A stretch of DNA of 37,062 nt, from positions 1 through 37,062 of the forward strand of contig CAIPOI010000002.1 in the NCBI GenBank assembly GCA_903866625.1, read 5' to 3'. Under the pieces are notes generated by a model. It worked only from the letters and a program-made list of their open reading frames with translations, was not told the origin of the DNA and did not search any database. The stretch comes from an uncultured archaeon. Lineage in GTDB: Archaea > Nanobdellota > Nanobdellia > Pacearchaeales > GW2011-AR1. Every line of letters begins with the position of its first letter. The stretch's first letter is position 1. The translations under genes and the position numbers were made by a program. Below, piece by piece: positions 1 to 37,062 of the stretch.

Positions 1-72
1 ATCTTAGACAAGGGTTGTCTGCAATCTTGTAATAGCTCAAAGAGGATAAGCTTATCTGACTCATCTACCATT

Positions 73-121
73 TTTTGTAAAACACTGCATTATTTATAAG
101 GTTTTGCATGGTTTTACAAAA
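73..121. repeat. 11-bp perfect inverted repeat enclosing a TATA box
   Basis: TTTTGTAAAAC at 73-83 is the exact reverse complement of GTTTTACAAAA at 111-121. The 27-nt spacer holds the TATA-like TTTATAA at 93-99, which should place a transcript start near 120, inside the right arm. A repeat that frames a promoter this way is typical of an operator. What binds it is unknown. Further left lie a short hairpin (AGACAA/TTGTCT at 6-11 and 15-20) and the palindrome GATAAGCTTATC near 44-55. Confidence 0.5.
93..99 (+). promoter_or_regulatory. TATA box for the first small gene
   Basis: TTTATAA lies about 115 nt before the start codon at 208. If it is used, the message has a leader of roughly 85 nt, unlike most genes here, which look leaderless. 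Confidence 0.4.
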
Positions 122-191
122 TTTCGGAAGGGCTTGTTTAAGTAGCGGATTAACTAGGGTTTATTGTAGTTGTTGAATAAGAGAAAAAAGA

Positions 192-220
192 GCGATGTGA
201 AAGAGAGATGATAACATCGC
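192..220 (+). promoter_or_regulatory. Hairpin with the start codon in its loop
   Basis: GCGATGT (192-198) pairs perfectly with ACATCGC (214-220). The 15-nt loop holds a purine-rich GAGAG and the ATG at 208. A second in-frame ATG at 223 lies two bases past the stem. This could control translation of the small gene, or it could mean that 223 is the true start. Confidence 0.4.
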
Positions 221-495
221 AAATGGAAGAACAAATATTATACCCAAGAAAACAGGAGTTAAAGATAAAGGGCAGGGTCTCTTACAGAGAATCTTATGGG
301 GCTTGGAACACTATTAGGTTCAAAAAAGAATTAATTTCAGAATTTCCAATGTTAAAAGAAAAGTCCTCTTTATTTGGTTATGAACTTATTTTTTACAGAA
401 CCCATAAAGAATTTGAAAAAGCATTTAAAAAAATGAAAAAAAGCAAACTTCCGCCACCACTTTTGCTTTGGTTTTATAAAATTAAGAAACCTTAA
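208..495 (+). CDS. Small hypothetical protein, 95 aa
   Basis: I do not recognise this protein. It is basic, with no membrane segment or signal peptide, and ends in a Lys- and Pro-rich stretch (KKMKKSKLPPPLLLWFY, then KIKKP). The start at 208 lies in the loop of a 7-bp hairpin; the in-frame ATG at 223 (MEEQILYPR) is a good alternative. Its promoter is framed by an 11-bp inverted repeat, so autoregulation is possible. It is followed by a gene-free stretch with its own promoter, so it seems to be monocistronic. The reading frame has ordinary codon use for this window, which is the main reason to call it real. Confidence 0.55.
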   Translation: MITSQMEEQILYPRKQELKIKGRVSYRESYGAWNTIRFKKELISEFPMLKEKSSLFGYELIFYRTHKEFEKAFKKMKKSKLPPPLLLWFYKIKKP

Positions 496-525
496 AATTA
501 ATCTATCCACTCAATCTCGACAATA

Positions 526-533
526 TTTATAAA
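526..533 (+). promoter_or_regulatory. TATA box before a gene-free structured stretch
   Basis: TTTATAAA at 526-533 has the same form as the TATA boxes of sepF and tRNA-Pro. It predicts a start near 555-558. No plus-strand reading frame follows, which points to an RNA gene. TCTCGA and TCGAGA flank it at about 515 and 545. Confidence 0.5.
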
Positions 534-554
534 CTAAAACAGCATCGAGAAATT

Positions 555-735
555 AAGAAAATTGCTTGATATTAAAGGACGATATAAGCAAAGCGTTACA
601 GACATCGCCAGTTATACGGTTGGGGCGTCTTACCTTTTGTCTATTTTCATGGGTGGACGGGTTATTTTTCTTTATATAACCCTAGGAGAATGGGCATCCC
701 ATATAGACCTTTCCCAGATATGATTCACTTCATCT
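555..735 (+). ncRNA. Candidate structured non-coding RNA
   Basis: This gene-free stretch lies about 25 nt behind a strong TATA box and is richer in G+C than its surroundings. Several hairpins follow each other: TTGCTTgATAT/ATATAAGCAA at 563-591; AGAC-atc-GCC/GGCGTCT at 599-630 with an inner ACG-GTTGGGG-CGT; GGGTTAT/ATAACCC at 659-682; ATGGG-CAT-CCCAT at 690-702; CTTGTT/AACAAG at 734-752. I could not fit it to tRNA, 5S, SRP or RNase P RNA. A fragment at 743-748 (ACAGAA) resembles RNase P CR-V, but no CR-I is visible. The 3' end is uncertain and may overlap the convergent gene ending at 739. Confidence 0.4.
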
Positions 736-738
736 TGT

Positions 739-1167
739 TTAGACAGAACAAGACTGAGGATTATTATCCATAATTCCTCCTTTTTCTTTTTTTAATAATG
801 GAGTTTTAAGTTTTCTGTTCGGGGTTTTACCTAGTCTTAATCTTCTTGCGTGATATCTGCAGTTTTCATAATTTTCAAGTATTTCATTAATATAATAATT
901 AATCATTTTATGATTTAATATATCCCACTCTCTAATATCACTATCGGATAAAGAAAATTTAGTTTCCAATCCTCCTTCTGTAAAAATTAACTCGCATATT
1001 CTATCTAATACCTTCTCTGGGCGTCTAAGCTGTTCTTCTGTCTCTTTATTTACTCCATTTTCTATTCTAGATATGAATAACGTATAAGGAGTTTCCGTAT
1101 CAGCTATATAAGATACTCCTATTTGAAGATTTATTCTTTTCATTTTATTACCTTTTAATAACAACAT
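739..1167 (-). CDS. Hypothetical protein, about 134-142 aa
   Basis: I do not recognise this protein. It is soluble, acidic in the middle (LSDSDIREWDIL) and ends in a basic tail (HARRLRLGKTPNRKLKT) and a Gly/Asn-rich end. Two starts are possible: the ATG at 1167 (MLLLKGNK) or the ATG at 1143 (MKRINLQIG). A TATA-like TTATATAAC at about 1175-1183 on the minus strand suits the 1143 start better, giving 134 aa. It is divergent from the Lrp-type regulator gene with only about 70 nt between them, so that regulator may control it. That is inference from position only. Confidence 0.55.
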   Translation of the reverse strand: MLLLKGNKMKRINLQIGVSYIADTETPYTLFISRIENGVNKETEEQLRRPEKVLDRICELIFTEGGLETKFSLSDSDIREWDILNHKMINYYINEILENYENCRYHARRLRLGKTPNRKLKTPLLKKEKGGIMDNNPQSCSV

Positions 1168-1217
1168 AATATAGTTATATAACCTATCTTATTAAAAAAA
1201 GATACAAAAGAGTAATA

Positions 1218-1226
1218 TTTATAAAT
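1218..1226 (+). promoter_or_regulatory. TATA box of the Lrp-type gene
   Basis: TTTATAAAT is centred about 26 nt before the ATG at 1248 and only 17 nt before the ATG at 1239. It therefore supports a leaderless message starting at 1248. Confidence 0.6.
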
Positions 1227-1247
1227 AAAAGGTTCTATATGTATCAT

Positions 1248-2198
1248 ATGGAATTAGATGTCAAAGATAAAAAAATATTATATGAACTAGATAAGAATGC
1301 AAGAATTTCCTTTTCGGAAATTGCTAAAAAAATAAGGCTTAGTAAAAATTCTGTTATTAATAGAATAAAGTCTCTAGAAGAAGAGAACATCATCTTAGGG
1401 TATAATAGCTTGATAAATATAAACCAACTCGGATATGCAACCTATGATGTTTATTTAAAATTTCAAGATACAACACCAGAAAAAGAAAAAGAGATAATAG
1501 ATTCAGTCTTGAAGCATAAAGATATTTGGTTTGTTGGCAGGGTAGAAGGGACTATTAATCTAGCTTTATTAATTTCAACTAAGACTCCAGAGGAATTTTA
1601 TGATATTTGGGACAGAATATATCAAAAAATAAAAAAGCATGTTAAGGTTTATAGGATAGCTATTTTGCTCGAGTATCATCATTTTACAAGAGAGTACCTT
1701 TTAGATAGAGACTCTTCAACAAGAAGTATTGCTCTGATAGGCAAGAAAAAATATATAGAGATAGATGAGATAGATAATAAAATCTTGAAACTTCTAGCCC
1801 ATAATGCCAGAATTTCTCTTTTAGATTTAGCTGAAAAGACAAAGATGACTCCTAAATCGGTTAGAGACAGAATAAAAAGATTAGAAGATAAAAAGATAGT
1901 CCTCGGATATAAAATTAATCTGAACTTTCAGAAACTTGGTTTTGATTATTACAAGCTTATGGTTAGTTTAAACGATTTAGGGATAAGAGAGAAGCTATAT
2001 GACTGGATAAGAGCCAATCCAAATGTTGTATATTTCGATAAGTTCATTAACGGGGCCGATTTTGAATTTGATGTGGAGATAGATTCATTTGAAAAGTTTG
2101 TTTCTTTATTGGAAAATATGAAAAGAGATTTTAAAGGAGCGATAAAAGAAATTCAATGGTTTAAACCAACTTTAATTTACAAATCAAGTTATTTTTAG
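1248..2198 (+). CDS. Double-length Lrp/AsnC family transcriptional regulator
   Basis: This is a DNA-binding regulator of the Lrp/AsnC family. It holds two complete units in tandem. Unit 1 has a winged helix (MELDVKDKKILYELDKNAR, then SEIAKKIRLSKNSVINRIKSL) and a RAM-like domain up to about residue 150. Unit 2 repeats the pattern from about residue 172 (IDEIDNKILKLLAHNARIS, then TKMTPKSVRDRIKRLEDKK). Usual Lrp proteins are about 150 aa, and this one is 316 aa. I start it at 1248 because Lrp proteins begin with this M-x-LD pattern and the TATA box sits 26 nt upstream; an in-frame ATG at 1239 would add three residues. The fused form may act as a pseudo-dimer in one chain. Its target is not shown, but the purF-like gene lies next downstream and the unknown minus-strand gene is divergent. 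Confidence 0.9.
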   Translation: MELDVKDKKILYELDKNARISFSEIAKKIRLSKNSVINRIKSLEEENIILGYNSLININQLGYATYDVYLKFQDTTPEKEKEIIDSVLKHKDIWFVGRVEGTINLALLISTKTPEEFYDIWDRIYQKIKKHVKVYRIAILLEYHHFTREYLLDRDSSTRSIALIGKKKYIEIDEIDNKILKLLAHNARISLLDLAEKTKMTPKSVRDRIKRLEDKKIVLGYKINLNFQKLGFDYYKLMVSLNDLGIREKLYDWIRANPNVVYFDKFINGADFEFDVEIDSFEKFVSLLENMKRDFKGAIKEIQWFKPTLIYKSSYF

Positions 2199-2202
2199 TT
2201 CA

Positions 2203-2250
2203 CCCCCCCCACACCACATTTCTCCAGACTTAACGGTTGGGGCGTTCTGA
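2203..2250 (+). promoter_or_regulatory. C8 tract and hairpin between lrp and purF-like genes
   Basis: A run of eight C (2203-2210) is striking in this AT-rich DNA. CCCCACACC (2207-2215) can pair with GGTTGGGG (2235-2242) with one bulge. Alternatively AACG/CGTT (2232-2235, 2243-2246) forms a small hairpin with the loop GTTGGGG, inside CAGA/TCTG. The two folds exclude each other. The 13-mer ACGGTTGGGGCGT recurs at 616-628 in the candidate ncRNA. Confidence 0.35.
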
Positions 2251-2281
2251 TATTCTTCTAAATTAACTCTGCAATACAAAT

Positions 2282-2292
2282 CTTTTTAAAAC
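2282..2292 (+). promoter_or_regulatory. TATA box of the purF-like gene
   Basis: CTTTTTAAAAC is centred about 25 nt before the ATG at 2311, as expected for a leaderless archaeal message. Confidence 0.5.
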
Positions 2293-2310
2293 AACTGCTT
2301 TTTTATAATT

Positions 2311-3720
2311 ATGAAACAATTGAGACATAATTGCGGTTTAGCAGTAACTCATACTTTGCATGATGCTTATTCTTTTATCAAATCTTTGCAACATAGGGGC
2401 AGAGAAGCTTGCGGTATAGCTGCTATTGGTTCAACAATAGATGTTGTAAAATGGGCTGGAAATGTTTCTAAGGTGGATTTAGTAGATTTATACAAATTAC
2501 TTCCTTCTCAGAACTATCATATGTTTTTAGCACACGTAAGATATGCCACTCATGGTAGAGAAGATAAGGTGGTTGAAGATGCTCATCCTCATGTCATCGG
2601 AGGAAAAATAATTAATAATGGAGACCATATCATTATCAAAGACTGTGATGCCGTTATAGTTCATAATGGCCAAGTCGATGTAAAAGAAGTATTTGGTTTT
2701 GATGATGGGGAGTGTGATACAAAGAAAATACTGGCCGAATACTGGAATCATGAAAGCCATGACCTAATAAAGAAAATTCCAGGATCTTATACTTTAGCAA
2801 TAGCAGATAAAAGAAGAAAGGAGATAATAGTTATGCGAGATAAATTTGCATTAAAACCAGGGGTTTTGGGATTAAAAGATGGAAAATACTGTATTGCTTC
2901 AGAAGACATTGCCTTAAAAGAGAACGGAGCAGGATTCATAGAAGAACTAAGGCCAGGATCAATATACTATCTTTCTTATGACGGTGGTTATAGAAGAAGA
3001 GATGTTGCTCTGCCTACCCCAAAACATTGTTTTTTTGAATGGAATTATATTGCAGAACTAAATTCAGTGCTTAACGGAGTTGGTGTTCGTAGGGTTCGTG
3101 AAGAACTTGGTAAGGAAATGGCAAAAGAGTTCCCATTAAAGGAAGCAGACATCATAACTTTCCTTCCGAGATGTCCTGAAGTTGCAGCAAGGGCTTATGC
3201 AAGAGCATTAAAAGTAGAATCTAAGTTTATTCCTTTATTTTATAAATTAAGGGGAGAAAGATCTTTTCAAGGAACTAATAAAGCAGATAGAAGCAATTCA
3301 ATAAGAAGTAACCTTCATCTTATTCCTGATAAAAATTCTTTAAATGGAAAAACTATCGTTCTTATAGATGATAGCACTATTAGGGGAAATAATTGTAAAC
3401 GAGCCAGAGAACTCTTGATGAAAGCTGGAGCTAAAAAAATTTATCTTTTAAACTATACTCCTCGGATAGGTATTATCGGCTCGGATAAGATTAAGAGGGG
3501 TTGTTTATTCGGGGTAGATATGCCTCCAAGCGATGAGTTTGTAGTTCGTACTAACGACAGTAAAAGAAATAGAACCGATAAAGAAATTTCACAAGAACTA
3601 GGAATGCAAACTTTTTTTCTTTCACCAGAAGGTTTGTTTAAGGTTTTTGAAAGATTAGGAATTCCTCGGAAAAATCTTTGCAGTTTTTGTATTGGCGGAA
3701 GTCATCCTTTTAAGGATTAA
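2311..3720 (+). CDS. purF: Amidophosphoribosyltransferase-like protein (PurF family)
   Basis: PurF moves the amide nitrogen of glutamine onto PRPP, the first step of purine synthesis. The N-terminal Ntn-hydrolase domain shows a short propeptide and the nucleophile Cys8 (HNCGLAV), then SLQHRGREACGIA and HVRYATHG. The C-terminal phosphoribosyltransferase domain has the PRPP loop VLIDDSTIRGNN near residues 349-360. Length (469 aa) is normal. Differences from typical PurF: the usual ARPDS-type segment reads AELNS (CFFEWNYIAELNS), and the end reads NLCSFCIGGSHPF. No other purine gene is in the window. It could therefore be a true PurF of a partial pathway or a relative with another acceptor. The family is sure; the exact reaction is less so. 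Confidence 0.85.
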   Translation: MKQLRHNCGLAVTHTLHDAYSFIKSLQHRGREACGIAAIGSTIDVVKWAGNVSKVDLVDLYKLLPSQNYHMFLAHVRYATHGREDKVVEDAHPHVIGGKIINNGDHIIIKDCDAVIVHNGQVDVKEVFGFDDGECDTKKILAEYWNHESHDLIKKIPGSYTLAIADKRRKEIIVMRDKFALKPGVLGLKDGKYCIASEDIALKENGAGFIEELRPGSIYYLSYDGGYRRRDVALPTPKHCFFEWNYIAELNSVLNGVGVRRVREELGKEMAKEFPLKEADIITFLPRCPEVAARAYARALKVESKFIPLFYKLRGERSFQGTNKADRSNSIRSNLHLIPDKNSLNGKTIVLIDDSTIRGNNCKRARELLMKAGAKKIYLLNYTPRIGIIGSDKIKRGCLFGVDMPPSDEFVVRTNDSKRNRTDKEISQELGMQTFFLSPEGLFKVFERLGIPRKNLCSFCIGGSHPFKD

Positions 3721-3753
3721 GAATCAATATTTTTAAACTACCTTTTCTTATAG

Positions 3754-3762
3754 TTTATAATA
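3754..3762 (+). promoter_or_regulatory. TATA box before the membrane protein gene
   Basis: TTTATAATA lies about 23 nt before the ATG at 3780 and suits a leaderless message. Confidence 0.45.
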
Positions 3763-3779
3763 AAAATACTCTTAATCTA

Positions 3780-4220
3780 ATGGACAAATCTACTTGGAAT
3801 TTTAATAAAGAAATTTTGTTCGGAGAAATTGGAGCTTGGTTCAGTGCACCGCTCTTAGCTTATATTGTTTCAAAATTTGTAAGCTCACCAGCAGCCATCT
3901 CTATCTCTGCAGTTATAGGTTCGGTTATTGGTGGAGCTATTTTCTGGGTTAGCACAAGAATTTACCATCATAAGAAAAAATCTAAATTCAAGCCAACAAA
4001 ACTCGCAAATGATATCCTTTATTTTACACCCATCGCTGCTCTTCTTGGTTGGACAATTTATAATCCTACGGTTTATTCTCTTTCCCACTATTTTCTAAAT
4101 AGAGGGGATAAAGTTATTTTTTCAGTGGTCTTATCTCAACTTATTGCTTTCATAATTTTCTTAATTGGAATAAATAGTTATAGATTCTGGCTGCATAGAA
4201 TTTCAAAAAAGAGATTATAA
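3780..4220 (+). CDS. Hypothetical membrane protein, four TM segments
   Basis: I do not recognise this 146-aa protein. It has about four hydrophobic segments: near residues 14-30, 38-60, 78-98 and 108-132. A basic cytoplasmic-type loop (YHHKKKSKFKP) lies between segments 2 and 3, and the tail is basic (RFWLHRISKKRL). The TATA box upstream supports the start. It is not in an operon: it ends exactly where the convergent 189-aa gene ends, with no base between the two stop codons. Confidence 0.7.
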   Translation: MDKSTWNFNKEILFGEIGAWFSAPLLAYIVSKFVSSPAAISISAVIGSVIGGAIFWVSTRIYHHKKKSKFKPTKLANDILYFTPIAALLGWTIYNPTVYSLSHYFLNRGDKVIFSVVLSQLIAFIIFLIGINSYRFWLHRISKKRL

Positions 4221-4790
4221 CTATTCTTTACAGCAATCAATAGCTTTCTTTAGAACATCTGTAACTTTTGAAAGAAAAGTTTTATTTTCTTTTCCAGCAC
4301 TATCTAAAAGTTTATCTTCTGCTTTTTCTCTCTTTATGTCTGCATCATAAACTAAATTTCTCTGTTTTACTTCGTCAACTTTTATCATATTGAGATTAAT
4401 CGCCCAAAATAAAGAATACATCTTATGCGCTTTATCAAACATTTCTTGAGCTTCTTTATCTTGCCCTTTTCCAAGAAGCTTTGTTCCAACTTCCATTAAT
4501 CTCATAGAAGTAGCGAGTAAATGTTTACTTATACACCAAACTTCTCCTTCATAATCCCTTATTATTTTTTTTAGTAAATCTTTTCGCATATCTCTAACTT
4601 CTCTTAGTAATTCATAATATTTGTCTTTCTTGCCAGTTTTTTCAGCTGTGAAGAATAAATGTTCTTCTATGCTTATAAGATTCATTATAGCAATGCTTAA
4701 ATCCTCGTCGCTAGATAAGTCTAATTTTTTTTCTTTTGTTACTCTATCAACTTTTTCCAGTAACCTTTTATAGTCTTCAGAATTTGCCAT
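4221..4790 (-). CDS. Hypothetical alpha-helical protein, 189 aa
   Basis: I do not recognise this soluble protein. It looks almost wholly helical, with many charged residues and a possible helical bundle: helices near residues 5-20, 28-48, 53-75, 82-110 and 112-135. Conserved-looking residues include SIEEHLFF, the Asp/Glu/Arg-rich LLREVRDMRKDLL and WCISKHLLA. It ends with a Cys pair (AIDCCKE). It is the last gene of a three-gene operon, four bases after the CPVC membrane protein, so it may assist the same redox function. That link is positional only. Confidence 0.65.
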   Translation of the reverse strand: MANSEDYKRLLEKVDRVTKEKKLDLSSDEDLSIAIMNLISIEEHLFFTAEKTGKKDKYYELLREVRDMRKDLLKKIIRDYEGEVWCISKHLLATSMRLMEVGTKLLGKGQDKEAQEMFDKAHKMYSLFWAINLNMIKVDEVKQRNLVYDADIKREKAEDKLLDSAGKENKTFLSKVTDVLKKAIDCCKE

Positions 4791-4794
4791 TTTA

Positions 4795-5247
4795 TTAAAT
4801 CAAATTTATTTTTATTATTAAATAAGTTACCCAACTTACTACTATCAATAATATAAGGGGTATAATAACTTTTTGGAATTTTATTATTGCCTTATTATCA
4901 TTTATTTTCTTTAGATAATTGCTAAATAACACTGCCCCTATAAAAATAAAACTTCCTACTATCGTTCCAAACAATATTTTATCTACACCAAATATTTGAT
5001 TATTTATGTTACCCATAATTTTCCAATGATATAGTGGCCAGATGAAAACAAGATAAAAAGAGATTGTAATTAAAATCTTCCTAAATAAAAAACGAATGTT
5101 CTTTCTATTAAGATAATCTATCATCCATGCAATGCTTGAAACAATTAATGCTCCGAGCCATATACCAATTATAATATTATCTACCCCCCATTTTTCAAGT
5201 ATACCTATTCCTGCTGCAACAGCAATAGTACAAACTGGGCAGACCAT
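4795..5247 (-). CDS. Membrane protein with N-terminal CPVC motif
   Basis: This 150-aa protein starts MVCPVCTIAVAAG, so a CxxC pair (Cys3, Cys6) sits at the very start, just before the first membrane segment. About four to five hydrophobic segments follow. It overlaps the upstream thioredoxin-like gene by one base (TAATG), so translation is coupled. A CxxC at the membrane edge beside a membrane-anchored thioredoxin fits an electron carrier for making or breaking disulfides outside the cell, by analogy with DsbD/VKOR-type pairs. It lacks the recognisable core of VKOR or CcdA, so the family is not assigned. It might instead bind a metal through the CPVC pair. Confidence 0.7.
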   Translation of the reverse strand: MVCPVCTIAVAAGIGILEKWGVDNIIIGIWLGALIVSSIAWMIDYLNRKNIRFLFRKILITISFYLVFIWPLYHWKIMGNINNQIFGVDKILFGTIVGSFIFIGAVLFSNYLKKINDNKAIIKFQKVIIPLILLIVVSWVTYLIIKINLI

Positions 5248-5684
5248 TATTTAACTCCTGCTAAAATTTTTAGTGTGCATATAATATCATCCGAGCCCAA
5301 ATAGCAAGAATTATTAGTATACAAGACCGGTACAGAACCTTTGTATTGTTCGGGAATATTACAGTATTCATCTACGGATAAAAATTCTGGGAGATTGCTT
5401 TTGTTTGAAAATACTTCTTTTCTAGTGAGATTAATCTTAGCATCAATATTATTTTTATCCATGAAATCTTCTACAACTTTACAATGGGGGCAGGTAGAAC
5501 CATAATAGAAAACCACTCCCAGTTTACTAAAACTTTCATTTATAATTTTTGCACTATACATTGAAGGATTGCAAGCTAAGTTATCATTATGATTTAATTT
5601 CTGAAAATAAATAATATAGAAACTTAGAATTATAACTGCTAAAACTACAAAAAAACCAATAAGTATCTTATGAGCCTTACCCAT
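5247..5684 (-). CDS. Membrane-anchored thioredoxin-like protein (CPHC)
   Basis: A thiol-disulfide oxidoreductase of the thioredoxin/glutaredoxin fold. Residues 8-28 form one N-terminal membrane helix, so the catalytic domain is probably outside the membrane. The active site is CPHC (Cys65-Cys68) after the strand GVVFYYGST, and the cis-proline loop is SVPVLY (Pro119). Extra cysteines at 38, 108 and in NNSCYLG may form structural disulfides. CPHC is the DsbA-type dipeptide, which favours an oxidising role. It is the first gene of the operon with the CPVC membrane protein. Cys-rich surface proteins encoded further right would be natural clients, but that is inference. Confidence 0.85.
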   Translation of the reverse strand: MGKAHKILIGFFVVLAVIILSFYIIYFQKLNHNDNLACNPSMYSAKIINESFSKLGVVFYYGSTCPHCKVVEDFMDKNNIDAKINLTRKEVFSNKSNLPEFLSVDEYCNIPEQYKGSVPVLYTNNSCYLGSDDIICTLKILAGVK

Positions 5685-5704
5685 CTTTTCTAAAGAAGAA
5701 AGGT

Positions 5705-5738
5705 GTTTTTAAACATTATGAAATAAAGCTTTAAAAAC
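5705..5738. promoter_or_regulatory. Divergent TATA boxes for the redox operon and secE
   Basis: GTTTAAAAAC on the minus strand (5705-5714) is centred 26 nt before the ATG at 5684. CTTTAAAAAC on the plus strand (5729-5738) is centred 26 nt before the ATG at 5759. Both messages should be leaderless. The two boxes lie close enough for one regulator to affect both. Confidence 0.6.
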
Positions 5739-5758
5739 CCAAATCGACTATAAGAATT

Positions 5759-5941
5759 ATGACAGTTAAAGAAAAAATTTCTGGATTTTTTCAGCAATGT
5801 GTAAGAGTTTGGCACTTACTTAGGAAGCCAAGTTTAGAAGAATGGAAAGCCATATCTAAGGTTTCTGCTATAGGTTTGGGAGCTATTGGTTTATTAGGAT
5901 TTTTAATAACTGTGATAATGACTTTTGTCTATCCAAAGTAA
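5759..5941 (+). CDS. secE: Preprotein translocase subunit SecE/Sss1 (Sec61 gamma)
   Basis: The small clamp subunit of the SecYE translocation channel. It is 60 aa, the usual archaeal size. It has an amphipathic N-terminal half containing the family pattern CVRVWHLLRKPSLEEWKAIS and a single C-terminal membrane helix near residues 35-57 (AIGLGAIGLLGFLITVIMTF). It stands upstream of spt5/nusG, a classic archaeal arrangement, but here a small membrane protein gene lies between the two. Confidence 0.92.
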   Translation: MTVKEKISGFFQQCVRVWHLLRKPSLEEWKAISKVSAIGLGAIGLLGFLITVIMTFVYPK

Positions 5942-5952
5942 ATTTGTTTAAT

Positions 5953-5964
5953 GAAAGGAGGTGA
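5953..5964 (+). promoter_or_regulatory. Strong Shine-Dalgarno site deciding a start
   Basis: AAAGGAGGTGA lies just before the ATG at 5967, at ideal distance. It shows that the small membrane gene starts at 5967, not at the in-frame GTG at 5961, which lies within the site itself. SD sites appear here mainly at genes inside transcripts or with long leaders. Confidence 0.7.
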
Positions 5965-5966
5965 AA

Positions 5967-6317
5967 ATGGCTAAGAAAATAGGAAATATAATTGCAAGCT
6001 GGGCATTTTTGGTAGGAGTTCTTTTAGCAATAATTGCAGGAATTTTATCTGCTTTTAATATTGCTACATTAAACGATTCAACTCTAATGTTGACACTTGT
6101 GATTATAGGTTTAATCGTAGGTTTATTCAATGTAACTAATAAAGAAACAACCCCCTTTCTTATATCGGGAACTTGTTTAGTTATTATTAGTTTCTTTGGT
6201 TTAAATCTTATCGCAATCTCTTTATTGTCTGCAATACTTTTTGCTTTGCTGGGGATATTTATTCCAGCAACGATAATAGTTGCAATAAAAAATGTTTTTA
6301 GTATAGCTAAAAACTAA
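5967..6317 (+). CDS. Small hypothetical membrane protein, 116 aa
   Basis: I do not recognise this protein. It has four hydrophobic segments (near residues 9-28, 36-53, 62-82 and 86-106) joined by very short loops, with only a few charged residues (VTNKETTPF). A near-perfect SD sequence fixes the start at 5967. It is 25 bases after secE and most likely co-transcribed with it. A T-rich tract follows. A role at the Sec machinery is possible from position but nothing in the sequence proves it. Confidence 0.7.
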   Translation: MAKKIGNIIASWAFLVGVLLAIIAGILSAFNIATLNDSTLMLTLVIIGLIVGLFNVTNKETTPFLISGTCLVIISFFGLNLIAISLLSAILFALLGIFIPATIIVAIKNVFSIAKN

Positions 6318-6348
6318 TTGTTTTTTTCTTTTTTATAATTTTTTTATA
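6318..6348 (+). terminator. T-rich terminator after the secE unit
   Basis: Right after the stop codon come TTTTTTTCTTTTTT and, six bases later, TTTTTTT. U-rich tracts without a strong hairpin are the normal archaeal terminators. Confidence 0.5.
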
Positions 6349-6365
6349 ACAGGGATAAATCGAAA

Positions 6366-6505
6366 GGTTTATAATACCTATTTTTTTATTAAAACTATCT
6401 TATTCTCACATTACTTCATACGGTTTGTGAGTAGTTAGATAAACAAAAACAAAATGATAAATAATATACGTGCCGGATGTGAAGAGACCGCGCCAGGGGT
6501 CTTTC
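6366..6505 (+). promoter_or_regulatory. Promoter and structured leader of spt5/nusG
   Basis: GGTTTATAATAC (6366-6377) is a TATA box that predicts a start near 6396, giving a leader of about 110 nt. Two hairpins lie in it: CTCACA/TGTGAG (6405-6410, 6426-6431) and GAAGAGACC/GGTCTTTC (6481-6489, 6498-6505, one bulged G). The second ends one base before the ATG at 6507 and leaves no SD site, so it could regulate translation. A weaker TATA-like TAAATAATATA near 6456-6466 would give a short leader instead. Confidence 0.4.
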
Positions 6506-6506
6506 A

Positions 6507-7010
6507 ATGATATTCGTAATAAAAGTTACAACAAACAAAGAAGATAGAGCAATGGAAATGATCTCTGATAAAGTTCATAAAAAATCTCTTAATGTCTATT
6601 CTCTTACAAGACCTCATGGATTAAGAGGTTATATTTTCTTAGAAGCTATTGATAGAGAAACTGCGGAAGATGCTGCTTTTAATTTACCTTATGTTAAAGG
6701 GATAATTGGAAAAACTCTCGCTTATGAAGAAATAAAAAATATGCTTACTCCAAATATCCAAGAGATTGATATCAATAAGGGAGATATTGTAGAAATTATC
6801 GGCGAACCTTTCAAAAAAGAAAAAGCAAAGGTTACAAGAGTTGATAAGCAAAAAGAAGAAGTAGTAGTTTCTCTTCTTAATGCGGTTGTTCCTATACCGG
6901 TAACTGTTAAAATTGATAATGTAAGAGTTATCAGAAAAGAAGAAGATTCAAATACAGAAAATTTAAATAGCCAGTCTTCAGAAGAAGAAACAGGAGAAAC
7001 ACAAATATGA
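6507..7010 (+). CDS. spt5: Transcription elongation factor Spt5/NusG
   Basis: Spt5 binds the RNA polymerase clamp and keeps elongation going. The NGN domain covers about residues 1-85 (MIFVIKVTTNKEDRAMEMIS, then RPHGLRGYIFLEA and LPYVKGIIG). The KOW domain covers about 90-140 (INKGDIVEIIGEPFKKEKAK, then VSLLNAVVPIPVTV). It has an acidic, Ser/Glu-rich tail of about 20 residues. Length is 167 aa, close to the usual 145-150 plus this tail. It overlaps rpl11 by four bases (ATGA), so the two are translationally coupled. Confidence 0.95.
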   Translation: MIFVIKVTTNKEDRAMEMISDKVHKKSLNVYSLTRPHGLRGYIFLEAIDRETAEDAAFNLPYVKGIIGKTLAYEEIKNMLTPNIQEIDINKGDIVEIIGEPFKKEKAKVTRVDKQKEEVVVSLLNAVVPIPVTVKIDNVRVIRKEEDSNTENLNSQSSEEETGETQI

Positions 7011-7750
7011 TAATAAAATTAATGGTTGACGGCGGAGAAATGAAACCGGGTCCAACAGTTGGACAAAAATTAGGCCCAATTGGAATAAATATAGGTCAAG
7101 TAATTTCAGAAGTAAATAAAGCTACTCAAGAATTTAAAGGAACAAAAGTTCCAGTAAGTTTGGACATAGACCCAAAAACAAAAAAGTTTAGAGTAGAAGT
7201 TTCTTCTCCACCAACATCTGAATTATTGAAAAAAGAATTAGGAATAGAATCAGGTTCAGGAGACCACAAGAAAAACAAAGTTGGAAATATCTCTATAGAA
7301 ACTGTTATTAAAATAGCAAAGACAAAACACTCAGGAATGTTAGCTAAGGAATTTAAATCTGCTGTTAAAAGTGTTATTGGAAGTTGTGTAAGTTTAGGTA
7401 TTCTTGTTGAAAATAAAAATGGAAAAGATTTGGAAAAAGATGTTGATTCAGGGGTTTTTGATTCTGAAATAAAATCTCAAAAAATAGAAACAAGTGCTGA
7501 AAAGAAAGCAAAATTAAAAGATTATTACAATCAAGTGCTTAAAGATCAAGAAGCTGTTAAGAAAGCTGAAGAAGCTGCTAAGGCTGCTGAAGAAGCTGCT
7601 AAGGCTGCTGCAACTGCTGCAACAGGGGCTCAACAAGCAACTTCAAGTGGTGAAGCTGCAAAAGCAGGAGAAGCTGCAAAAACTGCAACCGCTGAAGCCG
7701 CTAAAGCTGGAGCTACTGCCGCCAAAGCAAAAGAAGAAAAGAAAAAGTAG
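7007..7750 (+). CDS. rpl11: Large ribosomal subunit protein uL11 with alanine-rich tail
   Basis: uL11 forms the base of the ribosomal stalk, where it binds 23S rRNA and factors. The body (about residues 1-160) is typical: MKPGPTVGQKLGPIGINIGQV, then VPVSLDIDPKTKKFRVEVSSPPTSELLKK (in part) and IAKTKHSGMLAKEFKSAVK with VIGSCVSLGI. Unusual is a C-terminal extension of about 85 residues made of Ala, Glu and Lys. It starts as a helix (KLKDYYNQVLKDQEAVKKAE) and runs on as AEEAAKA-type repeats. The usual archaeal protein stops near 160 aa. The usual rpl1-rpl10 genes do not follow; tRNA-Pro does. The frame is open to the end, so the tail is real coding sequence. Confidence 0.95.
   Translation: MIIKLMVDGGEMKPGPTVGQKLGPIGINIGQVISEVNKATQEFKGTKVPVSLDIDPKTKKFRVEVSSPPTSELLKKELGIESGSGDHKKNKVGNISIETVIKIAKTKHSGMLAKEFKSAVKSVIGSCVSLGILVENKNGKDLEKDVDSGVFDSEIKSQKIETSAEKKAKLKDYYNQVLKDQEAVKKAEEAAKAAEEAAKAAATAATGAQQATSSGEAAKAGEAAKTATAEAAKAGATAAKAKEEKKK
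7565..7606 (+). repeat. Two exact 21-nt direct repeats in the uL11 tail
   Basis: The unit GCTGAAGAAGCTGCTAAGGC plus T occurs at 7565-7585 and again at 7586-7606. It encodes AEEAAKA twice. This suggests that the alanine tail grew by slippage or unequal recombination. Confidence 0.85.
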
Positions 7751-7772
7751 TTGATTCTATCAATTGCTAATC

Positions 7773-7781
7773 TTTATAAAT
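7773..7781 (+). promoter_or_regulatory. TATA box of the tRNA-Pro transcript
   Basis: TTTATAAAT is centred 29 nt before the first base of the tRNA (7806). It seems to be the only promoter before eL43, rpoP and prefoldin beta. Confidence 0.6.
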
Positions 7782-7805
7782 CAAAAAATCCCAGCTATAT
7801 CATTA

Positions 7806-7879
7806 GGGGATATAGTATAACCTGGTTAGTATCCGAGCTTTGGGAGCTTGAGATTCCGGTTCAAATCCGGATATCCCCA
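7806..7879 (+). tRNA. tRNA-Pro (anticodon UGG)
   Basis: All four arms fold. The acceptor stem is GGGGATA (7806-7812) with TATCCCC (7872-7878) and discriminator A at 7879. The D stem is weak, GTAT with GTAT (G-U, U-A, A-U, U-G). The anticodon stem is CGAGC/GCTTG with loop TTTGGGA, so the anticodon UGG lies at 7841-7843. The T stem is TCCGG/CCGGA with loop TTCAAAT. The variable loop has four bases. CCA is not encoded, and there is no intron. It starts 55 nt after rpl11 and ends 17 nt before eL43. Confidence 0.96.
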
Positions 7880-7896
7880 CTCTTAATCAAAAAAAC

Positions 7897-8229
7897 ATGA
7901 CAAAAACAAACTTAGTAAAATCTGCAGGAAGATTCGGTCCAAGATATGGAATCAGTGTTAGACGTAGAATTGCAAGTATCGAAGCTGTTCAAAAAAGAAA
8001 GCAAAAATGTATCTTCTGCAATGGTCAAGCAAAAAGACTATCAAAAGGAATCTGGCTATGTAAAAAATGCGGAAAAAAATTCGCAGGACATACTTATTAT
8101 CTTTCAAACGAAGTTCAAAAGATGTCAACTGAAAATGCAGTTAAATCCAAACCTTTAAAAAAAGAAAAGCCCACTACTTCAGTGAAAGAAACTGCTAAAA
8201 AAACTAAAAAAATAGAAGACAAAAAATAA
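7897..8229 (+). CDS. rpl37ae: Large ribosomal subunit protein eL43 (L37Ae)
   Basis: A zinc-ribbon protein of the large subunit. The core shows GRFGPRYGISVRRRIASIE and two CxxC pairs that hold zinc (Cys38/Cys41 and Cys55/Cys58), ending in the family pattern KFAGHTYYL. The normal archaeal protein is about 80-90 aa. Here a Lys/Thr-rich basic tail of about 30 residues is added. No TATA box stands at the usual distance, because that position is inside tRNA-Pro. It is therefore probably made from the tRNA transcript and freed by tRNA 3' processing. rpoP follows after one base. Confidence 0.93.
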   Translation: MTKTNLVKSAGRFGPRYGISVRRRIASIEAVQKRKQKCIFCNGQAKRLSKGIWLCKKCGKKFAGHTYYLSNEVQKMSTENAVKSKPLKKEKPTTSVKETAKKTKKIEDKK

Positions 8230-8230
8230 T

Positions 8231-8368
8231 ATGGTTACTTACAAATGTTTCAATTGTGGAAAAACAATTACAGATAAAAATCTTGAAAAAAGATTTATTT
8301 GTCCTTATTGCAATTCAAAAATATTCTATAAACCCCGAAAAATAATAAGTAAAGTAAAGGCAGTTTAA
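8231..8368 (+). CDS. rpoP: DNA-directed RNA polymerase subunit P (Rpo12), 45 aa
   Basis: A small zinc-ribbon subunit that joins the Rpo3/Rpo11 assembly platform of archaeal RNA polymerase. The 45-residue product begins MVTYKCFNCGKTITD. It has two CxxC pairs (Cys6/Cys9 and Cys24/Cys27, ICPYCNSKIFYK) and a basic end (PRKIISKVKAV). This is the normal size and pattern. The ATG follows the eL43 stop codon by one base, and prefoldin beta follows 14 bases later; eL43, rpoP and prefoldin beta are often grouped in archaea, which supports the call. Confidence 0.93.
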   Translation: MVTYKCFNCGKTITDKNLEKRFICPYCNSKIFYKPRKIISKVKAV

Positions 8369-8382
8369 CTATAATTCTAAAA

Positions 8383-8718
8383 ATGGAAATGAACAAAGAA
8401 ACTCAAAATCAAATACAAGAATTACAAATGTTTGAACAAAATTTGCAGTCGATTATGATGCAAAAACAAGCATTTCAGATGGAGTTTGTAGAAGTAGAAA
8501 CCGCTTTAGAAGAACTTTCAAAAACTTCTCAAGAAGTATTCAAAATTGTAGGAAATATTCTTATTAAATCTGATAAAGACTCTTTAATGAAAGAGCTTAA
8601 GCATAAGAAAGAACTTCTTGACTTGAGATTAAAAAGTTTGAATAGTCAAGAAAAGGAAATTTCAGAGCAATCTGAAAAATTAAGAGAAAAAGTTCTTTCA
8701 AAAATTCAAGGCAAATAA
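8383..8718 (+). CDS. pfdB: Prefoldin subunit beta
   Basis: Prefoldin is a jellyfish-shaped chaperone hexamer (two alpha, four beta) that carries unfolded proteins to the chaperonin. This 111-aa protein has the beta-type pattern: N-terminal coil (QNQIQELQMFEQNLQSIMMQ), a central beta hairpin around residues 50-68 (SQEVFKIVGNILIKSDKDSL) and a C-terminal coil with heptads. A second start at 8389 (MNKETQ) is possible. It is the last gene of the tRNA-Pro/eL43/rpoP unit. No alpha subunit is in the window. Confidence 0.9.
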   Translation: MEMNKETQNQIQELQMFEQNLQSIMMQKQAFQMEFVEVETALEELSKTSQEVFKIVGNILIKSDKDSLMKELKHKKELLDLRLKSLNSQEKEISEQSEKLREKVLSKIQGK

Positions 8719-8778
8719 TTCTTTATTTTAGTAACCAGTTGTAATTTTTTCGTAACAACGACGCAAAAACAATTATTT

Positions 8779-8792
8779 ATGGATTTTTAATC
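8779..8792 (+). terminator. Small hairpin between pfdB and sepF
   Basis: GGATT-TTT-AATCC forms a 5-bp hairpin, followed by A/T-rich sequence. A second weak one, GTTGT/ACAAC, lies at about 8739-8760. Either may mark the end of the upstream transcript. Confidence 0.25.
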
Positions 8793-8824
8793 CAAAAAAT
8801 TTTATATATTTTATAATAGAAATA

Positions 8825-8833
8825 TTTATAAAC
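8825..8833 (+). promoter_or_regulatory. TATA box of sepF
   Basis: TTTATAAAC is centred 25 nt before the ATG at 8854. It supports that start over the in-frame TTG at 8845. Confidence 0.6.
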
Positions 8834-8853
8834 TACTTTTATTCTTGATAGTT

Positions 8854-9231
8854 ATGGCATTTGATGGAATAAAAAAGATGTTCAAAAAACCAGGTAATGA
8901 ATCTGAATATGTTGAGATTGACTTGGGAAAAGAAGCTAAAAAAGCTAAAATTTTAATCAAACCTTTCATCCTAAGGAAGTTTGAAGATGTAAATGAAGTT
9001 CTAAATTATTTAAGAGAAGGTTACACAATTGCGATTGTGGATATAAAACCTCTAAAATCAAAAGATATCATTGAAGTTAAAAGAGCTATTTCAAAGCTTA
9101 AGAAAACCGCAGATGCTTTAGAAGGCAGTATTGCTGGATTCGGAGATGGAATAGTTATTGTAACACCTCAGTTTGCTGAAATCGCAAAAGCTCCGATTGG
9201 CGATAAAGACATGGTTAAGGATAGTGACTAA
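8854..9231 (+). CDS. sepF: Archaeal SepF, FtsZ membrane anchor
   Basis: SepF tethers FtsZ to the membrane in archaea that divide with FtsZ. The 125-aa product starts with an amphipathic membrane-targeting helix (MAFDGIKKMFKKP), then a linker (YVEIDLGK) and the SepF core with the alpha/beta pattern KILIKPFILRKFEDVNEVLN, then YTIAIVDIKPL and LEGSIAGFGDGIVIVTPQF. The G-x-G-DGI-V-V-TP part is the family signature. The leaderless TATA position fixes the start. No ftsZ is in the window. Confidence 0.9.
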   Translation: MAFDGIKKMFKKPGNESEYVEIDLGKEAKKAKILIKPFILRKFEDVNEVLNYLREGYTIAIVDIKPLKSKDIIEVKRAISKLKKTADALEGSIAGFGDGIVIVTPQFAEIAKAPIGDKDMVKDSD

Positions 9232-9273
9232 TTCTAAAATCCGATTTAATTAGATTTCATTCAATCACAACCT

Positions 9274-9281
9274 CTTTAAAC
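9274..9281 (+). promoter_or_regulatory. TATA box of the Dph2-like gene
   Basis: CTTTAAAC is centred about 25 nt before the ATG at 9302, so the message is probably leaderless. Confidence 0.5.
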
Positions 9282-9301
9282 ACTCATTTTCTTGATTTTA
9301 T

Positions 9302-9940
9302 ATGAAAGTTTTATACCTTGAAGCCCAAAAGAAACTGAACGAGAAAGAATCTCCTATTAATATAGACCCTAAGAGTTTTAATGAAAAGCAGGTTTTTCTT
9401 GCTTATAGTATACAGTATAAGCAACTAGCCGAGCAAATAAAGAAAGAACTTGAAGCCAAGAAAGTAAAAATTATGGGCTTTCAACAGGTTCTTGGCTGTA
9501 CTAAACTTAAAACCGATTATTCTATACTATTGATAGGTAGTGGAAGATTCCATGCACTCAATCTAGCTTTGCAAAATCCTGTTGTCTATGTATATAATGG
9601 CGGCACAATAGCTAAGATTGAAGAAAAAGACTTATCTGAACTAAAGAAAAACAAAGAAATAAATCTTAAGAGATTCGTTTTAGCGAAAAACATAGGGATT
9701 ATAATTTCTACAAAACCTGGCCAAGAAAATTTAAAGAAAGCTAAACTCTTTAAAGAAAAAATTACCAAAAAATATCCAGAAAAAAGAGTTTTCTTCTTTG
9801 TTTCAAACAACATCAATCTAAATGAACTTGAAAATTTTAGTATAAACTTCTGGATTAACTCTGCCTGTCCCGGAATAACCAATGACAGCCCAAAAATAAC
9901 TAATATTGACGATATAACTGATTTCTTGCAAGAAAACTAA
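9302..9940 (+). CDS. Shortened Dph2-like protein lacking the first domain
   Basis: Dph2 uses a [4Fe-4S] cluster and SAM to start diphthamide on elongation factor 2. Archaeal Dph2 is about 340 aa with three domains, each giving one cluster cysteine. This protein is 212 aa. It matches domain 2 (VFLAYSIQYKQLAEQIKKEL, then QQVLGC with Cys66 and IGSGRFHALNLAL) and domain 3 (GIIISTKPGQENLKKA, then NSACPGI with Cys189). Domain 1 with the first cysteine is missing; only about 25 unrelated N-terminal residues stand there. CPGI replaces the usual CPRI. The TATA box supports the start, so this is not a wrongly trimmed gene. It could be half of a split enzyme, a degenerate gene or a new function. Confidence 0.75.
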   Translation: MKVLYLEAQKKLNEKESPINIDPKSFNEKQVFLAYSIQYKQLAEQIKKELEAKKVKIMGFQQVLGCTKLKTDYSILLIGSGRFHALNLALQNPVVYVYNGGTIAKIEEKDLSELKKNKEINLKRFVLAKNIGIIISTKPGQENLKKAKLFKEKITKKYPEKRVFFFVSNNINLNELENFSINFWINSACPGITNDSPKITNIDDITDFLQEN

Positions 9941-9962
9941 TATATCTTCAAATATAGAAATA

Positions 9963-9971
9963 TTTATAAAG
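9963..9971 (+). promoter_or_regulatory. TATA box before the secreted surface protein gene
   Basis: TTTATAAAG predicts a start near 9993 and a leader of about 20 nt before the ATG at 10014. No SD sequence is visible in it. Confidence 0.45.
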
Positions 9972-10013
9972 TGTCATAATTTCAAAGTTACAACAGAAAA
10001 AGAAAAACACCTC

Positions 10014-11606
10014 ATGAAAACACAAATCTTATCACTAATGTTTTTAACAGCACTTTTACTTTCAGTTCTTAGTGTTGCTGCAGTTTCGTTCACAGTTTCT
10101 CCAACCTCTATTGCGTTTACACAACCAACAACTTCTGGAACAAACACAATCTCAATTACTCCTACAATTAATAATACCAATATAACTTTTTCTGGAACTT
10201 CAATAAAGTATGATGATGGAACTTCTTTTACTGTTTCAGCATCTGGTTCTGGTTCAAATTTATTAAATACAACTTCTAATGATGTTAGTTTATCTATCTC
10301 AAGTACTGTGGATTATAGTAAATTAACATTCGGAAAGACTTATTCTGGAAATATCGCTGCAATAGCAAATAGTAATAGTTCTGATAATCAAAACATATCT
10401 GTTTCATTCGCAAAAAATTTCTGTGAAGGAGCAGAAAACTCAAGCGCTCTTAAAATTGTTTCTATAGATGATGATAGAGATTTTGACTGGGCTCCATTAG
10501 ATGATTCAACAATTGAAGTTGAAGTTAAAAATCTTGGAGATGAAAAAGAAAAAGTAACTGTTGAAATTTCTTTTTATTCTGAATCTGATGAAGAATTAGT
10601 TAATATTGATGGAAGCAAAGATTATATGAAACAATCAATAAGAATCGGAGATGGTGACACAGAAACTTTCACATTCAACTATAATATCTCTGCAGATTTA
10701 CCTGAAGGAAACTACAGAGTTTATGTAAAAGCTTACTTAGATTCAAATGAATCTCAATGTGTTTCAAAAATTGAAGGCACACAAGCTTATGAAAAAGCTT
10801 CTATTGACTATGGAGATTCAGAAGTTGTTATTGGAGATTTTAAAACTCCATTAAGTCTTTCGTGCGGACTATCTGATAGCGTATCTATGAATTTATATAA
10901 CTTAGACTATGGTGATGATGAATACTTCAGAGTCCATCTTTATAATAAAGAACTTGGATTAAGTTTATACTCTGATAAATTCAACTTAGACAACGGAGAT
11001 TCAAAAAGAGTTAGCTTTGATTTCAATGTTCCATCTAATCTTTCAGCAAGAACACTTAAGTTTGAAGCAACAGCAGAATACGATTATAGTGAAAGTTCTG
11101 ATGATTATGGTCAAGAATCTGATACTTATACTTTCAGTGTTCCTCTTGAAAATTGCGTTATGGCTGGAGCTTCTATAGCTGCTGAACTTTCTGCAGATAC
11201 ACCAAATGCTGCTTTAGGAAGACAAGTAATAGTTGAAGCAACAATAAGAAATACTGGTTCAGATTCTGCAACATATAATATTGCAATTTCTGGAAATAGT
11301 GCTTGGAGCAAACTTGCAGATATTGATCCTCAATCTTTTACTTTAGGCTCAGGAGAATCAAAGAAGGTAAACATCTACTTAGACATAAATGAAGATGCTG
11401 AACTTGGAGACAAGCAATTCACAATAAGTGCGAGATATGCTGGCCAAACAACAGATCAAAAAGTTTTACTAACTCTTGAAGAAGGATTAACTGGTGGAAA
11501 ATTAGCAGAACACTTAAAAACTTATTGGTATATCTATGTTATCGGAATTATAACTCTGGTTCTATTGGTTATAATCATAGCTTTATTAGTAAGAAGATCT
11601 GCTTAA
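10014..11606 (+). CDS. Secreted, C-terminally membrane-anchored beta-domain protein
   Basis: A cell-surface protein of 530 aa. A Sec signal peptide covers about residues 1-25 (KTQILSLMFLTALLLSVLSVAAVSF). The large outer part consists of beta-rich, Ig/CARDB-like domains, for example IEVEVKNLGDEKEKVTVEIS and LGRQVIVEATIRNTGSDSAT, with many N-x-S/T sites. One membrane helix lies near residues 503-525 and a short basic end follows (LLVRRSA). This order is seen in archaeal surface proteins of the COG1361/NEW3 type. The archaeosortase gene follows directly, but the protein has no PGF-type motif before its helix, so it is not clearly a sortase target. The ligand is unknown. Confidence 0.75.
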   Translation: MKTQILSLMFLTALLLSVLSVAAVSFTVSPTSIAFTQPTTSGTNTISITPTINNTNITFSGTSIKYDDGTSFTVSASGSGSNLLNTTSNDVSLSISSTVDYSKLTFGKTYSGNIAAIANSNSSDNQNISVSFAKNFCEGAENSSALKIVSIDDDRDFDWAPLDDSTIEVEVKNLGDEKEKVTVEISFYSESDEELVNIDGSKDYMKQSIRIGDGDTETFTFNYNISADLPEGNYRVYVKAYLDSNESQCVSKIEGTQAYEKASIDYGDSEVVIGDFKTPLSLSCGLSDSVSMNLYNLDYGDDEYFRVHLYNKELGLSLYSDKFNLDNGDSKRVSFDFNVPSNLSARTLKFEATAEYDYSESSDDYGQESDTYTFSVPLENCVMAGASIAAELSADTPNAALGRQVIVEATIRNTGSDSATYNIAISGNSAWSKLADIDPQSFTLGSGESKKVNIYLDINEDAELGDKQFTISARYAGQTTDQKVLLTLEEGLTGGKLAEHLKTYWYIYVIGIITLVLLVIIIALLVRRSA

Positions 11607-11610
11607 TTAG

Positions 11611-11619
11611 GTTTAAATA
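11611..11619 (+). promoter_or_regulatory. TATA box of the archaeosortase gene
   Basis: GTTTAAATA is centred 26 nt before the ATG at 11641, giving a leaderless message that also covers the DedA gene. Confidence 0.5.
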
Positions 11620-11640
11620 TTCTTTTCTTCTTTTAGTTTA

Positions 11641-12165
11641 ATGAAGAAATCCATTTTGACTTTTCTATTTTTAAGGTATCTAATACTTGTTATTTTGGCA
11701 GTTGCTTTCTTTAGTGGAGATTTAATCTATAATTTTTTACTAAAGCTTACTATTATTCCTTCTAATCTTATATTAAATTTATTTTTTAATTCTATAACTA
11801 ACCATAATTTTATCCTTATGGGGAATATTAGCATAGAACTAATCCCTGCTTGCATAGGTATTTCAGCATACTTCTTACTATTCTCTCTAAATTTGCTTAC
11901 GCCTATAAGCCCTAAAAAGCGTTTTTACAGCCTTTTAACTTCAGGTGTAGCCCTTCTTTTATTCAATATTATGAGAATTACAATTATTTCTTCACTCTAT
12001 ATAAAACAAATTCCTTACGCAGATTTAATTCATCTCTCTTTTTGGTACTTCTTTAATCTGCTTTTTATTTTAATTCTCTGGTTTGGAATAACTAAGCTAT
12101 TTAAAATTAAAACTATTCCTGTTTATAGTGATTTTAAAACTATTCTGAGACTTTATAAAAAATGA
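11641..12165 (+). CDS. Exosortase/archaeosortase family protein
   Basis: Archaeosortases are membrane enzymes that cut surface proteins near a C-terminal tag and transfer the new end to a lipid anchor. This 174-aa protein has about five to six membrane segments. The three family residues are visible in order: Cys71 in ELIPACIGISAY, Arg112 in LFNIMRITI and His131 in DLIHLSFWYFF. It is shorter than ArtA-type enzymes and resembles the small exosortase core forms. It overlaps the DedA gene by four bases. A likely client would be a nearby surface protein, but I see no PGF-CTERM or similar tag in the window. Confidence 0.85.
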   Translation: MKKSILTFLFLRYLILVILAVAFFSGDLIYNFLLKLTIIPSNLILNLFFNSITNHNFILMGNISIELIPACIGISAYFLLFSLNLLTPISPKKRFYSLLTSGVALLLFNIMRITIISSLYIKQIPYADLIHLSFWYFFNLLFILILWFGITKLFKIKTIPVYSDFKTILRLYKK

Positions 12166-12809
12166 TAGGCGTTTTAATTCAATCTTTAACTACTTGGGCA
12201 ATAAATTTAGCTTCAAGCTTGGGCTATATGGGAATTTTTATAGCTATGATTATTGAAAGTTCTATTTTGCCTTTACCAAGTGAAATAATTCTTATTCCAG
12301 CAGGTTTGGCTGCAAGTAAGGGAAACTTTTCAATTACTCTCTTGCTTTTAGTAAGTGTTATAGGAAGTATTATTGGGGCTTTATTTAATTATACTCTGGC
12401 ATATTTTCTTGGAAGAAAAACTATTGACAAATTTTTACTTAAATACAAGAAATTATTTTTTATTTCTAAAGAAACTATGGCAAAAACAGATAAATTCTTT
12501 GAAACCGACGGAGAAATCACTACTTTTCTAGGTAGATTAATAGTTGGAATAAGACATCTTATTTCTTTACCTGCAGGATTCGCAAGAATGAATCTCTTTA
12601 AATTTTGTTTTTATACTGGTTTGGGTGCTTTAGTATGGAGTGCAGTTTTGATAGCAGTTGGATTTATTTTTGGAAGCAATATGGATTTTATTCTTAAAAA
12701 CTTTAGGGTAGTAAGTTATGTTTTAGCATTAGTTATTTTTATAATTCTATTGATTTATATTTTAGTTAGAAGAATGAGAAGGTTAAAAAATATAAATAAC
12801 AAATACTAA
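12162..12809 (+). CDS. DedA family membrane protein
   Basis: DedA/VTT proteins help move phospholipids, including undecaprenyl-phosphate-type carriers, across the membrane. The 215-aa protein shows the signature ESSILPLPSE followed by PAG (near residue 47), then FLGRLIVGIRHLISLPAGFARM near residues 120-141 with the two conserved arginines and the second PAG. Several membrane segments follow, and the end is basic (RRMRRLKN). It overlaps the archaeosortase gene by four bases. A role in recycling the lipid carriers used for surface glycans or anchors would fit this pairing. It ends inside the last codons of the convergent gene (four-base overlap). Confidence 0.92.
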   Translation: MIGVLIQSLTTWAINLASSLGYMGIFIAMIIESSILPLPSEIILIPAGLAASKGNFSITLLLLVSVIGSIIGALFNYTLAYFLGRKTIDKFLLKYKKLFFISKETMAKTDKFFETDGEITTFLGRLIVGIRHLISLPAGFARMNLFKFCFYTGLGALVWSAVLIAVGFIFGSNMDFILKNFRVVSYVLALVIFIILLIYILVRRMRRLKNINNKY

Positions 12810-13525
12810 TTACTTTTTATAACATTTTCAAGAACATATAACTCAAATTTTTCAGTGGATTTAAGTATATCACAACTTTTAAATTTGACATAGTAACAAT
12901 TAGCAGTTGTCTGTTCAATAGAACTCTCATTTGCTCCTGTAACAACTATAACGGTATTAAGAAAGTCCTTCCTACAATTTACATAGGGGATTGTGCTATT
13001 TGTTTTAGCTAAGTCAGGATTATCTTGAGCACCCTTAACATTAAGCCCAAGATTAGCCAAAAATCTCCCGAGGTTTATATAAGCTAAACCTGCATCTTCA
13101 CATCCTACTGAAGAATTATCGCTTAAAACATAAACTGGCCTGTCTTTTATAATATAAAGTTTTGTTATATTTACGGGAATATTCTCTAATTTTCTTGGAT
13201 CATTTCTAAAATCAATACTAACTCCTATTCGGGGTTTTCCATTAGAATCGTTTAAAACAGTCTTAGCAGTGTACAATAATATCTTTCCAAAATAACTCTT
13301 CTCAAAATCTATCCCATTGTATACAAATTCTGAGTGGCTAAGATTTTTTGAGTATATCACTCCAAAAACAACCAATAAAACAATAATTCCAAGTATAGAA
13401 GCCATAGTTATTGTGCTCTTATTCCATTCAAGATTAAAATTAAAGCTTTCTTGACTTTCTTTTTTAATAGGGTTTTCAACAGGCTTACCTTCTGTTTTCT
13501 TAATCTTTTTAGCTTCTTTTTTCAT
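12806..13525 (-). CDS. Single-pass membrane protein, paralogue A
   Basis: I cannot name this 239-aa protein. It has a long Lys-rich cytoplasmic N-terminus, one membrane helix near residues 38-60 (ITMASILGIIVLLVVFGVIY) and an outer domain. After the helix comes EFVYNGIDFEKS, then a Cys-containing part (SVGCEDAGLAYINLGRFL, PYVNCRKDFLNTVIVV, ANCYYVKFKSC). The same order (helix, YN-x-I-x-F, Cys-bracketed end) is found in the neighbouring 198-aa protein, so they are paralogues. A TATA box 26 nt upstream shows that it has its own promoter. The tail-to-tail overlap with dedA is four bases. Confidence 0.7.
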   Translation of the reverse strand: MKKEAKKIKKTEGKPVENPIKKESQESFNFNLEWNKSTITMASILGIIVLLVVFGVIYSKNLSHSEFVYNGIDFEKSYFGKILLYTAKTVLNDSNGKPRIGVSIDFRNDPRKLENIPVNITKLYIIKDRPVYVLSDNSSVGCEDAGLAYINLGRFLANLGLNVKGAQDNPDLAKTNSTIPYVNCRKDFLNTVIVVTGANESSIEQTTANCYYVKFKSCDILKSTEKFELYVLENVIKSN

Positions 13526-13544
13526 ATTTTTCTTATTCCTCGAG

Positions 13545-13557
13545 GGTTTATAAATTT
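13545..13557 (-). promoter_or_regulatory. TATA box of paralogue A
   Basis: AAATTTATAAACC on the minus strand is centred 26 nt before the ATG at 13525, so the message is leaderless. Confidence 0.55.
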
Positions 13558-13573
13558 AGTGAAGCCGGGGATA

Positions 13574-14170
13574 TTATTGCAAACCGAGCATTCTAAATAA
13601 GAAAGCATCTGCAACCATTGCAGACTCATTGTTTCTATAGTTGAGTACTACGCAATTTTCCTTGGCTAAAACTTGTGAAGAACTATTTTCTGAAACTAAA
13701 TTAAATCTTATAATATTATCCTCTGAACAATTTTTAATCGCATAATTCTCTTGACAACTTGCATCTACGCAAGCAGGAGAGATCTTAGAAACTAATCCTT
13801 TTAGATTATTGCTTATTTCATTTACTATTTCACTTGAATAGCTCTCCCTATTTCCCACATCAATATACAAGTTTTTTTCAGTTAGATTTAGGATTGAACT
13901 TGTTATTTCAAGTTTAATTGTTTGAGTCTGTTCCGGATTGTAAAAAGTTTTAAAATTACCCTCTTTGGTTTCAAAATTCCAATAACCATTAGAATCTTGC
14001 TTAAACTCTATGCTATTATAAATAATCTTAGAAGATTTATTGCTCGAATAATCTGTAGCAAAATAACCTGCAGAACTCAGCAGCATTATTAATCCCAGTA
14101 TAATAACTATTATTCTATTATTTTTCTCTCTTTTCCTAGCAATTTCCTCTTGGGACATTATCTTTCTCAT
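13574..14170 (-). CDS. Single-pass membrane protein, paralogue B
   Basis: I cannot name this 198-aa protein. It has a charged N-terminus (SQEEIARKREKNNR), one membrane helix near residues 20-42 and an outer domain starting KIIYNSIEFKQDSNGYW. The later part is Cys-bracketed (SPACVDASCQENYAIKNCSE, then AKENCVVLNYRN). It is similar in layout and in short motifs to the protein encoded just downstream (YNSIEF against YNGIDF; the cysteine spacing near the end). The pair probably arose by tandem duplication. Its own TATA box lies 26 nt upstream. Confidence 0.7.
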   Translation of the reverse strand: MRKIMSQEEIARKREKNNRIIVIILGLIMLLSSAGYFATDYSSNKSSKIIYNSIEFKQDSNGYWNFETKEGNFKTFYNPEQTQTIKLEITSSILNLTEKNLYIDVGNRESYSSEIVNEISNNLKGLVSKISPACVDASCQENYAIKNCSEDNIIRFNLVSENSSSQVLAKENCVVLNYRNNESAMVADAFLFRMLGLQ

Positions 14171-14190
14171 AAGAATCTTAAGAATTCAGG

Positions 14191-14200
14191 ACTTTTAAAG
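14191..14200 (-). promoter_or_regulatory. TATA box of paralogue B
   Basis: CTTTAAAAGT on the minus strand is centred about 26 nt before the ATG at 14170. Confidence 0.5.
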
Positions 14201-14245
14201 CTTTCAATTAAAAAAGTAAAACTTCGAGACTCCTGTCAAGAAGCG

Positions 14246-14273
14246 AAAAAAAGAAAAAAAGAAAAGAAAAAAA
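14246..14273 (-). terminator. Long U-rich terminator of the S-layer gene
   Basis: On the minus strand, starting about 10 bases after the S-layer stop codon, there is a run of about 28 bases that is T except for three C. This is a strong archaeal terminator, as expected for a highly expressed gene, and it separates the S-layer gene from the paralogue pair downstream. Confidence 0.75.
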
Positions 14274-14283
14274 TGTTTAGTGT

Positions 14284-16395
14284 TTAAGCGCTAGATAAAG
14301 GGTAAACAACTTTACCAACTTCTGTTGATTCTTTGCCTTCCTTTACCTTAGCAACTGCTTTAGCAGTATCTGCAGCTTCATAACCAGCAACTAGCATAGC
14401 TATTTTTTGGCTATTAACTGGGCTAGCAGCAACTTGTACTAAGTACTTGTCAACGCCAGCTCCTGTCTTATCTGAGAATGCAGCACCACATAATGGTGTT
14501 GAGCTTCCTAAGATTTGAGCAGCTACAGTATTGATACATGAACCTCCAACAACTACTAAGTTTTTATCCTTAACAGAGTCGACTTCTGTATCTTTTACTA
14601 CTTTGATACTACTTGAAGAAGCATCAACAACAGCTCCCATAGAAACAGTTACTTGAGCGTAAACTTGTTCTTCTGGAACGCTTAGTTCTACAACATCAGC
14701 ATCAGCTTCTGCTTTTGCAGTTGAGCCATCAGCTAACTTGATACCATATGAGTCCATATAGTCGTATTCCTTTGTACCCACATTTGTGTTTGCAAAGATA
14801 ATATCAGATGCTTGAGCATCTTCCAAAGAAGTGCCAAGACCTTCTAGTGTACCTGAAGCATATGTTGTATTTGTGATTTTATTTCCTCCAAGTGTTAAAT
14901 TAACAACAGCAGCGTTGCTTGCGTCATCATTTGTGATGGCAACAGTTCCAATTCCGTTTGTTACAGAAACTCTTGCAGTCAAATCAGTATCACCGATTTG
15001 GATTGTTGCAAAAGGTACTTCTGAAGTAGCATTACTTGCAGTTATTGTAGCAACTGAAGCATTTGCTAATCTCATCTTGCCTGAAGGAGTTCTATCTCCA
15101 TCAAAGTCACGATAGAAAGTTTGGAAAGCAGCAGCAGTGGTATTAAGGTACAAATAAACTTTATCTGTCTCATTTCCACCTGTTGTTAATGTATCTGTAT
15201 TAGCACCCTCAATTACCAGAACAGGTTTACTTTCTGCCATAGCAGTTGAAGAATCTGCATAGTTGAACAAGTCAACTGAGTCTTCAAAGTAAACTTTTAA
15301 GTCTTGGTATTTAGCAGCAGTTAATGAATCTAGTGTAACAGCAGCATAGTTATTTGGGAAAGTGTAACCTTGACCAACGTATTTTATGCTATCTCCTGCA
15401 ACATCATCATTTGCACTGTTGATTTTTGCATTGTATTTTACCCCAATGTAACCCCCAGCACTATCTAGATTTGCAATATCCCAAACCCATAATGGATCGT
15501 CTTCATCTTGTCCGATGTATTCGTCTCCACTTGAGTATGTTTTAGAGATGTCTTCACCAATTTTCACTACAGCTTTGCTTGTTTCTGGAGAGTTTGAATG
15601 GTATCCAACAGTTTCAGCATGAACTCTAACACCATTTATTCTTTTAGTGTTACCTTCATTGATTACTTCTGTTTTTCCATCAACACTAACTTCAATGCTT
15701 CCATCAAAAACATCTACAAGAGTAACTTTTTTAGTTCCTTGCATATATTCTTGACCAACAGACATTGAAATTTCTTTTGAAGTTGTAACTGTTATGCTTG
15801 TTGCTGCCATGTCTTCGATTTCATATTCTTGACCCATTATAGTCAAGTATAGAGTATCTGAATCATTTTCACCAACAGCAGAATAGTTCATAGCATCATC
15901 GAATACGAATTTGTATTCAAGTGCTTGTTCATTAGTTAAAGCTGTTCCTGATAATTTTTCATCATTTACAGTTGTAATAACACTCATGTTACCAACTAGG
16001 TCGATTTCTTCGTGGTAGTTGTATTCATCAACTCCAGTTCCATCGTCCCATGATAATTTATCATCAGCTAAAGCGCTCAATTTATTATCTTCAATTGTAG
16101 AAATTATCTTGCTACCTGAAGCATTGATAACGCCTCCTAATGTAACTTCGTCTTCAGTTAATTTTATGTCTCCAGCTTTTACAGCACTACTAGTTGTAAC
16201 CTGTGATTCAAGAGCAGCTCCTAATTCTGTAGCAGCTACAAAATCAGTTGAAGCAGCTCCGTAAACTACAGCAGCATCAGCAGCTCCATCTTTTACGAAT
16301 GGTGCAGGCCATGCAGCAGCAGCGAATGCAACAGTGCTTCCTAGCATAACTGTTGTTGCTAATACTGAAGCTATCTTTTTAAAATTAAATTTCAT
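14284..16395 (-). CDS. S-layer protein (Methanococcus type)
   Basis: The main protein of the paracrystalline cell coat. It has 703 aa with a Sec signal peptide that should be cut after about residue 26 (STVAFA-AAAW). The mature start AAWPAPFVKDGAADAAVVYG and a C-terminal part with KNLVVVGGSCINTVAAQILG and VDKYLVQVAASPVNSQKIAM match the S_layer_MJ family, whose N- and C-terminal parts form one domain around the central beta domains. The protein is acidic and rich in Thr, Ala and Asp. The only two cysteines lie in the C-terminal part and could form a disulfide. A good SD sequence 11 nt upstream, a long leader and a long U-rich terminator point to strong expression. Confidence 0.9.
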   Translation of the reverse strand: MKFNFKKIASVLATTVMLGSTVAFAAAAWPAPFVKDGAADAAVVYGAASTDFVAATELGAALESQVTTSSAVKAGDIKLTEDEVTLGGVINASGSKIISTIEDNKLSALADDKLSWDDGTGVDEYNYHEEIDLVGNMSVITTVNDEKLSGTALTNEQALEYKFVFDDAMNYSAVGENDSDTLYLTIMGQEYEIEDMAATSITVTTSKEISMSVGQEYMQGTKKVTLVDVFDGSIEVSVDGKTEVINEGNTKRINGVRVHAETVGYHSNSPETSKAVVKIGEDISKTYSSGDEYIGQDEDDPLWVWDIANLDSAGGYIGVKYNAKINSANDDVAGDSIKYVGQGYTFPNNYAAVTLDSLTAAKYQDLKVYFEDSVDLFNYADSSTAMAESKPVLVIEGANTDTLTTGGNETDKVYLYLNTTAAAFQTFYRDFDGDRTPSGKMRLANASVATITASNATSEVPFATIQIGDTDLTARVSVTNGIGTVAITNDDASNAAVVNLTLGGNKITNTTYASGTLEGLGTSLEDAQASDIIFANTNVGTKEYDYMDSYGIKLADGSTAKAEADADVVELSVPEEQVYAQVTVSMGAVVDASSSSIKVVKDTEVDSVKDKNLVVVGGSCINTVAAQILGSSTPLCGAAFSDKTGAGVDKYLVQVAASPVNSQKIAMLVAGYEAADTAKAVAKVKEGKESTEVGKVVYPLSSA

Positions 16396-16842
16396 TTATT
16401 TTTTAACCTCCTTTCAATCAATTGAAATATGCCTATGTGTTGGACTTGATAATCGTTTGCCGACACATGACACTTGTCTATGTTTTCGCTATATGTTAAT
16501 ACTGCTTCACTAGTCATTTAGGACAAAACCTATAGCCATTTTTCCTTTAAAAAGCTTTTGCTTTTACCCTATTTTAACCGAAAAACTCAGGTTTTGCTTT
16601 ATAAAGCTTTCGGTGTTACTCCAAAAAGAAACACCTTTTGAATAGCTATTTGTAGGGTTTAAATTAAGGTTTAAATAAGCTTAGCTAAAAAATAGGGGGT
16701 ATTTTGAGTATACTATGTCTAATAATATAGATATATGCAATATATATAATTCAAATATATGGGAAGATTTATATACTATGCTCGACGCTAATATCTGTAG
16801 AAAAAAGCAGAAAATTATAGAATTTAAAATAGAATAAAAAAG
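16396..16842. promoter_or_regulatory. Divergent control region between S-layer and regulator genes
   Basis: This 447-nt region has no gene. On the minus strand GCTTTATAAAGC (16596-16607) is a likely TATA box for the S-layer gene, with a start near 16575 and a leader of about 180 nt. It lies between CCGAAA (16578-16583) and TTTCGG (16608-16613). Next to it GGTGTT/AACACC (16612-16617, 16630-16635) forms a hairpin or operator. On the plus strand GATTTATATACT (16766-16777) is the probable TATA box for the regulator. Short open frames inside on the minus strand overlap these elements and look accidental. Confidence 0.45.
16405..16414 (-). promoter_or_regulatory. Shine-Dalgarno site of the S-layer gene
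   Basis: AAAGGAGGTT on the minus strand stands before the ATG at 16395 with an 11-nt gap. It agrees with a message that has a leader. Confidence 0.7.
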
Positions 16843-17202
16843 ATGGCTGAAAAAAACAAGAAAACTCGAACAATTATAGTTGAACAAAAGCAAGGAACTT
16901 TTAGTGCTATTTTTAATCGTTTTAAATCTGATAAATTAAAGAATTCTACCGAAATTTCCTTGTTAAGAAGCCTGCTAAGCAATGAAAAAGCAAGGATTTT
17001 ACACATAATAAAAACCAAGCAACCCAACTCTTTATATGAACTTACTAAGCTTTTGGGTAGAGACTTTAAATCTGTGCGTCAAGATGTAGCAGTTTTAGAA
17101 GAATATGGCTTTATAGAGATGATTCCCATTCACAAAGGCAGGCGAGAAAAGCTTAAACCTCTATTAGTTCTTGATACCCTGGAGATAAAGATAGAACTAT
17201 AA
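16843..17202 (+). CDS. Winged-helix DNA-binding protein, HVO_A0114 type
   Basis: A small transcription regulator of 119 aa. After a Lys-rich start, residues 45-100 form a winged helix: ARILHIIKTKQPNSLYELTK, then LLGRDFKSVRQDVAVLEEYG and FIEM. The pattern (L-G-R-D-x-K-x-V-x-x-D-V-x-x-L-E-E-x-G, then G-R-R-E-K-L-K-P and L-E-I-K-I-E-L at the end) is that of the HVO_A0114 family of archaeal DNA-binding proteins. It is divergent from the S-layer gene and its promoter shares the same spacer, so S-layer control or self-control is likely. Its TATA box predicts a leader of about 45 nt. Confidence 0.8.
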   Translation: MAEKNKKTRTIIVEQKQGTFSAIFNRFKSDKLKNSTEISLLRSLLSNEKARILHIIKTKQPNSLYELTKLLGRDFKSVRQDVAVLEEYGFIEMIPIHKGRREKLKPLLVLDTLEIKIEL

Positions 17203-17279
17203 TTTAGTTATAGTCTTAATCTTTCAAAAGGCAAATCTAAAAAGGAATCTATATTAAAAAGAGTTATGAAGCTCTAAAG

Positions 17280-17360
17280 AAGGATAGGGTAGTTACTGTC
17301 AAACGAGTTATTTAATCATCCGGTTTGGGATTAGAAGACCTATGCCTATCGGTCCTAATA
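17280..17360 (+). ncRNA. Candidate small structured RNA
   Basis: In the spacer between two convergent genes there is a local G+C-richer stretch. GATAGG (17283-17288) pairs with CCTATC (17345-17350), enclosing CAAAC/GTTTG (17300-17304, 17323-17327). An alternative fold is TTAG-aa-GACC with GGTC-CTAA (17331-17340, 17351-17358). CTATATTAAAAAG at about 17248-17260 could be its TATA box. It might instead be the 3' untranslated part of a neighbour. I do not recognise the RNA family. Confidence 0.3.
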
Positions 17361-17368
17361 CTCTATAT

Positions 17369-18496
17369 CTATCTAAACAAATTTTTAAACCAATTAAGAA
17401 CTCTCTGCCAAATTGATGGCTGTTCATCTACAACCTTATTCTCTGCAGGAGGATTACTATTGACTGCTGGTTTTTGAACTTGAGGGGCTGTTTGTACTGG
17501 TGGAGCCACAACTACCGTATTATTTGTTGTTAGATTAGAAACTACTGGTACTACCCTATTGTTTGAACTTCTTGAAGAAGAACAGCTATCTGTGGTTTGA
17601 TAAGTTAATGATGAAGTAGGATTTCCTGCAAAATCCCAACAAGTTATATTATAAATGTATTCTGTACCGCAAGATAATGAACTCTCGCTTATATTTTGAA
17701 TAGAGCCACTTCCACTGATACTAGCTCCAGTTCTGCTTATAGCACAAGTTCCATTAACTCCAGTTCCAGCACCATCATCGATGGTTATTCCTACTCCCAA
17801 GGAGGTTTCTGTCTGGCTGTTTAAATCAACAGTCCAATTCAATGCAGAAGTATCTACTGTAAAATTCAAGGTAGAACTACTATTACTATTTCCTGCCCAA
17901 TCTTTACAAGTAGTGCTCCAATTATGTGCTCCTTGATTAAGAGTTAAACTAATATTCTTAGCACTCGCATTTGTTACTGCAACAGTTTGGTTTAAAACAC
18001 CGTCGATATAAAGTGAGCAATTTCTTAGTGCAATAGCATCAATAGCCGTAAAATTAAAATTAATACTAGCACTACTACTATTAAGATTGCTTGTAGGATA
18101 GTTTTGAACAATTGAGTAGGGTGCAGAATAATCTATCATTATATTATTAGTATCTGTTGCTTGACATTCAGTGGAATTACAAACAACACAAGAAATATTA
18201 TATGTACTTGTTTGAGTTAAAGCGCTTAAATCTACTGAAGCATTAGAAAAGATAGTTTGTCCTGTAGATGTATTTGTAATCACATTTCCTAAAAGAGAAG
18301 TTGCTATTCCACCATTAGCATTATATAAGAATGTAGCGTTTAATGCTCCTATTACGTCGGTAGTACAATTAGCAATCATACTAGTGGTATAATTAGAGTA
18401 TGAAGCAGGACTAACAACAGTAACTGTAGCGCTAATAAAACTTAAACATATGAAAGAAACTAATAAAGATAAAATTATTACTCCCCTTTTTTCCAT
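17369..18496 (-). CDS. Secreted Ig-like protein with amphipathic C-terminal tail
   Basis: A surface protein of 375 aa with a Sec signal peptide (about residues 1-23, GVIILSLLVSFICLSFISA). It contains about three Ig-like beta domains with paired cysteines and Ser/Asn-rich text (NISLTLNQGAHNWSTTCKDW, then YNITCWDFAGNPTSS). The pattern C-x-D-x-A-G-N is shared with the giant proteins further right. A Pro/Val-rich linker (VAPPVQTAPQVQKPAV) leads to a short basic amphipathic end, SIWQRVLNWFKNLFR, which could hold the protein to a membrane or partner. It has its own TATA box, so it is separate from the pilin-like genes upstream. Confidence 0.7.
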   Translation of the reverse strand: MEKRGVIILSLLVSFICLSFISATVTVVSPASYSNYTTSMIANCTTDVIGALNATFLYNANGGIATSLLGNVITNTSTGQTIFSNASVDLSALTQTSTYNISCVVCNSTECQATDTNNIMIDYSAPYSIVQNYPTSNLNSSSASINFNFTAIDAIALRNCSLYIDGVLNQTVAVTNASAKNISLTLNQGAHNWSTTCKDWAGNSNSSSTLNFTVDTSALNWTVDLNSQTETSLGVGITIDDGAGTGVNGTCAISRTGASISGSGSIQNISESSLSCGTEYIYNITCWDFAGNPTSSLTYQTTDSCSSSRSSNNRVVPVVSNLTTNNTVVVAPPVQTAPQVQKPAVNSNPPAENKVVDEQPSIWQRVLNWFKNLFR

Positions 18497-18513
18497 GAAT
18501 TATATAACTAACA

Positions 18514-18527
18514 GGGATATATAAATC
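18514..18527 (-). promoter_or_regulatory. TATA box of the Ig-like protein gene
   Basis: GGATTTATATATCC on the minus strand is centred about 25 nt before the ATG at 18496. Confidence 0.55.
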
Positions 18528-18549
18528 CTTCGCTGATTTAATTTTATTC

Positions 18550-19092
18550 TTATGCCCCTTTACATATCTCTATCTGCGTAACCAAAAATCCTGAATCAAT
18601 ACTCAATGGATTTTGCCCAGCTATTCTTGTTAAACATCCAGCAGTTTTCCCAGAAGTTATTGTTAATACTCCTGGCAGCTTTTTTGTACTTGGATCTGTA
18701 AGATTTAACTGATAAAATATGTTTAAACTATAGTATTTAATTGCTCCAACCTCACTCGTAAGCCATATTTTGTTTAAGATACCATTATAACTACTATTGA
18801 GAACTTCACAAACATTTCTCCCATCATCACATTTTCTTAAAGGATTACTAGCACAAGAACGTGTTAAGTCCTCAAGATTTTGATAACCAGGAACACTAGA
18901 TATATAACAATCTGTAGTAAATCTTGCTCCAGCAATTAAAAAGTTTGATAAATCTGCACTATCTGTAAAAACTGCTTTTTGAGGCCTCAAGGAGATACTT
19001 AAGAATATTACCCCCGCTATGACTACCATTAGAACAATTATAATAAATCCCACAATTTCTTGCTGGCTTTTTTTATTCTCTTCTTTTCTCAT
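18550..19092 (-). CDS. Type IV pilin-like protein G, 180 aa
   Basis: A pilin-like protein with a class III signal: a short charged start (MRKEENKKS), then QQEIVGFIIIVLMVVIAGVI as the hydrophobic helix, near residues 10-32. Processing would fall between Ser and Gln. The outer domain has about six cysteines (DCYISSVP, SCASNPLRKCDDGRNVCEVL, CLTRIAGQ, EICKGA). It overlaps the upstream pilin-like gene by four bases, so they are coupled. It is the last gene of the long minus-strand train. A minor pilin or a pseudopilin of an appendage or secretion device is the best guess. Confidence 0.65.
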   Translation of the reverse strand: MRKEENKKSQQEIVGFIIIVLMVVIAGVIFLSISLRPQKAVFTDSADLSNFLIAGARFTTDCYISSVPGYQNLEDLTRSCASNPLRKCDDGRNVCEVLNSSYNGILNKIWLTSEVGAIKYYSLNIFYQLNLTDPSTKKLPGVLTITSGKTAGCLTRIAGQNPLSIDSGFLVTQIEICKGA

Positions 19093-19634
19093 TTTAATTT
19101 AGCAGTATAAACAATTATTTTTCCAATTGTGCATTTTTTATAATTATAACCTTCTTTCAAATCTACTCTGCAAAGACTAACATAACTTTCATCAGGTACT
19201 GAAGTGTTAACTGGAGCTTTTATCGTATAAGTATTGCAATTAGGATAAGTTCCACTGTTGCATTCTTTTGAAGCATTCAAATCATTAGGATAAATCTGTT
19301 TTATAACTAAACCATCAATATTCCAGAAATTTTTGTAAACACTATGTTCTTTGAAAACAACTAGTTTGTCAGAATCAATACAAACACTATCCTTGCCTCC
19401 GCAAGAAAGTTCAGGAGAGTCTGCTAATTTTGCAACAAGTAAGATTGCTCCTTGCTTTGTATTCTGATAAAATTCATTCTTCAAATTCTGCCCAGATATA
19501 GCAAGATAAAAAAGCAGAACAATAACAAAGAAAATTGTTATAAATAAAAGCATAAAAATCATTTCTTTTATCTTATACTGTCCTTTCTTAGATTTCTTTA
19601 GGATATTACAAGAATTCTTTGAGTTCTCACTCAT
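19089..19634 (-). CDS. Type IV pilin-like protein F, 181 aa
   Basis: This protein has a basic N-terminus ending KKSKKGQ, followed by a charged segment (YKIKEM) and a hydrophobic helix near residues 27-47 (IFMLLFITIFFVIVLLFYLA). KKG-Q is the classical archaeal prepilin cleavage site. The polar YKIKEM before the helix is unusual. The outer domain has a Cys pattern (LSCGGKDSVCID, ECNSGTYPNCNT, LCRVDL, KKCTIG). It lies three bases after the MinD-like gene and overlaps pilin-like gene G by four bases. The function is inferred from the signal and the context. Confidence 0.65.
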   Translation of the reverse strand: MSENSKNSCNILKKSKKGQYKIKEMIFMLLFITIFFVIVLLFYLAISGQNLKNEFYQNTKQGAILLVAKLADSPELSCGGKDSVCIDSDKLVVFKEHSVYKNFWNIDGLVIKQIYPNDLNASKECNSGTYPNCNTYTIKAPVNTSVPDESYVSLCRVDLKEGYNYKKCTIGKIIVYTAKLK

Positions 19635-19637
19635 TTT

Positions 19638-20441
19638 CTATTTTGGTCTATTTACTTTAAACACGACGCGATTAACTTCTTGTTTTGGGACTTTTTTCAT
19701 AAACATCTTTAACTTAGAACCCAACCAATTATTTTTCTTATACTCTTCTCCAACAAGCGTTGCAGCAAGTTTTCTATACTCTTCAGTAGATTTTGCTTTT
19801 TTATGCATTGTAGAAGGCAAACTTCTCGAAAGTGCTTCTAAAACATTAATATCATGAGGTAAGACTGCAAGCACAGGAATTTCTGCAGTTTTTTCTATGT
19901 CTTCTAATGAAAGCTCAAATTTTTTATTATATACCTTATTTAATATTAATCCATTTATTGGAGTTTTTCTTTGTTTTGCAATCTTTATTGCTTTTAAGGT
20001 TGTTCCAAGAGTGACTAAATCTGGAGTTGTAACAACAATTAAATCATCACTTGCATTCATTGAGGCAAGAAGTTCATCATTTAGATTCGGAGAAGAATCT
20101 ATGATTATTACATCATATTTTCTTTTTACTTCACAAAGCTTATCTCTAAGTTTCATTGAATCTACTCTCGGATAGTTTAAAGCTCCAGGAATAATATCAA
20201 ATCCATAACCGGTTTCATATATAGCTTGTTTTGTTTGAGCTTTTCCATCAAGAACATGATGGATGGTTATCTCTGGATTGATAAATCCAATATGTAATGC
20301 AAGATTTGGTGCAGAAAAATTCCCATCAACAATTAGAACTCTTTTATTAAAATCATTTGCAAGTGTTGCTCCAAGAGCAGCAACAGTAGAAGTCTTTCCA
20401 ACACCGCCCTTTATAGATAGTATGCCTATTGTTTTTGTCAT
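19638..20441 (-). CDS. MinD/ParA-family ATPase in the pilin-like cluster
   Basis: An ATPase of the SIMIBI MinD/ParA class. It has the deviant Walker A motif IKGGVGKTST with Lys11 and Lys16, switch-type VLIVDGNFSAPNL where MinD has D-x-D, the Walker B strand DVIIIDSSPNL and the base-contacting VTTPD and LILNKVY. Length is 267 aa. Near the end NNWLGSKLKMFMKKV may be an amphipathic membrane helix, as in MinD. It lies among pilin-like genes, one base after the small charged protein gene and three bases before pilin-like gene F. In Tad pili a MinD-like protein (TadZ/CpaE) positions the machine, and a comparable role is the best inference. No MinE or division partner is nearby. Confidence 0.88.
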   Translation of the reverse strand: MTKTIGILSIKGGVGKTSTVAALGATLANDFNKRVLIVDGNFSAPNLALHIGFINPEITIHHVLDGKAQTKQAIYETGYGFDIIPGALNYPRVDSMKLRDKLCEVKRKYDVIIIDSSPNLNDELLASMNASDDLIVVTTPDLVTLGTTLKAIKIAKQRKTPINGLILNKVYNKKFELSLEDIEKTAEIPVLAVLPHDINVLEALSRSLPSTMHKKAKSTEEYRKLAATLVGEEYKKNNWLGSKLKMFMKKVPKQEVNRVVFKVNRPK

Positions 20442-20442
20442 A

Positions 20443-20727
20443 TTAGTTATAAATATCTTTTAGATAGTTCAAAACAAGTTGTTTTCTATCTAATTTCCTC
20501 TTTTTATTGATTATATTTGTATTTTCTCCTTTTAATACCTTTTGTTTTTCTATTCCTTGTTTTTTCTTCGCTTCTTCATGATTCTTTAGTATTTTTTTCA
20601 TATTTTCCTTGGCTTTATATTCTTCCTCCTCCTTTAAAATTTCTTTATCTTTTTTTGTATCTATTCCCCACTCTTTTAGATAATCATAAAGTTTTTTCTT
20701 TTCCTCAAAGTTGTTTTTATCAGGCAT
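20443..20727 (-). CDS. Small charged helical protein, 94 aa
   Basis: I do not recognise this cytoplasmic protein. It is almost entirely Lys/Glu-rich helix (FEEKKKLYDYLKEWGIDTKK, then KEILKEEEEYKAKENMKKIL), with a possible coiled coil and the ending QLVLNYLKDIYN. A clear SD sequence (GAGGAGGT at about 20733-20740, minus strand) fixes the start at 20727. A longer frame upstream is only the shadow of the pilin-like gene. It overlaps the upstream pilin-like gene by eight bases and is followed one base later by the MinD-like ATPase, so it may be a partner of that ATPase. Confidence 0.7.
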   Translation of the reverse strand: MPDKNNFEEKKKLYDYLKEWGIDTKKDKEILKEEEEYKAKENMKKILKNHEEAKKKQGIEKQKVLKGENTNIINKKRKLDRKQLVLNYLKDIYN

Positions 20728-21760
20728 TTTCAACCTCCTCTGAATTAGGAGTATAAACTCTGCAGTCCATATTAGTATCTCTTGTTTTATCATCCATATC
20801 TGCAATAATATCCATGAGTTCGCTAAGAGCCAGAGATGAATTTGTTTTATCAAGAGTATCTTTTATAATCTGCAGATTAGGTTCGATTATACTATCACAA
20901 CCACTTTGCTTGATTATTCCTATTTTTTCAATATAAATCTGACTTAACTCTGAAGCTTTCTTAGCAAGTCTCTTGACATTACACTCATAAATTTCAGGAG
21001 AAGAAAATATGCCCGCATAAATTAAACTCCCAATGTAATTTAGTGTTTCATCTTGATTAATAATATATCCCGAATCATATTCACTTTTGCAATAAGCAGA
21101 GTTGCATGTTCCATAAACAGTTATATTACACCCGCTAAACTCAGTTCCAAAACAAACTTTTATACTACTATTAGAACATTTTCCAACGCTTTCGCTTAAA
21201 TTCACATTATCAAGCTCTAAATCCTTAATTTCTTGATTAATATTTGTCGGAGCTTCTATAAAACAATATTTTTGTGCATTTAAAAAAACCAAATCATCAA
21301 CTTTAAAACCCATATAAAAAGGTTTTACAAATAAGTAAAAAGTTTTTCCTTCCTCTAAGCTATTTGAAAAAATATATTTATTATATCTGGACACAGATTC
21401 ACTTTGCTGAGACCATTTGCTTAAAAATCCTGTTTGTTCTGAAAAATTAATTGTTTGTCTGCCAAAAAAAGGGCTTTTAGAAGAGGATTCTGAGCAAGAC
21501 ATTGCAATCCTTGTTTCTCTTTTAAAAACTATTGATGTGAGTTTTGAAGAAGAAGTTATACCATTGACTGCAGGATTAAGATAGTTTAAAAGTTTTTGCG
21601 CAGATTCAGCTTGTCCAACTTGCTGTCCTCCTTTTACAATACTTGTAGCAGCGTATATTGCTATAAATAAAATAAATGCTCCAGCAATAATAGAAAAAAC
21701 CCAGCTAAACGGCAAATCAAATGCTTTCTTTGATTTATTTAATTTAAGGGGTTTAAACAT
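20720..21760 (-). CDS. Type IV pilin-like protein E, 346 aa
   Basis: A large pilin-like protein. The start is basic (MFKPLKLNKSKKA) and is followed by FDLPFSWVFSIIAGAFILFI as the hydrophobic helix, near residues 14-38. The KKA-F junction resembles a class III site, with Phe where Gln is usual. The long outer domain (about 300 aa) has a set of cysteines (KVCFGTEFSGCNITVYGTCN, YCKSEYD) and a conserved-looking C-terminal helical part (IIADMDDKTRDTNMDCRVY). I start it at the ATG at 21760, four bases after the upstream stop codon; a GTG at 21772 would overlap. It is the third-to-last pilin-like gene of the train. Confidence 0.62.
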   Translation of the reverse strand: MFKPLKLNKSKKAFDLPFSWVFSIIAGAFILFIAIYAATSIVKGGQQVGQAESAQKLLNYLNPAVNGITSSSKLTSIVFKRETRIAMSCSESSSKSPFFGRQTINFSEQTGFLSKWSQQSESVSRYNKYIFSNSLEEGKTFYLFVKPFYMGFKVDDLVFLNAQKYCFIEAPTNINQEIKDLELDNVNLSESVGKCSNSSIKVCFGTEFSGCNITVYGTCNSAYCKSEYDSGYIINQDETLNYIGSLIYAGIFSSPEIYECNVKRLAKKASELSQIYIEKIGIIKQSGCDSIIEPNLQIIKDTLDKTNSSLALSELMDIIADMDDKTRDTNMDCRVYTPNSEEVENA

Positions 21761-21764
21761 AAGC

Positions 21765-22295
21765 TTAAGCACTTACCTCAACAAGAGGATTTTCAAAACG
21801 TTTAGTGATTTTTATAGATGCTTGATTTTTTACTGCATTGATACAAACAATATTTTTTTTAGTTAAATCTATATGTTTTATTTCTCTCGAAGTTAAATAA
21901 AAATCAGTATTTGGAGAATAAACATAAAAATTTTTCTTGTAATCTAAATGCGTTCTTCTTAATTCATCATAAATTTTTTTCTCACTGGAACTTAAATTTC
22001 CGGATTTTGCGCTCCAATTAATAAAACAAACACTTTGAATACCTGAAGGTAAAAACCCTTTGTAGATTGTACTAAAACTTTCAGAAGCACCCCACGCATT
22101 ATCTACCTCTTTTTGTAAATCATCCATAAACAAGCCTACTTGAATATTCTTTTGAGTATTAAGCCAAGACCTTATTCCTATAAACGCAGCAGCTACAAAA
22201 ACTGCAATAAGAATAATTGAAAAAATCATAGAAAAAGACATTCCAAATACTTCTGCTTTTTTATTCTTGCTATTAGTAATTTTTCTATTAATCAT
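21765..22295 (-). CDS. Type IV pilin-like protein D, 176 aa
   Basis: This protein starts MINRKITNSKNKKA, followed by EVFGMSFSMIFSIILIAVFV as the membrane helix. KKA-E is a good class III site: Glu5-like positions are typical in pilins, and here Glu is the first mature residue. The outer domain includes SVCFINWSAK and NIVCINAVKN, which may form one disulfide. An SD-like AAAGAGGTAA just upstream supports the ATG at 22295 over the one at 22331, and then there is no overlap with the 824-aa protein gene (10-base gap). Its neighbour E has the same FSW/FSM-hydrophobic pattern, so D and E may be related. Confidence 0.65.
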   Translation of the reverse strand: MINRKITNSKNKKAEVFGMSFSMIFSIILIAVFVAAAFIGIRSWLNTQKNIQVGLFMDDLQKEVDNAWGASESFSTIYKGFLPSGIQSVCFINWSAKSGNLSSSEKKIYDELRRTHLDYKKNFYVYSPNTDFYLTSREIKHIDLTKKNIVCINAVKNQASIKITKRFENPLVEVSA

Positions 22296-22305
22296 TTTAC
22301 CTCTT

Positions 22306-24780
22306 TTAATATGTTGGCTCGCCAGTTTCATAAGGTTTCAAAACTGCAGAACATACACTTGAATCTGGTTGATTATTATACTGGTCTTTACATTTTATGT
22401 AATAATTCTGATTGGTTTTCCATTCAGCATAATGGTTGATTTCATTATCTCCCAACATTGCAGTACCTTCATTTTTGCTCAAATCAAAATTACATGAGCT
22501 TGTAGAATAACTGCAACTAGCATTTTCATCTGTAACTGCTATGAGCTTTCCTTGTAGATTATAAGCTCTAACTACATTTGGAGCAATTTTATCGACGAAT
22601 ACAGTAAAGTTTGTCGAGCCATAAGCAACATTTCCTCCAGCATCAACACACTTGAAGAAATAGTCATAATCTCCATTTGTTAAATCTAAACTCTGAATAT
22701 GAATATTACTTCCAGTTTCAAACATATTAATAAATCCTGATTCAGATTCATTTTGAGTAGAATACAAACAGGTTGCTTCTCCATTTCTAAATCCATTATC
22801 AGTTTTTACGTTTAGTTGAGTGGTTACCGCATTGGTATTTCCGCCAATAGTACCTGTTGGTCCTGTGCTTATAACATTTAGTGGCTGTGTTCCAATAAGA
22901 GTGTATTCATATCCATTACTCATTGAATTATTATTGAAATCTTCGCATCTTATATAAAATTTATTTTCTTCTCTATCTTTTACTCCAGTAAGAGTAGTCT
23001 TACAAGTATAAAGCATTTCAGCATTCATCTGATAAACACTATTGCTACAAGACATGGTATTATTCATATTTTTAATGTCTTTGTCTGTTCTGTCCCATCT
23101 ACACTTTGCAGGTTCATTAGTATAAACATTTACACTTACATTATCTACTTTATAAGAAACAGGAGAGTTGTCAGGTATAGAAGTTGCTTTTATTACAGGA
23201 GCAGTTAAATCTGCAGATTTGTCTATACAGAATTTTACTGCGAACTCATCTCTATTCTCATTTCCGTTTCCATCTCTGCATCTTATATAAAGTGTGTACT
23301 GACCATCATTTTCCACTGAAGGTAGTGAACTATTTGTTAAGCTTGTTCCAGGCAAACTAATAGCTTGAGAATGATTTTCAGTATAAATATTCGAATCTCC
23401 AAGCCAATATTGCATCTCATTAAAGCTCTTGGTATGGTTAAAATCAACTTTACATTGAGCGATTTGGTTAACATCTCCCTCATCTGTTGTAATTATTCCA
23501 AACATAAATGGTGTAAATGCAGGTATGCAAGTGCTTTGAGTTCCTTCGATAGTCATTCCAGAAGTTGCTGTTGAACCGCCAGGAGGTCTTGGTTTTACAT
23601 TTGTATATTTTACTCCGCCACTTAAAGCATCATCCCAAGGTTTTATTCCTGGGCTTGTAACATCATCTCTCGAACCATCAATACATTTTTCTTGACCAGT
23701 TCCTTGATTTATTAGCTTGCAAGTTTGTCCAAGACTTTTACATCTATATTCTGAACAGGGTTGTTGAGTATTGTCATTACATTTAGTACAATCTGCACCT
23801 CCGCGAGGTGCTTGCCAAGAATAACATTTGAATTCAATTGTTTCTTCTTTAGTATCTGTTTTTTGATAGTTATTTGCAAGGATAAGATAGAAAGTTAATC
23901 CTCCTGCAAGAAGTCCTATACTTTTTGCTCCAAGTTTCAGTGTGCACCATTCACAGCCAGATGTCCCACTTCTTATCCAACCATCAAAATCTTTATCAGT
24001 CCCAAGCAAGCTTCCAATTTTTAAGGATGCTCCATAAGCAGTTTTTCCAGCAATAATTCCTGCTGCAAGCGAGTATGCAAGTGGTTGAAAAAGTTCTTTT
24101 CCTTTTTCAGGAAGCATAGCACTTATTACTGCAAGTCCTCCACCCACCATCGCTGCCCAACCAACCCCCTCCAAGAAGTTACCTAAAAACAATCCATTAG
24201 AAGTCATTGGGCCCCAACCAATTTCTTTTGAAAGTGTTTCTGGCAGGGCGTTTTGAGATGAAGTTATAGATTGAATATAACTTTGATAACCTTCAGGATT
24301 AACATCTTTTAATCCATTTTCAAAAACATCTTTAGATACAGATTTACCATCCTGAAAATATCCATTAATATTTCCTTTTGAATCATAAGTTACTTGGTAA
24401 GATTCGTCGAATCCGTAACTATTAACATTGGCTGATGCAATATTTGTATGTCCGCCCGCATTAGGGAGGTTAGAAGGATTTGCAATCTGTGCATATTGAT
24501 TAGAAATAGCTCCTTTTTTAACATCATAAAGATAGTTTCCTTTCATGTTTTCTATAGTGTTCCATTCATAAACTTTCTGAACTCCATTTGAATATGTCTC
24601 CATAATATATTGCATACCTGCCGCATCACTAAATCTAGTAATACTTACTTCTTCAGCCCCACTCACACCACCAAAACTTAAACTAAAAATAAAACTTATC
24701 GCAAAAACTTCCAGGAAAAGCAGAGCTATCTGGCTAAGAGCAATTGTTTTCAAAACTTTTCTTTCTTGTTTTTTCCTCAT
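22306..24780 (-). CDS. Giant Cys-rich/Ig-like surface protein, 824 aa (C-terminal half type)
   Basis: A large secreted or membrane-held protein. An N-terminal hydrophobic segment (about residues 12-38) is followed by an unknown Asn/Gln-rich part and then a hydrophobic stretch near residues 190-300 with several possible membrane helices (AAMVGGGLAVISAML, LAYSLAAGIIAGKTAYG, LLAGGLTFYLIL). Next comes a Cys cluster with CTKCNDNTQQPCSEYRCKSL (about 335-355), then at least three Ig-like units with N-x-P-A-x-C-x-W, YIRC-x-D and TDEN-x-SCSY motifs up to the end. It matches the C-terminal half of the 1424-aa protein, while the 646-aa protein matches the N-terminal half. An SD sequence (AAGGTG) stands before the ATG. 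Confidence 0.72.
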   Translation of the reverse strand: MRKKQERKVLKTIALSQIALLFLEVFAISFIFSLSFGGVSGAEEVSITRFSDAAGMQYIMETYSNGVQKVYEWNTIENMKGNYLYDVKKGAISNQYAQIANPSNLPNAGGHTNIASANVNSYGFDESYQVTYDSKGNINGYFQDGKSVSKDVFENGLKDVNPEGYQSYIQSITSSQNALPETLSKEIGWGPMTSNGLFLGNFLEGVGWAAMVGGGLAVISAMLPEKGKELFQPLAYSLAAGIIAGKTAYGASLKIGSLLGTDKDFDGWIRSGTSGCEWCTLKLGAKSIGLLAGGLTFYLILANNYQKTDTKEETIEFKCYSWQAPRGGADCTKCNDNTQQPCSEYRCKSLGQTCKLINQGTGQEKCIDGSRDDVTSPGIKPWDDALSGGVKYTNVKPRPPGGSTATSGMTIEGTQSTCIPAFTPFMFGIITTDEGDVNQIAQCKVDFNHTKSFNEMQYWLGDSNIYTENHSQAISLPGTSLTNSSLPSVENDGQYTLYIRCRDGNGNENRDEFAVKFCIDKSADLTAPVIKATSIPDNSPVSYKVDNVSVNVYTNEPAKCRWDRTDKDIKNMNNTMSCSNSVYQMNAEMLYTCKTTLTGVKDREENKFYIRCEDFNNNSMSNGYEYTLIGTQPLNVISTGPTGTIGGNTNAVTTQLNVKTDNGFRNGEATCLYSTQNESESGFINMFETGSNIHIQSLDLTNGDYDYFFKCVDAGGNVAYGSTNFTVFVDKIAPNVVRAYNLQGKLIAVTDENASCSYSTSSCNFDLSKNEGTAMLGDNEINHYAEWKTNQNYYIKCKDQYNNQPDSSVCSAVLKPYETGEPTY

Positions 24781-24812
24781 TTTTGCACCTTTTTTATTTT
24801 TTTCTTATATTT

Positions 24813-25610
24813 TTATCTAACTTCAAACTTTGTTATTCTTATTCCAAGTGGTTCTTCTGTAGGGTTATCACTTTGATATATTTTGCTAACTACAACATAC
24901 CTTCCTGAACCATTTGTCATGAATACTCGTTTAAAAAAGTTTCTTATGTCTTCTGGAAAAATTTTAGCCGTTCCCATAGAAAGTACATCAGTATTACAAA
25001 ACTTTTTTCTACAGTTGGGGTCTGCCCAAACTTGTTTCCCCTCTGGACCATATAATTGAGTTTCAATATAATAATCTTTTTTACTATCATTTAACCAGTA
25101 TATACTTATATTTCCCTCTTTTTCAAATGGTCCATTAATTCCAACAAATTCTCTATCTTGGAATTTTTTATCTCCATTTACATCATCCCAAGTTTGACAC
25201 ACAAATACGGCGAGCCCATATTTATCATGCTTTATTTCTCCGCCGCTCTTTTGACCATATATATCCCCAGAATTATTTTGTCCTAACTGATTTCTCAACT
25301 CTTGCAACTGTCTATTTTGCTCAATTAAAAGTCTCTTTAATTCTGCCTCTCTTTTCAAAGCATCTTCTTCTTTTGCTTCAGCATCTCGTCTATCGTCTGC
25401 TTTTTCCATAACATCCAGCATGGCTTGATAACCCATCGCACCAAGATAAGCATTTTTATTTCCAGTTTTTAATGCTTGTACTTTAGCAGCTTCTGTTGCT
25501 AATCTTGTTCCATCATAAGTATCTTTTGCTTTAACTCCAGAAACTAAACCTGCTCCCAAAAGAACTCCAACTAATCCCAATCCAATCTTTCTTCCAAGGT
25601 TTTTTATCAT
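24813..25610 (-). CDS. Secreted coiled-coil protein with EF-hand-like loop, 265 aa
   Basis: I do not recognise the family. A signal peptide (about residues 1-28, GLGLVGVLLGAGLVSGVKA) is followed by a helical part with a coiled coil near residues 70-110 (REAELKRLLIEQNRQLQELR), a Gly/Asn/Ser linker and a compact C-terminal domain. That domain has D-V-N-G-D-K-K-F-Q-D-R-E-F, which looks like a calcium loop of the EF-hand/dockerin kind, and a Cys pair (PNCRKKFCNTD). It lies exactly between the 646-aa and 824-aa genes, which together look like one split giant protein. It may bridge the two. Confidence 0.6.
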   Translation of the reverse strand: MIKNLGRKIGLGLVGVLLGAGLVSGVKAKDTYDGTRLATEAAKVQALKTGNKNAYLGAMGYQAMLDVMEKADDRRDAEAKEEDALKREAELKRLLIEQNRQLQELRNQLGQNNSGDIYGQKSGGEIKHDKYGLAVFVCQTWDDVNGDKKFQDREFVGINGPFEKEGNISIYWLNDSKKDYYIETQLYGPEGKQVWADPNCRKKFCNTDVLSMGTAKIFPEDIRNFFKRVFMTNGSGRYVVVSKIYQSDNPTEEPLGIRITKFEVR

Positions 25611-25684
25611 CTTATTTTTATGTTTTTGTTCTATTTAAATTTATCTATATGTTACTCTTTTAAAGTTACATCACTTTAATCTTA

Positions 25685-27625
25685 TTAGGTTGCTGAACCT
25701 GAACTTCCACTCCCCCCTGTTGGAACACTATTAACTAAATTTGAAGCTGCACTAAAAGTTTGTGCAGCATTATTTCCAGAGCTTGAACCTGATGAAACTG
25801 GGTTGCTGAAATTTGAACTCGTGGTTTTTTTAGTCTCTAATCTTTCTGCTCCTCCAGAGCCTGCAATTCTTAATTTGTTAAAATAAGCTGCGAATCCTTC
25901 TTCAGTATATTTTCCAACCCAATTAACATATCCTCCACAATCTCCAAGTTTATAACAAATACTATTCATTTCGCTTGCCCAAGTCTTTGCAGATTCATTG
26001 CTTATGCCTTCTCCGTCAGCATATTGGCAGTTTTCAACACATTCCCAATCTCCTGATTTTTGCCAGAACTGAAGCGGTTTATCAATTTTTTCCCATTTAA
26101 CAGTTATCACAGCATTTCCCTTTGAACATATAGATGTTCCTGCATTTGTACCTGAACTAGTTGGATTTACAAAACCCGTCCCATATCCACTAGGATTTGA
26201 AAAACTTGCTCCTGATGTTGCATTAGCATTTGTAGTTGTTGCTTGATTACTGTTTCCCCAGAAATTAAAACCTGGAGGATAGTTAGGAGTACATAATCCT
26301 GAAGGAGTTAAATCTCCTTTATTAGGATCATCATTTGATTTTTCAACTTGATTAGAAGAACTTGAAAAATAATATCCACTAACCCAAGTGCAATCTCTTA
26401 CATCTGTATTAGTACAATCTGCTTCCTCTTCCTGAGAAGTGCAATCTTGCCATCTATTAACTCTGCAAGCTGCTTCAGTGAATCCATTAAAAGAACCCTC
26501 TATACAAATCTCATTTCTATAATCTGCACATGGTTCAGTTATAACCTCTCCATATAAGCAAACTTCTTTATAATATCTCGAACCAACAGGATCTTCTCCA
26601 TTACCTGTTGGCGAATCAGTTACGCACCAAGACTCTCCATGTTTTTTACCTTCTTTCTTGCAACCCAAATCAATACAGATATAATCTCCATAAGTTGCTC
26701 TTCCTAAAACATTAGTTGATTTTTTGCCTATGCTTCCTAAATAATAATCACAATTTCCGCAAGTTCTTGAACCAGCATTACTCTGTCCAGCTCCACAACT
26801 ATCTGCTTTTTTAACAACTTTATTCCAATAGGTTTTATCGTCATATCTTGAGGCATCATAAATATTAGCAGGATTTCCGCATGTATCTACATAATAAACT
26901 TCATCTTTTCCTTCGAGGATTGTAGTTTTCTTAGATTTTCCACAATCAGTTCCAAGCTCAGAAGAAGTACATAAAGTATCTTTGTAAAATCCATCTGGTG
27001 CACTTCCATTTACCAATGTACTATTATCACTAAGATTTACTGCTTCAGGAGTTAAACTAGCAGTTTTGCATTCTGCTCTTGATTCAAACTTGCAAGTTTT
27101 TCCTCCAACTCCATTACTATAAACACAAGCGCCCATATCTGTGCTTTGTGCTGCTGCAATACAACTCAACTCATTTGTTATTGTTTTTTTGAAAGTAGTA
27201 TTTAATCCATAAAATCCAGACATAGCCTTGCATCTTGTTAAAGTTACAAAAGCTCCTTGATTTCCTAAAATACAACAACCTAAATCACATTGAGCAATCT
27301 GGCATTCTTTACTATCTGCCCAGCTTCCATTTCCAGCTTCACATACTCTTCTCGGAGTACTTTCCATACATAATCCTTCTTTAGTATCAAAGCAACATCC
27401 GGGCTTGCAATAACTTGCACTATCACAGGAGGTTGGAGCAACTTTATAGTTTGTATCGCACTGTTCAACAGGAGCATTCTGACACCAAGCCCCACTCAAG
27501 GTTTTTTCACAACAAGAATTTACTGTTGCTGTTTCTGCTGAATAAATAAGATTGAGAGAAAATACTATTGTTAAAGCTATCACTAGGCTTAATGCCATTT
27601 TATTCATTTTTAATTTTTTATTCAT
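25685..27625 (-). CDS. Cys-rich surface protein, 646 aa (N-terminal half type)
   Basis: A secreted protein with a signal peptide (MALSLVIALTIVFSLNLIYS) and several dozen cysteines. The Cys-rich module shows in order NSCCEKTLSG, KPGCCFDTKEGLC, QCDLGCCILGNQG, DTCGNPANIYDASRYDD, HGESWCV, PVGSRYYKEVC, EPCADYRNEICIE and CRVNRWQDC. The same order stands in the N-terminal parts of the 1041-aa and 1424-aa proteins. The last third is Ser/Gly/Asn-rich without the Ig-like units and ends with a low-complexity tail. It lies 15 bases after pilin-like gene B. Possible starts are 27625, 27607 and 27598; the last gives the cleanest signal peptide. It looks like the N-terminal half of a split giant protein. 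Confidence 0.72.
   Translation of the reverse strand: MNKKLKMNKMALSLVIALTIVFSLNLIYSAETATVNSCCEKTLSGAWCQNAPVEQCDTNYKVAPTSCDSASYCKPGCCFDTKEGLCMESTPRRVCEAGNGSWADSKECQIAQCDLGCCILGNQGAFVTLTRCKAMSGFYGLNTTFKKTITNELSCIAAAQSTDMGACVYSNGVGGKTCKFESRAECKTASLTPEAVNLSDNSTLVNGSAPDGFYKDTLCTSSELGTDCGKSKKTTILEGKDEVYYVDTCGNPANIYDASRYDDKTYWNKVVKKADSCGAGQSNAGSRTCGNCDYYLGSIGKKSTNVLGRATYGDYICIDLGCKKEGKKHGESWCVTDSPTGNGEDPVGSRYYKEVCLYGEVITEPCADYRNEICIEGSFNGFTEAACRVNRWQDCTSQEEEADCTNTDVRDCTWVSGYYFSSSSNQVEKSNDDPNKGDLTPSGLCTPNYPPGFNFWGNSNQATTTNANATSGASFSNPSGYGTGFVNPTSSGTNAGTSICSKGNAVITVKWEKIDKPLQFWQKSGDWECVENCQYADGEGISNESAKTWASEMNSICYKLGDCGGYVNWVGKYTEEGFAAYFNKLRIAGSGGAERLETKKTTSSNFSNPVSSGSSSGNNAAQTFSAASNLVNSVPTGGSGSSGSAT
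26841..26889. repeat. 49-nt stretch nearly identical to 35941-35989
   Basis: The two 49-nt stretches differ at only two bases. They encode the shared DTCGNPANIYDASRYDD block of the 646-aa and 1424-aa proteins, although the genes around them have diverged strongly. This points to strong constraint on this block or to recent gene conversion. Confidence 0.75.
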
Positions 27626-27640
27626 TTTTATCTTTAGTTT

Positions 27641-28438
27641 TTAACTTAAGGCATAACCTGGTGGCCAAGCAAGGCTCCGAGTAGCAAAACTAAGAGTCTC
27701 TTTGCTTTCTCTATCTGAGATTATGTAAACCTTGCTACCATCACTTTGTTTTAATTTTTGTATTTTTATATTTGGGTATAATCCCATATAGGTTTCAGGA
27801 GCAGAATCTCCGTATCTTGCTTCATAGTTTTGTATTGAAGAAGCAATCATAATTAAATCATAGGCATTTGAATTTATCTGCGAAGAAAAAACAGAGCCGG
27901 GATAATTTTCAGTAGAATCACTTTTTGAAAGAGTCATAGCAACATCCACATTAACTTGAATATTTTTCGGAACAAAAGTTACTGTTACTTTTTTTGTTCC
28001 AGAAGTTTTTACAGCATAATTCCGAGCTATCAATTTTTGTTCGGTATCTGAGATACATTTTTGAACTTTTGTTTGAATTAAACTGTTAACTTGATTTTCC
28101 ATCTCTTGTTTTAATAATGGTACTTGCATGATACAGGTTTTATACCATTCCTGAGTATAACAAAGATAGTTTAAAGTTATATTATTATATCTAAAATAAA
28201 GTTCTGGATTTATATTTCCACCATGACTTAATGTTTGGTTAACTGCATCTTTAACAGCAGATTGAATGCAGTCTTTAGACATTAAAGAAGGTGAATTTAC
28301 AGGTATCACAAATTGTTTAATATTATCAAAAAATACTATCGCAACAACCACTACTATTAAGATTGCTAAGATTATGAATATTGTAAGCTGGCCTTTTTTA
28401 CTCTTTTCTTGTTTGCTCTTTTTTTGATTCATATTCAC
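27641..28438 (-). CDS. Type IV pilin-like protein B, 265 aa
   Basis: A class III signal is clear: KKSKQEKSKKG, then QLTIFIILAILIVVVVAIVF as the helix. The KKG-Q site is classical. The outer domain (about 230 aa) has paired cysteines (KDCIQSAVKDAVNQTL, YLCYTQEWYKTCIMQ, KCISDTEQ) and ends LSFATRSLAWPPGYALS. It is a paralogue of pilin-like protein A (also 265 aa) and of the partial gene at the right edge: the same I-Q-S-C-x-Q-A-V start, the Y-L-C-Y-T block and the F-A-x-R ending. Each copy stands directly before a giant Cys-rich protein gene, so the two products probably work as a pair. Confidence 0.75.
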   Translation of the reverse strand: MNMNQKKSKQEKSKKGQLTIFIILAILIVVVVAIVFFDNIKQFVIPVNSPSLMSKDCIQSAVKDAVNQTLSHGGNINPELYFRYNNITLNYLCYTQEWYKTCIMQVPLLKQEMENQVNSLIQTKVQKCISDTEQKLIARNYAVKTSGTKKVTVTFVPKNIQVNVDVAMTLSKSDSTENYPGSVFSSQINSNAYDLIMIASSIQNYEARYGDSAPETYMGLYPNIKIQKLKQSDGSKVYIISDRESKETLSFATRSLAWPPGYALS

Positions 28439-28494
28439 TCTTTTATTCTAATTTATTATTGTTTTTTTGTATTATTAAACCTTGTTGTGTTCGA

Positions 28495-31400
28495 CTATGC
28501 TTCATAGGTTCTTGCTATCATATTACATTGATCTGTATTAGCATTCCCAAAATAATCTTCACATCTTATAAAATAAGTTTTTCCTTCCCAATTAATCTTA
28601 TGGTCTAATTCACTTCCTTCCATTCTCGTAGAATTAGCTGTTAAAAATGAACAGCCATTGCTTATATTACTTGAAACATAACATTTTGCAGCTTCATTTG
28701 TTTTCACTCTTAAACTTGAGGAATATTGGTAGATTTTTGTTATTAATGGTACAGATTCATCTACGAGCAAGTTATAACTAAAGTTTAGTTCTGCTTGATT
28801 CTCACTCGCGTCTATACATTTAATGCCCACATAATAAGTATCGGTAGGTTTATCTGATATAATTTGTTTATGAAGATTTGAATTAGTTGTATAAAATTCT
28901 GTAAAGGTTGTATCTCCAAAATCTGAAAAATTGCTTAATTTCCAATAGCACTTGGATTTTCCATTTGAACCGCCGCCAGAAGTTGTTACTTTTATTTCAA
29001 CAGTTTTATTTGCTGCTTTTTTTATTACGTCTCCAGAAGGAGAATATTGGCTTATATTAAAAATACTAGAAGGCCTTAAACTATAAACATAACTTTCTTG
29101 ATTGGTATTTCTCGAATATAAATCAGATTCTTTTCCTTCCAACCACGCTTGATCTTTACACCTTAAGTAGAATTTAGTCTGACTACTTAAATTTAGAGTT
29201 ACATTTCCAAGAGTTCCTGAACAGGTATAGTAACCATTATTTTCTAATGCTGCGTTTACACTTGGGAGTGTTTGGCAAGTTAAATTATGACTCATCTCAG
29301 AATATTCTGTATCATTAAGCTCCCACTTACACTCTGCAGGTTCATTAAGATAAAATATTATATTTTTTTGAGTAGTATTATATTTTATTGCAGAGCCCGA
29401 AACAGGGCTCGCATTCATTACAACCGGAGCAAGTTTATCTGGATTTTGCATAACCTCAAAATTTATTGCAAATGGGGCCATAGATTGTCCATGTCCTGCC
29501 GCATCTAAGCATCTTACATAAATTGTATGATTGCCCTCTTTCATAAGGTTAAATGCAAGTGTACCTTCTTCTAAATCTAACACATTATTGTCTGTTTGTC
29601 CTGGGATATTCAAAATAATCTTATGTTCTGTATCAAATCCGTCCCCAAAATCATATTTCATTCCATCGAATTTTGAACCAGCGCTATCTAAACTGAATTT
29701 ACATTCAGAATTTTTATCAGTAGTAATAATAAACTCTGCAGGAGTATAGGGTCTTATTGGAGGATTTGGCGTAATACTTTTCAGAGTTATTTTTGGAGGA
29801 GCTGTATCTGTAGATGAAACACAAGAACCACTTCCATCTACTCCTCCTTTTTCATAAAAGTCACAATTTCCTCCAGCAGCTTTGCATCTATATTCTGAAC
29901 AAGGCAGGCCATCTGAGCCACATTGAGAACAATCTCCTTCTCCGGCTTTAAATGGTTTACATTTAAATTGAAAATTACAAGTAACATGATCTCCTTCTCC
30001 TCCACCACTTCTACATGTAAACGTTCCAACTCCACTTCCACCACCATTTCCAAAGATGCTTGATTTCTGTCCGCAATCAGATATAAGTCTACATCTTTCT
30101 TGAAGTATTCTTATGACCGCAGGATTTGGTAATTCTCCTGAAGAAGCAAGAGAGTTAAGTTTTTTAGCGATAGCTGCAGCATCTCCATCTCCTGCTTCTG
30201 CAAATATAGAATTTATAGAAGGCGCAAGTAATTGAAGCCCATTTCCTTCACAGCTGTCTAAAGGTAATAATCCTTCATACATTGTTATAATTCCCGCATT
30301 ACCCCAAACATCTTCTCCATTAATATACTCATCCGGATTATCCCAAGATTTTAATCTCCATTTACCACAATCTCCCTTATCATGATCAAAGTATAATGTC
30401 GCAGAATAATCTCCTGCAGAACAAACACTTTTTGCACTTTCTGTAGAAGATTTTCCAGAGTTTTTTGATGAATAAAAGTTTATCCCACCCTGAACTAAGG
30501 GTAAACACGTTGCTAATCTTAAATCTTGAAAGTATTTTTCTAAACTTCCTTCATTTGTTCCTGTTAGAGTTATAGGAATAAAACCACTCGCTTGATAATA
30601 GCCAGAATCATGCCCTCCTGAAGAGACTCCGTTAGTAAGAATTACTATATTTCCCCCATTGCCCCAAATCTGAATATTTACATTGGTTTCAGTTTCTCCT
30701 TCAGGATTTTCACTTTCAGGTGCAGCAGTTGGCCACATCTTACAATATTCAGGATTACACTCTTCAGAATCATTTCCCGCAGCTAAACAATCTTGCCAAG
30801 GATTTATTTTGCAAGTAACTTCATCACCAGCAGAAACATTTGCACAAGTTTCTAACCTAAAATCTGCACAAGGTTCAGTTTCAACTTCTCCATCAACGCA
30901 AATTTGCTTAAAATATCTTGAACCAGCCAAGGCTTCTTCAGGGCTAATGCACCAAGACTCTCCGTTTTTCTTTCCAATACTATCGCAATTCAAACTTCTG
31001 CAATGTGCTTGTTCAATTCCTTTTTTCTCGCATATAAATCCTGAATTATAATCACAGTTTTCTTTTTTCTCGCATATTTGATTGCAGCTATCTAAATAAT
31101 AAGCTCCATCATCTTGACAGATAGTTTTTGTCGTTTTTTTACAAGAAGTATTTAAACTCACATCGCAACAAAATATTCCTGCTTTAAAATTGTCTGAGCC
31201 ACAATCTTCTTGAGTAGTATAAGTACATAAGTCATTATACTCTCCAGTTATGCATGCCCCTTTAACCTTAGATGCCGAAATTCCTGCACACTCACTTCTA
31301 TTTAAATCATTTCTAAAATCTTTAACAACATTTGCAGTTCTCGAATTTAATTCACAAGTTCTTGAAGTAGTCATCTGCCCATTTCCAGAAATAATGCAAC

Positions 31401-31602
31401 AACCAAGATTACATTCATTGTTAGAACAGCTAGGGTTATCAAAGAAATTTCCAGTAGTGCAAGCACTTTCCTCCGCATTCATAGAACAAAATCCAGTAGA
31501 TATGTCCAGACAACATCCTGGTTCTGCACTAACCAACACAATAGAAAATATAGACGCTAATACAAGTCCTACAATTAAAATATTTAGTTTATTTTTTTCC
31601 AT
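28495..31602 (-). CDS. Giant Cys-rich/Ig-like surface protein, 1035 aa
   Basis: A secreted protein with a signal peptide (NILIVGLVLASIFSIVLVSA). The Cys-rich module (about residues 24-290) shows EPGCCLDISTGFC, CNLGCCIISGNG, KKNGESWCI, AGSRYFKQICVDGEVETEPC, ADFRLETC and NPWQDC. The middle part (300-540) is Gly/Ser-rich. Then comes a second Cys cluster with DCSQCGSDGLPCSEYRCKAA (about 560-580) and Ig-like units up to the end with TTDKNSECKFSLD, NEPAECKWELND and YFIRCEDYFGNA. There is no long hydrophobic middle region, unlike its 1424-aa relative. I start it at the ATG at 31602, one base after the stop codon of pilin-like gene A (TAA-A-ATG), and not at the GTG at 31620. Confidence 0.75.
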   Translation of the reverse strand: MEKNKLNILIVGLVLASIFSIVLVSAEPGCCLDISTGFCSMNAEESACTTGNFFDNPSCSNNECNLGCCIISGNGQMTTSRTCELNSRTANVVKDFRNDLNRSECAGISASKVKGACITGEYNDLCTYTTQEDCGSDNFKAGIFCCDVSLNTSCKKTTKTICQDDGAYYLDSCNQICEKKENCDYNSGFICEKKGIEQAHCRSLNCDSIGKKNGESWCISPEEALAGSRYFKQICVDGEVETEPCADFRLETCANVSAGDEVTCKINPWQDCLAAGNDSEECNPEYCKMWPTAAPESENPEGETETNVNIQIWGNGGNIVILTNGVSSGGHDSGYYQASGFIPITLTGTNEGSLEKYFQDLRLATCLPLVQGGINFYSSKNSGKSSTESAKSVCSAGDYSATLYFDHDKGDCGKWRLKSWDNPDEYINGEDVWGNAGIITMYEGLLPLDSCEGNGLQLLAPSINSIFAEAGDGDAAAIAKKLNSLASSGELPNPAVIRILQERCRLISDCGQKSSIFGNGGGSGVGTFTCRSGGGEGDHVTCNFQFKCKPFKAGEGDCSQCGSDGLPCSEYRCKAAGGNCDFYEKGGVDGSGSCVSSTDTAPPKITLKSITPNPPIRPYTPAEFIITTDKNSECKFSLDSAGSKFDGMKYDFGDGFDTEHKIILNIPGQTDNNVLDLEEGTLAFNLMKEGNHTIYVRCLDAAGHGQSMAPFAINFEVMQNPDKLAPVVMNASPVSGSAIKYNTTQKNIIFYLNEPAECKWELNDTEYSEMSHNLTCQTLPSVNAALENNGYYTCSGTLGNVTLNLSSQTKFYLRCKDQAWLEGKESDLYSRNTNQESYVYSLRPSSIFNISQYSPSGDVIKKAANKTVEIKVTTSGGGSNGKSKCYWKLSNFSDFGDTTFTEFYTTNSNLHKQIISDKPTDTYYVGIKCIDASENQAELNFSYNLLVDESVPLITKIYQYSSSLRVKTNEAAKCYVSSNISNGCSFLTANSTRMEGSELDHKINWEGKTYFIRCEDYFGNANTDQCNMIARTYEA

Positions 31603-31603
31603 T

Positions 31604-32401
31604 TTAAGGAGTTCTAACACAATTTCTTAGTGCAAAATTAAACTGTTTGCCAGTTAGTGCTTCTTCAATTCTATAGACTTCAGCACCTTTTGCAGTAAAT
31701 ACGGGTTTAGTTATAAAAAATTTCTGATTTTCTTTCATTAGTTGTGCGGTTTGAGCATTACAACTTTCTCGTCCACAATCACAATCTAACTCTTCATTTA
31801 TTATTTGATTTGTAATTCTAAGAAAATCATATAGCGCAGAATTAATTTTTGTATCAAAGTTTTCAAGCACAACTTGCTGTTCTGCTATATTAAAGCTAAC
31901 TTTCCTATTTATTTTTATATTAATTGTTGAAGGTTTTATTTCAACGCCAAGAGTTAGAGCTTCTTGATTATAATCATATCTACTAAGAATCTGTTTTTTA
32001 GTATCAAAACAACTTTCTAATTCTGGTTTTACATATTCTTCTATTTGTTTTTGCATTTCTGCTGTAAGTAATGGGTGTTCGTTAGTACACAATTCCTCAT
32101 CTTGAGAAGTATAACACAAATAAGCAACAGCAGTCTTATTCATTGTATAATTATTCTTAGGATTTAGAAAACCTCCATGAATCTCTAACTCGGGTTCTAT
32201 TTCTGCAACAGCTTGTTCAGCACAGCTTTGAATATCGGTCCTAAAACTATTTTGCGGATCTTTTTTCAAAGCTCCAAGAGAAGTATTTGAGCGGATTATA
32301 TAAAAAATTCCAATTATTAAAATTATCATTACTATGGCTAAAATTATAAATAATGTTACTTGCGCTCTTTTATTCTCGGTTTTCATCTCTTTTTTATTCA
32401 T
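31604..32401 (-). CDS. Type IV pilin-like protein A, 265 aa
   Basis: The N-terminus KKEMKTENKRA, then QVTLFIILAIVMIILIIGIF forms a class III signal with an RA-Q cleavage site and one helix. The outer domain starts DIQSCAEQAVAEIEPELEIH and has YLCYTSQDEELCTNEHPL, ESCFDTKKQ and, unlike copy B, an extra Cys set (DCDCGRESCNAQ). It ends FNFALRNCVRTP. It is a paralogue of the gene at 27641-28438, with the same length and block order. The next gene (1035-aa giant) starts one base after its stop codon, so the two are translationally coupled. Confidence 0.75.
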   Translation of the reverse strand: MNKKEMKTENKRAQVTLFIILAIVMIILIIGIFYIIRSNTSLGALKKDPQNSFRTDIQSCAEQAVAEIEPELEIHGGFLNPKNNYTMNKTAVAYLCYTSQDEELCTNEHPLLTAEMQKQIEEYVKPELESCFDTKKQILSRYDYNQEALTLGVEIKPSTINIKINRKVSFNIAEQQVVLENFDTKINSALYDFLRITNQIINEELDCDCGRESCNAQTAQLMKENQKFFITKPVFTAKGAEVYRIEEALTGKQFNFALRNCVRTP

Positions 32402-32438
32402 TTTATTGTAGTTTTCTGATTTTATAACCTTTGCTTTG

Positions 32439-35400
32439 TTAGTAGGTTTTTACTTTAAAGCACTCTCCAGCTTCATTTCCATATTTATCTACACATTTGA
32501 TATAATAGTTCTGATTTTTCTGCCATTCTAAAGTATGCGTGATTCCAGCACCATCCATCTGAGTTAAATTAATATTTTTATCTTCTAAATTATAAGTGCA
32601 TCCTATCGTAGAATTCTGAATATAAGAACAACTAGAGTTTTCATCAGTTATGATCACTAATCTATCACTTACTTCATAACTTCTTAAAACAATCGGAGCT
32701 TGATTATCTGTTAAAACATTTATAGTTATATTTTTTTCATCACTATTCCCTACTTCATCAGTGCATTTTATAGAAATACTATTTTCTCCAGAGAACATAT
32801 CTGAAAATATTTGAGAGTGTATATTGGAGTTTGTATTCAAGAAATCAATATATTTTCCAGCTTCTCCAAAATTATTGAATTTATAAGAACAAATAGCTTT
32901 TCCATTTTCTATACATCCCGTAGTAGATACTTTTACTTCAACAGTCGCAGGGCTCTTGCTTATGACGGTTGTTTTATCTGCAGTTAAAGTACTAATCGTC
33001 AAACCACTATTGCAAACATTTAGATTATATTCTTTTGAATTCTCCATAGTATTTGCTTTGGTACTATTATCCTTGGAATTTTTATCTGCCAAATCTTGAC
33101 ATTTAATAAAGAATTTATTTTCTCCGGCATTAAGATTCTTAATTGTAGCATAACATGGCCAATTTCCAAGAATTGCGGAATTTGAATCGGTTAAACAAGT
33201 AAAACTATCATTCATCTGTTCATAAAGCAAATTTATATTTTGAGAATACTTACATCTGCTGGGTTCATTCAACCAAATAACCACTGAGCTTGAATTTGCA
33301 TCTTTCTTTACATAAGAATCTGAAGCAGGTATCATATTCTGTATTACTGGGGGGGTTATATCTTTTCCAGAATTTGCTATAACCTTTACAACAAATTCTC
33401 CTTCATTTACCTGTCCTGCAAAATTCTTACACCTAATATAATAATTATTCTCTCCCGGCGAAAATCCAAGCGTGGACTGTCCAAATCCACTATTAAATAT
33501 ATTAGGAGATAGAACCACCTTATGGTAATTTCCTTGAATTGAATTTTGTGCTTCTTGACTAGAATATGCTGGAACTTCAGGAACCATGCTAACTGCCATA
33601 TCATCAAAACTTGCTGTATGTTTATTATCTATCTTACACTGTGCATATTTATCTGTAGTAATTCCAAAAGTTATTGAAGTCCATCCATCAACTAACTGTC
33701 CTGTTTTACTTTCAATCTTAAAACTCTTATCTTTTACTTCGGTGTATTTATCTTCAGGATTTAATATTTCTTCCCAAGGTTTTATCTGTGCACTCCAAAT
33801 ATCATTTATTGTTGCACAATATCCTGGTTCTCCATTTTCAATATAATACTGGCAGTTCTGCCCAAGACTTCTACATCTATATTCTGAACAGGTTCTTATA
33901 TCATTATTACACAAAGAACAATCTCCTTTTAGTGGCGGTTGCCAAGCATCACAAGTGTATTTCAAAGTTACATACTCATTTTCCTCATAAGAATTATCTA
34001 CACAATTAGTATATATAGAAGTTGTGACCGCAATTATAATTCCAACAGCTATACCAATTGGACATCCTATGCCTGTAGCACAACTTGAACTGCTCATAAG
34101 AACTATTACACTAGCAATAGCTGTTCCAGCCGCAGCTCCGTAAGACATAAGCCCAGCAATAAATTGCTGTGATTTTCCAGGACTCCAATTCTGATTTTTT
34201 AAAATTAATTTTCCAATAGTATATGCTGCGGCCATACCTAATACTGCTCCCACGATTTGTGCTCCTGCCGCATTTATGCTTGGAAGAATTGAGGCTCCAA
34301 GATTACTTGTAGTTTGAACTGATTGAGAAATTACAACTTGGTTTCCTAAAGTTATTGAGTTAACTGCTATTTCCCCTCCCTGCGTAGTAAGATAGATTGG
34401 TGCTTGTGCTGTAGCTTTTATTAATTGTCCATTTACAATTACTGCTCCGCTAGTCAGTGTTTGTGAACCGCCAATACTCATTAAAGAATCTATTGTTACA
34501 GTTGTAGTAAGCAAAGAACTAATTCCAGAAGTTCCTAAACTTGTTCCAGTTGAGGTAAGGCTTCCAATAGTACTTATTTGTTCGGTATTTGCTTGATTTT
34601 GTATCCCCTCAATCTGAGTTTGAGCAGAGGCTTGTTGAGAAGTTGTTTGAGGACTATCTGTATTTGTAATAGCTTTTCCAGTTATTAATGGCAGAGTCAT
34701 AGTTTGAATCAAACTCTTTAGATTTCCTGCTCTAATCATTTGTGATTTTGTTTTTGCACTATTTAGATATTCTAAACTTGGAGCATAACCCTCTGAAGAA
34801 GCATTTTCATTTCTGCCACTAGCACTTGTTTTGATTCTTTTAACAGAATTATTTATTGGATTCGAGCCCATTTCTCCAGCAATATTTGCTTTTACCCCAC
34901 AAGGACCAATCATCGCACATCTTTCATTTAGTGCATCAATAGTCATTTTTACAGTTTCATTTGTGTTAGGATTTGCAGAATCTAAACTGCATTCCCAATT
35001 TTCTTCATCTTGCCATGGCGTACAATCCACATCATTAGGAGCTACTAAAGAAGTTAAGCCTCCTGTTTGCAAGCATAACTGAGATTTTATTATACTTTGA
35101 ATATCTAAATCATTAGGATCATTTGGTCTGCAGGTTCTAGTTTTATGGCTTACACAAGTAAAACTTCCAAGACTACATATTGCTTTTGTTTCTTCTAAAC
35201 TTCCACCATAATTATCTCCTGCAGAAGCAACTTTTATTTTTGAATCATTATTGGTATTTAATAAAGAAGAAAACAAACTCGCAGTAAGATTTTTTTTGCC
35301 ATTTTCTGGAAGACTCCAGAACACCATTCCTGGAGTGTATTTTGGTACACAATAAGATATAACTTTGTTTGCATCAAGCCCTATATTTCCAGCACTTCCT

Positions 35401-36713
35401 TGCATATCATTTGTCGTGTCTTTAAATCCAGGAAGATTATTTATTTCTGAATTTTCAGAAATCTCATTATACATAATGCACTGATCTAATTCATCACATT
35501 CAGCTTTTACTTCACTATAACTTTCTTTTTCATTAGCAGATAGACATGAACGCCAATCATTCATAGTACATTTTGCTTCAGAAGGTCCAGTAGTATTTTT
35601 TTGTATACAAATCTCATTGTTAAAATCTGCACAAGGAGAAATAGATAATTCTCCTTCAATACATTTCTCCACAAAAAATCTCGAACCCACTGGAGCAGAA
35701 CCAAAGACATTAGTACTATAATCGCTTACACACCAAGACTCTCCGTTTTGTTTTATTCCATTCTCAGTTTTACAAGTCAAATCTCTACACACTTTATTTC
35801 CAGAAGTTGGCTTATCGTCTTTTCCTATTCTATAATCTGAACAAACAGAACCTCCTAAATAATCACAGTTTCCACAATCTTTTCCTGCCTTTGAACAAGA
35901 GTCTTTTTTGTCTATAACTATTTGCCAATAGTTTTCATCATCATATCTTGAAGCATCATAAATATTAGCAGGATTTCCACATGTATCTAAATAAAATATT
36001 TGATCCTTACCTTCAAGGCAGGTTGTTTGTTTTGATGGTCTGCAGTTTGTTTTTAGTTCTTTAGCAGTGCATAAATATCCTTCATAAAAATTTCCAGTTT
36101 TGCATAATCCTTTTGTGGTGAACTTACAATCATAAACTCCAGAGAATCCATTTTCAACATTTACACAAGCTCCTTGCTTATTTAGATTAGTATACGTATT
36201 ACAACTTCCACTAGAATCTAATTTTCTAAAGTCTGGTTGCAAATTAATTAGTTTTGTTTTTATGGAGCATTCTCTATTAGTAGTTACCATCGCGCTATCT
36301 CCAATTACACAGCAACCCAAATCACATTGAGGAATTTCACATTTGGGACTATTACTCCAATTACCTCCATCTGCAATGCATTTATCCTTAGGAGAATTTA
36401 GAGAACAGATTCCTTCTTTTGGATTATAACAACATCCAGGTTGACAAGATTCAACATAATCGCAAGAAGTAGCAATTGGAGCCTCTTTACATAAGTCTGC
36501 ATCAACACTATTAATCGTCTGACAGATTCCACCGTTGAGGGTTTCCTTACAGCAACTTGTTGAGACAGGGCTTTGAGTTTGTGCTTTAATTTCCGGGATA
36601 GCAATAGCAAAATCAAAACTAATGAAATATAAGAAAGCAAAAGTTGAAACCAGCATAATGGCTATTTGCAGAAAACTTATACTCTTTTTTGTTAGATATT
36701 TCTTATTATTCAT
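32439..36713 (-). CDS. Giant Cys-rich/Ig-like surface protein, 1424 aa
   Basis: The largest protein here and the full form of the family. After a signal segment (FLQIAIMLVSTFAFLYFISF) comes a Cys-rich module (about residues 50-620) with TSCCKETLNG, QPGCCYNPKEGIC, QCDLGCCVIGD, DTCGNPANIYDASRYDD, NGESWCV, APVGSRFFVEKC and SPCADFNNEICI. Next are Thr/Ser/Gln-rich text and a hydrophobic region near residues 795-895 with several possible membrane helices. Then follow the second Cys cluster (CSLCNNDIRTCSEYRC, about 935) and Ig-like units (NEPSRCKYSQN, TDENSSCSY, YYIKCVDKYGN) to the end. An SD sequence (CGGAGGAG at about 36718-36725) fixes the start at 36713, one base after the stop codon of the partial pilin-like gene. 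Confidence 0.75.
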   Translation of the reverse strand: MNNKKYLTKKSISFLQIAIMLVSTFAFLYFISFDFAIAIPEIKAQTQSPVSTSCCKETLNGGICQTINSVDADLCKEAPIATSCDYVESCQPGCCYNPKEGICSLNSPKDKCIADGGNWSNSPKCEIPQCDLGCCVIGDSAMVTTNRECSIKTKLINLQPDFRKLDSSGSCNTYTNLNKQGACVNVENGFSGVYDCKFTTKGLCKTGNFYEGYLCTAKELKTNCRPSKQTTCLEGKDQIFYLDTCGNPANIYDASRYDDENYWQIVIDKKDSCSKAGKDCGNCDYLGGSVCSDYRIGKDDKPTSGNKVCRDLTCKTENGIKQNGESWCVSDYSTNVFGSAPVGSRFFVEKCIEGELSISPCADFNNEICIQKNTTGPSEAKCTMNDWRSCLSANEKESYSEVKAECDELDQCIMYNEISENSEINNLPGFKDTTNDMQGSAGNIGLDANKVISYCVPKYTPGMVFWSLPENGKKNLTASLFSSLLNTNNDSKIKVASAGDNYGGSLEETKAICSLGSFTCVSHKTRTCRPNDPNDLDIQSIIKSQLCLQTGGLTSLVAPNDVDCTPWQDEENWECSLDSANPNTNETVKMTIDALNERCAMIGPCGVKANIAGEMGSNPINNSVKRIKTSASGRNENASSEGYAPSLEYLNSAKTKSQMIRAGNLKSLIQTMTLPLITGKAITNTDSPQTTSQQASAQTQIEGIQNQANTEQISTIGSLTSTGTSLGTSGISSLLTTTVTIDSLMSIGGSQTLTSGAVIVNGQLIKATAQAPIYLTTQGGEIAVNSITLGNQVVISQSVQTTSNLGASILPSINAAGAQIVGAVLGMAAAYTIGKLILKNQNWSPGKSQQFIAGLMSYGAAAGTAIASVIVLMSSSSCATGIGCPIGIAVGIIIAVTTSIYTNCVDNSYEENEYVTLKYTCDAWQPPLKGDCSLCNNDIRTCSEYRCRSLGQNCQYYIENGEPGYCATINDIWSAQIKPWEEILNPEDKYTEVKDKSFKIESKTGQLVDGWTSITFGITTDKYAQCKIDNKHTASFDDMAVSMVPEVPAYSSQEAQNSIQGNYHKVVLSPNIFNSGFGQSTLGFSPGENNYYIRCKNFAGQVNEGEFVVKVIANSGKDITPPVIQNMIPASDSYVKKDANSSSVVIWLNEPSRCKYSQNINLLYEQMNDSFTCLTDSNSAILGNWPCYATIKNLNAGENKFFIKCQDLADKNSKDNSTKANTMENSKEYNLNVCNSGLTISTLTADKTTVISKSPATVEVKVSTTGCIENGKAICSYKFNNFGEAGKYIDFLNTNSNIHSQIFSDMFSGENSISIKCTDEVGNSDEKNITINVLTDNQAPIVLRSYEVSDRLVIITDENSSCSYIQNSTIGCTYNLEDKNINLTQMDGAGITHTLEWQKNQNYYIKCVDKYGNEAGECFKVKTY
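35941..35989. repeat. 49-nt stretch nearly identical to 26841-26889
   Basis: Partner of the stretch in the 646-aa gene, in the same orientation, 9.1 kb apart. Unequal recombination between the two could delete two of the three cassettes. Confidence 0.75.
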
Positions 36714-36714
36714 T

Positions 36715-37062
36715 TTATACTCCTCCGGGCAGACTGCATGATTTAACTGCAAAACTGATATTTTTTTCAGAAGCTCTATCACTGAGAGTATAAATTTTAG
36801 TATTATCACTTGTTATAAAATAATCTATCTTTGTTTCAGGATAAACCATCATCCAATTTATATCATTAAACTCACAATAGGTTGATTGATAATTTACTAT
36901 TTTTTGTGTTGTTTTTAAAAGATTAAAGATAGGGCTTTGTATGCTTGAACTAAACTCTTCATAAACTTTTGTCTCATTTTCTTTTTTTGCACTAATTTTT
37001 TTATTGATTTGAAGCTCTATGCTTTTATCATAGAAGTTTATTTTTGTACTGAGGTTTCCTTC
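36715..37062 (-). CDS. Partial type IV pilin-like protein C, C-terminal 115 aa
   Basis: The frame is open from the window edge (37062) to TAA at 36715, so the start lies outside. The translated part begins EGNLSTKINFYDKSIELQ and ends KIYTLSDRASEKNISFAVKS, then CSLPGGV. The end blocks match pilin-like proteins A (YRIEEALTGKQFNFALRNC) and B (VYIISDRESKETLSFATRS). It is the third copy of this family and again stands directly before a giant Cys-rich gene, with the junction TAA-A-ATG. The N-terminal signal cannot be seen here, so its pilin nature is inferred from the paralogues. Confidence 0.7.
   Translation of the reverse strand, partial: EGNLSTKINFYDKSIELQINKKISAKKENETKVYEEFSSSIQSPIFNLLKTTQKIVNYQSTYCEFNDINWMMVYPETKIDYFITSDNTKIYTLSDRASEKNISFAVKSCSLPGGV

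Follow-up and report, generated by a model that had tools for sequence, protein, structure and literature searches.

Tandem pairs of pilin-like and giant Cys-rich protein genes as candidate matched surface devices in a DPANN archaeon

Gene pairs encoding a pilin-like protein (P) and a giant Cys-rich protein (G) are repeated in tandem in a 37,062-nt stretch of archaeal DNA (the window, to which all coordinates refer) and recur across its relatives. We propose that the pairs may be matched surface devices of an undescribed family, with which the cells may grip or sense others. Our preferred reading, held tentatively and at slightly under an even chance, is that each pair forms a two-part surface device in which P is a minor, tip-type pilin carrying its own G; here, we infer both filament assembly and contact between P and G. 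To our knowledge, how DPANN archaea recognise and hold their partner cells is largely unknown, and the P–G cluster is a conserved, specific candidate for this task.

The window comes from a Ca. Pacearchaeota archaeon (DPANN), and the pairs lie on its minus strand. The first P gene, p1 (type A), is represented by its 3′ part (36715..37062) and is complete on a 173 kb contig, where it spans 36715-37485 (L002:3716-4486) and encodes 256 aa. Directly after it comes G1 (32439..36713), a full-length type-A giant of 1424 aa with ~70 Cys. Then come p2 (31604..32401, 265 aa) and its partner G2 (28495..31602, 1035 aa), an additional A-like pair that is found elsewhere in a genus mate, followed by the type-B gene p3 (27641..28438, 265 aa) and G3N (25685..27625, 646 aa). 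The first-pass annotation described a three-fold cassette of pilin-like and giant Cys-rich proteins here, and this holds: the ORFs are in place, and paralogy is evident from sequence matches between p1 and p3 (E=1e-28), p2 and p3 (E=3e-17), G1 and G3N (33% identity, E=3e-89), and both ends of G1 and G2 (E=2e-53 and 1e-39). Extension of the contig to the right, suggested as a check for more copies, completed p1 and revealed no fourth copy; instead, a divergent 188-aa ORF is followed by genes for PCNA and primase.

The third giant had been listed at 646 aa, without its C-terminal half. The 646-aa protein does carry a copy of the Cys-rich N-module, but rather than a shorter giant it is the N-terminal half of a split type-B giant, the C-terminal module being encoded by a separate gene, G3C (22306..24780, minus strand, 824 aa), that matches residues 917-1415 of G1 (E=3e-65). 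Between the two halves sits X265 (24813..25610, minus strand, 265 aa), a secreted-looking coiled-coil protein unrelated to G, and the junction between the halves (GN and GC) is an insertion hotspot in relatives. We ruled out a frameshift, or a sequencing or assembly error, as the origin of the split, because the split is conserved in ~70 relatives.

Downstream of the last pair, also on the minus strand, are four conserved pilin-like genes: the small q188 (21765..22331), q350 (20720..21772), q181 (19089..19634) and q180 (18550..19092). A gene for a MinD/ParA-like ATPase (19638..20441, minus strand; PF13614, E=6.8e-20) lies among them, and is seldom at the corresponding position in relatives. 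Next is a secreted protein of 375 aa that contains an Ig-like domain (17369..18496, minus strand) and is not conserved with the cluster. A plus-strand gene for an HVO_A0114-like HTH regulator (16843..17202) is conserved between q180 and the gene for an S-layer-type protein (14284..16395, minus strand), where the conserved cluster ends. The latter protein gave no match to an S-layer Pfam domain; its homologue at the equivalent place in locus L168 matches PF05124 (S_layer_C) above the cut-off (E=1.3e-8).

In the relatives that we fetched, nearly every P is followed directly by a G in the same orientation, and the exceptions are mostly due to short intervening ORFs or contig ends. Only genome G045 has G genes without a recognisable adjacent P. 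In a 93-genome sample of the class, P was also found in 28 of 29 G-positive genomes, and in the remaining one the G match is marginal. The collection scan for GN used an alignment of a closer set of sequences. Every genome sampled from the order carries P, as do many from the class. The order PCNA - (P-G)x1-3 - q188 - q350 - q181 - q180 - S-layer gene is found again in distant orders of the class, the four small pilin-like genes being usual in the cluster, and the P–G unit persists across orders despite a copy number of 1-3, inverted copies (L117, L135) and insertions between GN and GC. Checked in related genomes, then, co-occurrence is not refuted: P and G form a fixed unit across order and class. 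The copies in genome G066 are suspected to be contamination, because its genus mate G037 lacks them.

The leader of P is of class-III type with a prepilin-peptidase-like motif, at which cleavage is predicted. The pattern K[KR][GAS]-Q-x-x-x-F is fitted by 65 of 80 members, the other 15 being close variants, and every sequence in the P alignment has Q just after the presumed cleavage site. None of the 80 proteins has Glu at mature position 5; the residue there is Phe in 65, as the search pattern required, and F, Y, I or W, judged by eye, in the other 15. The N-terminal helix of P is long and hydrophobic, its ectodomain contains Cys, and the AlphaFold2 model of p3 contains helices at 14-44 and 50-71 (mean pLDDT 92.5). 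Foldseek comparison of the P fold with the PDB and viral models returned no match at E<=0.001, pilins included; the PCNA-like top matches (TM ~0.14) were taken as noise. No sequence relatives of P were found in the PDB, and neither a Pfam search of the 80 members nor an NCBIfam search of P gave a family. Hence the earlier description of P as pilin-like is borne out for the leader and the long N-terminal helix, and fails for the ectodomain, which does not resemble that of a solved pilin. P had also been cast as the stalk of an appendage. That role is not supported: P looks more like a subunit of the tip or a minor one than like a stalk polymer, because there is one P per G, Glu5 is lacking, and the ectodomain is large and non-standard.

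G, by its sequence features, is a Sec-type giant, either secreted or anchored, whose head is rich in Cys and whose C-terminal part is a chain of Ig/FnIII-like domains. In G1, an N-terminal hydrophobic leader precedes the Cys-rich N-module (the head), hydrophobic Gly/Ala-rich helices and the C-module; G3C has its own leader, hydrophobic helices and C-module. The N-terminus is hydrophobic in 58 of 60 full-length copies. On reading, the middle of G2 contains no hydrophobic helices, and it is disordered in the AlphaFold2 model. The C-module had 433 matches in the PDB at E<=0.001; adhesion chains of Ig/FnIII type and the GhpA grappling hook were among the best of them. Sequence searches of G against Pfam, NCBIfam and the PDB identified no family, and generic Ig-like matches were obtained in G3C only.

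How might such a device work? In the mechanism that we favour, P would be cut by the single prepilin peptidase of the cell, one being encoded in the genome, and would act as a minor, tip-type pilin without Glu5, like GspK and PilX. It would cap or prime a short filament made together with q188, q350, q181 and q180, and at the filament end would hold its own G, as minor pilins hold PilY1. G would then reach through the S-layer and make contact with another cell, to grip or sense it. Types A and B would be two constant versions of the device, and the extra pair seen here a genus-level addition. The likely motor would be a divergent type IV filament machine (ATPase/TadC) encoded away from the locus. 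This mechanism draws on the fixed pairing, the conserved neighbourhood, the agreement of the P and G trees, the missing Glu5, the C-module matches, the single peptidase and the divergent machine; the unmatched P ectodomain and the weakness of coevolution beyond shared descent count against it. Also on the opposing side, the locus itself contains no filament ATPase or TadC gene, and type IV filament machines are present in the genome outside it. A high-scoring subtype of the divergent ATPase/TadC machine is found in 38 of 42 P-positive genomes versus 1 of 51 P-negative genomes, an association that follows clades and therefore does not represent many independent events. The data do not support a canonical TadC as the required motor: four P-positive genomes have no above-cut-off match to PF00482, yet keep a divergent TadC-like gene.

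It is also conceivable, although rather unlikely in our estimation, that P works outside any filament, as a membrane-bound helper in anchoring, folding or display. G would be held in the membrane by its helices, with the head and Ig chain passing through the S-layer and P alongside. In 55 of 60 full-length copies and in 59 of 61 split ones (GC), hydrophobic segments do lie near the C-module, and if these helices are truly transmembrane, G would be anchored in the cell membrane and therefore not at a pilus tip, which would count against our preferred reading. The lack of a known pilin fold in the P ectodomain fits a helper as well, as do the very varied partners of the P superfamily, a trypsin-like protease included. 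A plain anchor, however, would have no need of the prepilin-type leader motif, which is retained even in distant members of P. Further arguing for a filament role are the four other pilin-like genes usual in the cluster and the tracking of a type IV filament machine subtype by P.

Pairing of this sort is also seen elsewhere in the P superfamily. A co-directional partner gene begins within 150 bp downstream of 184 of 237 P-superfamily genes (78%), as against 17% of background ORFs; to count as a partner, the product had to be 250 aa or longer and hydrophobic at its N-terminus, by a crude hydrophobicity cut, and the background was drawn from the same loci. Overlaps of 4 or 1 bases occur in 26 of 77 non-G pairs, which suggests coupled translation, and all five P-superfamily genes in the genome of the window have such a secreted-protein gene after them. 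Possibly, though we regard this as somewhat doubtful, the P superfamily embodies a general pairing code, by which many surface or secreted proteins (G, proteases, other giants) each have their own upstream pilin-like partner, and one divergent, clade-specific type IV filament machine deals with them all. If so, the system would serve for modular display or delivery, with cargo chosen by the pilin-like protein. The same counts are in line with a device like the type II secretion pseudopilus, in which the P-superfamily protein is a dedicated carrier that expels the product of the adjacent gene and G is one cargo of many. We consider this distinctly unlikely, as the partners have Sec-type leaders of their own and could cross the membrane without P, no outer membrane is expected but an S-layer alone, and the background and hydrophobicity cut have the limits given above.

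Types A and B occupy regular places in the cluster. Type A comes first, with a full-length G, in 50 of 51 cases (the other being undetermined), and type B second, with a split G, in 50 of 51. Trees of P and of G both separate the two types, which upholds the view of old copies that have diverged strongly; both types are ancient. That the copies differ in specificity was a further suggestion and is still a conjecture; the genus-level third copy alone has the look of a variant. Most loci retain both A and B, which resemble a pair of constant components more than variants that can be exchanged. The idea that the pairs are matched sets fares well: cophenetic distances of P and GN correlate at r=0.875 for true partners versus 0.20 +/- 0.05 when partners are swapped within loci (maximum 0.39 of 500). 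Any coevolution beyond shared descent is weak, with partial r of 0.33 and 0.43 for true partners and 0.24 and 0.02 for mismatched ones. Ordinary tandem duplication without functional pairing, the order being kept through inheritance of the whole cluster, is highly improbable: fixed order alone would produce the agreement of the trees, and the partial correlations are modest, but the pair stays a unit through the rearrangements noted above, and P-superfamily genes elsewhere are likewise paired with secreted proteins.

The locus yields a simple prediction, namely that the P and G from one pair should bind to one another. It also offers two protein families absent from Pfam and a confidently predicted fold without a PDB match. 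Should the wider rule of P plus partner prove true, the upstream pilin-like gene would provide a handle for surface-protein discovery across a large archaeal branch.

The first-pass annotation knew of no described archaeal system with this layout. Its general kind is in fact known, from bacterial PilY1 clusters and predicted archaeal T4P tip adhesins, and in the open-access literature we found no paper naming the P–G layout. Archaeal T4P loci, according to the part of Makarova et al. 2016 (PMC4858521) available here, include predicted large adhesins (DUF2341) by minor pilins, S-layer-like proteins and FleN/MinD ATPases, and some Thermoproteales T4P systems have cysteine-rich components. The window similarly brings together a large candidate adhesin, putative minor pilins, an S-layer-like protein and a MinD-type ATPase; in contrast, the adhesins named in that part carry DUF2341. 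The same part does not describe the P and G families or the repeated two-gene unit, and a search of the text gave no mention of DPANN or Woesearchaeota. The Kil Tad pili of M. xanthus, in the available portion of PMC12075869, have interchangeable minor-pilin tip complexes with variable exposed domains, used on cell contact. They resemble the proposed device in having several alternative tips on one pilus, and differ, as far as that portion goes, in being bacterial Tad pili whose tip is a minor-pilin complex with variable domains and no separate giant. GspK, the type II secretion minor pseudopilin, lies at the tip, where it has been proposed to meet substrates, and both it and the tip pilin PilX lack Glu5 (PMC7541494), as does P; PDB sequence and Foldseek searches found no match between GspK and P.

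Closest in plan are the bacterial type IVa minor pilins with PilY1, of which M. xanthus has three clusters on one machine (PMC7541494). As in our locus, minor-pilin sets stand with a giant secreted protein, several per genome, apparently served by one machine. G shares with PilY1 its giant size, a Sec-type leader and a gene beside minor pilin-like genes, and PilX shares with P the absence of Glu5. Searches of G1, G2, G3N and G3C against Pfam and NCBIfam found no PilY1/PilC or DUF2341 domain; unlike PilY1, G has a Cys-rich head, an Ig chain and hydrophobic helices instead. The arrangement also differs from the bacterial one in that every G comes with one P to itself, the remaining four pilin-like genes being common to all pairs, and in that the host is an archaeon.

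Three pairs of a small pilin-like gene (P) and a giant Cys-rich partner (G) lie in tandem on the minus strand of the window, in the order p1-G1, p2-G2, p3-G3N, X265, G3C, followed by four small pilin-like genes (q188, q350, q181, q180) and an S-layer-type gene. The repeat proposed in the first-pass annotation is borne out by similarity among the P proteins (~25–28% identity) and among the G proteins (27–33% across hundreds of residues, E-values 1e-31 to 1e-89), but the third giant, as first read, is only a half: its C-terminal module is a separate gene (G3C, 22306–24780, minus strand), with the 265-aa gene X265 between it and the N-terminal half, G3N. The window is bases 1–37062 of C2, a contig of 173 kb in a genome of 725 kb; the p1 gene (256 aa) runs past the window edge and was completed on this contig. 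The search for more copies to the right found instead a divergent ORF, PCNA and primase, and the tandem therefore ends there. Close relatives of the window genes are mostly labelled Candidatus Pacearchaeota, which makes the host a member of this DPANN group. Among the four q genes sits a minus-strand MinD/ParA-like ATPase gene (19638–20441), which has a counterpart in one other fetched locus only and seems to be a local addition to the cluster. Elsewhere in the window, a membrane-anchored thioredoxin-like protein (5247–5684; CPHC motif, weak glutaredoxin match) is a candidate disulfide helper for Cys-rich surface proteins.

A profile built from p1, p2 and p3 detects the P family in all 30 genomes of the order. 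Genes were called first in neighbourhoods from ~25 of these genomes and afterwards at 80 named loci of GTDB genomes; in both sets, G comes after P almost without exception, and where no G adjoins, mostly a short ORF intervenes or the contig ends. The first reading had hinged on such co-occurrence, and it is found: the named loci and the window together have 143 full-length P-like genes, and 127 of these pair with a G module. Fourteen of the 143 are unpaired away from a contig edge, mostly members of a distinct P subfamily that adjoins other secreted proteins. In a wider sample of the class (93 genomes), P-like genes occur in 42 and G in 29, of which 28 also have P, the exception being a marginal G match; a second, partly overlapping class sample has G in 39/148. 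Distant orders share the gene order PCNA, one to three P-G pairs, q188, q350, q181, q180, S-layer gene. One genome (G066, contigs C12 and C18) has Pacearchaeota-type P and G copies that are probably contamination of the bin, because its genus mate (G037) has neither. Another (G045, contig C7, L167) has two G genes with no recognisable upstream P; it has divergent TadC and no canonical TadC match.

These pairs are of two ancient types. Of 51 two-pair loci, 50 have a full-length G in first place (one undetermined) and 50 a split G in second place, and the same types, A (full-length G) and B (split G), are set apart in P trees and in G trees. Across 127 pairs, cophenetic distances for P and G correlate at r=0.875, as against 0.20 ± 0.05 (maximum 0.39, 500 trials) when partners are swapped within loci. 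This agrees with the earlier proposal of matched sets and shows that P and G form a fixed partnership over the long term. Ordered inheritance would leave such a pattern too, so coevolution cannot be read from the correlation alone; true partners within a type have partial correlations of 0.33 and 0.43, against 0.24 and 0.02 for mismatched partners. Of the window's pairs, p1-G1 belongs to type A and p3-G3 to type B, while p2-G2 is an extra, fast-changing, A-like pair. All three have orthologues in the one genus mate sampled, with identities of 40–54% for P and ~41–63% for G, versus 77% for PCNA. The annotation's view of the copies as strongly diverged and long kept holds, and types A and B are both maintained at most loci. 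Between the halves of type-B giants lies an insertion hotspot (window 24780–25685; same site in relatives), with inserts of up to 7 kb comprising 93 ORFs in 65 clusters; on reading, the largest clusters look like MNT nucleotidyltransferase and HEPN toxin-antitoxin pairs, and others have the look of small lipoproteins.

Most P leaders read K[KR][GAS] and then Q[VIL][TSA][IVL]F, which resembles the archaeal class III (prepilin) signal. Position +5 is Phe in 65/80; the remaining 15 have F, Y, I or W there, and none of the 80 has Glu. An AlphaFold2 model from 80 natural sequences (pLDDT 92.5, pTM 0.81) shows a long pair of N-terminal helices and an ectodomain of mixed alpha/beta structure; Foldseek gave no match for P at E<=0.001 against PDB and viral models. 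P, described at first as a 265-aa pilin-like protein, is therefore pilin-like in export signal and helix, but the head is of no known pilin type.

Full-length G has a hydrophobic N-terminus (58/60), a Cys-rich N-module in which many Cys are invariant, and then a C-module. The G2 model (pLDDT 74.9) is confident in the C-module and disordered in the middle; the C-module matches Ig/FnIII chains, among them those of adhesion receptors and of the GhpA grappling hook. These matches are generic and support a rod of sandwich domains, about four as estimated from the strand pattern, rather than a specific ligand.

The window's genome has a single prepilin peptidase. Contig C8 carries a canonical archaeal ATPase/TadC pair; on contig C5 there is a divergent type IV filament locus (L235:7628–19207; contig C5 25627–37206) with genes for an ATPase of 757 aa, a TadC-like protein of 722 aa that has no Pfam match, some nine small proteins with pilin-like leaders, and the peptidase. 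A profile of this divergent TadC scores >800 bits in 39/93 class genomes, 38 of them P-positive, and only four P-positive genomes lack it (Fisher p=2e-20, which overstates independence because the genomes share descent). The divergent version is the better motor candidate, because four P-positive genomes without above-cut-off canonical TadC all keep divergent TadC. A GspE/PilB-type ATPase also lies near the cluster (L002:10888–12855; contig C2 43887–45854; T2SSE E=2.9e-103); it has a relative in one other fetched locus only and is possibly a bacterial acquisition.

Pairing with a secreted-looking protein extends beyond G. A next gene within 150 bp, co-directional, of >=250 aa and with a hydrophobic N-terminus follows 184/237 P-superfamily genes, versus 92/535 background ORFs, as well as 55/77 P genes not adjoining G and all five P-superfamily genes of the window's genome. 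The partners are highly varied, and one is a trypsin-like protease. On contig C5 (L062:8947–16602), a protein of 632 aa whose N-terminal part is P-like lies directly upstream of a 1914-aa secreted protein, neither with a Pfam match; P-like proteins of 600–700 aa are present in most relatives searched.

We think that P is a minor, tip-type pilin carrying its own G. The pairing and its age, the P leader, the neighbouring genes and G's domain plan are established. On this reading P would be cleaved, enter filament assembly, presumably driven by the divergent motor, and contact G, in a role that may be adhesion or sensing. The main difficulty for a tip pilin is the hydrophobic Gly/Ala-rich helices that most full-length G proteins carry shortly upstream of the C-module; in split G they belong to the gene for the C-terminal half, which carries a leader of its own, and none was seen on reading G2. 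If these helices span the membrane, a G anchored there through them would be the better model.

The searches gave no family or fold match and, among open-access papers, no published layout of this kind; the annotation's claim of an undescribed archaeal layout stands to that extent, but giant tip proteins that go with a set of pilins are already known in general. A 2016 study modelled archaeal type IV pilus loci that combine predicted adhesins with minor pilins and S-layer-like proteins (PMC4858521), and the Kil Tad pilus of M. xanthus has interchangeable tips (PMC12075869). By analogy, the closest model for a tip-type P with its G is the minor-pilin/PilY1 complex: M. xanthus has three minor-pilin/PilY1 clusters served by one machine, and PilX, and GspK of type II secretion, lack Glu5 and are located at the tip (PMC7541494). 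Like PilX and GspK, P lacks Glu5.
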